Shown here: one piece after another, positions 1 to 64,000 of the stretch | Layout of the letters: the number at the start of each line of letters is the position of its first letter | How positions within the stretch are numbered: position 1 is the stretch's first letter | Source of the DNA: Aphrocallistes beatrix | Taxonomy: Eukaryota > Porifera > Hexactinellida > Sceptrulophora > Aphrocallistidae | Direction of reading: 5' to 3' | NCBI GenBank assembly: GCA_963281255.1 | Contig: OY725495.1 | Span: 3,658,001 to 3,722,000, forward strand | DNA length: 64,000 bases | Program-made: the position numbers and the translations under genes | The notes under the pieces: model-generated | Told to the model about the DNA's origin: nothing | Databases searched by the model: none | Seen by the model: the letters and a program-made list of their open reading frames with translations, nothing else

Positions 1-93
1 ACGCGACACAATTTAGTGGCACACGACACAGTTTACTATAGTTAAACCCCATATGGACCATGGATCAATTATATGTTAATAATTTATAGTCAA

Positions 94-842
94 CAAGCGC
101 GCTTCGCTTGCTTGCGCTGCGCGGCTTGCAGACACTGCGTGTCCGCAGATTTACCCAGTGGGCGCTTGGGGATATTAGAGAAACAATACGTCACTTTCTT
201 GTTTTATACTAAGTACGCTGGATTGCCATTTGTCTACGGTTACATTAATGAAACCAGAACTGTAGCAGAACTTTTGTTTCGTGATAAATATAATGTACTT
301 CATATTAAGTCAACTAATCCTGAATGTAAGCTTTTTGTTTTATTTGAATACACAAAGTTCGCATTGCTAAAGATTATTATACTTAAATAATCAATTCCAG
401 TCCATGTCGTTAAAAGTTATTTTATGATCGAATTGATTAATCGTAGCATATAACACACTTTAATTGTTGTTAACAATCAAATTATAGACTCAAAATAGCA
501 GTATTCAATCATTTATATGAAATAGAATCGTGTGAATGGCATTACAAAAGGCTGATAATTGATTGGTTCTCACATAAACCAATGAATTTCAATCACAAAT
601 AGTTCTTTTGATTGTATGCATAAGTCACTACCATTTTATTCCAATGTATTTGCATTATAAAATAATCGAATTTGATTGGTCAGCACATTTTGTCACCTAT
701 CTTCGCTTAGATCTTCGAACTTAATCCTAGATTCATCATTTGACACCTACATGCCAATTTTCGTATCTCTACGACTTGCCAATTCTTCAATCAATTCGGA
801 CAAACAACAACAAAAAAAATCCTAGCATTTTAATATATAAGA
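94..842 (-). mobile_element. Non-autonomous Helitron-like element, copy 1
   Basis: Read on the minus strand it begins TCTTATATATTAAAATGC and ends in the GC-rich hairpin block finishing GCGCGCTTG. The flanking host bases are A on the 5' side and T on the 3' side, as expected for Helitron insertion at AT. The same termini recur near 2.3-2.9, 33.9-34.4, 45.1, 49.5 and 62.7 kb. No transposase or helicase reading frame is present, so it would be mobilised in trans. A 105-residue open frame at 73-390 is only a reading through the hairpin and is not treated as a gene. Confidence 0.65.
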
Positions 843-1011
843 TATGGGGTTCTACCATAGTAAATTGTGTCGCGTGCCATCAAATTTTGTCATGTGCCAC
901 AATTTAGTGCCACAATGAAACCGATTGAACCACAAGGCCATTTGAGTCAGCCAAACAAAATCTCAGAATGCTACGATATCTCAAAATATTCAAAATAAAT
1001 ACGATATTCGG

Positions 1012-1354
1012 GAAATCTACACACTTGAAAATCCTAGGTGACCACTGGAACCTATGTAGTCTAGTTAGCCTAGTGTAGTTGACTAATAAAAAAACAGGTG
1101 TGTTTGAAATTTTAAGCAGAGTACGAATTATAGGCTTTAAAAAATTGAATTAATAAAAAATTTAGAGCATGAACGTAAATATTCTTATTTTTGAACTATG
1201 ATAGTTGGTTACGACTAATTTTTTTTGTATTTGTAATAATCTGTAATCAATTTTTATATTTAGTCATGTGTTGTATAACCAATTCAGAATTGATGTGTCA
1301 GGTTTACTAAATCATTGAATAAGTCTACCACTTCAAACATGCATCATTTTTTTT
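1012..1354 (+). repeat. Direct duplication block A (partner 9941-10278)
   Basis: About 340 bp nearly identical to 9941-10278, with only scattered substitutions and small indels. A further matching segment follows at about 1716-1772 versus 10309-10354. Here the two segments are separated by about 360 bp that the second copy lacks. It contains no coding frame and is probably a dispersed repeat or a remnant of segmental duplication. Confidence 0.8.
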
Positions 1355-1807
1355 ATCTTTTGGGTGGAGCAACGTTGTGAACTTTTCTAAAATTAGCTTC
1401 TTCTGTTCTTGTGCAATCGAAATATTTTTCAAACTAGATAATAAGAAGCACTTTTAAAATTTTTGATTTATTAATAGAACATGTACTTACGTACGCATAT
1501 TAAGAAAGCAACTTATTTACCTGCAGAATAGAAAAGTTTAATACTCAAATAGAAAACACTCTACATAAATGACACTCTTCGTTCTTTATTTGTGTCATAT
1601 ATGTACAGTGGATACAATGCATGAGAATCCATTGATAATAGCAGGGGCGTAGACTCGGGATGAAGATTGGTAAGCCCTTGGGTTAGGATTCAGGATTGCT
1701 AGGACTATTTTGGACAAATCGTACTATGGCTAATAGGAGGTAATAGCCTGCGACAAATTATTGTTAGGACCCTGTCTATCTCTGTATCCACCACTTTACC
1801 TGATAAC

Positions 1808-1960
1808 ACTTGTGTTTATGTTAAAGCCGATTAAAACCCGCGCTTGGCGAGGTGTTTTGTAGCGTCATTTCCTGTTTAAGCCATTTTCAATGGGGAAGCC
1901 ATACAAGTTTGGGGTCTGACTATAAATAGAAAAATCACTTAGCCAAGCGCAGGTATTAAG
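1808..1960 (-). repeat. Short dispersed repeat (AAAACCC family), copy 1
   Basis: Related blocks at 16075-16193 and 30568-30705 share TATTTATAG near one end, an internal ATGGCTTCCCC-like block and a CCGGAAATGAC-like block before the other end. The 30.6 kb copy begins TTAAAACCC and ends GGGGTTTTAA, so it looks like a small inverted-repeat MITE. This copy is the most diverged and lies in the opposite orientation. Confidence 0.5.
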
Positions 1961-2303
1961 AGAGAGCTTGTATAATAATATAGAGAAACACAGGTACAAC
2001 TATAGTTTTGGAACGGAACCTTTATCATCCGATTCCGATAGATGTGTCTAGAGTTATAGAGCTCGTTGAGATATGAAGAATGAACTAAAGAGATTCAAAA
2101 TCCGACAAAAATTGACCGAGTTACACTAATTCTTCTGTTATAAGCCAAAGTCTGGGAAAATCTTGTTACTAAGTATAGTGAATGAAGTCAATATGCACTA
2201 ATCATTGAGTTATATTTAATCAATATCTTTCTTAAATTGCTCAAACTATACTTGTTTCAGAATTAAATTCCTTCTATCAACAGCAGAAAATGTTGTACTT
2301 GTA

Positions 2304-2328
2304 TCCTTACTATTAAAACTCGATTATT

Positions 2329-2365
<37 letters not shown>

Positions 2366-2855
2366 ACGAATTGATTGAAGAAACTGCCAGGCGCAGAAAG
2401 CTGATTTTTGGCATGTGGGGGTCTTTTTGGCTATGGCTCCAGTAAGTTCGAGCTCAGAGCAAAATGTCGACTCATCATGGAATTATGACGTCATTGTCAC
2501 ATTTTTAAAAGTTAAGCAACACAGTTATTCGGGCATAACTCAGCCATTATAGGAGATAGAAGGCTGAAATTTTAATAGAATATGTATACTAACATACCTC
2601 ACATATGATGCAACCATCATCAAAAAATGATGACTCATCACTTTGTTAAGACGTCATCATTACTCATCAAAATTTTAAAAATTGACAAATTTGGTGACTT
2701 TTCGAGTGAAATCGATTAGAACAGTAGGACAGACGTATTCAGAGATGTTATCTCCATTATAATTAACCAATGTCACCTCCAGGCGACCGAAGGGAGCCTC
2801 CGGCGGACACGAAGTGTCCGCCAGCCGCGCAGCGCAAGCAAGCGAAGCGCGCTTG
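2304..2855 (+). mobile_element. Non-autonomous Helitron-like element, copy 2 (full length)
   Basis: Starts A|TCCTTACTATTAAAAC and ends GCGCGCTTG|T, so both host bases fit an A/T insertion. Near the 3' end lies a perfect hairpin (GGCGGACAC, CGA, GTGTCCGCC at about 2802-2822), preceded by a degraded GGCGNCC hairpin and followed by an AAGCG/CGCTT stem. A (TA)n microsatellite at about 2331-2362 lies just inside the 5' end. There is no coding capacity. Confidence 0.7.
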
Positions 2856-3318
2856 TCTTATTAAAAATAAAAATCAACTTTCCAATGAAAACATGCAATA
2901 ACCACATTTAGATGGGAAAGAGTAGTTGCATCATGATTTTAACCTCAAAACAAAACAAAACATGTTAGCGTGTATGTGGATAGTAAGGAAGGATATTGCA
3001 TAACTCTCAATGATTAGTGCATAATTGGCTTCATTCACTATTGCAAGATTTCCCTATAGACTTTGGCTTATAACAGAAAAATCAGTGCAACTCGGTCAAT
3101 TTTTGTCCGATTTTGAATCTCTTTAGTTCATTCTTCATATTTCAACGAGCTCTATAACTCACACCTCTATCGGAATCGGATGATAAAGGTTCCGGTCCAA
3201 AACTATAGTTGTACAAATTTTTTATTAATGCAATTTTTAAAGCCTATAATAAAGGGACATTCACATGAACATAGATACAAGAACATGTACATTATTTTGT
3301 AGTTAAATATTAATTAGC

Positions 3319-4085
3319 TTAAATTTTAAATGTATAAATTAAAGTATTTAGTTCTGCAGCAGTGAGAATCTGCTTGAATCCTTTCTTCGTGTACGGAAGA
3401 CACGAATAAGAACCAAACGACACATTCTTCCAATAACTGAACACTTTCAGTATCTTATCTTGTATTGTTTTGCAGTCATAGTCAATTCTGTCCACCTCCG
3501 TCAAGCTCATTTTCAGACCGATGACAGCTATTCTCTTCCAATCATAAGGTCCTATTTGAGATGCATATTCAACCACCTACGCATCTGTCAGTGATGATCA
3601 CCACAACTCTTCGAGCGGCTCCTGAAAGAAACCGATTCTGCCTTTTTCTGAGATGGGTGAGGAGGACTTGAATAGTTCAAACTTTCAGAAACATTTGAAA
3701 TATTTGGATATTTATTGGAAGGAGTTTCATCAAAAGTTGCAGCCTTTGACATATTTTTAAAAGTGACTTTTTTAAAACTCTTCTCCGTGTCTAAAAGTTC
3801 CTCGTAGGAACTTTCTGGATCTTTAAAGTAATCAATCAATTGGAAGAGTAAGTCTTTGTCCTGTCGAGATGTTTCTTTGCATGTAAATGGGACAAACATA
3901 AGGAATGAACCGTTAGAAAATAAATCAGAAGGAACTTGAAGTTTGTTTTCTTTAAAAAACTTACGTATCTGTCTTTTAATACTTTCCTTTTCTGGTTCAG
4001 AAAGTACTCGATTCAACATGACTAAGTAGTTATTTAGTAAAAATGAATCATTCAGAAGGTTCTTGCTCTCATTTTGTTCATCCAT
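3319..4085 (-). pseudogene. FADD-like DED-Death gene, disrupted paralogue
   Basis: The frame starting at 4085 encodes a death-effector-domain-like region (about residues 10-105) closely matching the intact paralogue at 8729-9325. It is followed by a Ser/Lys-rich linker of about 60 residues that the other copy lacks, and it stops at 3588. The Death domain continues at 3576-3319 in another frame. At the junction two lesions are seen relative to the intact copy: a one-base frame offset, and TAG where the paralogue has CAG (at about 3577-3579). A spliced form using that TAG as an acceptor is conceivable, because AAA|GTCACT in the linker could be a donor. In that case it would encode a shorter DED-Death adaptor. 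I favour a pseudogene or a locus now making a DED-only protein. The promoter region is conserved with the intact copy. Confidence 0.55.
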
Positions 4086-4145
4086 TCTTTCCTCAAATAA
4101 TGAGATATAAACTAAAAATTGTTGACTAAAACCAAGATTATCCTA

Positions 4146-4152
4146 ATTTATA
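4146..4152 (-). promoter_or_regulatory. TATA-like box of disrupted DED-Death copy
   Basis: TATAAAT on the minus strand, about 60 bases upstream of the start. The surrounding TATAAATTAGGATAAT is identical to the sequence before the intact paralogue (8661-8676), so it has been kept since duplication. Confidence 0.45.
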
Positions 4153-4681
4153 GACGTAAGGAAGGTCTATAAATAGATGTTTCTATACGATAGAAATTGC
4201 TAGAACGTCAGTAACGTACTCGACATTTGATGTACTAGACAGTACTCTACATTACTCTACATACATTAGGTAGCTCAATTTCAGGAAATTTTCCGTCCAC
4301 ATATCTGTGGTGAGCACAACGGCAGAGGAACAGATCGGTTCATGCAGGTATCTCTTAATATATAAGATTTAATATATATGATATGTTTTAATATATAAGA
4401 TATGCGTTAATAGAAGGTGCTATTGATTTAAATTTCAAGCTTCTACGTTGAAAACTACGGATACTACATTTTATTATGTGTCATCATGACGTCAGTATAG
4501 TGAACTAAGCTATCTTTTTGTAGAAAATCATAACTAAACCTTTTATTATTCATAAGGTATCTGTCTATCTTTTCACAAATGAGATTCATTGAGCAATTAA
4601 TGTTAAAATTGGGTGATGATGACTAGTTTGACTAGTGATGATGACTAGGCACGCGGAAAGTTTAGTAACAACTATCTAGAT

Positions 4682-4953
4682 CAGCGCTGTCCAACAGGCG
4701 GCCCGCGTTGCCTGCTTCAATCTCCCCCTTTTCACCCACTTTTAGACGAATTCTCCAAATTTTTCCATATCATGCATCTCGTTTTCTCGTTGGTAGGGAC
4801 ATAGCTGATAGACCATGGCCCTACCAATTCTTTTCAATAGATATCAGCTTCTATTGTTCACGATACAAATTGTCCAAAATGCCTCTATCCATACCCATCC
4901 CGAGTGCACGCCCCTGTATTGCGGCCCGAAGTAAATATAGTCGGACAGCCCTG
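4682..4953. mobile_element. hAT-type MITE nested in a Helitron remnant
   Basis: 272 bp with terminal inverted repeats CAGCGCTGTCCAACAGG and CAGGGCTGTCCGACTAT (the latter read from the far end), both continuing to GGCCCGC-like blocks. It is flanked by the exact 8-bp duplication ATCTAGAT at 4674-4681 and 4954-4961. Both the end motif and the 8-bp duplication are hAT hallmarks. It has no transposase. An 83-residue frame inside it is not supported as a gene. Confidence 0.9.
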
Positions 4954-4961
4954 ATCTAGAT

Positions 4962-5152
4962 CATTTTTTAAAATTGGCAAATTTGGTGATTTTTCGTGCG
5001 AAATCGATTATATAAGTAACAGTAAGACAGACATATTTAGTGATGTTTTCTCCTTTATAATTAATCATTGTGACTCCAGGCGCCCACAGGGCGCCTCTGG
5101 CGGATAAAAAGTGTCCGCCAGCCGCGCAGCGCAAGCAAGCGAAGCGCGCTTG
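4962..5152 (+). mobile_element. Helitron-like element, 3' part (copy 3)
   Basis: Matches the last 190 bases of copy 2, including a perfect GGCGCCC/GGGCGCC-type hairpin, a GGCGGA/TCCGCC hairpin and the terminal GCGCGCTTG|T. The matching internal sequence probably resumes to the left of the nested hAT MITE (about 4610-4673), but the 5' end is not clear. At 4387-4402 an oppositely oriented Helitron 5' end motif is seen. Confidence 0.6.
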
Positions 5153-6552
5153 TATTGTGTTTGTCACGTCTTCCCATTCCACAATGACGTTGCAAATTTC
5201 CAATTAAACTCCCTACATGAATTTCTAGCACAACTTTGCAGGTCATTTTTATGGTAAATCTACACACCAATCATGATTAAACTTATATTGCACAACCTAG
5301 AATGGAGCTCGGCTCAATTTTGATAGATTGTCTATGTCCCGTCTCCCCATTCCAGAATGACGTTGCAAATTTCCAATAAAACTCCCTACATGAATTTTTA
5401 GCAAGTCTTACGGTTAATTTTTCATTCAATTCTACATTAATTAATCATGGTCAAACTTGTTATATGACCTAATCTATTATGGGCCTTTTTATTGCTGAGT
5501 ACGATATTAACATTTAAATCTAATTGAATGTGTTATTGCTGGGCTAACTGAGATTGGCAGGCATGGGCATTTACAATCAGGATGCAGTCATATGATTTTT
5601 CCAAACCCATGCAAGGCGGGGCCAAATTAAAAACATCCGGGGCACTTCCAATTATTTTGCCTTAGGTGATCGAATGAAATCCGTGGCCGCAGAATCAATT
5701 TCGGGCAAATGTCCTAGTTGTCTTCCTCTACCCTGGGCGGCCCCTGCTTACTATATGTCCTAAAATCATTGACAGTGAACTTTAATATTAGTAATAATAT
5801 TAAACATATGTTTAGGAAGAGTGTTATAATTTCAGGATGACTTCATTTTCGCGTTTTCATCCTATATATACTATCTTGAGTCACACGATCATACCATGAG
5901 CTTAAACAGCACCTTTTCTGGAATGCAAACTCATTTTTTGTCGAAATCTTTTGAAAATCCCAGCAAATATCTATCACAGTATAGCAGTGTATTCTTATAT
6001 ACTACTGAATTTAGTTATTCAAATATTCATGTATGTAAATATCATTTAGTTGTGTAATTTTTAGTATATGTTCAAAAGATTCAGCAAGATATACTAGTAG
6101 TAGGCTTTGAAAGTCAGAATTAGGTGAATAATTGACTTTAGCACAAAATGCAATGCAAAAAAATTTAATTTCGCTCTTAAAATTCACAATTTTATACTTA
6201 CCTTGTTCGAAGTAATAGTTTTACTAATAATTAAAATCGACTCTTGTTAAGATTATACTCAAATACAATTAAATTATATTTTTAAATATTTTTTCCTTAA
6301 TAAATCTGGCTATTTTTTCAGAGATATCCATGGATATCCACGAAAAATGGCGTGGACATGGATGGGATTTTTTATCTCCACGGCAAGCCTGGTTAAAGGA
6401 TTCTGCAAGGTTGAAGCTTGGATATTTCTAAAACCTAATACTACAAAATATCCAAAGATTTAGGTTGTAAAATGTATGTTTAGTTATCTATTGAATGTTA
6501 TGTATTGTACGCACTGAAACATCTATCTACTAGATCTAATAACAACATAAAC
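5153..6552. other. Gene-free stretch
   Basis: No supported gene or structured repeat. A roughly 50-base motif around CATTCCA(C/G)AATGACGTTGCAAATTT occurs twice, at about 5172 and 5347, suggesting a local duplication. At 6318-6395 is a block rich in GGATATCC that ends CCACGGCAAGCCTG; a relative lies at 8508-8616 in the same orientation. Confidence 0.5.
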
Positions 6553-6591
6553 CTAAATTTCGTCTATATCAGATTCAGCATCAGTTTCAAG

Positions 6592-7343
6592 CAGGGTTGG
6601 GTTTTGTCCGTCCAAAATAGGTTTTGGACAGGGCAGTGGACAAAACCTGGTTTTAACCGGTTAAAACCGGACAAAACTGGACAAAACCTAATAGAAACTG
6701 TAAATCATTGCAGTGGGTACGAAACAGTTTAAGATGGAAAGAGAGCGAGGACAATGAATGGATTTTCTTGCTAACGCCTGTTTATTACCATAACTATATT
6801 TTGTATTCGATTTATCATGGAAGACACGAACAACACTTGGACAAAACCTGGACAAAACTTGGATAAAACTTGGACAAAACTTGGATATAACTTGGACAAA
6901 ACCTGGACAAAACTTGGACAAAACTTGGATATAACTTGGACAAAACCTGGACAAAACTTGGACAAAACCTGGACAAAACCTGGACAAAACTTGGATATAA
7001 CTTGGACAAAACCTGGACAAAACTTGGACAAAACTTGGATAAAACTTGGACAAAACTTGGACAAAACCTGGACAAAACTTGGATATAACTTGGACAAAAC
7101 TTGAACAAAACTTGGACAAAACCTGGACAAAACTTGGACAAAACCTGGACAAAACCTGGACAAAACTTGGATATAACCTGGACAAAACCTGGACAAAACT
7201 TGGACAAAACCGTTAATGAGGAATATGAATTAAATTTTGAGGTTTTGTCCAGTTTTGTCCACCCAAGAGGTTTTGGACAGGACGGTTTTAACCTGGTTAA
7301 AACCACTAGGTTTTGTCCAAGTGGACAAAACCTGCCAACCCTG
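6592..7343. mobile_element. hAT-type MITE filled with an 11-bp tandem array
   Basis: Ends are CAGGGTTGGGTTTTGTCC on the left and, read inward from the right, CAGGGTTGGCAGGTTTTGTCC with a 3-base insertion relative to the left. An exact 8-bp duplication GTTTCAAG flanks it at 6584-6591 and 7344-7351. Both arms are built from TTTTGTCC/GGACAAAA repeats and inverted GGTTTTAACC blocks. The middle is a minisatellite of the same word. Because 11 is not a multiple of 3 and the unit has no stop, all three frames of one strand read the same 11-residue peptide repeat. The long open frames here are artefacts of this. Confidence 0.9.
6829..7213 (+). repeat. 11-bp minisatellite (TTGGACAAAAC unit)
   Basis: About 35 near-perfect copies of TTGGACAAAAC, with C/T variation (CTTGG versus CCTGG) and GATATAAC variants at intervals. 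It sits within the hAT MITE, and the unit equals the MITE's own subterminal motif, so it is best explained as expansion of the terminal repeat. Confidence 0.95.
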
Positions 7344-8004
7344 GTTTCAAGAGTATCCTTTTCTCTGTCTTCGTTAATAGCCTTTGCTAGTTCATCTGGT
7401 TCGATAACAATTCCCAGCTTCTTGATGAGGTCCTTATATTTATTCTGGTACCTGATGTAAACTAGTTTCTTCATGACAGCCGGTGACATCCTCTTTCTCA
7501 TCTTCGAAAGTAGGATGCCGGCCTGGCTGAACAACCTCTTCACGGCTGCAGAAGATACTGGCGCGCCGAGAAAACTATCTTTGCACAGGTGCGCAGACGT
7601 GTTAACTGACTGTACCGCCAAAACTCAGTGGGATCCTTCATGGGTACCCGAGTGCCTCTGAACTCCTGTAGTTCTACATCAAGAGTACTAACCTTTGACT
7701 TTTTGGCTAGCGATTGTTCATCCTCCCCCTCGTCATCGTCGCCGGTTACCATGTACAGATCTTCAAAGGGGTCTCCAGAGATTTGATGACTGAGATTGCT
7801 TTAGTATTCACCTTATTTTTGTTGTGTGATGCCGGTACATCTTTATAGATGGCAGACTTATCTCGGAGTCTTCCATTCATAATATCGCGACTTATTTCTT
7901 GGAATTGCATTGATAAAATTGGTAATGTTTATTGTCAATGATAATATATACGTGTATATATATATATATATATATCTACTTATATAAAGGACTATATGAC
8001 ATTG

Positions 8005-8397
8005 GAATCCCGGAAATTTCGTCCCCTTTTGTACATAAATATTCCATAAGTTAGATACACTAAATTCCTGGATATTTAGTGAAACCAAACTAGTCTCGCA
8101 GGAATGGCGGAACTTTCGTCCCGGAATTTTCGTCCCCTGAAATGTCCCTTTCGCACTTACTGATTTCTCAATCAAAATGCCTCATTTTCACCATTTTTTC
8201 AAACATACTCCACTCCAAAAGCCTCACTTTCCGTTCCTTACATGTTAGTGCCTGTTTATTTTAGGCTCTAATGAGACAAAAGTTCGGAGACGAAATTTCC
8301 GGGGACGAAATTTCCAGGGGACGAAATTTCCGGGACGAAAATTCCGGGGACGAAATTTCCAGGTACGAAATTTCCAGGTACGAAATTTCCGTTTACC
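8005..8397. mobile_element. Foldback MITE with tandem-repeat arms, 9-bp TSD
   Basis: The right arm (about 8280-8393) consists of six or more copies of a 16-base unit GGACGAAATTTCC(A/G)G. The left arm carries the same word inverted (CGGAAATTTCGTCCC and variants, 8011-8140). The exact 9-bp sequence ATGACATTG flanks it at 7996-8004 and 8398-8406. A 9-bp duplication with long inverted arms suggests a Mutator-like or foldback element. No transposase is present. Confidence 0.8.
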
Positions 8398-8507
8398 ATG
8401 ACATTGTTATGATTACTCAGTTAGTATAAGTCTTCAAAGATTACATGAAAAGAAATAGTATTATGTTGCTAATTATCGTAGAAAAACCCTCATTAATTGA
8501 AATATTT

Positions 8508-8616
8508 TTCAAATTACAACTTTGAAATGGATATCCACAATATCCATAGATATGACCAAAACGTCGTTATCCATCCATGGAGATCTCCATGGATATCCAT
8601 ATCCACGGCGAGCCTG
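8508..8616. repeat. GGATATCC-rich repeat ending CCACGGCGAGCCTG
   Basis: Palindromic ATGGATATCCAT-type words are repeated several times, ending ATCCACGGCGAGCCTG. The block at 6318-6395 ends CTCCACGGCAAGCCTG in the same orientation, so the two are members of one family, probably a small MITE starting CAGGCT(C/T)GCCGTGG. I found no convincing target duplication. Confidence 0.5.
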
Positions 8617-8660
8617 CCAACATACCTCATATGGTAGAATCTTATAAACTGACTTTTGTA

Positions 8661-8667
8661 TATAAAT
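8661..8667 (+). promoter_or_regulatory. TATA-like box of the intact DED-Death gene
   Basis: TATAAAT 62 bases before the start codon, conserved with its context in the disrupted paralogue. Confidence 0.5.
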
Positions 8668-8728
8668 TAGGATAATATTAGTTTTAGTTGACAATTTTTT
8701 TGTTTATATATCATTATTTGAGGAAAGA

Positions 8729-9325
8729 ATGGCTGAACAAAATGAGAGCAAGGACCTTCTGAATGATTCATTTTTACTAAAGAACTTCTTAGTCAAGTTG
8801 AATCGAGTACTTTCTGAACCAGAGAAGGAAAGTATTAAAAGACAGATATACGAGTATTGTAACGAAAGCGAACTTCAAGTTCCTTCTGATTTATCTTCTA
8901 ACGGTTCATTCCTTGCAGTTATTTCATTCGCATACAAACATACTTTAATATCTCCACAGAACACAGACTTTCTCTTCCAGTTGATTGATGACTGTAAAGA
9001 TCCAGATATCTACCAGGAACTTTTAGACATGGAGAAACTCATCTACCCTCTACTGACAGATGCACAGGTGGTTGAATATGCATCCCAAATAGGACCTTAT
9101 GATTGGAAGAGAATAGCCGTCATCGGTCTGAAAATGAGCTTGACGGAGGTGGACAGAATTGACTATGACTGCAAAACAACACAAGATAAGATACTGAAAG
9201 TGTTCAGTTATTGGAAGAATGTGTCGTTTGGTTCCTGTTCCTGTCCTCTGTACACGAAGAAAGGACTCAAGCAGATTCTCAATGCTGCAGAACTAAATAA
9301 TTTAATTTACACATTTGAATTGTAA
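8729..9325 (+). CDS. FADD-like adaptor: death effector domain plus Death domain
   Basis: This is a 198-residue single-exon protein, close to the length of FADD (about 208). Residues about 10-105 form a helical DED-like region with the FLLKNFLVKLNRVLSEPEKE first helices and an FLFQLIDD helix. Residues about 110-185 are a clear Death domain with VEYASQIGPYDWKRIAVIGL and a following LTEVDRI. In animals such two-domain adaptors bridge death receptors to caspases through homotypic contacts in the cytosol; that role is inferred here from architecture. The ATG at 8729 follows a purine-rich AGGAAAG and a conserved TATA-like box, and the paralogue starts at the same residue. Its inverted, disrupted paralogue lies about 4.6 kb upstream, and flanking sequence on both sides is shared. 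It might instead be a sponge- or cnidarian-type DED-Death protein not orthologous to FADD. Confidence 0.85.
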   Translation: MAEQNESKDLLNDSFLLKNFLVKLNRVLSEPEKESIKRQIYEYCNESELQVPSDLSSNGSFLAVISFAYKHTLISPQNTDFLFQLIDDCKDPDIYQELLDMEKLIYPLLTDAQVVEYASQIGPYDWKRIAVIGLKMSLTEVDRIDYDCKTTQDKILKVFSYWKNVSFGSCSCPLYTKKGLKQILNAAELNNLIYTFEL

Positions 9326-9940
9326 GCTAATTAATATTTGAACTACAAAGCAAAGAATGTAAATGTTATTATTGTATGTACATGTAGTATGTATATATTC
9401 ATGTGTGAAGATCCCTTTATGACCTAATTAGATATGAACTACAGTAGAACTAGGATAACACGTGCCCCTTCGGGAAGGAATTATTAGTACGTACTAGCCG
9501 AGTTTGTACACCAACCGGACAAAAATATTTGAACAATTGATTGTTTCCCAAACAAATACTAGTGCTAAACTGTACTTTTCATGAAGGGTAATACGTTCAA
9601 ATTCAAATAGTTACTAAAAATCTGATTTCAGATTCGAAATCTGCATATTCGAATTAGTCATAGTTGAACATAACTAATAAATGACTCAACTCAAAGAACA
9701 ATCTTATTAGCCTGAGCCACCATAAGTAATTCATTGCCATCGTGTGTAGTGGTTAAAATGGGCGTATGTGGCATAAGGTGGCACTGATTGATAATAACAA
9801 AAAGTTAGGAATGAATGATTAGTTTGAAAAATTCAACTGTGACTAATTCGAATGCGTATTATTCGAATCTGGAATCCGATTAGCTGTATCCCATACCGTT
9901 TAGAACAGTGGCGGGCAACCTTAATCCTTAAGTGGGCCCC
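9326..9940. other. Intergenic stretch, no gene seen
   Basis: The first 120 bases resemble the sequence downstream of the disrupted paralogue (GCTAATTAATATTT and an ACATG/CATGT-containing tail), so the duplication included the 3' flank. The remainder shows nothing recognisable. Confidence 0.5.
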
Positions 9941-10278
9941 GAAATCTACACACTTGAAAATCCTAGGTGACCACTGGAACCTATGTAGTCTAGTTAGCCT
10001 GTAGTTGACTAATAGAAAAACAGGAGTATTTGAAATTTTAAGCAGAGTACGGATTATAGGCTTTAAAAAAGTGAATTAATAAAAAATTTAGAGCATGAAC
10101 GTAAATATTCTTATTTTTGAACTATGATAGTTGGTTACGTACTAATTTTTTTTGTATTTGTAATCATCTGGAATCAATTTTTATATGTACTCAGTGTTGC
10201 ATAACCAATTCAGAATTGATGTGTCAGGTTTACTAAATCATTGAATATGTCTACCACTTCAAACATGCATAATTTTTT
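9941..10278 (+). repeat. Direct duplication block B (partner 1012-1354)
   Basis: Second copy of the 340-bp block near the left edge. With the two DED-Death copies between them, it frames an approximately 9-kb region that has been duplicated or shuffled. The continuation at 10309-10354 matches 1716-1772. Confidence 0.8.
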
Positions 10279-10413
10279 CGAATTTTTTGGTGGCACACAA
10301 ATCGTACTATGGCTAATATGAGATAATAATTCGACAAATTATTGTTAGGACCATGGCCCTACCAACCAACCCTACCGGAGCCTACGCCAATGGATGGTAT
10401 GTAGTTTGTGATA

Positions 10414-10568
10414 TACAGGTGACTCCGCTTAATCGGGACACTTTGGTCCCGGATATTTTGTCCCGATTAAGCAGAGTTCCCAAGTAACCGATTAAATTTA
10501 GTATTAGCTTCTATGTACGGGAATCATTTCGTTCCTGGAGACTTGTCCCAATTAAGCAGAGCTGACTA
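10414..10568. mobile_element. TA-flanked MITE (CCGCTTAATCGGGAC family)
   Basis: Begins TACAGGTGACTCCGCTTAAT and ends with the inverted motif ATTAAGCAGAGCTGACTA. Related copies lie at 27689-27832, 32612-32768 and 49070-49248. TA at the ends and this terminus suit a Tc1/mariner/pogo-type MITE. It lies directly upstream of MEIG1. Confidence 0.65.
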
Positions 10569-10626
10569 GTTTCCTTTACAAGTATTTCAATGTGATTATC
10601 TACGTTTCAAGGTTTAGAATAGCTCG

Positions 10627-10920
10627 ATGGCTTCTAAAACTCTTGACTTCCAACTCACAGGCACTGAAGTAAAACCGCCAGCGCCCAAACACGGAAAGAT
10701 ATGGACGAAAGAGATCGAAGACGCATATCGCCTCCAGCTAGCCGGCTTCAAAAATGAAAGCGATTACCTGGATATATCAAAAGAGCCGAAAACTGAACGT
10801 TGGCCGGAGAATGAAGGTGGGTTTATCAAGAAGATTAAACGGCAGGATGGTTCTTACTATTATTTCAATCGAGAGAGGGAGTGCATGGACAAAGACCTCG
10901 CCTCTGTTCAGATAGCATAG
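10627..10920 (+). CDS. MEIG1: Meiosis expressed gene 1 protein homolog (MEIG1)
   Basis: A 97-residue protein; vertebrate MEIG1 is 88 residues. The family core is evident from residue 24: KIWTKEIEDAYRLQLAG, then a conserved ERWPE with G-F-I-K-K, RQDGSYYYFNRERECMDK, with the aromatic cluster and the charged tail in the expected spacing. MEIG1 binds PACRG and helps deliver cargo for sperm axoneme assembly, so a role in flagellated cells is likely (family knowledge). The N-terminal 20 residues are unique here. The start ATG at 10627 is the first in frame. No intron is needed. A repeat block that is continuous near 1769 is split here, and the MEIG1 locus lies between its halves. Confidence 0.9.
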   Translation: MASKTLDFQLTGTEVKPPAPKHGKIWTKEIEDAYRLQLAGFKNESDYLDISKEPKTERWPENEGGFIKKIKRQDGSYYYFNRERECMDKDLASVQIA

Positions 10921-11500
10921 AACTGCCAATACAGTACTGGATCTGTCTATCTCTGTATCCTCCACTTATATGGATTATCTGATGTTAGTATTTACAATGC
11001 AGATTACATATCACTTGATTAAACTTCGCGAATAATTAATTCTAAATATTTAATAACACTAAAATTTTGAGATAAGTACATAAAGCCTGGATTAAGTGGA
11101 ATTAGATTATTTTTCCGGCATTAAATTTTGGTTAATTCTATTCATACAAGCATTTTTCAAGGATTTCTAACAAATTACGCCATAGAAAAGTATTTCGTTC
11201 AATTACCTCAAAATATGTGGAGTAGGATATAATGTGTAGACTAGAATATTATGTACTTGTTATTGATTATATTCAATACGACGAATTTGGACTAATCAAT
11301 GTTTTTAAATTTTGCCTAACTAAAATAATTAATATTTGTGTACAAGCTTATAATTCAATTAGTTATTCTTCCACTCCCGAGAACTACGTTGCAATCAACC
11401 ATTCTTGCTTTTAAATCACAAAATATTACTACTTCAACAGAAATGATGTATATTACAAAATATATTCGTATGCACCTATAATACAGTAGATTACTCGATC
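10921..11500. other. Intergenic stretch, no gene seen
   Basis: AT-rich, without recognisable repeat or gene. Positions 10939-10960 (CTGTCTATCTCTGTATCC) match 1775-1792, again linking this area with the left edge. It lies between the 3' ends of MEIG1 and the NHL gene and must hold both 3' UTRs. Confidence 0.5.
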
Positions 11501-13111
11501 CTAATAGATATTGATACAAAAATTACCTTCTGCAAATGCACACACTATCCTATTATCATTCGCCAGACAAATGCCTTGACAGTTCGACAATCTCTCTTTC
11601 GCGGATTGTTTCTTCCCGATCTCTTGGATCATCGTCCCATCACTCGAGTACACTTTCAGGGTTGATTCATAGAGAATGCTCAAGATAATCAAGCCTTCTT
11701 TGCTCACGCAAAAGTAATTGGGAATACTGCTGATTTCTTGTCCGAGAATGTCTGTGTTAATAATGGAGTCGAGGTGCTCTCCTTTCTTTGTGAAAGTATG
11801 TACGCATGAGGAAGCTTGTAAGTCTAGTACATACACAATACGCTCCATGGATACGTTGATATCTTGAGGTTTCTGTAAGACACCAAAGCCTATTGTCCTG
11901 TTCATCGTCATGTCATAGTTGAGGACGCATATTTGGTCATTATTCGTGTCCACTAAATAAATCTCATTGTTAGAGTCAATCATGATACTTTTAAGTGATT
12001 TTATCTTCCCAAACCGTTGCCCACGTTGGAAAATATGTGACCCTTCCACTTCAAAATCGCTTGTTCGGAAAGTGAAAATTCCATTTATTTTCTCATCAGT
12101 GACGTAGCATTTTCCGTAATGCACAGTGACACTTGATGGCCCTTCAAGTTGATCATTGCCAAATTCCGTGACGAATTTTCCTTTCAACGTAAAGACTAAA
12201 ACTTTGTGTTGATCTCTCGATACCACGTATATGGACTGCGTTATAGGCGCAAAGAATATTCCCCTAGGTTGCACCATCTGTCCTTTTTCAGTTCCTCTCC
12301 TACAGAAGGTTAGACTGGGCTTCTTTTTGCCTTCAAACGGAGTTGTAGGGTGTGTCTGCTTGGCAGGTGAGGCTGATGCTTTGAATGGATTCGAATCAAA
12401 CAGTGCGTGAAATGTGGGTTCTACCAGGTTTTGATCTGAAAATTCCCTGAAAGCATCTGGTTCTCTGGGAATTTCGTATTGAGACGTACTCCCTGATGAC
12501 TTTCTTCTCGGAGGAATCAGAGGTTTATTTTCAGGTACCTCTGCTGGTATAGTTACGTATGGATCTTGAGGCAACGCTTCGTAAGATATCTTAGGTCGGA
12601 ATGAAAGACGTTGTGGTTTGGGAGGGAGTGTGGGAGGTCTTTCAGGAATTTGTACTGGTTTATCATCCTGGCCAGTATGCATCACTTCATAATATATCCC
12701 CTCTTCACCATCTACCTTGATCTCTCCTAGGCCTTCAATCATTTCTATGACAGGTTTGATGTCGCACTGGAAATTGTGGTTTGGAATCGGGATTCTCTTC
12801 CTTAGCTCCTCCAGCTCCTCTGTAATGGTTTGAAGTTTGCCTTTTAGACGATGTGAAGCTTGATCGTCTTCAACGTCCATTACATCCAACTTCTCTTTCA
12901 TGCTTTCCAGTTCTCTAATATCTTTTAATCGTTTTTCCTTACTTTTAACGAATTTTATTTTGAAGTTGTTTAGTTCTGTTAACAAAAATTCTCTTCTTTC
13001 TGAGATACTTGATAACAAGGCCTCGAAACTTGTTCGAATCTCATTTTCAAGTTTCGAAAATATTTCTGAATAATTATCAAATTGATTTTGACTTAAAACA
13101 GCCATGTTCAT
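11501..13111 (-). CDS. Coiled-coil NHL-propeller protein, TRIM-like without RING/B-box (A)
   Basis: 536 residues in one exon. Residues about 10-108 form a coiled coil (ERREFLLTELNNFK, then LEELRKRIPIP), followed by FQCDI...IEGLGEI, which resembles the end of the TRIM coiled-coil module. RING and B-box are absent. Residues 140-220 are a linker with Y140/Y141 (YYEVM), Y177 (YEAL), Y185 (YVTI), Y212 (YEIP) and two SH3-ligand-like stretches (PPTLPPKPQR, 159-168; PLIPPRRK, 197-204). Residues about 268-536 are NHL-type beta-propeller repeats (QPRGIFF, IYVVSRDQHKVLVF, KPQDINV). The layout suggests a cytosolic scaffold rather than a ubiquitin ligase; that is inference. It is transcribed divergently from the neighbouring NHL gene. 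Confidence 0.85.
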   Translation of the reverse strand: MNMAVLSQNQFDNYSEIFSKLENEIRTSFEALLSSISERREFLLTELNNFKIKFVKSKEKRLKDIRELESMKEKLDVMDVEDDQASHRLKGKLQTITEELEELRKRIPIPNHNFQCDIKPVIEMIEGLGEIKVDGEEGIYYEVMHTGQDDKPVQIPERPPTLPPKPQRLSFRPKISYEALPQDPYVTIPAEVPENKPLIPPRRKSSGSTSQYEIPREPDAFREFSDQNLVEPTFHALFDSNPFKASASPAKQTHPTTPFEGKKKPSLTFCRRGTEKGQMVQPRGIFFAPITQSIYVVSRDQHKVLVFTLKGKFVTEFGNDQLEGPSSVTVHYGKCYVTDEKINGIFTFRTSDFEVEGSHIFQRGQRFGKIKSLKSIMIDSNNEIYLVDTNNDQICVLNYDMTMNRTIGFGVLQKPQDINVSMERIVYVLDLQASSCVHTFTKKGEHLDSIINTDILGQEISSIPNYFCVSKEGLIILSILYESTLKVYSSDGTMIQEIGKKQSAKERLSNCQGICLANDNRIVCAFAEGNFCINIY

Positions 13112-13251
13112 TATCTCTATATTAAATTACACCTTTATATCTATCCTTGAATACATACTTGCTTTTCATGTAAAAAGGCAGATAATTTATGGTAACTTTA
13201 TCTAGACTAGGCATAATGCATGTTTGAATTTAGGATTCATTGTTGAATGAA
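13112..13251. promoter_or_regulatory. Shared promoter region of divergent NHL genes
   Basis: Only 140 bases separate the two start codons, so both promoters must overlap or lie in the genes. On the minus strand ATATAAAG is present at about 13133-13140, some 25 bases before the A-gene ATG. Nothing else is decisive. Confidence 0.5.
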
Positions 13252-14574
13252 ATGGCGTCAAAATTTCTTTCTCCTCCAGAGAAATGCGATGAGACATTCC
13301 GTAAACTCGAGTCTACAATCTTTTCAGTTTTTAAGGAATTGATAGAAGATTTAGAGAAGCGAAGGGATGAACTCTTGGCGGAATTACTTCAACTCAAAAC
13401 GAACCTGGATATTTATATAACTCGTTCGCTAAAAAACATTCAGGAGTTAGAATCTGTTAAAAAGGGGATTGAATCGTTGGTAGTAGAAAGAAACGAAACA
13501 AATGCTGTAATCCAGGCCAGCCTTAACCCAATAATCAGCAAAATAAAAGAACTTGAGGAACAGATTCCATTGCCTAGTTTTACATTTGAGTGTGACATCA
13601 GCCCTCTTAAAGCTCAAATCGTTACTTTAGGTAAAATACAAAATGTTGAAACTTATGAAAAAATTGATCCCCACTATGAAATGGCTCCCTTGATCGAAGA
13701 CGTACCTCCTCCATTGCCGCCTCCAAGGTCAAGGTCTAGTATTAAATCTCAAAGTAAACTGAATTCGCCTACCCCAACCATTGACAAAAAATTACACTTG
13801 ACCGCTGTTTCTTGCTACGGAGACAAAAGCAATATTAGCAACCCAAAGGCAATATGCTATGACGAGTTCAACCGGAACATCTACGTTATATCCTATGACA
13901 ACCCAAGAATATTTGTCTTCTCCTCCAAAGGGAACCTAGTCACCAAATTTGGTAAGAAAGAACTTCAAGGACCAGTTGGTATTTGTGTGTCTGAAAATAC
14001 TTGTTTTGTTACTGATCAAAAGCTGAATGCGATATTCAAATACAAAACCAAAGACTTCCAACTGATAAAGAAGAGGATATTTACAAAGGGACCTGGTAAC
14101 AATCAGTTTGGATTGTTCCTAGGCATTGCTGTAGACCAATTTAACCAAATCCACTTAGTTGATAACGAGAATAATCGCATCAGTGTATACAACGGTGATC
14201 TCACCCTACACAGGATGTATGGACAAGACTACCTCCACCGTCCTAAAGATATCTGTATTTCTCAACTCATCTATGTCCTCGATTCAAGCTATCCTCACTG
14301 TCTGCACGGGATATCTTGGGATGGTAACAAGATCCTCTCTATAATAAGCCACGATGAGATCGACACTCCATTCTACTTCTGCCTCGATCCCGTTGGGGAC
14401 TTTGTCATTAGCGGGGTATTTGAGCCGGATTTGAAGATTTTCTCGGATTTAGGGACATATTTGTATTCAGCAGAAGTGAATGCACAGAAACCTCGAGGTC
14501 TATGCTTGTTAGAAGACACAGTAGCGTGTGCGTATGCGGAGGGAACGTACGTTGTGTACAATATTAAACTTTAA
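13252..14574 (+). CDS. Coiled-coil NHL-propeller protein, TRIM-like without RING/B-box (B)
   Basis: 440 residues, starting at the ATG at 13252 (MASKFLSPPE); an in-frame extension upstream has no ATG. Residues about 10-107 are a coiled coil (LEKRRDELLAEL, LEEQIPLP) followed by FECDISPL...LGKI, the same junction as in gene A. The linker has Y135 (YEKI), Y142 (YEMA) and the SH3-ligand-like PPPLPPPRSR (152-161). Residues about 180-440 carry NHL repeats (NPKAICYDEFNRNIYV, GPVGICVSENTCFVTD, HRPKDICISQLIYVLD). It is most similar to the partial gene at the right edge of the window. No RING, B-box or catalytic motif is present. Confidence 0.85.
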   Translation: MASKFLSPPEKCDETFRKLESTIFSVFKELIEDLEKRRDELLAELLQLKTNLDIYITRSLKNIQELESVKKGIESLVVERNETNAVIQASLNPIISKIKELEEQIPLPSFTFECDISPLKAQIVTLGKIQNVETYEKIDPHYEMAPLIEDVPPPLPPPRSRSSIKSQSKLNSPTPTIDKKLHLTAVSCYGDKSNISNPKAICYDEFNRNIYVISYDNPRIFVFSSKGNLVTKFGKKELQGPVGICVSENTCFVTDQKLNAIFKYKTKDFQLIKKRIFTKGPGNNQFGLFLGIAVDQFNQIHLVDNENNRISVYNGDLTLHRMYGQDYLHRPKDICISQLIYVLDSSYPHCLHGISWDGNKILSIISHDEIDTPFYFCLDPVGDFVISGVFEPDLKIFSDLGTYLYSAEVNAQKPRGLCLLEDTVACAYAEGTYVVYNIKL

Positions 14575-15361
14575 AGACAACCAAATTGTTAGTAGAATGT
14601 TTTGTTTAAGGACTTTGTTTTGTTTTTATTGGCTCCTTGAAATTTCTTTTTTTTTTTCTCCATTGCTGCATATATATCTCTATATTTTTTCATTTGTATA
14701 TATACACCTTTATAGCTATTATTTATATTTGTTTACAGTACATTATGATTCTTAATAGTGTTTAATAGCAGTATTCTATAACTATATGTGTTTCAAAATT
14801 GTTTATTTCACATAGCTGGTATTCTAGTTTTCTAAATTATTACTGTCAATCCAAATTAAGTCTTTAATATCTGCGATTTTTTGCGACAAAATCACACTAA
14901 GCGATTATAGAAAAGCAACTTTTACTTCACCCTTAATCCCGTTCGGATTTTAATGTCCCAACCGTTGAGATCTAATTGCTTCAATCACCTCTCATAATGG
15001 ATCTACAGAGTCGGGTTGCTACTCGCTCTGTTATAATATGGAAGGTACAATGCTTCTAATGCAGAGGACTGACTCTACTTGTGTACTGTCTCTTGAATTA
15101 GAATACATTCATAATTCCAGCATTTACACGTATAGAAATCTAGATTAATTAAATCATATTTACATTAGTTGTTTGAGACAATTGAATCCTTAAATTCGAT
15201 GCAAACATTGTTCTCTCATCGCCGCGTGTGTTAGTCCATTCACTTTGTCGGTATCAAACACTGAAGTAACCCTTTTAGATATTATAAATGAAATTTCCAT
15301 TAGAGTCAATTATCACATATTTTAAATATCTACACACATTTAAAATCTCATTTCAGCAAGG
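14575..15361. other. Intergenic stretch, no gene seen
   Basis: T-rich tract at 14645-14660, then plain AT-rich sequence. The bases before the peroxiredoxin ATG read CTCATTTCAG|CAAGG, a good 3' splice site, so a 5'-UTR exon probably lies somewhere here. Confidence 0.4.
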
Positions 15362-15976
15362 ATGGATTCTGTAAAATTCCCGAAAGCATTCGTTGGCAAG
15401 GAAGCTCCAGATTTCGCTGGAACAGCAGTGGTGAAAGGGCACTTCAAGAAGATTAAGCTACAGGACTACAAAGGCCGGTATCTTGTACTCTTCTTCTACC
15501 CTTTGGATTTCACTTTCGTTTGTCCGACAGAAATAATCGCATTCAGTGACCGAATAGAGCAATTTTACGCGGTTAATTGTGACGTAGTGGCTTGTTCAGT
15601 CGATTCTGAATTCAGCCATTTGGCGTGGACCAAAACGCCGAGAGATAAAGGGGGTCTCGGACCGATGAACATTCCAATCCTCTCCGACTTGACTAAATCC
15701 ATATCTCAGGCGTACGGGGTCCTGACAGACGAAGGAATGGCACTGCGAGGACTGTTCATTATCGACGGTAAAGGCATTCTAAGGCAGATCACCATTAACG
15801 ATATGCCGATAGGGAGATCCGTTGATGAGGTGATGAGACTGGTCAAGGCGCTGCAATTTACTGATAAGTTCGGAGAGGTTTGCCCGGCAAATTGGGAGCC
15901 AGGGTCTGAGACGATCGTGCCTGACCCTACCAAGAGTCAGAAGTTCTTCAATAAGATCAGTAAATCTCAAAAATAA
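15362..15976 (+). CDS. Typical 2-Cys peroxiredoxin (Prx1/2-type)
   Basis: 204 residues, full length for the family. It has the peroxidatic Cys54 in FTFVCPTE, the resolving Cys174 in GEVCPANW, the conserved R129 region and the GGLG motif (97-100) that makes eukaryotic Prx sensitive to hyperoxidation. It reduces H2O2 and alkyl hydroperoxides, with thioredoxin as the usual reductant, as an obligate dimer. No signal or mitochondrial targeting peptide is seen, so it is probably cytosolic. The C-terminal YF motif is FF here (F195-F196), a conservative change. The ATG at 15362 follows a strong splice acceptor, implying an untranslated first exon. Additional cysteines are C73 and C78. Confidence 0.95.
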
Positions 15977-16074
15977 AACTCTATTGTTAACTGTTGCTGC
16001 TGTTTCCTTTTTCACTTTTGTAATTTAGTTTTAGTTCACAATTATAAATTACTTTAAATGGTGCACTTATGCAT

Positions 16075-16193
16075 GCTTAAAACCCCAGGATGGCTTGGGT
16101 TTTTTCTATTTATAGTAAATACCCCGAATTTTTATGGCTTCCCCACACAAAATGGCTTAAACCGGAAATGACGCGACACATTCCAGGGGCAAC
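16075..16193 (+). repeat. Short dispersed repeat (AAAACCC family), copy 2
   Basis: Shares TATTTATAGTAAA, ATGGCTTCCCC and AAACCGGAAATGACG blocks with 30568-30705 and, inverted, with 1808-1960. The GACGCGACACA part also recalls the motif at 1-20. Confidence 0.5.
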
Positions 16194-16419
16194 GGAGTTA
16201 ATTAAAATATTTTTTTAATTAAGCATGCACATTTTATTTTATTTCAGGATGAATACACAATATCAGAGTGGTTCTTTCACGAATTATTCAGTCAGTGTAC
16301 AATTTGGACCAAACAAACTAAATATTTCAGCTTTTTGGGGTGTCTGGTGGCATTGTCAATGGGTCCGTCTACTTCGATATCACTGATTCATTACGGATGT
16401 AATGTTCTGGCAATTAAAT

Positions 16420-16631
16420 GGACATACATAATTTATGGAATGGAACGGAACCATTCCGGGAAATCAGAGTACCTAATTTACGGAACTTGACGAAACGGTT
16501 CCGGAATTTTAAATTATAAAGGCCTAATTACGGAACACTCCGTAAATTAGGCATTTACAATATCCGGAATAAAATATTCCGTAAAATAGGTATTTAAAAT
16601 TCCGGAACCGTTCCGTAAATTAGGTATGTCC
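16420..16631. mobile_element. MITE with long imperfect inverted ends and 9-bp TSD
   Basis: Left end GGACATACATAATTTATGG; right end, inverted, GGACATACCTAATTTACGG. Flanked by the exact 9-bp CAATTAAAT at 16411-16419 and 16632-16640. The interior is made of repeated direct and inverted CCTAATTTACGGAAC words, so the element can fold in several ways. The 9-bp duplication suggests a Mutator-like parent. Confidence 0.85.
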
Positions 16632-16903
16632 CAATTAAATGGTGTTTTTTGAAAACGATTTATTTTGTGGCTCCTATCTTTTGTGCCAAAATAATGACAT
16701 TTCAGGTTTTTTACCAAAATAGCACCATTTATTGCCAAAATTATAGCACATCCGTACAGGTTGAAGTAGTCTCTCTCTTTAGTTCCTCTTTTTACGTAAG
16801 CAGTTCTAAATTGAGATTAAATGCTCCAATAAATCCCTTTAGATTAATCAATTAAACTCGACTCAGCTAATAATTCCTATCAATAAATTAAATGATCTAA
16901 GTA

Positions 16904-18514
16904 ATGGCTAACTGGAATAAAATCTACCACAATGTCTACCAGGTTCACGACATGGAGCCCGCACGCGAGCGCCCGCGCATATTTTCCTTTTTCCCGCGGT
17001 CACGCGACTCCAGTCCCTCCCAGCGGCGCTCTCGCACGCCACATCGATCCCCGAGCAGCGTCTCAAACGGATGCGAGTTGGTCGAGACGAGATGTAGCAC
17101 TCCTCGCTTCTCAAACGATTCCTTGGCCGATCTGAAGGATACCAGCACGGATTTCAGTCCCTACAGTTCCAATTTCTCTCTGCCACCGGCGGCCACTCTC
17201 GGGAATCTCATCAAGGACAGTCATAGCCGCGTTTCCGGTGTGCAGCAGCAAATAACGCGGCTGGAACAGCAAGAAGTGAGGTGTCGAGATTTGGAGAGTA
17301 CGCTCTCTCAGCAAATCACCGCGCAATACGACACCTATATACAGCTGATAGTGGAGAGGAAGGAGCTGGCTTTGCGTCGTGTCCAGACCGTATACGCCCC
17401 CGTATTCGAGCAGATTTCAGGGTACTTAGGCCGTCTGAGAGATCTCTCACAGAGGCTTGAACGCTCCATCGGAGAAGCTACGCAGAGACGGAACATAGAC
17501 ATTCAAGTTGATTCCAGTTCCTATGAGTTACTCGATGTCAAAGGCGACCCGCTCACTCTCAAACTTGAAGAAATCCGCGAAAAGTTCTCCAACCTCCTCG
17601 AAGAAACTTCAAGCGACATGTTCGTTGCAATCCCTGAGGTAAGATTCAACATTGACAAAGACATCGCATTCCAGCTCAACTGTCTCGGACACGTGATAGT
17701 CGACGTGAACACCCCTCCAACGGACGACCCGCTGAAAGTGGACATGGGCATACAGTCCCCCTATGGGCTGGACATAGGAGCAGACGGGAAACTGAACGTA
17801 CTGGACTGGGAGACTAACACACTCTATCTGCTAGATCTTAACAACCCACAAAATGCCCACAAATGCTCGCTTGGACGTTCACTCCCGCGTAAGTCAGTCC
17901 ACAGCCTCATCGTATCTAGTACTGGGTACTACGTATCGTTTCCGAACAAAAACGCCGTCCGTCACGTAACTCTAGACTTGAAATGCAGCACTGAAGTTAG
18001 CGCGATCGATTGGTACGTCTTCTCACGTCCGCATGGTCTGGCACTGACAGAGAAGAGCAATGTCGTCATAGCAGATACTAATAGCAACCGAGTGTTGATA
18101 TGTACGCCTAGCCTTGACAAGGTGCTGTGTCAGATAAAGAGCAGCGAACAGGTGGAGGGACAGCTGTTACACCCGAGGGAGATAGCTGTCACACCCCGGC
18201 AAGATATCGTCGTGCTACACGAGGGCTACCCTTGCATATACATGTACTCACACAGCGGCGAGTTGAAGTACAAGTTTGGGAGTATAGGGTGTATGGCGAA
18301 AGAGTTAGATCGACCGCAAAGTGTATCTGTCTCAAGTGATGGAGACATATTCATCGGGAATGTTGGGTTTATCGGAGTGTACAGTTCTGATATGGTTTCG
18401 ATGCGGCGGGTTAAAAGAGAGGGAGTAGTGCAGCGAATTGCGGTTACAGGGGACAGAAGGGTGGTGTACAGGGGTAGTAGCAAGGATGGGATCATTATAG
18501 AGGCATTCAAATAG
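16904..18514 (+). CDS. NHL-propeller protein with basic Ser-rich N-terminus and coiled coil (C)
   Basis: 536 residues, single exon. Residues 22-60 are Arg/Ser/Pro-rich (SRDSSPSQRRSRTPHRSPSS), a likely phosphorylation region. Residues about 105-200 are helical/coiled coil (QQQITRLEQQEVRCRDLEST, ERKELALRRVQ). YELLD is at 207-211. Residues about 280-530 hold NHL repeats (SPYGLDIGADGKLNVLDWE, RPHGLALTEKSNVVIADTN, HPREIAVTPRQDIVVLHE, RPQSVSVSSDGDIFIGNVG). There is no RING or B-box. It is more diverged from genes A and B than they are from each other. Its first half and codon third positions are visibly more GC-rich than the surroundings. The start ATG at 16904 follows CTAAGTA. Function unknown; likely a scaffold. 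Confidence 0.85.
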   Translation: MANWNKIYHNVYQVHDMEPARERPRIFSFFPRSRDSSPSQRRSRTPHRSPSSVSNGCELVETRCSTPRFSNDSLADLKDTSTDFSPYSSNFSLPPAATLGNLIKDSHSRVSGVQQQITRLEQQEVRCRDLESTLSQQITAQYDTYIQLIVERKELALRRVQTVYAPVFEQISGYLGRLRDLSQRLERSIGEATQRRNIDIQVDSSSYELLDVKGDPLTLKLEEIREKFSNLLEETSSDMFVAIPEVRFNIDKDIAFQLNCLGHVIVDVNTPPTDDPLKVDMGIQSPYGLDIGADGKLNVLDWETNTLYLLDLNNPQNAHKCSLGRSLPRKSVHSLIVSSTGYYVSFPNKNAVRHVTLDLKCSTEVSAIDWYVFSRPHGLALTEKSNVVIADTNSNRVLICTPSLDKVLCQIKSSEQVEGQLLHPREIAVTPRQDIVVLHEGYPCIYMYSHSGELKYKFGSIGCMAKELDRPQSVSVSSDGDIFIGNVGFIGVYSSDMVSMRRVKREGVVQRIAVTGDRRVVYRGSSKDGIIIEAFK

Positions 18515-19045
18515 TCTACTATCAACATTCTATCTTCATTTATTTTTCATTTTAGTCAACCGTGAACCTTACTCATACTTTTTAGCTCTTTTATCCAACT
18601 ATTATATCTATTTGCATTTACCATTTTTATTCTATTAAATCATCATCCACACTTAAATTATTTTATAAATTATCTGAATTCGGGGAAGGATTAATCATGG
18701 AAATGTCAGTCGATAGATCCCCTTAAATCGGTGTCAAATACGGTCGAGACCTTTTTTTCTTATTTATCGTTTTTTCTCACTTTCAGAATATTTATTGTAT
18801 AAAAAATTCCAAGTCTATGTATATTGATTTTTCCATTTTTTTTTACTATCGTTTTTTCTTGATGTTTGAACCTGGAAAGAAATAGTTAGTAAAAACCGAT
18901 TTCGACTGTATGTGTAAATTGATTTGACTCGGATAGACAGACTAATGAAGAAGGTAGCACATAGTATTTTAATAAATCTAACAATATAAATTTGAAGAAT
19001 AATACTACAAGCGAAACGATAATTATATTCTCATCTCCAGTGATG
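18515..19045. other. Intergenic stretch between convergent genes
   Basis: AT-rich 3' flank shared by the NHL gene and the end of VPS53. Several T-runs are present, but no gene or repeat is recognised. Confidence 0.5.
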
Positions 19046-22000
19046 CTAGAAAGGTCTCTTGACCAATTTCTCCAGTTTTTTCAGTTTACTCTCTTGGGTT
19101 TGTGGCGAAGCGTCTCCTTTCATTGGCTGTTGAGAGTTTATTCTGACCTTGTACAGTTCCATCAATGCATTCTGTTCCGTCCTCTTCAAGCCCTAAAATG
19201 TTCTCTTTCTAGTTAGCACGTGCAGTCTAAACCGGTTTTTTACTATTTCTTTGTAGATTCAAACAGTAAGAAAAAAACGATGGAAATTGACAATGGTTCC
19301 CAACCTGGGGTCCATGGACTCCTTGGTGGTCCACAGAAGATATCAGGGAGTCTACAGGATTCGAAATTTGTATTACGGTTAATAGGAGGGGGTCCATAGA
19401 ATATAGGAAAATTGCCCTACAGGGTCGAAAGCCAAAAAAGGTTAAAAACCGCGGGATTGGGAATGTTTTATACCATACATAGTAAGAAATAGATATTCGA
19501 AATCTACGCCCCTGAAAACCCCATGTTAACTATGTTAATTTTTGAGATTTGTTTACTTTATGTATCTATTGTGGACAAAAGTAAACAAATAATTTATCAT
19601 ATAGCTTCGAAAATATGATATTCGAAATCTACACCCCTGAAAACCCCATGTTAACTGTAGAATGCCCACCATTTATATGGCTAAAAGATATACAAAGAAA
19701 CCAGTTTTGACTGTAGTTTATAATAATTAATAATAAACAGGCGCCAAGTATTACTTCAGTCGCTTAAACCATGGATACATGTGTAGAATTCATATCATTG
19801 TATACACCAAATACGTAGTTGTATAGTATCGTATTGGACATTACGCATTTCCCTCACCTTCATTTCCAGTACTTTCTGGAACTCAGTCTGATCCCTCTCG
19901 TCCACCAGATGGAAGTACTCGTTGATGAATATCTCGCTGTTCTCGTGCGGAGTCATCGTGGCCTTGAGGATGCGATCCACTTTTGTGAATCCCTTCGAGA
20001 TTATGGACTGGTAGCTAAATCAGTCGATCCATTAACCCGATGCAGTGGACCCGGCGGACCTTCCTAAGTGGTGCACGCCACATTTAGTCCCAAATAATCG
20101 CTAACCAGCCTCACATCTTCATGAGACAAGTAGGGACTTATTCAGGACCAATTAGCCCCATTATTTGTACCCCAAAAGTAGGTGAGAACATGTTCACAGT
20201 GGCTTATAGCTTATAGTGTGTAAGGAGACGATCCTGAGAATTGAGGAGAGATTTAAAGTGAATTACCTAGAGTATGTATATCTATCCACTCACAACTATA
20301 ACTAGGACCATTTTAAGCGGGCACGTGCCCACCCAGAATCGTTCGGCATAATACAAAAGTATAGAGACCTCCCACCCTGCTAAGAAAATTAATGATATTA
20401 TTCGTGCCCTATTAGAGCATAGAGAGTGGTACAGTCATGTACTGACAGTGGAGCCATTGCTCTTACCTCGCTGGAGCTTTCTTCGTTTGTAATCCGAGGG
20501 AAGGAGTCTCCAATAAAGTTGTTTTCAGAGTCAGGGAATCTATCATGAGCTAGAAGAGTTATGAATATACGTTAGCAGGGTTTCATACAGAGGGTGATAG
20601 GGGGCACTTGCCCCCCTGCTCATTCAAGTGCCCCCCTAGAAATACAATGAAGCATAAAATGAAGAGATGTGAGCTAGTACCTTCCCCCCTTTTAAAATTT
20701 AGATCTAACAGATTGCCTCCTTGCATGCAAATCCTGTATGAAACACTGGTTAGTTCATCTGTATTAACTGCTATTATACCCAAGTGCGTAGATTATGCTG
20801 TGATTAATAAAATACGGATTCTAGAGAATTATTTACGTAGATTGTTACAGTGCAAGTGCTACAAAGGAAAATATTTAAAATTATTTTTTATCTAATACTT
20901 CCTGCCAAAGGATTATCTAGGAGTGCGAGACGCTACTTTAGGCGTATGATTATGATTTTAAGCCCAAAAGTGTTTAGGAGCGTGAAAATTTAGAATATTA
21001 CCCAATTACCATATATTAGTGTTGTTTATCGATTTAAATGGAAATTTATGGGTTTGAGACTAGGAGCATATCTCTGGAGGGCTGTGTAATGTCCTGCTTC
21101 CTGCACAACACTTGTATTATAAAATAAACTAAACACTTCTTACCTGTTCTGCCGCGATTGCGGATATTGGCTTGCACTTGTGCAAGTGAGTGATTAAACT
21201 GGGAATGAAGACTGAAGCGAACTTGTGACAGAAATGATTGAAGAACTTCTTGCTGGAGGAGAGAGCATCTCTGATGACGGGAATAGTTCTGAGTAGGTAC
21301 GTCTGTACCTCCACTACGTAGTTGGACTGGTCCCCTACCGTCTCCAACGAACTCCAATTGGTCTAAATTACATATTAATTAAACGCTTATCATTCTCGAT
21401 ATGTTTAAATAATAAGCAAAAATAAGTATTTCTCAAAATTCTTGAGTGTGGTACAGATTTCTGAGGTATCATTTGTGATTGATATTTGTATATTAATGAA
21501 CGGGATAACACGACAATGTAGCTTTACAAGCTTAGCACGTACGTATGTAGGACAACGTTAGAATCACAATAGAGTTACGTGGTGGGTGGGTAAACAATGT
21601 TGCTTCCAAATACGCACTAAGGAAGAACAATATTGCTGTAAAGCAGTGTCTCAACCTTTTTCATCGTGTGTACCCCTTATATTCATTTTCTTTAGAACCA
21701 CACTGTAAGGGCACAATCCCAATATTAATATTACCTTAATACAAGTACAGCAGTTCCTTACTAATCGTTCACTTCCCTCATTTCTTCATTCTATTATTAT
21801 TGCCCCCCCCCCCCCGGTACCATCCGATCCGATGGAAAACGAAGGAAATGAATGCAAAAATTCCACAAAAATATACATTAAATAATCAAAACAGAAACAA
21901 ATGTACATTATTCAGCTTACAAATGAATACAAATGTGAAAGAAAATCCAAATGACATGCTTCAAGGGTCAATGAAGGAAACCATTATATACCTCACCCCA

Positions 22001-25000
22001 CTCTTAATCTCCAGCCCCTCGTGGTAGTGTGTCAACCTTCCTGGGTGCATTATCAACCAACCTACTGGACTTTGTGGTACGGAGCAGTTGTATCGAATGA
22101 AGTTGGAACCACCACCCGTGAAATCAATCCCATAGCGATTCAGAGCCACGTTGATTGTGAACGTAGAAGAGTCGTGATGTGGACGAAGTAGCCTCTGACC
22201 TTTCGGATGATACTTGACGACAAAGTTCATAATGGCTTTCCCCTCAGAGTAATACCCGGTGTAGATCTTCTCTTGCACGGGTAGGACGTAATTCTTGATG
22301 ATGGAAAGCCAGTGCGTCTCATAGTTTATTTGGGTCATGTGTATATCGACTGTTGGCACATTTTCGTAGCCACCTGTCAATCGATTATCCGTATGGCCAC
22401 CTGAAGACCATTTCCCAAAGAACTCCGTCTCTTCTATCAAGTGCTGGCAATACGTGGGGGACAATAGTGGCCAGTTGTACACGTCAGGGCATGGCATGCT
22501 GTACGTGGTGTTAGCGGCTAGATTCTGTGTGTAATTCTCGTGCAGATAAAGCTCCTCCCAGTCTAGCCTGTTGTCGAACAGCATGTAGATGTCCGGGTGC
22601 TTCCTGCTCTCGTCGTAATTGCTCGCGTCAGTGAGACGCCCGTATTCTACCAAGTTGTCTGAGTAGAAGAATCTGCCCTTACTTCTCAGATAGGCAGGAC
22701 CAGCCATGTCACTTGACAACTCTGGGCTCTCGAAATCGATTCCTGCTTCTAAAGCCTTGCGATTGAAGAGAACAGCCTCGGAGATATAGGCTGCATTCCA
22801 CACGCCTTTCCTGTCGCCATTCAGAAGATCGAAATAGTCGAACGATCTGGAGTAGAACCCGTCCTGGGCGACGCTGCCCCAGAAGTTGGACCAGAACTTG
22901 CCCGGCCTACGTAGCATCGGCGCAATTATGGATCGGTTTCGTTGTATGAGTGTTTGTATGGTGTCGGGATTGGTCAGCATGGTGCTGGACCCAATCATGA
23001 AGAGATAGTCGCAATTATCACTCCCAATGCAGTCATGCACCGCTAGGTTCCTAGCCTCTGCCTCGCTCAGCTGTGCGTGTGGACTCTTAATGGTGTAAGA
23101 CTTGAATTCTCTCGATTCCTCTCGTAACCAGGGGTTTATCTTCCCGGTGAGAGGATCGTAATTGCTATGGATGAACAGCTTGATACTCTTCCTGGGATAA
23201 GTGAGTTTGTCAATTTTACTAAGGAACAAGGAGAGGAATGGCATGGGTCCCTCGATAAACACTGCAAGCATGACTGTTGGGGCTTTGTCAGGAGTCAACA
23301 CAACTTCATCCAACTCCGTCTCACTACAAGCAAGACAGCCTTTGTCCTTCACCCAAGATTTGGCCAAGTAATTCCCGAGAGAGTTGATGTTAACTTTAGA
23401 AGGTCCGTTTCCATGGGCCATGGCTGGGAATGTCTCGTAGAGTTTGTTCTTCAACACAGTGTCCTCATCTCGGAACTCCAGCTCCACATCTTCGAAAGCG
23501 CCGTTAAGACACTGGAAGATGTGACTACGGTGGTCCAGCCTAATGCCATACTTCTCTTGGTGGTCGACGTAGATTACAGAGTAGAAGAGCTGGTCATCTT
23601 CATCGTTATCAATAGGTTTATGGTTCACTACTTTCCAAACGTCAGATGCGTATCCTATAAATCCGCCTGAGTTGAGGTATTTATACCCGAGACGAGTTTT
23701 GGGGTAGTACTTCTCTAAACCCATGTCCGGCCAGAGAAAGTGCTCAGCTGAAAACACAATTTTGCATTCGAAGTCGAGAAATTTTTCTAAAATCTTCTCA
23801 GGTCCTGTGGTTAGTATCACATCGTAAGCGTCGACAAACATAATGACTGTGTTCGCTTCATCTTTCCATTCAGAGAGTTTTTCTTTGAGAATGTTGACCT
23901 TATGACCTCCTCCTGCATACTTGGCTACATCGCCCCCTTCCCAATCAATCCCTAGCCCCGTGACGGTGATGTTGACATTATAGACACGGGCAGACCTCAG
24001 CAATCGCTTTAGACCGTCCGTCTCATCAGTTGCGACCGTGATGACTTTAAGATTGAGAGCCCCCAGATGTTCTGATCTTGCAAAATTAGCCCCGAGAAAA
24101 AGTAGACATATAATAAGATGGAAATGTTTAGAATTCATTTTTGTATACAACTTTCGAGTTAGAACTATGCATGGTTTAATCTTCCTAGTTTTATACAGTA
24201 TCTACCACTCTAAACGAAGGACTACAACTCTACGAATTATAGTCAGTATTCAGACAGTGGTGTATAGGTTTTGTATATGGGTTGTAATTAGTTATCCAAC
24301 TCTACAAACAACTGTGTCTAGATAGAATTATAATTGTAACATAAGCTCTACTCTTTTCATTTATTAGAATTAGAAGATAGTCGATATAATGTGAAATGAG
24401 AGTACGTACAGTTAGTTAATATTATTGTAACTAGAGAGTATGAACTCGTATTTGTGACTATGTTAGAGACAGTTTACTAGGTTCTCAGTTAACTCATAGA
24501 CAGGTAGGAGTAGATTAGATTTTAACCGAATGTTACTAGTTAATTCGAATGTTTATCATGAAAATGAGTGCGTACATATGACAGTCTAACCTATTTTAGT
24601 GAACAGTCTGAAATCAAATTTTCTACGCATTATAATTATTTGATTGAACTATTGAATACACGTTTTAGGACCAGAAAATGTGTTCACTGTTTCGAGGAGT
24701 TCATTAATACTTGTAAGATTTGTTCATTCACATTGGCGGTCTGACTTTACTTAACCCGAGCACGTCCAGGAATGTTGAATTGAAAGTGAAAGTTAATTGA
24801 AAGTAAACTGAAAATGAAAGTGAAAGCTGGGTCATTTCTATTTATACCTTTGACCCCAAGTAATCCTCGGGTTAACAAAGTAGATTCTGATGACATTGCT
24901 AGAGTGGTTTGTTAAATATTGTATACACGAAATTGTTCAGAATATTGAAACAGTGAAAACACACACTCCCCTACCAAAAGTATTCGCACACCCCAATATT

Positions 25001-28000
25001 TTCCATTCAAATAGTTATAGTTCCAATCCAGTTATGAAATCAATAACATTTAGTCAGTAATTAATGCGAATATTCTTATAAGTCAAGTTCACAAAATGAG
25101 AGAAAATTTCGCGGGGAATTGTTTCTTCTCCTTCTGTCAACTTGACTTATTATAATATTCTCTTTACCAATACAAGGACTGTAGATAATTATAAGTTCAA
25201 AATTGTTTCATTGAACATTAGCTTCGTAATTAGGATTCATATCATGCATATCGTGATATTTAAGTAATTAATTAAGTATTCTTTTCTCAAATAAATCACC
25301 AAGATAATATCTCAATATTACTCTACCATATCATCCGTGGTATTTTAAATGAATGCCAGTCAACTCGTACGAATATCACAACTCGTACTATATACCAACT
25401 CGTCCTAAATGTCAACTCATCCTAGGTTAACTCGTGTTATTTTACTTCTATTGGTGGTCATAATAGTCCACTTTTACAACTGAAACCCCTAAAATCCCCT
25501 TTAAATACTATCACATACTAAATGAGGATTAAATTAGTCGCTCTCTCTCTTGTTAATTGAATGTATCCATAGTTGTAATATATTGATTTAAACTCAAAAA
25601 AGGTTTGAAGAAAAAACTCACTTTGACCATATGCTGGAATGCGTTTGAACACGCATTATCTGCATCTTGTACTAGCAGCTGGATGCAGGAGGTAATGATA
25701 CTAGAGTGAGATATTCAGACGGGTATAAATATTAAATAAATTGCCATACAAACGCAATTAGGAAATTCAAAATACAAAAATGGCACACCTCTCCCTCTAT
25801 GGAATGCTTTCCCTCTCTTAACACTGATCTGTCACATGTGTTATGTGAATGGACATTAATTACTAAGAGAATTTTAGATATATTATAATTATAGTACTTG
25901 GGAATTGCAGCACATTTATTCAAATGGGATTTGGGTTTATTAATCATTCGATTAATGATTCCTGCTACGTATATTGGCAAAATTGAAAATTATTATTTAA
26001 TTAAGTGCATGACTCCGTTAAACCACGTCGTAGGTCAGGTGTGTTTCAATACAGACGACACATTATATATATAAATAGTATGTTTCAACGTTAATCATCT
26101 CCACCTTCTTAATTAAAAGCAAATTTGCCTCCTTACGCTTTACTATATTATAAAACTGACTTGTTAAAAAGTTCATATTCATCTGAAAATATGATCTGGT
26201 TAGCTAAATCCTCCTGTATTTTCTCTTTCAGTTTATCTTCCAGCTAAAGAGATAATTTGAGTAACACCAACGAATCCAACAACAAGATTGAAGTACATGG
26301 TATGATTAAATTCCTATTCCTGTATATCCATATGCTGTGATGAAACTTCATTCACGATTGTACAGTAGGATTATTTCCATTGGTATTTTCAGTGAGATTT
26401 TTAATATAAAAATAAATTAACACTGTAATCACGATATCCCCAATCTCTGAGATAAATCAAATCACACATACATCTCAATTAGTGCTGCTTTTTAATTAAA
26501 ACATAAAAACTGATTTGGAGTAGGTACTTCCAAACTGGAATATTCGTGGACTAAATAGGGACAATTCTTACTGAACTGATTATTGGGTCAGATTGTTTGT
26601 CATATCTTATGGTAGTTAGTGTCCAATATGATTATTGATGCAATCATATTGCAATACATGCAAGAGTGAATGAATGTCTAAGTATTTTTAAGTGCAAATA
26701 TCATTGATATAATTATGATGAGACGTAACGAGAATGAAATATTGCAAATTTCCTTAGCTTTTCCCCTAACTTGACAAGGATATGGTGATGTAATCTTAAA
26801 CAAGCATTTTGAAAGTAACAATGAACAAAATTCAGACTAGTAGAGATGTACTGTACATAGTCGATTATAATAATCCTGGTTTTATGTCTAATAAACTTTG
26901 GAAATGGTCTATACGCACTTCTGTAATTTATTGGATAATGTTAAGCAGCTAATCTCGTGATTCTGTTTTGAAAGAAATATATCAAGGTCAATTTAGGCTT
27001 TCCTTAAAAGGAAATGTTTTCGTCATTAAGGTTGAAGATATGGAGCCAAGGAATTCTACAATCACCAAGTCCCAATCTGAACTCGGAGATAACCTCGAAC
27101 TTTGAAAAGGCTGCGGTGTTCGCTTTGGGATAACATTTCTCTGCAATCAATGAAGGGTTTACCTGTTGAGCTGTTTCAAGACAGTAATCTGCAGTACACA
27201 AAATCCCACACACCAACATAGTCTCTTCTTTTGAGATATTATCTTTCTCACTCTCCTTCAGAAGTAGCTTGATACCACCAGCACTGGGAGCAGATAACCT
27301 GAGAAGATGTGGATGAGATCACATTTTTAAAGTTGTATGATATCAACAGCTTTGTTTTTAAAAAGTTTTTAAAACTGTAAGATGTTATTTTCAGTTCTAA
27401 ATCATCATTATCAGTGCCTACAACATTAACATTAACCCATACAACAGTGTTTCAAATTCTTTTGGGCAAAGGTGATGTAATATCAATATTTACGAAATTG
27501 CTGAATTTTAAAAATCGGCATTACATTATTATTCAATTTACGAAATCAACAGAACAATGGTAAAACGTACTGAAATTTGTTAACGAAAAGCTTCAAGAGA
27601 AGATATATTTTGCTATTTACAATTTCAGAGTGGTTCATGTTAAAAGTATTGCAAAAATTAATGTAAATTGTGTGGGGAAAATGCATACTACAATGACTCC
27701 GCTTAATGGGACAAATCTCAGGAATGGAATATATGTCTTACACAAAAACTAATTCAAAAGTGCATCGGTTAATAATTTGGAACTCCGCTTAATCGGGACC
27801 CCATTGTCCCAAAGTGAAGCAGAGTCGATTGCATAGGCGTCGAACCCGGGGATGTGGGGGGAAAGAAGATGGCCCATAGACGCAATACAAATTTTCGGAC
27901 TGATCCCCCCCTAGAACTCCAAAGAAACCCATAGATTTCGAAAAGTTCGGCGCCCCTGGGTGACTATATTATTAATTTCGCGGTTAAACCTACTTTGGCA

Positions 28001-31000
28001 GCTGATGCAGGAGGATTCTGTGCGAATACTCTCTGAGGTACTTCTTGAAGACGTTAGTCAGACGTAGTAGCGGGGTTCCTGTGGAGAGAGTTATGCACTG
28101 AACCAGACACTTCTTGTAGAAGACGAAGAGATCACCCGAAGAGCTGAACACCACGTTACTGGCTGCTCCCTAACCGCCAGTGATTTTGATTAAATAAATG
28201 TAATAACTTTGATTTGGTAATTTTTTAAAAATTTGTATGTTTCTACCATTATAAACCTCTTTTTTTTAAAGCCAAATTATTGCGAAATTCTGAGAAAATC
28301 CGCTAAATTTAAACCTTTTATCTTTATAATAATCGTCTTAAATAGCCAGTAATCATAATTATATACTACTAATTATTATACAGATTGAGCACCTTGTTTT
28401 TTGAATCTTTGCGTTTCGAATCTTCGATGAATTCATCCAATAAATCATTTAGGTTCCTGTCCTGTGCTTCAATGAAGACATTCAGATGACTCTCGAAACA
28501 CTTAGAAATTATGCCCATAAAAGGAGATGGCTCAGGTTGAGATTTCTTATCCTAAGAATGGAGATGTGATTAGTTAGCTCAGCACTTTGTCATGCATCGT
28601 TCTAACTTACACTTTCTGGATTGCTAAATCTCTGAGATAACAATCTCTCAAAATCTCCAGTTTTCTGAATTGCGAACATCAGAAGTTTAACTTCTATATC
28701 CATTGATCGATTCTTCAACTGGTCGGCTAGATCGTCTCTATAAGAATAATTTTTCATATTACTATTCAGATTCACTTAAAATGGTTGATTAATGGGGATT
28801 AAAGATAACCAAGGATAACATAATAATCTTGCACGTAGATATATAAAGTACCTCGTAATAATACAGAAACTTTTGCATATCGTCTCAAGGAGCTCCCATT
28901 CCGGAGGAAAGACGAGAGGGATACTTTGCTCCATCTCCACCATCTCCTTTCTCATCCAGGAAAAACGACGGTCAACCTTGTCCAACCACGAATTCTTCAA
29001 ATGGAAAAATTTAACAAAGTAAGCAAATACATAATAGGGAATTGTGATTGACATATGGGTGATAGTTGACTTACGAAACTAAAAAGTAAGATCAGTTTTT
29101 GTAAATCAGCACTATAACCACTTTCTACTACGCAAAACATTTCCTTTAATTAACCTAAATTTAGATCGTATCATGTTCATATTAGTTCCATATGTAAACG
29201 TATCTGGAAATTCGGATAATAAACCCTTGAAACAAAAAATGGGCGTCTCGTCTGTATATAAAGCGTTATGCAGGAAGAGATTTCTAAATCGGGATTATAA
29301 TTTGAAACATAATCGAAATTATTCGTTAATTTATTATGACTCTGCAATAAAAAAGGTGATAAATTCAATCAATACACAAGATTACACTGAAAGTCATTGA
29401 CTAATGCTTTAGAACGCTAAGGTAAAAACTATATTATGGATGCAAATTTAAATTGCATTTGTAAATTAGAGTATAAACATTACGGTGTCCTTTACCTAGC
29501 CTGCGTAATGAGAGTATGAGTCATTGTTAATCCAAAATGATGAATTAACGTAGGATGAGGTTACTGGTGTTCTAATTAATGATTACTAAAATTGACGACC
29601 CAGAGCTTACAAGTGTGTATATCACATAGTAACGCATTCTAAACAAATACAGTGGAATTCACATATCATTAGCATTTTTTTAAATGAAAAGGTTGCTAAT
29701 AAGGAAACAGAATTAATACAAAATCTACACTTAGGACTTGAAAATTGGTTGCTAATAGGTGAACTCTACCCTTCTACATCTGTACTCACTTCTTGATTCT
29801 CTTTGTAAAGCATTTTATATTCGAAGAGTTGAAGATCAATGAACTTGGATATGATTTCTTGCCTAGAATAAATTTACCTCTGTTTAGCAAGGTTAATAAT
29901 ACGACATAGAATGGATTTGAAGAATGTAATTAATCAAATTCTTAAAAGTTTTGGAATTTTCTGTTGTAAGAGCTTAGCTAGAAATGAGGTTCAGTAAAAT
30001 GAAGGCAGTGGAAACCATGACAATGTACATTTACAATGTATACGTCGAATGATAAGTCGTTTCCGATATTATATAAGACAATACGAAACGAGGAATTTTT
30101 GCAGTGGGCATAATATAGTGTACGAAACCGAAATTCATGAAATTCTCTGCACATGGTTAAATGGCACAATACCAATGAATTAATGTAAGCACGTTACAAT
30201 GAATTGAGTTGATAACGGTAAGCATGTAAGGAAAGTATGTAGCTTCATATTGCATGAGCTTGTTTAATCAATAAAATTTTGAAAGAGAATTTAAACTTTT
30301 CCAGAAAAGAAAAGTCTACAAAATAATGGATTACAATTGGGAAATGTGATATGATTCATTTTGGGACACAAAGAGAGTTGCATTTCCAAAACTCCAAAAT
30401 TTTTCCTTTTTATTTTTGAAATAAAGGGTCTAGAAGCAATTGGAACAATCACTTGATGCCATTTAACATTAAAGTATTACACACAATATTGCTGGGAACG
30501 AGAATGTTCAAAAACTAATAAAAGATTTCTGACAAAAAAATTAAAAAACTTCTACAAATGTTAATTAATTAATTAAAACCCTTAAATTACCATTTCTATT
30601 TATAGCAAAGACCCGACACTTCTAAGGTTTCCCCGACCAAAATGACTTAACCGGAAATGAGTTAGCAAAAATCTAGCGCCGTTTAGGGGTTTTAATAATT
30701 AAAATTCTTACACACAGTTAGCAGTACCTGAGGATAGGATCTAGAAGGTTGACAACTCTGCACGCATCAGAGAGTAGTGGAACATAGCTTTCCTAGAATA
30801 AATTACTAATAACAAAATATGAGAGATCAGCAGTTCACTAAGCCAAGAAGCAATTACAATGTTATTCAATACTTCATCATTCTTATACAAGGTAGAGAGA
30901 ATTGATTCAAACCAAATATAGTATCCACTATAAAATGTAATAGACTAGCATAATCGTGTTAGGTAATCAATATTCCCGTGGAGAGCAAAAGTCGAGAACA

Positions 31001-34000
31001 ATTGGAAATGTATACATTATAACCTAGAGTCATAATAAAAATTGTTGAGAACATAAATACAGTACGGTATCACATAATATTTACTAGAAACATATTCAAT
31101 GATGTGTTTTTTTTCTGTAGATACTAAAGGACAAGAATCAATTACATATGTATCAATTCAATTCATGCTTCATACTTGTATATTGTTATTCTTATATTGT
31201 TATTTTTAGCTATTATGTTATTATGTAAGCTATTATGTTCTTTTAAGAAGTTGAGTCCACAGATTATCCTAAAAATCTGTGGACTCAACTTCTTAAAAGA
31301 ACATAATAGCTTACTCTTCAATCTTTTATTTTACCAGTATATTAGTGATGGTTTTCTCTCTTATCTTTTAGTTTTGGAATATAAAAGTAAACAAGAGTGA
31401 AAGGGCGCGACTACTAAATTTATTTTGGATAAAATTAAGACAATTCACTTCTAATATAACTACATAGTAATTAATAACACTAAACACTAGACTATGAATT
31501 TTAACACTTACATATGTAGTTAACACTCATAAAAAAAGTACTTATTCGGAGTTATCTGTGCTTGAAACATCGAAAGTCTACTGTTTTAAACATTTTATGA
31601 AACCGGCAGTTATTTTCTAAGAGCGAAAGAAGATAGTTTTAGAAAATGGAGATTGTGATGCGATTGGATCATATTATTGGCAACACGACGAAACAGTTAG
31701 AACATGAGTTTAGTTTCAATTTAGAATTTGCTGCTACGTGGGGTGGATATAACAGCTATCACAAGCTATTTCTTTCAAGTCTTTCTAAATCTTGAAACTA
31801 ATCAATAGTAAAAGTAGGAACTAAGTGGTTGCCACATTAATATAAGACGAAAATGTCATGTTACCAAATTTATATACTTTCACATTCCTAGTTTCTCATA
31901 TAGCGTCTTACGATTGATGGGCACAATCGTTTTTAAAAAAAGTACTTAGTTGTAAGACATTGTTTATTATTGAATTTGCATATTGAAACTAATAATTGTT
32001 AACCAAACAACCTTTGATATTATATTTCCCAGGAAAAAAGTAAATTAACCAGAAAGTCTACTCTCTACTTTATGCACACGTTATATCTCCGCTCTAAGGA
32101 GTCTAAATTTAGCATAAACCTCATTGTTGATAGTTGTAAAAGCAAGTTTTGTCCCTTAATAATTACAGCGATACAGCTAGTATTTAACGTCAGTAAGTGA
32201 AAATAATGTAGATGCAATAATGTCTGGGATAATTTTAGAACTCGATGAGCCAAAGATTAATATAATATGGCTATCAAATGTAGTAAACTAAAAATGTTAA
32301 TGAGCTCTGCTTCCCACGCTATTAATTATACGCAACAGTCAGGTACACGTACATGCATTCTAATGGAGAAATTGCAATAAAGTTGTCATTAGTTATAATT
32401 GAGTCCCAATAGCCAATTGACTGGGTGACCTGATCTTGACAGGAGTGGCACTATTGGTCTATGGGGTGTGTGGATAGGTTTTGAGTCTTCCTGGATGGCA
32501 ATCGAAATTAATCGGGGAAAAATGTCCTCTGACCGATGTGACCCTATTAAGCGGAATCGATTGTATTACATTCCAGGTCATTAAAAGTTCATGCATCATC
32601 AAATTTCAATATACAGTCGACTCCGCTTAATAGGACCACATCAGTCAGATGACCTTTTTACCCAATTAAGCGAAGAACCCTACTAACCGAATATCTTCTG
32701 TATTAGTTTCTATGTGAGAACTATTCCGGTACTGCCAAAAGTGGTCCGATTAAGCGGAGTCGATCGTATTTGATTTTTGTAATGAGACAAATTGTCCCAT
32801 CTCTCTCAAACGATATCCTCTCAAGTTACAATAAATATTTGTAAATTACTAGTAGCCAATTTCTTTTTGGGATTATACGATTCTCTGAATTAGATAATTT
32901 ATATATTGAGTCTAAGCATTTCCCACTTTTTGAGAAAAATGTTAAGTCTCAATAAGAAATTGATGAGAACTTAAAAGCAACAAGAGATCCCATGAATGAA
33001 TGCTGAAACTATTAAATGATGTATTTGTAACAGAACTCAAACTCTGGTAGCAGGAAGAAATTCGATATACCTGTTGATAGTACAATTTATAGTGAAAGAA
33101 TTCCATTTTTATTCTAGTTATAACTTGATTTATAGAACTACTCTAATAATTATGAAAACTCTTTCTAGTGTATATTTTTAGTTAAAAAAAATGTTCTCAG
33201 CTTTTTTGGATCCTTCACACTCCTATAAATACGATCCATAAGAATGAAAAGTAAAACAAACAAACAAACAAACAAACAAACAAACAAACAAACAAACCAA
33301 CAGATAAATAAATGGAGTTTGCAACAACAGAAATGATTGAAATCGGAGATGTTAAGTACACAGTTGATAATATATGTGAGATGGCTATTCCCGATTTGAA
33401 TCAATTAATCTTCAATGCTAACGTGACTCAAACAAAGAGAATGGAAATTAAAAAGAGGAGGAAACACTACAAAATAACCAAAGCTTCCTTGAAGCAACAA
33501 ATTAACCGTTTGGGGGACGATTTGGATGAGTTGCACAAGGAGAAGATGGAATTGGAGAAAGAGAAGTTACAATACAAAAGAGAGATACTATTCTACACAA
33601 CACAACTCAGGCGTGCAAATACTAACTACTACGGATCCTATATCTGATCTTACTATATGGCAATCTCTCAACTTAAGAGCTAGCAAATTTGCTCTAAATG
33701 CCTGTTTCATATTCAGAAAAGTTAGCTTGCTTGCTTATAAAGTATATACGTATTAATATTATTATATTGCTTTTTGAAAATATATGAAATGATGCAGCAT
33801 TCTACAAACTCTTTTAACTATAATTAGAAAATAATTTTAACACATCAATGTCAAATCATTCTCTACTATATGTATATATGGTCTCCCAATACAGAATGAA
33901 TTCAGTTTGTTGTTATTATTATTACAAGTGCGCTTCGCTTGCTTGCGCTGCGCGGCTGGCGGATACAAAGTGTCCGCCGGAGGCGCCCTGCGGGCGCCTG

Positions 34001-37000
34001 GGATCACATTGATTAATTATAGCGGGGATAACATCTCGAAATACGTCTGTCCTACTGTTATAATCGATATCGCATGAAAAATAACCAAATAATTTTTTAA
34101 ATTTTGATGCGTAATGATGGCGTTATAACAGAGTGATGAGTCATCATCATTTTTTGATGATGGTTATATCATATGTGAGGTATAATAATATACACATTCT
34201 ATTAAAATTTCAGCCTTCTATCACCTAAAATGACTGAGTTATAATCGAAAAACTGAAATTCCTAATAATAAAAAAGGTGACAATGACGTCATAACTCGAC
34301 TTAGTGGAGCCATAGCCAAAAGACTCCCACATGCCAAAAATCAGCGTTTTAATAGTAAGGATTATTATTATTACAAGCGCACTTCACGCATTGCGTACCG
34401 CGGCTAGCAACACTTCGTGTTAGCAGAGGCGCCCTGGGGATTTTAACAAAAGATTCATGGGCGCCTAATAATTATTATTTTCACTAAATCATAGATGAAT
34501 AGATTAGATTTAAAATGAAGGAGGATGGCAGTGACGTCATCACCAATGATAATTATCATTAGTGGTTTATGCTGGTACATGAAGTGGAGAATAGTTATAC
34601 ACTTGTGATTCAAATTTTAAACTTATGTCACGTATAATGTATTAGTTATGAAAAACTGAAATTTCTGCTAATAAAGGTGATAAATGACGTTATAATCCGT
34701 GATGAGTTGACAGTTTCGACGAGATTCTCGAGCCATTGATAAAATGCTGCGGTGTGCTTAAATTCGGCTTTCTGCGACTGTCAGTTTCTTTGATCAATTC
34801 CGTACGGAGAAAAAACTTATTCGTATTTATACACATTGCCGTCAGAAGCTCATAAAAAGTGGTAAAGGCTATTTTAATTATGTTAATCAAAAGTGGTGGT
34901 CTCGAATAGTAGCAAAGTGATTATTAATTTTGGCCCCATTCCCCACCTGAAGAAAAAGTTATATTTCACGTTTTTAAGATATTTTTTCAATGAATATAAC
35001 CACACGAGTGATTCAAGAAATAGTAGGAGGGAAGGATTTACCGTTAATCTTTATTCTAAGGAGTAACAAAAATATTTGCTTCCTTATGCGGGCGATTATT
35101 CGAGTACACACGATATTATATGGATATAAATCCAGTTTTAATAAAATAAATGTATAGCTCTGTACGGAATTGATTGAAGAAACTGCCAGCAGCAAAAAGT
35201 TTTTTGGCATACCGGAGTATTTAGTTACTAGCTCGTGCAAGTTCGAGTCTCAGACGAAAATGTCTACTCATCACATTGAATTATGGCGTCACTATCACCT
35301 TTCCTTCATTTTGAATTATAAACTATGCATCCATGATTAGTGAAACTAATCGAGTACACGTAGCATAGGGTAGAGCAGCTCAGGGCAGCTCTTCGGAAAC
35401 GCAGTTTTCGCTAGCCTCACTACTCAAGTGCGGAAAGCGCACTTGCGTAGACTTTATATCCATTCCAGCTTACTCATTTTAAATATTTGTAATTACTAGG
35501 AGAGTAGCCAATTTCTTTTTGGGATTATACGATTCTCTGAATTAGTAAATTTATATTTAGTCCAAAGCAATTCCACCTTTTCGGAGAAAATTCTTAGAGT
35601 TTCAATAAGAAATTGATGAGAACTTAAAACCAATAAGAAATTGCTGAGAACTTGGAAGTACCAAGAGATCCCACGAAATGAATGTGTTGAAACTGATTTT
35701 AAATGATGTATCTGTAACATAACTCTAACTCTCCATTATAATGGTAGCAGGAAGAAATTCGATATACTTGTCGATAGTACAACTAAATATAGATTCAAAG
35801 TGAAAGAATTCTGTTTTTATTCTAGTTAGAACTTGATTAATAAAACTAATCTAATAATCTCTCTGTAGCCTTTATTTTGCTCAAAAAAATGTTCTCAGCT
35901 TTTTCAGTCTTCAACTCATATAAATATGTTCCACAAGATTGAAAATTAAGAAAAACAAACAAACAAACAACTAAATACATAGATAAATAAATGGAGTTTG
36001 CAACAACAGAAATGATCGAGATCGGAGATGTTAAGTACACAGTTGATAATATATGTGAGATGGCTATTCCCGATTTGAATCAATTATTATTTAATGCCAA
36101 CGTGACTCAACAAAAAAAGTTTGAAATAAAAACCAGAAGAAAACACTACAAAATAACCAAAGCTTCCCTGAAGCAACAAATTAACCGTTTGGGGGACGAT
36201 TTGGATGAGTTGCACAAGGAGAAGATGGAATTGGAGAAAGAGAAGTTACAATACAAAAGAGAGATACTATTCTACACAACACAACTCAGGCGTGCAAATA
36301 CTAACTACTACGGATCCTATATCTGATCTTACTATATGGCAATCTCTCAACTTAAGAGCTAGCAAATTTGCTATAAATACCTCAGTTTCATATTCAGAAA
36401 AGTTAGCTTGCTTGCTTATAAATTCTATATTAATATTATTATATTGCTTTTTGAAATATGAAATGATGCAGCATTCTACAAACTCTTTTAACTTTATTAG
36501 AAAATAATTAATGTTTCTATCTGAAACATCAAAGCGATGCAATACAGTATTTGAAATAAATTCTAGCAAAGAAGGAAACAAGATTTGGTACTTATGGAAA
36601 AAGGGAAGACTGGCTAGTACATTTAAGGGAAATGCAGGATATTTCCGGTGATTAATGTCCTTCGAAAGCAATTATATATAAATGGATTAAGTGAGTTGAT
36701 AATAGCGATGAGGATCTCTATGCCTATGTCGTACGACTAGCGACTTCCTCAAAAATCCACATTAATATTGAGAGGTTCAAACAATTTTGGAGGACAGAAG
36801 ACTACCCTGCGAGCGTTAGAAGAGAAGATAGGCATATCAAATCCATTCTGCACTCGATTATCAATGAAGATCTGGAGGTGTAGAAGGTAACTGCACGCTG
36901 GGTCCCAAAACTTTCAAAATAATAAATGCGCGAAAGGGTCAGAGTTAGCAAAGAATTATTGTCAAGTATAGAGGCTCCACTTCAACCATCAAGAATTGAC

Positions 37001-40000
37001 AAGAATGTTCAATATGAGTATGAGTGCTGAACGAATTAATGCCGCGTTTTGGGGATGGGGATCCCCAAAACGCGATTACACTGGAAAAAAGGAAAATTCT
37101 TACTAAATTAAGTGAAGCTAAGGGGTTCTAGGTACCTCCCATTCGCTTACTAAATGGCCAACTGGTTATTAGAGAAATAGGTTAACTGGAGAGGTGTGGG
37201 CTCTTCTAAGAACTAACTTCATATCTTTAGCATAGCAAACAATGGAAGAAATAGATATACAGTCAGGTTCGCTTATTATGAACCCGCTTAATATGAACAT
37301 TCGTTTATTATGAACTAACTCTCTGGTCCCAATTCAACAGGTTCCATAGGATTTGTATTAGATCTCGAGTTCGCTTAATATGAAGTATCTCTATTATGAA
37401 CAGACTTTTTGGTCCCCAAGGTGTTCATAATAAGCGATCCTGACTGTACCTCACACTGAAATTTGTCTTTCCGGGTAGTGTCCATTTTCAATACACTGGC
37501 ACCACCCCTGGGATAAGCTAACATGAAATATTATATTAATAACTTTCCCTTCAACAAATTTATTACGTACTTCAAGATAACCAAATCATTTTATATCTCA
37601 AGGTAGATATTCCATTGTGAATGTGACTACCTCATCACACGTGCACTGAAACAAACGAGATACAAACATGAGATGATAGAAGTTCAAATTTTGTAATCGT
37701 GTATGACAAAATGGATTATTGGGCAAATCAGGTCCTGATCGCTGGGTTCGGGACATTGCTTAGTAGGGCGTGCGCGTCCTTTGTATTATAGGATTATCCA
37801 TCTTGGGTGGGCTTTAGTAAATCGGGGTGGGAACGTGTTCCCAAAATGGGCCCATAATAAACTTTGCACCTGTTTCCATCTAAACAAGATCTACTCTTCG
37901 ATTCTCAAACTGCGGTAAGCTGATAATTCAATCTTAAGTAACTGAACTAAACACAAAAAGGAAGGAAAACCTATGTTATCTATTCAATAAATACTAATCA
38001 TAAATTCCAATAGTATCATTCAGTTAATTAAGATTACTATAATCAACTTATAATACGGTCTCCATTGGGATAACAGTTTCGATAACAAACTATAGTAGTT
38101 AGTAAATATTAAAACCAATTCAGCAAATTAGAGGAAATATAATTTTATAATAACTAAGCAAGCAATATATATTAATAATTTAGATAGAACTTATACTATA
38201 TAGCTAAGTTGAAATTGCCTTAATAGTATGATTATATATAGGATCAGTAGTAGTTAGTATTTGCACGTCTGAGTTGTGTTGTGTAGAATAATATCTCTCT
38301 TTTGTATTGTAACTTCTCTTTCTCCAATTCCATCTTCTCCTTGTGCAACTCATCCAAATCGTCCTCCAAACGGTTAATTTGCTGCTTCAAGGAAGCTTTG
38401 GTTATTTTGTAGTGTTTCCTCCTCTTTTTAATTTCCATTCTCTTTGTTTGAGTCACGTTAGCATTGAAGATTAATTGATTCAAATCGGGAATAGCCATCT
38501 CACATATATTATCAACTGTGTACTTAACATCTCCGATTTCAATCATTTCTGGTGCAAACTCCATTTGAATTGAGTATTATAATTATTTTTTTTACTGAGA
38601 TGATATTGGTACTTATTTATACAATATTCATATCAAAATAGCTTAGACCGCTTTTTTTCAAACACACAGAGTAAATAGTACCAGTAAATAAAAAGTAATT
38701 TCTATTATCACCAATACCAAGAAATATGGATTATTAATAGCCAGACTCAATTCATAGTGAAACTGATAGCTTCCCAATCTCTTCATACAAATACATAGAA
38801 AGATATTGTACTTTGCTATCACAAGGCTATAAAGCTATTATTGCTGCCTTATTTACATACGCATACATTTCATGTTCCTTGAATTGAGAATAAAATAAGA
38901 TTAATGCTTCTTACTGAAAATATGTGGTCTCTTTTCGGAAATGTATGAAATCCCAAAATGGTGACCCGAACAATCGAATGAGTAATAATATGAAAACCAG
39001 TTGTACTCAACAAAACTTTCTTGGACAAAATATGTTAGTTTATTAAAGTTCATAAATGAGGTTAAAGAGTACTGAACTCACATCCAAATGTGGTTAGCAT
39101 TTTAATGCATTTTGGTTTAAGACAAATAACAGCGAAGCACTCGTAATCCATAAACTTTCATTCCATTACCGAGTGTGAATAATCAAAACTTGCTGACCTG
39201 TGACATCATACATCATCTAGTTTGCAGATGTTTCGAAATACATGGATGGAAAGGACGAATTCATTATACAATTATAAATTCCCATAATTCAACATACATT
39301 ACCAATACTGCTTTGCTACTCTATATGCCTTTGTTAATTAGGGTTGGAGTAAGAATTTTGTTAAATAATTTCAAGTCATTTTAGGCTGTGACCTCATAAA
39401 AATGTAGGGTATTTATCTACTGTAATAGAACGCTAGTCAAATTTCGGATATCGAATATACCATCACACGTACTAACAATTATTAAATACGCGTATTGCAG
39501 TTGAATACAAAGTTTAGATAACTAACCTTGATACCCTTCGTCGTGGTTCCTTCATCAAAATCCTTTTTGATTTGGAGCCCAAGGTCTGTCTGTATTTGAG
39601 TAACACTAATCAGAGATATTTAATAAACACCACACTCGTACTTATTCACTTATTCATTTGGCTAAATTATATCTCAATCAGTGGTGTAGGGACAACACCT
39701 ATCTGGGGGGTCTGGAAGGTATAGACTTGTTTGCAAATGATAAAATAAATGCAATATTTGTCACAAAATTTAGCAAATTATCGGTTCCGCCTGGCCTACA
39801 AAAATCATAATCTCCCCTTGCCCCCTCGTGCCTATGCAGAGGCGTAGCCAGCCCAATTTTTAGGGTGCGGCAATTCCGTGAGAGGGTTGCGGCCTAGGCC
39901 CCATGTGCCGCACCCTGGCTACGCCTCTGTGCCTATGCCAATGCTAATAATGATTATGAAATGTTTTATCATACAAAAAAAAGTTATAATCGGAAGATAT

Positions 40001-43000
40001 CATATTTTCTAGTAACAGGGGTAAAAATCATTTAGAATTAATACGAAGATCTGTAAACAAGAATTGTAATTCCCTCAAATAGCATTATTATAGCACAACT
40101 ATATACATGATAAGCTAATGCAGTTATTATGTAATAATTTTCAAAATATGATGAATAATGAATCAACCTAGATAAATTGAAAAAAATCCAATCTCAGCAT
40201 ACTTATATAAATGTAAAATTCTCTATGAATATATCCAATAAACAGTTCGTATTTCCCCAGGTACAAAAATGATTGGCTGTGAGCTAAATTCAAAATTGAG
40301 TGGCAATTGCTGATTTTAAAATTATTTTATTAATAATTAAGATATATCGATAGTTAAGTATTAAAGTAATTTTGTGCGTAGAAAAGTACAATTTGTTGGA
40401 TTAAAATTGAGTATTTCCTATTGATAATGTCAGTTATTATTGCATTATAATGCATCTTGGATAGAGAAATGCCTAATTTTCGAATCATTACATACATGAT
40501 CATATTTTCACACATTTAACTGTAGAATGCACAGCATTTATATGGCTTCAGTTGCATAGAAAATGGCTGGGAGACATCCGCGATATCGGGGACACTGTGT
40601 CCCCTCTGGGCATTCCACGGTTAAACGTGAACTGTATTTCACCATATATTCTGATTTTCACAATTTCAAGCGTTTTCACACACGAAATTTGTATTGTAGA
40701 TTTGGATATTTCAGGAAATATTAATACGTTATACGTGTAGTCTGTCGATTGATCTTTTTCTTTCTAATATTCTTAATGTTTTACTTAAACATAGTCAGAG
40801 CGAAAAAGAAGATCGCGATCCCGGACCCGATCATTTCGCGGTTTTAGAAATACGGTAGATATTGGATATAGTGATGATAGTGATAGGCTGGGAATTTTTG
40901 GTCAAATTATCATTATAACCAATATCTACTGTATTTTGTATAATTTAGATGCAGAATCAGATGCTATCCTTGTTAGAACTGCTCGGATAGCGAACATTTC
41001 GTGCCTCTCTAGGTTGTCTTTCCTGTGTAACTCTCTCCCTATCCAATTTAATGTATTTATCAAATAAGATAATTATGATTAAATTTTAAAAATCCATCAA
41101 AGTTTCTTAGAAAAATGATCGAAATCTTTTTGTCAAAAAAGGATCGTGATCCTCTTTTGCCAACACAATCGAAGTGGGTTTCTTTTGTCGCTAGGCCTCT
41201 GTAAACATTGTGTATTATTAGTAGTAACTCCATTATAAAATAGTCAATTTTTTTGTTGCTTCAAAGGCCATGAAATCAATTGGAAACCCCCGACTTCGAC
41301 TGTATCAATATTTTCAAATTGATCCGCATTAGCGACAGCCTAAGCCAGTGGTTCACAGGTTCTAAGATTTTGCATTGCAGTTAATGGGAGATGGCTATAG
41401 AGCGTGAAATAATTTTAAGAGACCAAAAGGGTTGGAAACCATGCCCCAACTCAGCGGTTTTCAACCTTGGCTGTGGACCCCCTCCTATAATACAAATTTG
41501 GAATCCTGTGGACCCTCTGATATCTTCCGTGAACCACTAAGGGGTCCATGGACCTCAGGTTGGGAACCACTGGCCCAACCTACAGGTCCATAATGATTTC
41601 GTTATTTCTTACACAGGAAAACCTTAGATATAAAGATAACACCTGACCTGATATGGCACCATCTCATTCTCCCGATCGACACACTCCTATTATGTAAATA
41701 ATACAGTGAACCTCCGAGATCAACCACAATTTTCGCCAAAACCCAATGGTGTCGCATTTCGGAAGTTTACCCGTACTATTTTATATATATATATCTTGAA
41801 ATATTTTCTTTACCTCAATTCTAAAGATTATTACGTAAAATGAAATCAATTAATTTTTTAGACAAACTGCAAACCACCGGTGCATATGTCTATGCATGCA
41901 TTATAATGTCGTTAACCAATTCCAGTCCTGGATTGTAATAAATATTTATTCTCAGAATCTGACATAAAGGTTGACAAGCAAAACTAAATTTCGGAAAGTG
42001 TCGAATAATCTAAGGTAATGAGAAATAACAATAACAGGATTTTCGAATTACCTGTCTAATAATTCTGTGATTTCTTTAATATCCTTGAATAGTTGAAATG
42101 TATCGCTAACACATCCGATCCTTTCAAGAATTTTCTCAACTTCCGAGTACTTTCTCTGAGCAATACTCTGCCTAATTTATATAATTATAAATACCACATT
42201 GTAGAGTCTCGTACTAATTGAATATAATTGCTTCGGTGAGCATTTGCTTACGTGCGCATCAGACGCAATAATATCCATTACAACATACAAATGTTATTAC
42301 CTCATAAAACAGAATTAGAATCAAAATAGAATAAATAAAAATATGGCTGTTTATCCGGCAAGTTACATTTGAGTAGGAAATTTTATCTTTTTGGAAAATG
42401 ATTCAAATCATACTAAGAATACCTTTAGCTTTACCTTAAAAAGTAAAAAATCTAGATCTGATCATATTTCAGAATGGATCGACACATACTCATGTCATAA
42501 TTACAACGCTAAACTGATTGAGTTTCATAAAGTAGCAAGGTCTATGAATAAAGACACAAGCAAAATATTAAAATCATGACTCTCGTCAGTTGATAACCCC
42601 AATATGTGGTGAAGTAAATTCATAAGATCTTAATTTGTAAGATTATTTTATATTGATACTATTAGCTCTATAACTAATCACATCGATTTCATTCAAACGC
42701 ATGGTGGTGGTTTTAAGTTTGATATAACACAATACAAATTAACTAAGGTTTAGTTTGGGGAATATTTGTAAAAAGGTGAACATGTATTGTACGTATTAAC
42801 GGAGTCTTTCGAAAATCTAAAAGATTCAAAGTGTGATACTACGAATGATTTAAAACAAAGTTCTCAATATAAGCATCAATAAACTGAATAACAAGGCACT
42901 AACGTATCTGGTTAAGCACAACATGTCCATAATCTATTTTCTGAAAATGATAATATTCATGTATGTAAGAATCCAGTTGAGGTTATGGCGTAGAGTACGT

Positions 43001-46000
43001 ATTATCTCCGAGTCATACAAACATATAACATAGGTTAAAGGATTTAATATTATTACTAATCAAATCCTATTAAATGTGTATTAATAGAAAATAGCGAATA
43101 AATGCAAATACATCCGTTTGAATTAAGTATGACCAAATTGCATTTTTGGAAAATGATTAATTAATAAAATCATCCTAAGAATGCTAATCGTTTCGTGTTA
43201 CAAACTGAATTTCCTGTCGATATCATATGTTCAGATCAGCTATTCATATATTGAAAGATTTGTAGATATCCTGGGAAGGTAATAAGTAGTTCGTAATCAC
43301 AATATACTTAGACCATACAAACTTATGGAAAGGGATATGTTTAGTCAATAATTTCAACATTGCACTATATGATACGGATGTACACATCGAGTTGCACAAT
43401 GTGGATAACATGTGCACGAGAAGCAAGATGCAATAGTTCAAAAGGAAGGAAGAATCCTGTAGCATGACTTCTGCATGAATAAAATTAATTATCAAAGCAT
43501 GATTGAAACTTAATACATAGATCCACTCACGATAGATCTTCAATTGAGCATACAAGCATTGAGAGGTTCTCTAGAGTCGTGATTGAGAAGGTTAGATTCG
43601 TCTTTGCGATGTCCAACTGTTTAATGTCCCGAGTAATTGCTTTGACCTATAAACAAATGTGAGAGTCAAGTTCACTATACAATAATTGTATTCATCATAA
43701 CGGATAATCTAGTGATATGGATTTTGTTGTGTGATATGATGGGTATAATATGAGTATCACACACGTAATGAAAAGCCTACAATACTGTATGTTAACTCGT
43801 TGAGTGAAGAACGAAACTTAGATGATAGTAGTAGCCAATCAAAATTCCTATGCTTAATTCTATTTTGTAAGATATTGCTCATTTTAGTGCTCGTAAATAA
43901 ACAGGAGAATTTACAAACGAATTAGTACGTCAGGGAAGATATTAGGTTGAGTAACTAACCATATGTTCTGACGTTTCTGCTTTTTCTTTGATATCTTTAA
44001 TTCGAGAGAAGAGTTGGTTAATTGCATCTTTCGCTTCGCCTAAAGCCTTTGAATTACGAAGATAAAATAAATTTCTTTTACTTGGAATCGAAAATAACAT
44101 TACTAAGGCACTAAAAAACATATTTGCAATCGAAGATTTGTAAATAAGCACTTTTAATATCGATCAAGAACAATAGAGTTGATACGTTATGAATTAGATA
44201 AATCTAGTGCAATCAATATACGTACATTTTGATTAGAAAAATATAAACAACAGACAGAAATCAGGTATATCTTTCACCTGAAATTTAAAATTTCACTAAA
44301 TAAGAGCGCACTGAATGAATTCAGATTTGCACCATTTAACAGTTAACCTATATAATCAAATAAACCATGGATACATCCAGATTGCACTCACCACTTCTCC
44401 CTCATAGCCAACGCCTGCTTCACCGTGTACCACTTCACGGATTTGTTTGTCTAGATTCCTAAATTAAATTCACAATATTCACATACAAATCAGTGAGTGA
44501 TCATCCAATTCTAGTGTGTGGACTTATGTTAAAGACTCCTGGCAGCCTTTCGTGCGAAATTTCGCAGGTAAAATATTGGGGTGTACGAATACTTTTGGTA
44601 GGGAAGTGTATACTATTATCAAACCGGCCACAAATTAAAATGATCTAAAGTTTACACATATTGATACACAAACAAAAATTACACAAACCGAATTTCCAAC
44701 TTCATTCGATTCATTACTTCGTCTATATTAGACAGTGACTAAATAAATAAAATTAGATAAACAGCAAGTAAGAGTGTGAAACTAAATAAATAGGAATCAA
44801 GTACTGACCTGTTCGGTAGGGAACTCTCTGTTAATAAAGTCAGTCTCGTTAAAGTTCCTCGCAGACAAAGGGTCCATATCAGGAAACAACTATAAAATGT
44901 TAGGACACACTCAAATTCCTCTATCTCCAAATATTTTCTAAATTTTAGAAAATTGAAATTGATATTATTAAAACTCAATTTATGTGTAAAAAATACGTAT
45001 ATTTCAAATCTATATTTGAGTCAATAATATTTTCAGTAAGTAATTAATGCAAATATTCTAATAAGCCAAATTCACAAATTGAATATTTTGATATATCCTC
45101 AGTTTTATATTTTCACAAGCGCGCTTCGCTTGCTTGCGCTGCGGCTGGCGGACATTTTGTGTCGATATATATATATATACATTAATCGAGTTTTAATAGT
45201 AAGGATTGCATAGGTGCAGCGTCATACTACAGTCGAGTATATGCGTACAATCAGCTAGTCGAATATGGTAGAGAATACTTTCAGGATTTTAAAGTATTTG
45301 ATTTATCTGAATATTCAATGTTTTATGGCTCTCTATGTTACATAACTCCTTATGTTCCAGATGAGACATAATATCCAACACGACAATCTGAATCGGTAAA
45401 CATGGATTCATATCTCAGAGATTATATATAATCTATCAAGACAAATGCATGGGGTAAAGCACCAAGAAAGTGATCTAGTTTCAAGTGGGTTCATTGCACA
45501 ATTGACACAACAGTTTTGTGTTTAAAAATAGTAACCATAGGAATTTGTTGATTAAAATAGGCACTGAACGTCTTATAAATAGAATTAGCTGTTGCTCGTA
45601 GCGTCAGTGAGTATTGAAAACCTTGCAACTCCACAGCAGAGAATATAGCTCTTGACATGGCTAGTAAGTACGGAGACGGAGAATATCCGACGCGTAAAAG
45701 GAAGGATCCTGAAAATGAATTCGAGTTAATTCCAATATTTTTCCGATTACCAGATTATGGCCCCGTGGATCTGGTAACTGGCTATCTGGAGGAGAAGCAG
45801 TATCCGAAGAAACAGAAGAAGAGGTTTTACGGATACTACATCTGCGAAACATGTCACAATCGCCCCATATGGACATCTGGGTATTCGTGGCAAGGGTATA
45901 GACAAGAATGCAAGAGATGCCAGGTGTCATATTGGCCTTATATGGTCTACCACCTAGAAAAATCCAAAGCAAAAGGGAAAAAGTACGAAAAACCGCACAA

Positions 46001-49000
46001 ATCTGAGTTGTGTGAGAAGTGTCAAGAAGATGGCGTGCATTGTCTTACCAAATTACCATTGAAGGATAACTCTGAACAAGCTCACCCAGCCAACTTCCAT
46101 GTTTCCGATGATATCGAGGACGAAAACGAATTCACTATCTACTTCGCGAAGCAATACGAGTTAGAACGAAATCTCATCAAAATAGAGCCCCAATACATTT
46201 GGAATCTGTTCGACTCCTTGTGGCATATTCTCCCGCGGGAAGGTAAAGCTGATTTTAAAGAGGCGTTGGAAAGGGCACTTCAGCACTGGAAGAAGGCAGG
46301 GAGAGGGGATATGACTTGGGTCTGCAAACAAGTCAGAGATGAAATCCGATATTACTCCTAAGAGCAGACTTGGCCCTGGCCTAGGACTAGCTACCGTAGG
46401 ACCAGGAATACTAATCATATTTTGTATTCAATGCATGCACTCATCACCTTGTGATTCTACTTTTGTATAGGCAAAAAAGTGTGTAGTATAACTAGTGGAA
46501 AAGGTGGACTATAACTTTTTAACTATTTATGAGTATCATAAATATACTACTTACAACCAGCGGGGAATTCATAAAGTAGAATTTAGGACTAAATATTTGT
46601 GAGTTTTTTCTAAGGAACTCCAGCCTGAATTTTGCCCAACAATTAAATAGCTTACTAATCATGGGTGATGACGTCATTATCATCATTTTTATTTTGAATT
46701 TAAACAATACATCCATGGACTATGAGTGAAAGTAGTCAATCTCCTGCAGAAAGAAGTGAATGGCTAGTTTACGTTTTAGAAATTCTGGAACCATACATCG
46801 AATGAATACAAATGTTGACCGAAATTTTAATTCTAAAAATACATCGCATAATTATGGAAGAGCGGTTGCAATTAATTTGGTAGTAAAATCAATATAATTG
46901 CGATAGTTAATAGTTACAAAGAGCAAGCAAATATTAGATGAGTTCTGTACTGAATTCATTTCATTTCATAAATAAACAACTTTTCATCAGTTAGGGCAGC
47001 TATGAAATTATTATAGGATTTGATATCAACCACAGACTTTGTGGTGTGATATGAAACTTTCTTACAGTTCGAGGTATCACATAGTTCGAGCGATCGCGTG
47101 GACTCATCGCCAAAAGCGATACATAAGTGCTCCCTTTTCTGAGGTGTGAAAATATGGGTTCGTGACAGGGTACTTTGACTCGGCCCACCAGTGAATTGGT
47201 AGAGTTGAGTGGTTTGGATTGGAGATCCCTCACCCTGTGAAGAGGGGATACATCGCGAAATATCACACACGGCATGCCTTGTCATTGGCATAGTAAGTGT
47301 GGGACGAAAGGAAGCGAGGAATTTCGCATTATCCACATCATAAGTGACGCTAGTACAGTTACCAGTTAAATCTGGTAATGGGATTGAAGTGAAATTATGA
47401 ATATTATTTTTCTCCATAAAATAGCAACCACTGACTGTCGCTACGAGAATGCCAGCTATGCCGGAGGTCTTAGCAGTAGAGAAAGCAGGGACATAGTTTA
47501 TAGCGGTAATAGGCTTAGGAACGCCGATAGAAAGTCGGTCTAGACAATTTCCAGTCTGCCTGATGTCGAAAAGTTCGATCGAACCGTTATTCAGAGCTGT
47601 GTAGAAATAGTTTGGGTCGTCGTGGTCCCATGAACACGCCCATGATTGGGCGGGTAACACGAAATTCGCCACATTTGAGTTGCTAGCAATGCTAGTCAGT
47701 TTTGCAGTTTTGTCAGTTGAAACGCTCAGCAGTAAATCCTCCTTGTTAGGACAGAATTTGAGATCTCGGATCACACTGTTGTGTACCGGCACGAATTGGT
47801 ACTCTTTCAAATCCCGAGTACTGATCTTAACAACTCCGAAACCGCGATAGAGAGTAACGGTAGAAGGTCGGGATACGAGGATCATCCCGAGGGAAGCATT
47901 TATTTCCAGGATCCTACAGCCACCGGCTGAGGTGAGTAACAATTCCCGGACTTTATGCGCTGTCAGATCAACCCGAAGTTCATCCTCCATACAAACAGCA
48001 TTATCACAGTCAGTGGCATCTTCTCTGTCAGTTTGCAATTTCATCTCGAGTTCTAACACTCGCGCTTTTAATCGCTCACACTCAGCTTTTGAGAGTTGGT
48101 ACTTCAAAGCCATATTCGCTTCACACTTTTTAGCTTGAATAGCTTTAGCTCTCTCATCTTCCAACTGTCTAACCGCACGCTCCAACTCTGAGTTATCAAC
48201 TGCCGTCAGCTTAGAAGCGAATATAGGACGGATATCCTTGAAAACTGCGATCATTTTACACTGTGGGCATCTCCTATCTGAAGAGGTACTAGCCTGACGT
48301 AGCCATTTGTCTATGCAACTTTGTCCGAATAAATGTCCACATTTCAATGATACAATTCTATGCAGACCAGTCGTCGTCCATGGTTCATAGCAAATGGAAC
48401 AGCTTTGTGATTCTTGGTCTGAATATGAGTCAGATTTCCTCTTCACTACAGAGTTGGACGGAGATAGAGTATCTATAGGTTCTAAGGGGTGTTTTCGCTT
48501 GCGAGGAGTCCCGTCAAATTCCTCAGATTCTAAATGGTCCGAATAGATTACGATAGGAGAAGAGTCATCTTCGATTTGTATGGAGATTTGAGATAAAGTT
48601 GTTTGGCTTGGTAAAGACTGCTGAGAGTTGGCCATTAAGTACAGAGTGAAAAGTACTCGTTTGATATGTCAGGTATTGATGGCTTAGCACAAGATTTAGA
48701 TATTTATGGTTGTACAAAATATCATTTTTGGGAGGTGGGAAGTAGAGATTGGGATTTATTTCCATGCGATGATCGGTTGTACTAATACAATGCAATAAAA
48801 CAGTCAAGGAGTCAATACTTAGAAGCGGTTACTGTATGAAGCTATACAATTTTAATATTTCTTTAGTATTAAACCTTTATGGCTTCAATTCAACATTCAG
48901 CATAAAAGATTTGTATTTTGAAGCTAAGTTGAGTTGAGTTCACTCAATCAATAGAGCCTCGCTTATTGACATATTATAGGCCCTTGGTGCAGGACAAACT

Positions 49001-49441
49001 TTACATATTTAGCTCTTACATTGAATATGTAGAATAGAACTGAATGCAATTCAATGAGTGCATATCTACTACAGGTGATTCCGCTTGATCGGGACACTTT
49101 GGTTCCGGATATTTTGTCCCGATTAACTGTACTAGAATGCCCAGCATTTATATGGCTTCAGTGCCATAGAAATGGCTGGGAGACATCCGCGATATCGGGG
49201 ACACTGTGTCCCCTCTGGGCATTCTACGGTTAAGCGGAGTTAACTGTAGTTGGTACAATATATGGTGTCTGATCACTGTTCATGCAAGATAATTCTCTCA
49301 ATTAATTGCTATTTGAAAACTAACCTTTTCTAAGGCATCTTCTACTTCATCTGGGAACCTCAACATCTCCTCAAGATTATCATTGTCTTGATCCTCACCG
49401 AACAACATCTCGATATCAGCATCCTTCATTTCACTGGACAT
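19046..49441 (-). CDS. VPS53: VPS53, GARP/EARP tethering complex subunit (21 exons)
   Basis: Spliced CDS of 2364 bases, about 787 residues (human 832 or 699). Exons in transcript order: 49325-49441, 44809-44889, 44689-44738, 44392-44458, 43960-44046, 43531-43646, 42052-42171, 39527-39605, 30728-30792, 29790-29862, 28852-28994, 28611-28737, 28393-28551, 27994-28169, 27163-27298, 26161-26243, 25622-25700, 21144-21362, 20467-20549, 19858-20014, 19046-19192. All junctions are GT-AG and phases agree throughout. Family signatures: [17 protein letters not shown] (N-terminal coiled coil), [57 protein letters not shown] and a basic C-terminal tail. VPS53 tethers endosome-derived vesicles at the trans-Golgi (with VPS51/52/54) or recycling endosomes. 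The introns are large and hold six other genes. The acidic first exon is least conserved; its ATG is inferred. Confidence 0.93.
19291..19454. mobile_element. Degraded hAT-type MITE (GGTTCCCAACCTGGGG type)
   Basis: Begins CAATGGTTCCCAACCTGGGG and ends near GGTTAAAAACCGCGG, the familiar hAT/Charlie-like end style. A relative lies at 41452-41572. No clean target duplication. Lies in the last VPS53 intron. Confidence 0.55.
19492..19656 (+). repeat. Two direct copies of a 40-base word
   Basis: GATATTCGAAATCTAC(G/A)CCCCTGAAAACCCC-type sequence occurs at about 19492 and again at about 19617, 125 bases apart. The second copy abuts a TTAACTGTAGAATGCCCA motif, the end of the TTAA MITE family. Confidence 0.6.
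21961..24138 (-). CDS. Procollagen-lysine 5-dioxygenase (lysyl hydroxylase), intronless
   Basis: 725 residues from the ATG at 24138 (vertebrate PLOD1-3 are about 730). Residues 1-22 are a signal peptide ([18 protein letters not shown]). The N-terminal glycosyltransferase domain has the D103-x-x-D106 motif in [10 protein letters not shown]. The C-terminal Fe(II)/2-oxoglutarate dioxygenase has H654-x-D656, H706 in LTHYHEG and R716, and the protein ends in the family-typical IDP. The enzyme hydroxylates collagen lysines in the ER, and PLOD3-like members also glycosylate hydroxylysine; the intact DxxD makes that possible here. The whole gene is one exon inside VPS53 intron 17 on the same strand, which suggests retroposition or an ancient intronless state. 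TATAAAA lies about 50 bases upstream. Confidence 0.95.
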   Translation of the reverse strand: MNSKHFHLIICLLFLGANFARSEHLGALNLKVITVATDETDGLKRLLRSARVYNVNITVTGLGIDWEGGDVAKYAGGGHKVNILKEKLSEWKDEANTVIMFVDAYDVILTTGPEKILEKFLDFECKIVFSAEHFLWPDMGLEKYYPKTRLGYKYLNSGGFIGYASDVWKVVNHKPIDNDEDDQLFYSVIYVDHQEKYGIRLDHRSHIFQCLNGAFEDVELEFRDEDTVLKNKLYETFPAMAHGNGPSKVNINSLGNYLAKSWVKDKGCLACSETELDEVVLTPDKAPTVMLAVFIEGPMPFLSLFLSKIDKLTYPRKSIKLFIHSNYDPLTGKINPWLREESREFKSYTIKSPHAQLSEAEARNLAVHDCIGSDNCDYLFMIGSSTMLTNPDTIQTLIQRNRSIIAPMLRRPGKFWSNFWGSVAQDGFYSRSFDYFDLLNGDRKGVWNAAYISEAVLFNRKALEAGIDFESPELSSDMAGPAYLRSKGRFFYSDNLVEYGRLTDASNYDESRKHPDIYMLFDNRLDWEELYLHENYTQNLAANTTYSMPCPDVYNWPLLSPTYCQHLIEETEFFGKWSSGGHTDNRLTGGYENVPTVDIHMTQINYETHWLSIIKNYVLPVQEKIYTGYYSEGKAIMNFVVKYHPKGQRLLRPHHDSSTFTINVALNRYGIDFTGGGSNFIRYNCSVPQSPVGWLIMHPGRLTHYHEGLEIKSGVRYIMVSFIDP
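24189..24195 (-). promoter_or_regulatory. TATA box of the lysyl hydroxylase gene
   Basis: TATAAAA on the minus strand, 51 bases upstream of the start codon and inside the VPS53 intron, so the nested gene appears to carry its own core promoter. Confidence 0.5.
27689..27832. mobile_element. TA-flanked MITE (CCGCTTAATCGGGAC family)
   Basis: Starts TACAATGACTCCGCTTAATG and ends AAGCAGAGTCGATTGCA. Internally deleted relative to the 10.4-kb copy. A second inverted element starts at once to its right (27835-27960, GGCGTCGAACCC to GTTCGGCGCCCCTGGG). In VPS53 intron 14. Confidence 0.55.
30568..30705 (+). repeat. Short dispersed repeat (AAAACCC family), copy 3
   Basis: Begins TTAAAACCC and ends GGGGTTTTAA within an AATTAATT-rich target. 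It is the best-preserved copy of the family also seen at 1.8 and 16.1 kb. Lies just downstream of VPS53 exon 9. Confidence 0.55.
31226..31313. repeat. Perfect 39-bp inverted repeat with 10-base spacer
   Basis: Arms 31226-31264 and 31275-31313 are exact reverse complements; the spacer is TATCCTAAAA. It would form an uninterrupted stem in RNA from either strand. There is no terminal motif or target duplication that would make it an obvious MITE. Confidence 0.95.
32612..32768. mobile_element. TA-flanked MITE (CCGCTTAATCGGGAC family)
   Basis: TACAGTCGACTCCGCTTAAT at the left, ATTAAGCGGAGTCGATCGTA at the right. It is the clearest member of the family, with about 17 of the outer 20 bases paired. 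Confidence 0.8.
33224..33230 (+). promoter_or_regulatory. TATA box, small-Maf-like copy 1
   Basis: TATAAAT 88 bases before the ATG. Copies 2 and 3 have the same box at 35919-35925 and 38615-38621. An (AAAC)n run (about 33254-33297) lies between it and the start. Confidence 0.5.
33312..33647 (+). CDS. Small-Maf-like protein with eroded basic region, copy 1
   Basis: 111 residues. [11 protein letters not shown] (24-34) aligns with the MSVRELNQHL extended homology region of small Maf proteins. [11 protein letters not shown] (44-54) matches the start of the Maf basic region (LKQRRRTLKN). The following DNA-contacting part, which in Maf reads NRGYAASCR, is replaced by ITKASLKQQ. Residues 63-100 are a leucine-zipper-like coiled coil ([20 protein letters not shown]). 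Small Mafs dimerise with CNC bZIPs on antioxidant-response DNA; this protein may keep dimerisation and lose specific DNA contact, acting as a dominant-negative partner (inference). Single exon with its own TATA box, antisense to VPS53. Two paralogues follow. The Maf relation rests on about 75 residues and could be convergent. Confidence 0.75.
   Translation: MEFATTEMIEIGDVKYTVDNICEMAIPDLNQLIFNANVTQTKRMEIKKRRKHYKITKASLKQQINRLGDDLDELHKEKMELEKEKLQYKREILFYTTQLRRANTNYYGSYI
33925..34361 (-). mobile_element. Helitron-like element, copy 4 (both ends present)
   Basis: On the minus strand it runs A|TCCTTACTATTAAAACGC to GCGCACTTG|T. The 3' side has two perfect hairpins, GGCGCCCGCAGGGCGCC and GGCGGACACTTTGTATCCGCC (one mismatch). 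A second copy follows within 12 bases. Confidence 0.7.
34374..34806 (-). mobile_element. Helitron-like element, copy 5 (degraded)
   Basis: Its 3' end (CAAGCGCACTTCACGC on the plus strand) follows copy 4 directly within an ATTATTATTATT tract. The GGCGCC hairpin is split by an A-rich insertion. The 5' side ends near CTGTCAGTTTCTTTGATCAATTCCG. Confidence 0.55.
35919..35925 (+). promoter_or_regulatory. TATA box, small-Maf-like copy 2
   Basis: TATAAAT 66 bases after its start to the ATG; position and neighbours are conserved with copy 1. Confidence 0.5.
35991..36326 (+). CDS. Small-Maf-like protein with eroded basic region, copy 2
   Basis: 111 residues, about 92% identical to copy 1. The differences cluster in residues 33-48 ([20 protein letters not shown]), that is between the Maf-type extended homology region and the basic patch. 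The zipper is identical. Homology with the copy 1 locus begins about 500 bases before the ATG (35500 versus 32850) and continues about 180 bases past the stop, so a segment of about 1 kb was duplicated in direct orientation. Expression from its own promoter is inferred from the shared TATA box. Confidence 0.75.
   Translation: MEFATTEMIEIGDVKYTVDNICEMAIPDLNQLLFNANVTQQKKFEIKTRRKHYKITKASLKQQINRLGDDLDELHKEKMELEKEKLQYKREILFYTTQLRRANTNYYGSYI
37258..37448. mobile_element. TA-flanked MITE (TTCGCTTATTATGAAC family)
   Basis: Left end TACAGTCAGGTTCGCTTATT and right end AATAAGCGATCCTGACTGTA are inverted copies, with TA at both edges. Internal inverted TTATTATGAAC words repeat four times. A solo end is seen at about 52501. 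Pogo/Tc1-type. Confidence 0.85.
38244..38564 (-). CDS. Small-Maf-like protein with eroded basic region, copy 3
   Basis: 106 residues, in inverted orientation relative to copies 1 and 2 and sense with VPS53. Nearly identical to copy 1: two Thr near the N-terminus are replaced by Pro (MEFAPEM), E replaces G in the INRL(E/G)DD junction, and the last five residues are missing because TGA replaces GGA. TATA box at 38615-38621. Homology with the other loci is confined to the coding region and short flanks, so this was a separate duplication. Confidence 0.75.
   Translation of the reverse strand: MEFAPEMIEIGDVKYTVDNICEMAIPDLNQLIFNANVTQTKRMEIKKRRKHYKITKASLKQQINRLEDDLDELHKEKMELEKEKLQYKREILFYTTQLRRANTNYY
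38615..38621 (-). promoter_or_regulatory. TATA box, small-Maf-like copy 3
   Basis: TATAAAT on the minus strand about 50 bases before the ATG. Confidence 0.45.
39837..39929. mobile_element. 93-bp hAT MITE with exact 8-bp TSD
   Basis: CAGAGGCGTAGCCAGCCC at the left, inverted CAGAGGCGTAGCCAGGG at the right. Exact duplication TGCCTATG at 39829-39836 and 39930-39937. A partial relative (AGGGGCGTAGACTCG) is at about 1645. Confidence 0.92.
40520..40620. mobile_element. TTAA-flanked MITE (piggyBac-like), copy 1
   Basis: TTAA|CTGTAGAATGCACAG at the left and CTGGGCATTCCACGG|TTAA at the right; the ends are inverted copies. Almost the same 100 bases occur at 49127-49229, again with TTAA on both sides. 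Fits a piggyBac-type MITE. Confidence 0.8.
41452..41572. mobile_element. hAT-type MITE (CAGCGGTTTTCAACC)
   Basis: CAGCGGTTTTCAACC at one end and inverted CAGTGGTTCCCAACC at the other. Flanks CCCCAACT and GCCCAACC are a slightly decayed 8-bp duplication. In VPS53 intron 7. Confidence 0.7.
45116..45205 (-). mobile_element. Minimal 90-bp Helitron-like element
   Basis: Retains only the two ends: A|TCCTTACTATTAAAACTCG, a short TA run, then GTCCGCC and the hairpin ending GCGCGCTTG|T. It is an internal-deletion derivative that defines the minimum termini of the family. In VPS53 intron 1. Confidence 0.75.
45574..45580 (+). promoter_or_regulatory. TATA box of the ZAR1-like gene
   Basis: TATAAAT 83 bases upstream of the ATG, within VPS53 intron 1. 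Confidence 0.5.
45657..46361 (+). CDS. ZAR1-like 3CxxC zinc-binding protein
   Basis: 234 residues. [20 protein letters not shown], then [15 protein letters not shown], then [18 protein letters not shown] give the zf-3CxxC signature of zygote arrest proteins: C63/C66, C85/C88, C119/C122 and C129. In vertebrates ZAR1 binds the 3' UTRs of maternal mRNAs in oocytes; RNA binding here is by family analogy. Unlike vertebrate ZAR1, where the zinc domain is at the C-terminus, it occupies the first 130 residues and is followed by about 100 charged, helical residues ([34 protein letters not shown]) that I do not recognise. Single exon, TATA box upstream, antisense within VPS53 intron 1. A receptor-transporting-protein-type member of the same zinc superfamily is the alternative. 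Confidence 0.8.
   Translation: MASKYGDGEYPTRKRKDPENEFELIPIFFRLPDYGPVDLVTGYLEEKQYPKKQKKRFYGYYICETCHNRPIWTSGYSWQGYRQECKRCQVSYWPYMVYHLEKSKAKGKKYEKPHKSELCEKCQEDGVHCLTKLPLKDNSEQAHPANFHVSDDIEDENEFTIYFAKQYELERNLIKIEPQYIWNLFDSLWHILPREGKADFKEALERALQHWKKAGRGDMTWVCKQVRDEIRYYS
46956..48635 (-). CDS. RFWD3: RFWD3-type E3 ubiquitin ligase (RING, coiled coil, WD40)
   Basis: 559 residues in one exon (human 774; the N-terminal SQ-rich region is mostly missing). RING at 79-126: [26 protein letters not shown]. Coiled coil at about 150-205. WD40-like repeats at about 225-559 with family landmarks [43 protein letters not shown] and a C-terminal [16 protein letters not shown]3 ubiquitylates RPA and RAD51 at stalled forks and is required for interstrand-crosslink repair (FANCW); nuclear. 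Lies in VPS53 intron 1 on the same strand, so host splicing must ignore it. A few SQ pairs at the N-terminus (SQQ, SQT) could be ATM/ATR sites. Confidence 0.93.
   Translation of the reverse strand: MANSQQSLPSQTTLSQISIQIEDDSSPIVIYSDHLESEEFDGTPRKRKHPLEPIDTLSPSNSVVKRKSDSYSDQESQSCSICYEPWTTTGLHRIVSLKCGHLFGQSCIDKWLRQASTSSDRRCPQCKMIAVFKDIRPIFASKLTAVDNSELERAVRQLEDERAKAIQAKKCEANMALKYQLSKAECERLKARVLELEMKLQTDREDATDCDNAVCMEDELRVDLTAHKVRELLLTSAGGCRILEINASLGMILVSRPSTVTLYRGFGVVKISTRDLKEYQFVPVHNSVIRDLKFCPNKEDLLLSVSTDKTAKLTSIASNSNVANFVLPAQSWACSWDHDDPNYFYTALNNGSIELFDIRQTGNCLDRLSIGVPKPITAINYVPAFSTAKTSGIAGILVATVSGCYFMEKNNIHNFTSIPLPDLTGNCTSVTYDVDNAKFLASFRPTLTMPMTRHAVCDISRCIPSSQGEGSPIQTTQLYQFTGGPSQSTLSRTHIFTPQKREHLCIAFGDESTRSLELCDTSNCKKVSYHTTKSVVDIKSYNNFIAALTDEKLFIYEMK
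49070..49248. mobile_element. TA-flanked MITE interrupted by a TTAA MITE
   Basis: Outer ends TACAGGTGATTCCGCTTGAT and AAGCGGAGTTAACTGTA belong to the CCGCTTAATCGGGAC family. Its internal GATTAAGCGG site is split at TTAA by the element at 49127-49229, with TTAA duplicated (49123-49126 and 49230-49233). Confidence 0.85.
49127..49229. mobile_element. TTAA-flanked MITE (piggyBac-like), copy 2, nested
   Basis: CTGTACTAGAATGCCCAG to CTGGGCATTCTACGG, about 95% like the 40.5-kb copy. Inserted in the TTAA of an older MITE, which gives the relative age. Confidence 0.85.
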
Positions 49442-49526
49442 ATTGGCTACTAAACTGTACTACTACAATCACTGAATTAGAATTTTAAAAAAACAAGGAT
49501 GGTAGATATCGTGAATTATCAAATTA

Positions 49527-49983
49527 CAAGCGCGCTTCGCTTGCTTGCGCTGCGCGGCTGGCAAACACAAAGTGTCCGCCAGAGGCGCCCTTTGGGCACC
49601 TAGGCACCGGTAGATAACATCTCTAATATGTTTGTCTTACTGCTATAATCGATATCACTCGAAAAATCACCAAAATTTTCAACTTTTGATGAGTAATGGT
49701 GACGTCATAACAGAGTGATGTGTCATCATTTTTGGATGATATCTGTATCATATGTGAGATATATTAATATACGCATTATATCAAAATTTCAGCCTTCTAT
49801 CGCCTAAAATGGCTGAGTTATAGTCGACAAACTGAAATTTCTAATTATAAAAAAAGGTGACAATGACTTCATAATTCCATGATGAGTCGACATTTTCGTC
49901 TGAGGTTAGAACTTAGTGGAGCCATAGACAAAAGACTCCCACATGCCAAAAATCAGCTTTCTGTGCCTGGCAGTTTCTTCAAC
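49527..49983 (-). mobile_element. Helitron-like element, copy 7 (5' truncated)
   Basis: Plus-strand CAAGCGCGCTTCGCTTGC start with host A before it, the GGCAAACACAAAGTGTCCGCC hairpin (two mismatches) and the AGGCGCCC/GGGCACCT hairpin. Internal sequence matches copy 2 until the CTGGCAGTTTCTTCAA motif, then stops without the TCCTTACTA end. Confidence 0.65.
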
Positions 49984-52904
49984 TATACTTTTTCCTGAGT
50001 AGATTAGATAAAAGGAAATGACGTTTTAGCTTGCGTTATGGCACAAATGTTTAAATTGCGTTTTAGCACCAAATTATACCTTAGAATAAACATAATTTAG
50101 AAATTACTTAACAAACCAGAAAAGCTGAATGATGACTTTAATTATTCGTTGTCTGGACTTGCAATAGGCGACTATTTGAGAACATGAATTACACAGGTAT
50201 CCTTGCGCTTATGCAACTTATTTATAACCTTTAAATCATTAATACTGAAAGTGCAAAAGGACAAGTTGAATTTCCAGTAACTACATACTGGCTACACATT
50301 GTTTGCCCTGAGGTTAGATTACGAGCCAATTAAATGAGGAGGCATATTATACTGGAATTAGAGTGAATATATTGAGCTAGTAAGACTAGGTTAGGACGTT
50401 ATAATTAAACAAATTATCATTATACTACGGTATTTATGAACTGACAAATGGAAATCAACGAATGTGTTCTCTAAATACTTATTTTTCATCCGTTCCTAAC
50501 CTTCCAGTGGAGGGGGGACTTCACTTCAAATTAGAAACACCAACCAGATTTGTGGAAAACACAACAAATCACATAACCTTCTACATCCTGAAATCGGATT
50601 CAACATAGCGAAATACTTATATCAGCTGTTGAGATCTCTATTGCTCCCATTCAAAAATTGACACATATCGATGCTCATATATGGATTTATAATCACCCTT
50701 AAAATAGAATTACAATTCATCTGAACAAATATTGTGCATAATTATGTTGCTACTCACTTTTTCATTGCCAATTTCGGGTTTATCACTGTCCAAATGGGAA
50801 GTGATAAACTCTTAATTTAGGATCTGTCATTGTCTATTCTAAAGGAATTTAATCAAGATTGGGGTAGCAAAAGAAAATAGCCCTGGTGTTCATGTGAAAC
50901 TGATTGGTTTACCTTCATTAAACTGTCCTTTCAACGCAGAGGCATTACCAACGGAAAATATTATTTCTGTTGGATTGAATATATTAAATTTCACAGTATA
51001 TTTCATGGAATATCAGATCATTTTTCTGACTATAACCTCACTTATCTCTCATTTTAATTATTCACCATCAAATTACCATCAAAATGTCTCGTTGGCAATG
51101 TCAATGTAGTGAAAGGATAGTAGTCTGGCATGGTGTAGTATTTCATGGAAGCAAAATGACGGAAAGATGACATTTCCATTTCTGCATCAGAGAATTTCTC
51201 TAACATCATCCAGTTTGAGACAACATGGTCTTCCGAAAAGGGAAAATATCAGGTGGCCCTATATTTATTTAGGAACGCTAGCAATGCGTTTTTTTATTCT
51301 TTAATATTCTTGTAAAAATAAGTTAGCTCTTTATTTGGGGAGCGGCGATTATTCGAGGGCAGGCTACTACCTGAGTATATACGGTATTAATAAAAATCAC
51401 AAATTGTAAAGGGGGATTGAGCTTTTTGACTGTCTAATATGACAGACACATGCTATTGCTGTGGTCTTCCGAACACTTCTGCTAGTTAAGGGGTGCCAAA
51501 AACGGAAATACTTACCAGCTAAAACTTTTATATCTATCTATGTTGGTAAATCAGGTTACCTAACCATCTCAAAAGTTTGTGATTTAAGAAAAAGAATGGG
51601 CTACAAATTGGTTTTGATGGAACAATGCAGGGTAACAATGGGGACTTCCACTGGGCACGGAAGAGCATAAGCATATTTGTTAGTTTATTCTACTATACAT
51701 GCCATGCCATGCCTCAGACGATTCTTTACAAATAATATGTTAAAAAATGTTTGATATAAATTTATGAATTTGTAAAATCTCGACCGGTCGCAAATACTTT
51801 CACTTAAGTGCACTATATACACAAAGGAAATTCAGGTCTACTTGAGCTTGAATATTAGCTAATTCACTCTTATTCTTCCAATGATGAACTCAGACTAAAT
51901 AAAGTCAGTAATACAACCGCCGCCGATGTCGGTTAGCGGTAGTATAATCTCAGTTTGCAGAATCTAACAGTGGAGATGCCATCGTGAACTTTCGAATGAT
52001 CGATTGGCTTTTTAGTTGGTTTCACATACTGCCTGGTTCGGATGTAGTACATGTGTGATGAATGATGGCAGGCAATTACTATTTAAATACTTGAAACTAG
52101 GAGATGATTCTTATCATTTAGCTTGGATATCAAAATGAATCTTGAAATAGCATTTTTTTCCGTCATATCGAGTTCACACTGAAGGATCGAGAATGATCGA
52201 TTAAAACATAGCACACACGATAAAACAATGAAAGCGCATTTGAGATAAAGGAATATTGAAAAATATTTTAAACAAAAAGACACATGGAAGAAAAAAATAT
52301 TATTGCAAATTCGTATTTAATTAGAAGTCATTTATCCTTACAAGTCATTTATACTTACAAGTCATTTATACTTACAGGGCCATAGCAAATGGTCAGGTTG
52401 GTCAGGTTTCAACCTGACCAACTTTTGGAGCAGAGTAAAGTTGGTCAGGTTGTTTGGTCAGGTTGGTCAGTTGATTTATCTTCAACCAAAAGTTTTCGTT
52501 ACAGTCAGATCTGCTTATTATGAACAAATTAGGTATATTAGTATGAATGAACATCGAACAAACAATTACATTATGTTTTCCAAATTGACTTCGTATTTAC
52601 ATTGGATTTTGATTTGTTTGAGTTTGTGTATAATTATATCAATTTATAAAATAACTAAACATTTTTTTAACCTGAGTTTAGCTTCTTCAATTTATAACAA
52701 CCTGACCAATAATTTTTACCTTGATACGGGCCTGACTTATACTATATTCAGAACTAAAAAAAAGTAGCAGTAATACCCTGTTACAGTGAAATGCATAAAA
52801 AAGCTGATTTTGAGTATTAATAAGCAAAATGTATATTCAACTTGTTTGTCACTTATTTATTTCAGTATTACGCACATATCACTCGACTCATCCAGTTGTG
52901 AAAA

Positions 52905-53030
52905 TTCGGCCTTATTCCAGTCTTGAATATAATTCGGCCTTATTCCGGATTGACAATTCGGCCTTATTCTAGTCATGAATTTAATTCGGCCTTATTCCAG
53001 TTTGAAAATTCGGCCTTATTCAGTCAACTC
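52905..53030 (+). repeat. Minisatellite around ATTCGGCCTTATTC
   Basis: Five copies of AATTCGGCCTTATTC(C) at about 27-base spacing with T/A/G-rich spacers. Two copies of a 19-base TTAGCAGTGTTGTTACAGA-like word follow at 53044-53080. Confidence 0.8.
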
Positions 53031-53298
53031 GAGAACTACTACTTAGCAGTGTTGTTACAGATTAGCAGTGTTGTTACAGAAGAAGTTAATTTTAAAAGTT
53101 TTACTTGATAGAATCAATGGTAAGCAATGTCATTATCAAATTTCACAGCCCAGAATAAATACTCTTCAGTGAATTCATTAGAGAGATGCCCTTATCAAAA
53201 TTATAAAAATTAATCGGGGCACGCGACACATAATGATATCATAAGTACTAAACTGAAGAATAGAGCATTACGAGTCATATTTTCTAGATGTGCTACGC

Positions 53299-53572
53299 CA
53301 GGGGTTCTTAAACTTTTTGACCCCATGCCCCCCTTGGCCAATCTGTGAATTATCACGCCCCCTACGCGGTTACACCTACACTTTCTCAGACTACCAAACT
53401 CTGAGAACACACCTATTTCCTAATATAATTAAGAATATGTATCTATTTAAATCAAACAACTCTATCAATGTTAAGGATGTAACTGTTTCTTTTCAACAAG
53501 TTTTTTCACATTTTCATCCGGTATTACGCCCCACTTACAATATCCTTACGCCCCCTAGTTTAAGAACCCCTG
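53299..53572. mobile_element. 274-bp hAT MITE with exact 8-bp TSD
   Basis: CAGGGGTTCTTAAACTTTTT at the left and, inverted, CAGGGGTTCTTAAACTAGGG at the right. Exact TGCTACGC at 53291-53298 and 53573-53580. Lies about 170 bases upstream of the Slo2 start and may contribute to its promoter region. Confidence 0.92.
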
Positions 53573-53679
53573 TGCTACGCACTCAGCCAATATTTTTAAA
53601 AACATGTCGCGTCACAATAGAGCAAGTAAATATGTTAAACATGAGCCAAACTTCCCAAAGATCCTATTCTATGCCCAAG

Positions 53680-53687
53680 TATAAAAG
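53680..53687 (+). promoter_or_regulatory. TATA box of the Slo2 gene
   Basis: TATAAAAG followed by GCAGCAG, 64 bases upstream of the ATG at 53744. A consensus TATA at the usual distance for a short 5' UTR. Confidence 0.65.
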
Positions 53688-53743
53688 GCAGCAGAGTATG
53701 CTATACCTGCAGACAATACTACAAGCTATTACGAGCTATAACA

Positions 53744-56700
53744 ATGAGCAAACAGACAAGTATCGAAACTGCTTCCAACAATGAAAACTTTGTGGAAGAT
53801 AGCTTTTCGTTGGACACTTCGAACTGGAAAGTGGACAACCTCAAACTAAACAAGAGTCTCCTACACTCTTCAATGGGACACGTGCAAGTCCACCGATTGC
53901 TTAGAATGATGTTGAGCATCATATGCTGTATACTCTACATCGTACAGACCTGGATTCCACCCTCCATTTCCTCGTCCCCACAATACTGTTGTGGGGTTGC
54001 ACAGTACACGGGACAACCTTGTGTGTTGGAGAACTACAATAACGGAACAGTTGGATGGGAAATGAGAAGAAGTGGTTGCATATTCGCGAACAAAATTATC
54101 GTCATAGGAAAGGATGCAAACTCAGAATTCTCAATCGAAAACACGACTAATGGGCAATTCTCCACCCGAGTTAACAGCAAGATCTGCAAACCATACTGTC
54201 AATCAGGTGACAACTGTAGCCAGGCTATACGCCGTACTTGTCCATGTCCAATTGAGTGTGGAGATGTCTTGTACTGTGGAATGGTAGAGAGAGCGGAATG
54301 CGAAGGGTTAGACTACTGGAAACTTGTATTTTACAGAAAACCACTCTGGCTCTACATTCTTCAAGTAACCACGTTGCTACTGGCTGTAGCTTACACTTTA
54401 ACGCGCGGGCTGCTCCTATGGAGGGGTGGGTTGAGACTGACGAAAATCATCGATAGGTACTTCATCATCGATTGCGCAACCGGGATAATTTCTCTTCTGA
54501 CATTAGCGTATGCGCCTTGCCTAAAGGACCTGTACATTCCACTGTTCTTACAGTGTTTCACTGCCTGGGTCATTATCAATAACATCCTCTACAGCTTCGA
54601 TGTCACGCATTCTCAAAATAAATTCATTACCCCTGTAATCCAATCCATAACAGCTGTTCTATTGCAACTCGCCTCCATACTGTTCGCCTCGATTTGTTTC
54701 ATCCATTATCTAGAACGAATAGCATGCCCTGAGGACTCGCACGTTACAACGTTATTGGACAGTTTTTGGTTCGTTGTGGTGACAATAACAACTGTAGGGT
54801 ATGGGGACAAGTCTCCAGGGACACCTTTAGGCCAGATAGCAGTTATCTTCCTCATCTTGATCATCCTGCTGTTTCTACCGAAAAAGCTAAGCGATATCCT
54901 CGAACTGCTCGATGACTCGAAACAGGATTATAAATTTTACAATGGACAAGATCGGAATAAGCATGTCGTGCTATGTGTCACCAAACTGGACATGACCCTC
55001 ATTAACGATTACCTCGACGAATTCTATTCACAGGAAGCAAGCACGTCGTTAGTGACTGTAGTGCTCACGGCACAATCACCCCCGCCTCTGGTTAAAATCA
55101 GACTGAACAGTCCACTCTGGAAGAAGAAAGTACTCGTCATTGTCGGCTCGGCGTTGAAACAAAGAGATTTGGAACGCGTGAAACTTGAACTAGCAAAAGC
55201 TTGCATACTTCTCTCAGATCGAATGACAGAAGATGCCCAATTCTCAGACCAGGAAACGATATTACGCGCATCTTCAATACAACGCGTTGCCCCGCACGTG
55301 AAGCTATACGTACACATAATTAAGCCTGAGAATCGAATAAACGTAAGGTTTGCCGACCAGACCATCTGCGAGGGTCAATTAAAACAGGTGATAATGGCGA
55401 ATAACTGTATCTACCCAGGCTTCTCCTCTTTCCTAACACTCCTGCTACACACCACTTCGCCTGAAAAGGGAAAAGCTAAAAAAGACTGGCAACAAAAGTA
55501 TGACTACTGTTCCGGAAATGAGATCTATGATATAAAGCTTAAGGATAGCTTAGTGTTCGGTAGTTTGGCAGGCAAAAACTTCTTGTTTGCATCTGTTGTC
55601 ATTTTAAGGCTCACTGACGTGTTACTTTTCGCAGTTAAACCTGCGAATAAAACAGACATCCTGTTAAACCCGGGTCGCCATCATCTCCTAAGTGGTGAGG
55701 ACACTCTGTATTATATCTCGCAAGACAGAGAGAAAGATATCTTCGTTGATAAAAACAAAACCAAGAAAGAAATTGAGAGGCTGGTTGAGGTTTGTTCACA
55801 GGGGGAAACCAAAAATGAGATTGAAGAGATAAGAAAAGTGTCAATGGATGAACCTGAGTTCGGTAAAGGAGTTGAGAGAAAGGAAAATTGTAATCCAAAT
55901 TTAGACATGCCGATATTTCTATTGAATAAAGAGGGTGCTAGCGATGATGATCAAGCACTTGACAGCAAAATTCAGGCGAGAGAGAAGAGAAACAGTTTTA
56001 AAAAGCAGATCGCATCGTCGCCAATCAGTGAACCAGGATATCCCGCTGAAGTAAGTACAGCGGATATAGACGAACATAAGAAGCCTCCGATGAAAAAAAC
56101 CGCTACAATTTCATATTCATTCAACCAGCACAGTTCAGAGAAAGAAAAGAGACAAAGAAGCGTACATACTCAAATTTCAGTTTTGATAGGGGATACAAAC
56201 CAAAAAAGTGAACTACGAGGATTAAATAGCGAAGCAACTGGGGATCAACAAGAATTTTTAGAACATATGTACAAGCAGTCATCGGACTCAACATTCCTTT
56301 CTGTCCTTCCAGTTCCAACTTACTTTGGCGTGAAGGAAAGCGTTCGACATCTCAAGAAAGAACTTCCATCCTTATGCTGCCTACAAGCCGGCTGGAAGAT
56401 CACATGTCATGAACCCGACTTGAAAATAAGTGCGGTCAAGAGTATTCAACAGCCAGAAGAGGTGATAGAAAGGTCGCTCTATTTAACACGGTTCAAACGG
56501 CCTTTAATCGTATGCGCAAACGAAGCAGGTTCCCAGTTATACGAGTTTCTGCTCCCATTACGAGATTACCATATCCAAACAGAAGACTTAATTCCAATTG
56601 TCCTGTTATTACCCACCATCCCTGACGTACCATTCCTGGAAGCCATTGCTTGGATACCGTACATTAAGTTCATTGTAGGAAACCAGGAGTGTGTAGACGA

Positions 56701-58207
56701 CCTCCTGATAGCGGGAGCACTCGATGCATTTGGGATAATCATCTGTCTGGGAGATGGAATGCCTGAGCTTAAAGAAGAGAGTCAAATGGTGGATGCAAGC
56801 CGTATCAGCACAGCACAAAAGTTATCCCAGATATTCATCAATACAAAGTTCTACGTTGAGCTAACAGAACGTTGGAGCATGAGGTACCTGATCTTGCAGG
56901 GAGGCTGTACATTCCACCCTCTAATGCCGAAAAACATCCGAGACTTTATACACACACCCTACTTCATGTCTAGTCAAGCTTTCGCCCCTTCAATGATGGA
57001 CACTCTCCTCTACCAGTGCACTCAAAAGGACTACATCGTTGAGTTAGTAGGACTCCTTCTAGGGCTGCAACAGACAGCAGGATCCGGGTACATTGGGAAG
57101 GTCGAGATCACACAAGGTGATATTGATAAATATAAGACCTACGGACGTCTAATGCTAAAACTCGCCAGTGTACAAAATGATCTCCCAGTGGCCATCTACC
57201 GTACTCGCATGGTCAAACTCCAGAATTCTCATAAGGGGGTTAATCATGAATATGCACAGACGAAAAAATTCCTTGAAAAAAGAGCGGCACATTTCGGTAT
57301 CCGAGATCCCATCCCAAATATCTCAGCAAAGGTAGAGCATAGCCATATCCTCGTGAATCCTCCTACAGATACGCCCCTCAAGAAGAAAGATGTAATCTTA
57401 GTTTTAAAAGTATGCTCACCGGAACAGTACGCAATCATTCACCAATGCGTTTCTCCAACATTGAATTCATTCCTAAACCCACCGATTTGGGATGATGATA
57501 GAACGACAACCGATGATGAAAGTGATGATGGCCGTTTGAAACCAAAAGGAATTTCAAATTTTAAAAGAAAATTCTCATTGAGAACCAGTCAAACAAATGT
57601 GTCAGAAGTTGACACAAGTAATACTTCGAAAAATATATTTTCTAAACTGAATAATCGCAAACGCAACTCAATCGATTTAACTGAGGTCAGACAGAAAGAA
57701 AATCAATCTAAAAGTTTCGACAATTATTTGTTTGATAAATCAGAAAAAATTAAAATGGAAGAAACAAGACAAACTTCTGCAGATTTTGAACGGAAACGCT
57801 ACGGAAATGAGTTTCTCACTAGCAGCACCAACTCAAGCGATAACGAAGGAGCGGACCTGATAGAGGCATCAGGTGTGGCGAATCCGGAAGTAGAAGATAC
57901 AAGTAAGAGCCAGCAAAAAATGGTCATGATACACGCTGGCAAAAAGATGAATAAGAGAACGATAAAGAAAAAAGCGCCTATTTCCAAACCAGCTCCTCCC
58001 AAACACTTTGGCATATCTGGATTATTCCTAAACAAAGGCCATTCAGCGCCTAAACGTGCCCGCGGTAGAGGCAGACATGCAGCACCACGTGGTAGAGGCA
58101 AACAGAGAATCGGATACCCCATCAGCCCCATTGACACACCTACTTTACCCATACCCGGATGTGATGCTAAGAATGAGGGAGATGGAACAGATGCAACCAA
58201 CTTTTAA
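53744..58207 (+). CDS. Slo2/KCNT-type K+ channel with Cys-rich ectodomain
   Basis: 1487 residues in one exon. S1 about 52-71; S2 about 200-225; S3-S4 about 240-287 (S4 without the regular Arg ladder, as in Slo2); S5 about 300-323; pore with TVGYGD (350-355); S6 about 364-384. RCK1 follows (KHVVLCV, LWKKKVLVIVGSALKQRDLE, QTILRA, LYVHIIKPENRINVRFADQ), then the Slo2-typical CSGNEIYDIKLKDS and LLNPGRHHLLSGEDTLYYI, a charged linker (about 680-840), RCK2 (about 850-1270) and a basic tail with RARGRGRHAAPRGRGKQR. Slo2 channels are Na+- or Cl--activated K+ channels of the plasma membrane. The S1-S2 loop is about 130 residues with 12 cysteines (82 to 186) and N-glycosylation sequons at N100, N133 and N157; known Slo2 loops are far shorter. 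TATA box upstream. Confidence 0.93.
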   Translation: MSKQTSIETASNNENFVEDSFSLDTSNWKVDNLKLNKSLLHSSMGHVQVHRLLRMMLSIICCILYIVQTWIPPSISSSPQYCCGVAQYTGQPCVLENYNNGTVGWEMRRSGCIFANKIIVIGKDANSEFSIENTTNGQFSTRVNSKICKPYCQSGDNCSQAIRRTCPCPIECGDVLYCGMVERAECEGLDYWKLVFYRKPLWLYILQVTTLLLAVAYTLTRGLLLWRGGLRLTKIIDRYFIIDCATGIISLLTLAYAPCLKDLYIPLFLQCFTAWVIINNILYSFDVTHSQNKFITPVIQSITAVLLQLASILFASICFIHYLERIACPEDSHVTTLLDSFWFVVVTITTVGYGDKSPGTPLGQIAVIFLILIILLFLPKKLSDILELLDDSKQDYKFYNGQDRNKHVVLCVTKLDMTLINDYLDEFYSQEASTSLVTVVLTAQSPPPLVKIRLNSPLWKKKVLVIVGSALKQRDLERVKLELAKACILLSDRMTEDAQFSDQETILRASSIQRVAPHVKLYVHIIKPENRINVRFADQTICEGQLKQVIMANNCIYPGFSSFLTLLLHTTSPEKGKAKKDWQQKYDYCSGNEIYDIKLKDSLVFGSLAGKNFLFASVVILRLTDVLLFAVKPANKTDILLNPGRHHLLSGEDTLYYISQDREKDIFVDKNKTKKEIERLVEVCSQGETKNEIEEIRKVSMDEPEFGKGVERKENCNPNLDMPIFLLNKEGASDDDQALDSKIQAREKRNSFKKQIASSPISEPGYPAEVSTADIDEHKKPPMKKTATISYSFNQHSSEKEKRQRSVHTQISVLIGDTNQKSELRGLNSEATGDQQEFLEHMYKQSSDSTFLSVLPVPTYFGVKESVRHLKKELPSLCCLQAGWKITCHEPDLKISAVKSIQQPEEVIERSLYLTRFKRPLIVCANEAGSQLYEFLLPLRDYHIQTEDLIPIVLLLPTIPDVPFLEAIAWIPYIKFIVGNQECVDDLLIAGALDAFGIIICLGDGMPELKEESQMVDASRISTAQKLSQIFINTKFYVELTERWSMRYLILQGGCTFHPLMPKNIRDFIHTPYFMSSQAFAPSMMDTLLYQCTQKDYIVELVGLLLGLQQTAGSGYIGKVEITQGDIDKYKTYGRLMLKLASVQNDLPVAIYRTRMVKLQNSHKGVNHEYAQTKKFLEKRAAHFGIRDPIPNISAKVEHSHILVNPPTDTPLKKKDVILVLKVCSPEQYAIIHQCVSPTLNSFLNPPIWDDDRTTTDDESDDGRLKPKGISNFKRKFSLRTSQTNVSEVDTSNTSKNIFSKLNNRKRNSIDLTEVRQKENQSKSFDNYLFDKSEKIKMEETRQTSADFERKRYGNEFLTSSTNSSDNEGADLIEASGVANPEVEDTSKSQQKMVMIHAGKKMNKRTIKKKAPISKPAPPKHFGISGLFLNKGHSAPKRARGRGRHAAPRGRGKQRIGYPISPIDTPTLPIPGCDAKNEGDGTDATNF

Positions 58208-58863
58208 ACCCATATTCCATTAAATTAACTTAAGTATAAATGCTATGTGAGGGTGTGAGTGCAATTTGTTAGTTGTAGTGCATGTTACAATAAATTTCAA
58301 TTGTGCCTTCTAATTATATATACAACTGATCCTTCAAAAAATTAAGATCAATTTTTTAAGTACTCCATTAGAAGTAGCTTCTGAAATACAGATACGCTAC
58401 TTTCAATTGGCCTGAGTTGAGGTTTTATTTAATCTAATCGAATATAAAATGATTAATATTCCTCAACAATAGCATTTGCAATCTTCTTCTCATTTCGTAA
58501 CGTTTTAAAGTATGCCATGTCTACAAGGGGGGTACCAACACCTCGTAAACCCTAAAATAGCACCGAACATAAGTTAACTATAGAAATACTTATACAGCGA
58601 TCATGGGTGATCATCGGTGAGAATTTTGGTGAGTTTTAGGAACGCATATTTTAATTTTCGGGCTATCCCCGGGCATTTACTATTAAGTCATCGGTAAATA
58701 CGCCGATAATCGCTGTATAAGAATTCTCTTTACGATATACTAAGCTTGAATTTTAAAAAATGCATTAACACAATGTATTTCTATTTGACCCTGAACATGC
58801 AAGCAACAAAATCCTTGATGCAACTCACTGGTCTAAGAGAAATTAGCCATTACTCTTCTTGAA
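58208..58863. other. Convergent intergenic region with one MITE
   Basis: 3' flanks of the Slo2 gene and NUP54. 58589-58721 is bounded by the inverted CTTATACAGCGAT / ATCGCTGTATAAG (133 bp), probably a MITE. Nothing else is recognised. Confidence 0.6.
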
Positions 58864-61800
58864 TCACAAACTGCCATCAGTCAACGCTTCCTGGATAACT
58901 TTAAGATCTTCCATATCTTCCGTAATAACCTTCAGGAGATTCTCAATGCCTTCTTGTTGGTCGCCCAAGTGCATTTGAATACCTAGCATGACGTCATCTT
59001 CCAGTTTATAATTAGATTCCTTCAACTGCATGTTAGGCAGTAGCAGTCTGAGTTGTGACGTCATTTCAGTCAGTTTACTCTTCACACCGGTTGGTGAGGT
59101 CAGTTCGTTCGCTATCGCTTCAAATTGAACTCGCAGGTTCTCTTCATCTTCTTGAATGGAGTGGCCTTGCTTTCGTAATACTTCTTGTTGAACCATTATC
59201 TTTAAAAGACGATGATTTAGCTCGAATTGCTTACGTTTCGCTTGTTCATATTTAGATATAACATTCGTTTGGTTATGCTGCAGACTTGATATATCATTTG
59301 AAATTAACTTCAATCTTGACTCGTGTTGTTCGGTTTGGGATTTTTGTGCCAAACCTCTGCCTTTCAACGCCTGGAAACCCATCAATGGTACGGGGATAAG
59401 GATCGCTGGGTTTGGGTTATTTTTAACTGCTTGTAACCACACATTCGAATCTAAGCCGTTGGGAGTTCGTTCCAAGTAAGATTTGATTGAAGTTTCAGAA
59501 GGTCGGACACAAGGATGTATTTCCAACACACCCATATTCCTAAGTTTCTGTGTCATATCATTGGTGGAGAAGAATGTCATAACTTGACTTGTGGGAATAC
59601 GGTTCTTGCTAGGTTCGAGGAGATAGAACCTGATTTCACTGAGTCTCGTCTCTGCGATAGCGTGTGCTGAGTCGATAACAGGAGTTATGCTAGCGCTGTT
59701 AATGATCTGCTTGAGAGTGTTGCTGATGCTGGTTTTCTGTGTTCTCAGCTCGTCCTCTGTCTTATTCACGATGATACGCACTAGGCCATCTCTATCTTCT
59801 GTCGTGGGAAGTTTCACATAACTATTGGGAGATACGTCATATAAGTACTCAATCATATCACTACGCCTTTCAATGCACATCGAAATGCACTATTAGCTTT
59901 GATCATAGGCGCCAAGTTTGGAAAATAAAATAAAACCGGGGGGTCCAAGAGCGAGCGACGGTAAGGGAGGGGTCTGGGGGGCTTGACCCCAGAAAAAATT
60001 TTAAATCTTAGACGCTCAAATATCGATATACAGCATTGTTGTCACCTAGGGAAAAGAAAATATCGGACTATAGTGTAATAAAAATGTATTTGGGATATAG
60101 TATATCTACACTCAATTAACATAATTTTGGGGTTTCAAAGTTGTGTGTTGGATGGTTACCGCCACAAAAGAATAATGCTGTGTAATCATCAAAGATATCG
60201 AATTTCAACACAAATTAATACAAATTTCACATTTCTGATCAAAGTACAGTCGAACCTCCGAGATCCGGACACCTCCCTAGACCGGGCATATTTTTGACAA
60301 AATTCTGAGATCCGGACACTGTTCGGACGGGACTGCCCGGATCTGAGAGGTTTTACTGTATACTCTCATTCGCTTAATCTCATATCAATGGTTTTGGAAA
60401 ACCAGTTAGAGAGAAACAGTTTCAGAAGTTAGATGTATTAAATGTTCTGGATTTAATATAACTGAATCCAAATTCGCACCATTGTCCAGATAGTATTGAA
60501 TAGCTTCAACTAACCCAACAGACTTCATAACATAGAATGGATTGGAATCTGTAAAGTCGACCGTAGTTCCAACAGAGTTACAGATACCCTTCCCGTATCC
60601 CCAGTACACTTGTAGCTGGTTGAACTTGGTGATCACAACATCCCGTTCATCTCCAAAGATAGTTGGAGAACTAAGTGCCATAGCAGTCAGCTGGAGTTGG
60701 TCTTCCTGAGTTTGAGTTTGTGTCAGTGGTTTGTTTCCACCGAGGATACCCAAACCTCCGCCAAGCATTCCACTTCCTCTTCCAAGGCCTGTATGACCTC
60801 CAGCGCCACTGAAAGGTCCCCCACCACCCAGGGGATTAGAACCTGCAAACATTCCACCAGGCGCGGTTTGACTTTTCGCTCCGAATAGACCCATATTTTG
60901 TGTTCCTAGTCCACCTCCCAAACCGGTTTGACCAAGACCTCCCAAACCGGTTTGACCTAGACCTCCACCTATACCGGTTTGACTTAATCCACCTAAACCG
61001 ATTTGACCTAATCCACCTAAACCGGTTTGACCTAGACTTCCACCTAAACCGGTTTGACCTAATCCACCTAAACCGGTTTGACTTAATCCAACTAAACCGG
61101 TTTGACCTGGAAAACCGGTTTGACCAAGACCTCCACCTAAACTGGTTTGACCTAATCCACCACCTAAACCGGTTTGACCAAGACCTCCACCTAAACCGGT
61201 TTGCCCAAGACCTCCACCTAAACCGGTTTGACCTAATCCACCTAAACCGGTTTGACCTGATCCACCTGGAAAACCGGTTTGACCTAATCCACCGCCTAAA
61301 CCAGTTTGAACTAGACCTCTACCTAAACCGGTTTGACTTAATCCACCGCCTAACCCACCTTGGGCAAGACCTCCCAAACTGGTCTGTCCAGCCATTCCAC
61401 CGCCCAAGTTAGTGGCTCCCCCTACGTTCCCACCAAAGAGTCCAGCTCCACTCGGTTTGGTAGCTCCACCCAATTGAGTAGGAGTGTTCATCCCGCCCAG
61501 ATTGAGAGAACCCTGTTTTGGCGCCGGAGATGAGAATAAATTTCCACCTAAAAACGAAAAGAGGAATAAATAGATAAATAAATAAGTATTAGCAGTGGCG
61601 TAGACTGGTTTTCTGATGGGGGTTCAACACCTAGTTGAGGATCTAAGGGTGCTGTAAGTCAATATTTTGTAGGGGGGGGGTGATTTGAACGTTGCATGGA
61701 TAGTGAGTACATCTGTCTATTCACCAGATGCTCCTTTCCAAATGCCAAATTTAAGATTCCATTATGATATTGATGCATCTCTGACCATTATATAGGAATT

Positions 61801-62065
61801 CAGGATTTCGGATTTGTATAAATAGCCTAAGCTCAGCGAAAAATCGGACAACAATTATCAGATTAGTAATTTTTCAGGTCAAGTAGAGAAGAAAATTTCG
61901 CCAATTCCCTCCCACTTATCAGGACGACGCGGTATTGAGCTTCTAACCTAACGGAGTGTTGGTTTTAGCACCGAACAGGCCGGATCCTGTTCCTCCTGTC
62001 CCGGTCATGTCAAGTTTGAGAGTGGGTTTAGCCTGAGGTGTGAACACATTGGGAAATCCAGTCAT
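58864..62065 (-). CDS. NUP54: Nucleoporin NUP54 with a Gly-Leu-Gln-Thr repeat domain (3 exons)
   Basis: Exons 61948-62065, 60515-61547, 58864-59860; all GT-AG and in phase; 2148 bases, 715 residues (human 507). The C-terminal half is NUP54: DERDVVITKFNQLQVYWGYGKG, then DGLVRIIVNKTEDE, ILIPVPLMGFQALKGR, ISNDISSLQHNQT and QQEVLRKQGHSIQEDEENLR, the coiled coil that pairs with NUP62 and NUP58 in the central channel. The N-terminal half should be an FG domain, but only three FG dipeptides in LFGA/LFGG contexts lie within or beside about 25 tandem GLGQTGLGG-like units (unit 24-27 bases). The acceptor of the last exon is inferred at 59860 and adds about six residues versus human. An upstream exon is possible: CTGCAG lies just before the ATG region. 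Confidence 0.9.
60245..60360. mobile_element. TA-flanked MITE (ACCTCCGAGATCCGG)
   Basis: TACAGTCGAACCTCCGAGAT at the left and ATCTGAGAGGTTTTACTGTA at the right, in NUP54 intron 2. A solo end is at about 41703. Pogo/Tigger-type terminus. Confidence 0.8.
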
Positions 62066-63072
62066 CCTTGTACAGAGAGATCTGCAGTTGAGGGAGAGAA
62101 TGTATAATCTAACTAATAAATAATTCAGATTTATTAATGAACTCCAATGATGTGGAGAATAAGCCGGTTGGGAGAAAATAATGGGAGATGATGATAGAAT
62201 ATACGTATATGTGAGTAATGGCCTACCAGCCAAATATCTGTGGAAATATATCTCAAAATATACACTGGGAAGTATATATAAGACTCAGTTTATTAAGGCA
62301 CTGTTAATAGAAAACCTTTTTCAGCTCCAAAATGACAGCCGTGAGAATCAGGCGGGCATATCTCACTATTTAATGAGATCATTAATTAAAGCTAGTAAAT
62401 CGAGTTTTAAAATAAACTAAAACGGCTGAGCTATAGTCGAAAAACTGAAATTTCTAAAAAAAAAAGGCGAAAATGAGGTCATAATTCCATGATGAGTCGA
62501 TATTTTCGTCTGAGGTCAGAACTTAGTGGAGCCATAGCCAGGTAATTACTTCAGTAATTACTCCAGTAATTACTGCAGTGATTATTGCTGTAATTACTCA
62601 TCAATTGACACCTACATGCCTATTTTCATATATATACCACTTGCCAATTCTTCAATCAATTCGAACAAATATCAAAAATAAAATCCTAGCGTTTTAATAT
62701 ATAAGATACATACCAACCATCCAGCTTTTCTCACTTTTATATTGAACAAATTTCACGTTTCTTGTTTTTTTCATGAAATCCCTACTTTTCTATTATGTCC
62801 CACCAAAAAGCAAAATTCAACGCCGTTTCCCACTTTTATCAGAGGACTCAAGTTGGAATGTATGTTTATATTCACATAGCATTAATAAATCCCTAATGTA
62901 GTAATTACTATACGTATATTTAACTACTTACATACACATACACTACAGTACAACAATAACTATGTACACATTTCTAAAACAATTTCTACAAATTTAAGTT
63001 CAGTAAAAAGTAAAAAGATCCCATAACATTAACTTGAACCTATCGTTCACTTTGGTCTTTGTAAGTCTAAAT
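62066..63072. other. Intergenic region with Helitron 5' fragment
   Basis: 62416-62706 matches the 5' half of the Helitron-like family on the minus strand, beginning TCTTATATATTAAAACGC at 62706, without the hairpin end. The remainder is AT-rich, with no gene. Confidence 0.55.
62416..62706 (-). mobile_element. Helitron-like element, 5' fragment (copy 8)
   Basis: Shares CGAATTGATTGAAGAATTGG near the end with copy 1 and the ATTTTCGTCTGAGGTCAGAA interior with copies 4 and 7. Three-prime end lost. Confidence 0.6.
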
Positions 63073-64000
63073 TTAGTGTTCAATAATGTAGAAAGCGTAT
63101 TTTCCTTCAGTGAAAGCGCACACAATCATCTTTTCATCCAGCGCACACAGAACGCCAGGCTTAGGGTTATGCGCTTCAATTGTCGACTTGGAGTTGTTAT
63201 AGAGTGAAAACGCTTTCAGGTTTTTCTCTCCGGCGCCACTGATAATCACTTTTTCATTTGGAGTGAAGCAGAAGTAGATCGGCTTTGAGATTTCGCTGCG
63301 ATTTATGAAAGAACGAATTCGCTCTCCGCTTTTCAATATTCCATGCACGCAATGTGGGAGGCTGAGATCAAGCACATAGATTAGGTCAGGAATGCAAATG
63401 TCCTTCGGACTGTGCAGATAATCTTGTCCGAATACACTTTGCGTGTCTAGGTTCAAATTCAGTACGCTGATTCGATTGTTCACGCTATCTATGACATAAA
63501 TATCTTTATCTTCATCAATGGCTAGTTTCTGTATAGAGCCGAACTCTTTAACTCCAGATCCCTTCTTGAATTTCCTTCGATCTGTATAAGTGAATTCTCT
63601 GAAATCTTCAGTAGAATATTTCAAAATCGCATTCAATTTATCGTCAGTCACATAGCAATGGAGATTACTCACACAAACACCGACTGGGCCTTGAAGGTTC
63701 TTTTTGCCAAATTTTGAGATAAAGAATCCGTGTCGAGAATAAACATAAACTTTCGGTCGATCGTATGACGTAATGAAAATCATTTCACTCGGCTTATCAT
63801 AGCAGACGGATCTAGGATTGTTGATCTTACCTTTTCCTTCCCCTCTCTCTCCGAAGCACAAACACTGTGTCTCTTTCACTATTTTCCTAGGTGGCTCTAT
63901 CTCCAATGATTTAACCGAAGTTTGGTCGGATTCAAAGGTTGCTTTTCTTTCACGTGGTGGAGGAATGGGGGGTGGGTTGGCAGTTGGAGAGGTTGGGGGT
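63073..64000 (-). CDS. Coiled-coil NHL-propeller protein (D), partial at right edge
   Basis: The C-terminal 309 residues are in the window; the frame is open to the edge, so the start and any coiled coil lie outside. The edge region is Pro-rich (TANPPPIPPPRERK), aligning with the SH3-ligand-like stretch of gene B. NHL repeats then follow: NPRSVCYDKPSEMIFITSYD, GPVGVCVSNLHCYVTDDKLN, IQKLAIDEDKDIYVIDSVNN, SPKDICIPDLIYVLDLS, GVLCALDEKMIVCAFTEG. Clearly a paralogue of gene B (shared FGKK(N/E)LQGPVG(V/I)CVS and FGQDYLH(S/R)PKDICI). A family spread over at least 50 kb is thus present. Confidence 0.88.
   Translation of the reverse strand, partial: PPTSPTANPPPIPPPRERKATFESDQTSVKSLEIEPPRKIVKETQCLCFGERGEGKGKINNPRSVCYDKPSEMIFITSYDRPKVYVYSRHGFFISKFGKKNLQGPVGVCVSNLHCYVTDDKLNAILKYSTEDFREFTYTDRRKFKKGSGVKEFGSIQKLAIDEDKDIYVIDSVNNRISVLNLNLDTQSVFGQDYLHSPKDICIPDLIYVLDLSLPHCVHGILKSGERIRSFINRSEISKPIYFCFTPNEKVIISGAGEKNLKAFSLYNNSKSTIEAHNPKPGVLCALDEKMIVCAFTEGKYAFYIIEH

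Follow-up and report, generated by a model that had tools for sequence, protein, structure and literature searches.

Small Maf proteins (MafF/G/K) are short bZIP proteins with little space for a separate activation domain, and they combine a Maf-type N-terminal segment, an RR pair and a leucine zipper. CNC factors such as Nrf2, BACH1 and SKN-1 have a long N-terminal region and a basic motif of the type N..AA..CR. Other dimerising regulators depart from the bZIP pattern: Id proteins are HLH proteins without a basic region, HTLV-1 HBZ is a bZIP protein with an unusual basic region, and the SisA/Mabiki-type bZIPs of Drosophila are small and fast-evolving and have atypical basic regions. Across 49 genomes, a survey of 896 eukaryotic bZIPs found both signature residues, Asn and Arg, almost invariant, with deviations in three groups only, and oomycete bZIPs carrying Cys instead of Asn appear functional (PMC4736632). 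According to two further reports, Asn61 and Tyr64 of MafG sit at the recognised base (PMC9756947), and heterodimers of HBZ with small Mafs bind MAREs and activate transcription (PMC6623464).

The window analysed here (the whole stretch of 64,000 nucleotides) contains three apparently intronless genes for related proteins (Table 1). The initial annotation had described three nearly identical copies with intact frames between 33312 and 38564, a direct duplication of about 1 kb and an inverted copy. The frames, the duplication and the inversion, with arms that are 97% complementary, were all found. Copy 3 is shorter than the others, with a codon missing at the N-terminus and the final residues absent. 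Copy 3 is homologous to copy 1 from 33310-33675 (paired with 38566-38205) and has little in common with it outside the coding sequence. Since the common stretch is about as long as the coding sequence, copy 3 may have arisen by retroposition or equally by gene conversion. Between copies 1 and 2, codons 33-53 form a diverged tract; only a single synonymous difference was found in codons 54-111, suggesting gene conversion. A DNA search of the assembly returned the three copies of the window and no further copy.

Table 1. Features of the three bZIP-like genes and their surroundings (positions in the window)
Feature	Position	Strand	Remarks
Copy 1 ORF	33312..33647	+	intact, 111 aa, mini-Maf-like protein
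Copy 2 ORF	35991..36326	+	intact, 111 aa, protein 95% identical
Copy 3 ORF	38244..38564	-	inverted, intact, 106 aa
Direct duplication unit 1	32832..33836	+	pairs with 35480-36509
Direct duplication unit 2	35480..36509	+	pairs with 32832-33836
Diverged tract, copy 1 vs copy 2	33408..33470	+	21 codons (33-53); changes: 8 synonymous, 8 non-synonymous
Copy 1 residues 17-46	33360..33449	+	aligned where Maf has its EHR / CNC motif (IPDLNQL...); family profile, Pfam stretch 17-97
Degenerate basic segment (copy 1, residues 47-66)	33450..33509	+	Ile55 instead of Asn; instead of Arg, Gln63 by the family profile or Ile64 by MAFFT
Copy 1 residues 67-99, leucine zipper	33510..33608	+	d = L67 L74 L81 Y88 Y95; a = L71 K78 K85 I92
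TATA box, copy 1	33224..33231	+	TATAAATA, 88 bp upstream of ATG
TATA box, copy 2	35919..35926	+	72 bp upstream of ATG
TATA box, copy 3	38614..38621	-	57 bp upstream of ATG

An HMM search with Pfam bZIP_Maf (PF03131) bore out the proposed relationship by E value (4.8e-4 to 7.3e-4, aligned residues 17-97), the scores of 20.5-21 bits staying slightly below the gathering cut-off of 22 bits. A profile built from 77 distinct relatives of the same genome, with the trio excluded, matched the three proteins at 45.6-46.7 bits over residues 17-100 (E 3.8e-13 to 8.4e-13 among 3003 sequences). Of 3000 shuffled versions of copy 1, the highest-scoring reached 13.0 bits with this profile, ruling out chance coiled-coil similarity. 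Searched alone against the PDB, copy 1 found first an unrelated myosin coiled-coil chimera (E 0.025) and behind it, as the best bZIP chain, a weak match to Nrf2 (E 0.43). All 40 members of alignment A1, the trio among them, matched bZIP_Maf at E <=0.01, and the profile of this alignment detected MafG (2.8e-14) as well as MafB, Nrf2 and BACH1 in the PDB. The trio scored about 46 bits with a Tyr-type profile (47 rows), about 34 bits with a canonical-Asn profile (18 rows) and 23-25 bits with a Maf-only profile (4 rows); given such unequal depth, these scores favour neither a Maf nor a CNC origin. In the tree it joins C11:739118 at a support of 93, both being long branches in an alignment of few columns.

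For the basic region, the claim had been that ITKASLKQQ stands where Maf holds NRGYAASCR and that the DNA-contact residues are lost. The loss is evident: one of five specificity residues remains in the trio, and one or none in 15 of the 79 other rows; the N-x7-R signature of bZIPs is absent, with Ile at the Asn place and Gln or Ile, depending on the alignment, at the Arg place. The family profile agrees with the proposed placement, whereas MAFFT sets an extra residue inside the motif (ITKAS-KQQI). Ala58 occupies the place of MafG Tyr64 in both alignments, Gln stands at the Ser/Cys place, and of the CNC-type N..AA..CR motif only the first Ala is kept. R50, the Arg at Asn-5, is retained in the trio and invariant in the 40-member alignment, and the net charge over residues 47-68 (22 residues) is +9, equal to the family median. 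As the N-terminal Maf/CNC-like segment also persists, "zipper-only", the term used at first, is too strong. From the Asn place to L74 we counted 19 residues, or 20 with the other possible anchor, compared with 18 in canonical proteins. This puts the basic region in phase +1 to the zipper by the same rule that assigned the canonical phase to 76 of 82 relatives; the rule favours 18 in near ties, and 13 of the 82 received it only that way.

The zipper itself was confirmed, its leucine heptads at L67, L74 and L81 being present (heptads assigned by hand; register scores 9), and L74, L81, E84 and E91 are near-invariant in the 40-member alignment. An AlphaFold model, computed from the three near-identical sequences only, predicts a single helix from residue 18 to 108 with a pTM of 0.41 and a mean pLDDT of 93-97 in blocks of residues 61-100. 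The trio resembles small Mafs in its short length, N-terminal segment, RR pair and zipper, but differs from them in the replacement of MafG Asn61 and Tyr64 by Ile and Ala, in the lost Arg and in a zipper phase that is off by 1-2 residues. The Ala instead of the Tyr that marks Maf, like the weak Nrf2 match, is shared with CNC factors, whose long N-terminal region and basic motif are missing here. "Small-Maf-like" is supported as Maf kinship, and a kinship with the small Mafs in particular is no more than possible, given the Ala at this place. The SisA/Mabiki-type proteins are likewise small, fast-evolving bZIPs with atypical basic regions.

The three genes are not a private trio of decoys but part of a radiation, since the host genome contains at least 109 bZIP_Maf matches, 93 of them above the cut-off. 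The total of 109 is a lower bound, as the three copies in the window were absent from the output of the family search; a few ordinary bZIPs are counted in it, as is one match with a stop. The host is an animal and probably a glass sponge; a Wnt search of its genome returned nothing, which agrees with a glass sponge but is no proof, the control genomes having given no match either. Domains were read from 85 of the 109 matches (24 were left out), and removal of three exact duplicates gave 82 distinct domains; three truncated rows were dropped for the trees. The bZIP Asn is missing in 57 of the 82 (kept in 25) and the Arg in 22 (kept in 60). Among 57 representatives, Arg (41) and Tyr (33) are moderately conserved, an argument that many of the relatives bind DNA, and the Arg at Asn-5 is present in 56. 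The most conserved places are the two residues of the RR pair, the leucines of the zipper and one glutamate, ahead of the Asn, Arg and Tyr places. Four Maf genes (C18) with intact NR(G/H/V)YA..CR and CNC-like members with N..AA..R are potential partners. A comparable bZIP radiation was not reported in the literature searched; against the three deviating groups of the survey mentioned above stands a single genome with these losses, in which comparable pairs are under purifying selection. With members graded from canonical to doubly lost, the family amounts to a natural experiment on which features a bZIP can do without, and how the residues of the basic region relate to the choice of DNA and of partner becomes directly testable.

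Homology, intact frames, purifying selection and TATA boxes show the trio to be real, selected members of this very large lineage-specific radiation of short Maf/CNC-derived bZIP proteins, whose genes appear to lack introns. That the three proteins act as attenuating heterodimer partners is the reading we favour, with a probability of roughly 45%. Such proteins would not read a specific DNA half-site, and Lys at two zipper 'a' positions would make self-pairing poor and favour heterodimers with the Maf or CNC-type bZIPs of the genome. If these heterodimers have little or no affinity for Maf elements, the genes would be dosage-dependent attenuators of Maf/CNC transcription. Lys or Arg at 'a' positions is frequent throughout the family (45/71 and 37/71) and hence proves no particular partner. 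The parallel with Id proteins lies in the formal logic only, a dimeriser without DNA reading and, in the trio, a putative titration; the folds are unrelated, and the basic segment that Id lacks is retained here. Were the decoys real, an animal would possess a bZIP equivalent of Id at a scale not reported in the literature searched. A wider dimerisation code, in which about a hundred mini-genes mostly lack Asn, have lost Arg many times and in sizeable share, the trio included, regulate a few DNA-binding Maf/CNC factors by pairing alone, seems to us rather unlikely.

The main rival is that the trio binds DNA with a new specificity in heterodimers and represents a diverged transcription factor instead of a decoy. 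In a large part of the family the Asn is replaced by Met, Ser or Val while the flanking Arg, Lys and Tyr are retained, Arg is kept far beyond Asn in the relatives, and the trio shares the nearly universal Arg at Asn-5; its strongly basic segment would still permit DNA contact in a heterodimer. The functional Cys-for-Asn proteins of oomycetes point the same way, as does HBZ, a bZIP protein that pairs with small Mafs. HBZ is viral, and its small Maf heterodimers bind MAREs and activate, which counts against attenuation (PMC6623464). On the other hand, the trio has also lost the Arg, carries Gln at the Ser/Cys place and is shifted in phase, leaving this rival less likely than not. A coiled coil with a role outside transcription, for example as a cytoplasmic or nucleic-acid-nonspecific adaptor, would accord with the long branch of the trio and with a family conservation that peaks away from the DNA-reading places; the retained basic charge and Maf/CNC-like segment, which is ancillary to DNA binding, make it improbable.

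Between copies 1 and 2, dN is 0.030 and dS 0.204, giving a dN/dS of about 0.15 (Fisher p 9e-5) and not the value near 1 that the initial annotation had named, together with a lack of transcription, as speaking against its proposal. In the diverged tract, 8 changes fall on 11 synonymous sites and 8 on 52 non-synonymous sites (p 3.6e-4). The degenerate motif itself is nearly identical in both copies, probably through conversion, so purifying selection is not demonstrable on it. Apart from the trio, 45 family pairs were compared: 26 non-independent pairs gave a median dN/dS of 0.22 with none above 1, 8 were saturated and 11 had a dS <=0.05. Four of these 11 showed more non-synonymous than synonymous divergence (three with 1 vs 0 changes, one with 5 vs 1). 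Decaying or neutral copies could explain these few very recent pairs, the loss of near-universal residues and the tandem setting, but three intact frames, the purifying selection in copies 1 and 2, also within the diverged tract, and TATA boxes in all three copies argue against pseudogenes and make them highly improbable. TATA boxes were found upstream of 56 of 64 family items, with 16.0 expected from shuffles that keep single-base composition only, and downstream of 13 of 62, the paralogues not being independent; the 64 were those of 88 items with >=200 bases upstream, a Met and <=200 aa. A TATA box also precedes four of the nine other genes of the window.

The initial annotation had proposed three intact frames for small-Maf-like proteins, and all of them were found in the window. 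Its description of the duplication also held, since a direct repeat of about 1 kb contains copies 1 and 2 and copy 3 is inverted; the homology of copy 3 to the other copies barely extends past the CDS. A DNA-level search of the 100.5-Mb assembly detected these three copies and no further one.

Mini-Maf-like open reading frames of the window
Feature	Position	Strand	Basis
Copy 1, intact frame	33312-33647	+	ORF reading
Copy 2, intact frame	35991-36326	+	ORF reading
Copy 3, intact frame, inverted	38244-38564	-	ORF reading

Two short elements near the copies (32611-32769 and 37258-37448) carry terminal inverted repeats that are 82% and 96% complementary, and by eye they resemble small non-autonomous DNA transposons. 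The two arms of a 41-base inverted repeat located 2 kb upstream of copy 1 (31225-31314) match perfectly and are separated by an 8-base spacer.

Kinship with Maf was only partly borne out by the HMM check, in which the trio matched bZIP_Maf at E values of 4.8e-4 to 7.3e-4 but stayed 1 to 1.5 bits below the curated Pfam cut-off. Copy 1 alone gave weak matches in the PDB, the top one being a coiled-coil chimera (E 0.025), followed by Nrf2 (E 0.43). A profile built from 77 distinct small relatives of the same genome, without the trio, scored the three copies at 45.6-46.7 bits, and the top score among 3000 shuffled versions of copy 1 was 13.0 bits. This same-genome profile, rather than the Pfam search or the PDB search with a single sequence, is the firm evidence of Maf-likeness beyond chance. 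A 40-member profile that includes the trio recovered MafG (2.8e-14), MafB, Nrf2, BACH1 and MafA from the PDB, and all 40 members, trio included, match bZIP_Maf at E 0.01 or better. The trio derives from the Maf/CNC group and has diverged from it; it is not to be classed as small Maf, because the defining residues were checked and are absent.

Across the whole assembly (~100 Mb) at least 109 matches to bZIP_Maf were obtained, 93 of them above the cut-off; the total includes a few ordinary bZIPs and is a lower bound, since the trio itself is absent from the match list. Of the 109 matches, 99 fall in open frames no longer than 200 aa, and 108 are without a stop. With the general bZIP_1 model 20 matches were found at E 0.01, 16 of which coincide with bZIP_Maf places. 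The matches, 85 of them read individually, are mostly single-frame mini-genes, many clustered (contigs C1, C7, C8, C11, C13, C15 and others; loci L026-L094), with near-identical tandem copies near 2.87 Mb on C8 and near 2.6 Mb on C15; read from a single open frame, the mini-genes appear to be intronless. Contig C18 encodes four proteins, 255-365 aa long, in which the Maf motif NR(G/H/V)YA..CR is intact, 16 proteins of 125-179 aa keep the Asn and Arg of the N-x7-R DNA-reading signature (most are CNC-like, N..AA..R), and in many relatives of ~90-175 aa the motif is altered. Between the Maf genes of the C18 cluster lies a 1268-aa single frame with Cys-rich repeats (L026, 3784-7590).

Among 82 distinct domains the signature Asn is kept in 25 and the Arg in 60, with both present in 21, Arg only in 39, Asn only in 4 and neither in 18. 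On a tree built without the motif columns this requires a minimum of 5 changes for Asn and 13 for Arg, counts that are rough because the trees rest on few columns and leave many forks open, and that give no direction. The best-conserved place in 57 representatives is the Arg at Asn-5 (56/57), followed by the leucines of the zipper and a glutamate at one g position (48/57); conservation is weak at the Asn place and moderate at the Arg (41/57) and at the Tyr corresponding to MafG position 64 (33/57). A survey of 896 bZIPs from 49 genomes reports exceptions to the Asn and Arg in just three groups, with Gly for Asn in Giardia, Lys for Arg in a few plants and Cys for Asn in oomycetes (PMC4736632); the survey may be biased toward canonical members. 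The same paper infers at least 12 bZIPs for the animal ancestor and gives at least two Maf genes for all eumetazoans (PMC4736632). Titles and abstract openings of the open-licence literature matches listed for bZIP/Maf expansions and lost basic regions report no such radiation; two of the lists covered 12 and 10 of 44 papers, mostly on plants. The accessible text of the A. vastus paper (PMC10282587) describes single-exon AIG1 genes as expanded and contains bZIP twice, for an up-regulated factor of unknown function and in a methods line, and Maf solely within MAFFT; that of the O. minuta main text (PMC10280926) contains no word starting with bZIP or Maf.

In the trio the zipper is kept and the DNA-contact residues are lost, as the initial annotation had claimed: L74 and L81 (copy 1 numbering) are present, and a single one of the five specificity places remains in either alignment. 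In the family-profile alignment Ile55 falls at the Asn place and Ala58 at the Tyr place, followed by Ser59, Gln62 and Gln63; the MAFFT alignment shifts the extra residue, with Ile64 at the Arg place. With the trio motif taken from the family profile, at most one of the five places is kept in 15 of 79 other rows. Tyr marks small Maf, whereas CNC proteins have Ala there (PMC9756947, in the part available); Ala58 differs from small Maf and equals the CNC state. From the Asn place to L74 the trio has 19 residues (20 with the alternative anchor) instead of the canonical 18. Under the scoring rule used for the relatives its phase is off by one residue, whereas the rule places 76 of the 82 relatives in phase; it prefers 18 in near ties, and this preference decided 13 rows. 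In a continuous helix a one-residue shift rotates the basic face by ~100 degrees. The net charge over the 22-residue basic segment is +9, the family median. The zipper also has the family glutamates E84 and E91 and Lys at two a positions; according to coupling rules Lys at a positions disfavours homodimers, and those of the trio should therefore be disfavoured. AlphaFold, run on the three trio sequences, predicted a helix at 18-108, best over the zipper, from an alignment too shallow for judging the N-terminal fold.

A dN/dS near 1 together with a lack of transcription had been named beforehand as refuting the idea; copies 1 and 2 instead show 11 synonymous against 8 non-synonymous changes (dS 0.204, dN 0.030; Fisher p 9e-5). 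The changes are concentrated in codons 33-53 (synonymous 8/11 sites, near saturation; non-synonymous 8/52), and codons 54-111 show one synonymous difference only, which leaves any constraint on the degenerate motif unmeasurable in this comparison. We read the two as old copies that are under constraint and that gene conversion has made partly alike. Between copies 1 and 3 there are 3 synonymous and 2 non-synonymous changes, along with differences in length. For the wider family 45 pairs at ≥60% identity were compared, and the 26 with a finite dS >0.05 gave a median dN/dS of 0.22 with none >1, pairs within a cluster being non-independent; dN exceeds dS in four of the 11 very recent pairs that did not enter the median, these four resting on one to six changes each. 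Of the 64 members tested, 56 have a TATA box 30-150 bases upstream of the start codon (16.0 expected; downstream control 13/62), including the trio at distances of 88, 72 and 57 bases (copies 1, 2 and 3); 4 of 9 other window genes also have one.

With homology, protein constraint, a promoter element, loss of the reading residues and a kept zipper established for the trio, we tentatively propose, at a probability of roughly 0.45, that the three proteins are attenuating heterodimer partners of Maf/CNC factors. They would be devoid of sequence-specific DNA binding and would prefer heterodimers, and these heterodimers would attenuate the Maf/CNC factors; by analogy, the trio may work like an Id protein. 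The main rival, an altered DNA recognition, is somewhat less probable. HTLV-1 HBZ, whose basic region is unusual, is the strongest counter-case to a decoy. It pairs with small Mafs, and its heterodimers do bind MAREs (PMC6623464), so an odd basic region alone does not make a decoy.

Glass sponges are described in the accessible text of PMC10695373 as having a distinct mitochondrial code. In COX1 on contig C28 (L095) TGA is read as Trp. Within the part that aligns to the best PDB chain, the 15 AGA codons fall at Ser (6), Ala (4), Gly (3), Asn (1) and Lys (1) and never at Arg, whereas Arg is the residue at 7 of the 9 CGN codons; thus, AGR is not Arg. Ser appears to fit best, with Gly a conceivable alternative. 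AGR is Ser in the glass sponge code and in invertebrate bilaterians, and Gly in tunicates.

O. minuta is reported to be without Wnt in the text available (PMC10280926); a Wnt search of the A. beatrix assembly, in which the positive control did not work, gave no match. Published glass sponge genomes are small with many single-exon genes, and tandem expansions are described for A. vastus (PMC10282587). A glass sponge is the probable host on these features, and the proposed mechanism does not depend on it. By eye, the window contains animal-type genes, several each in one long frame, among them several NHL/TRIM-like genes (11501-18514 and 63073-63906) and a 1487-aa potassium-channel-like protein resembling Slo2/KCNT (53744-58207).
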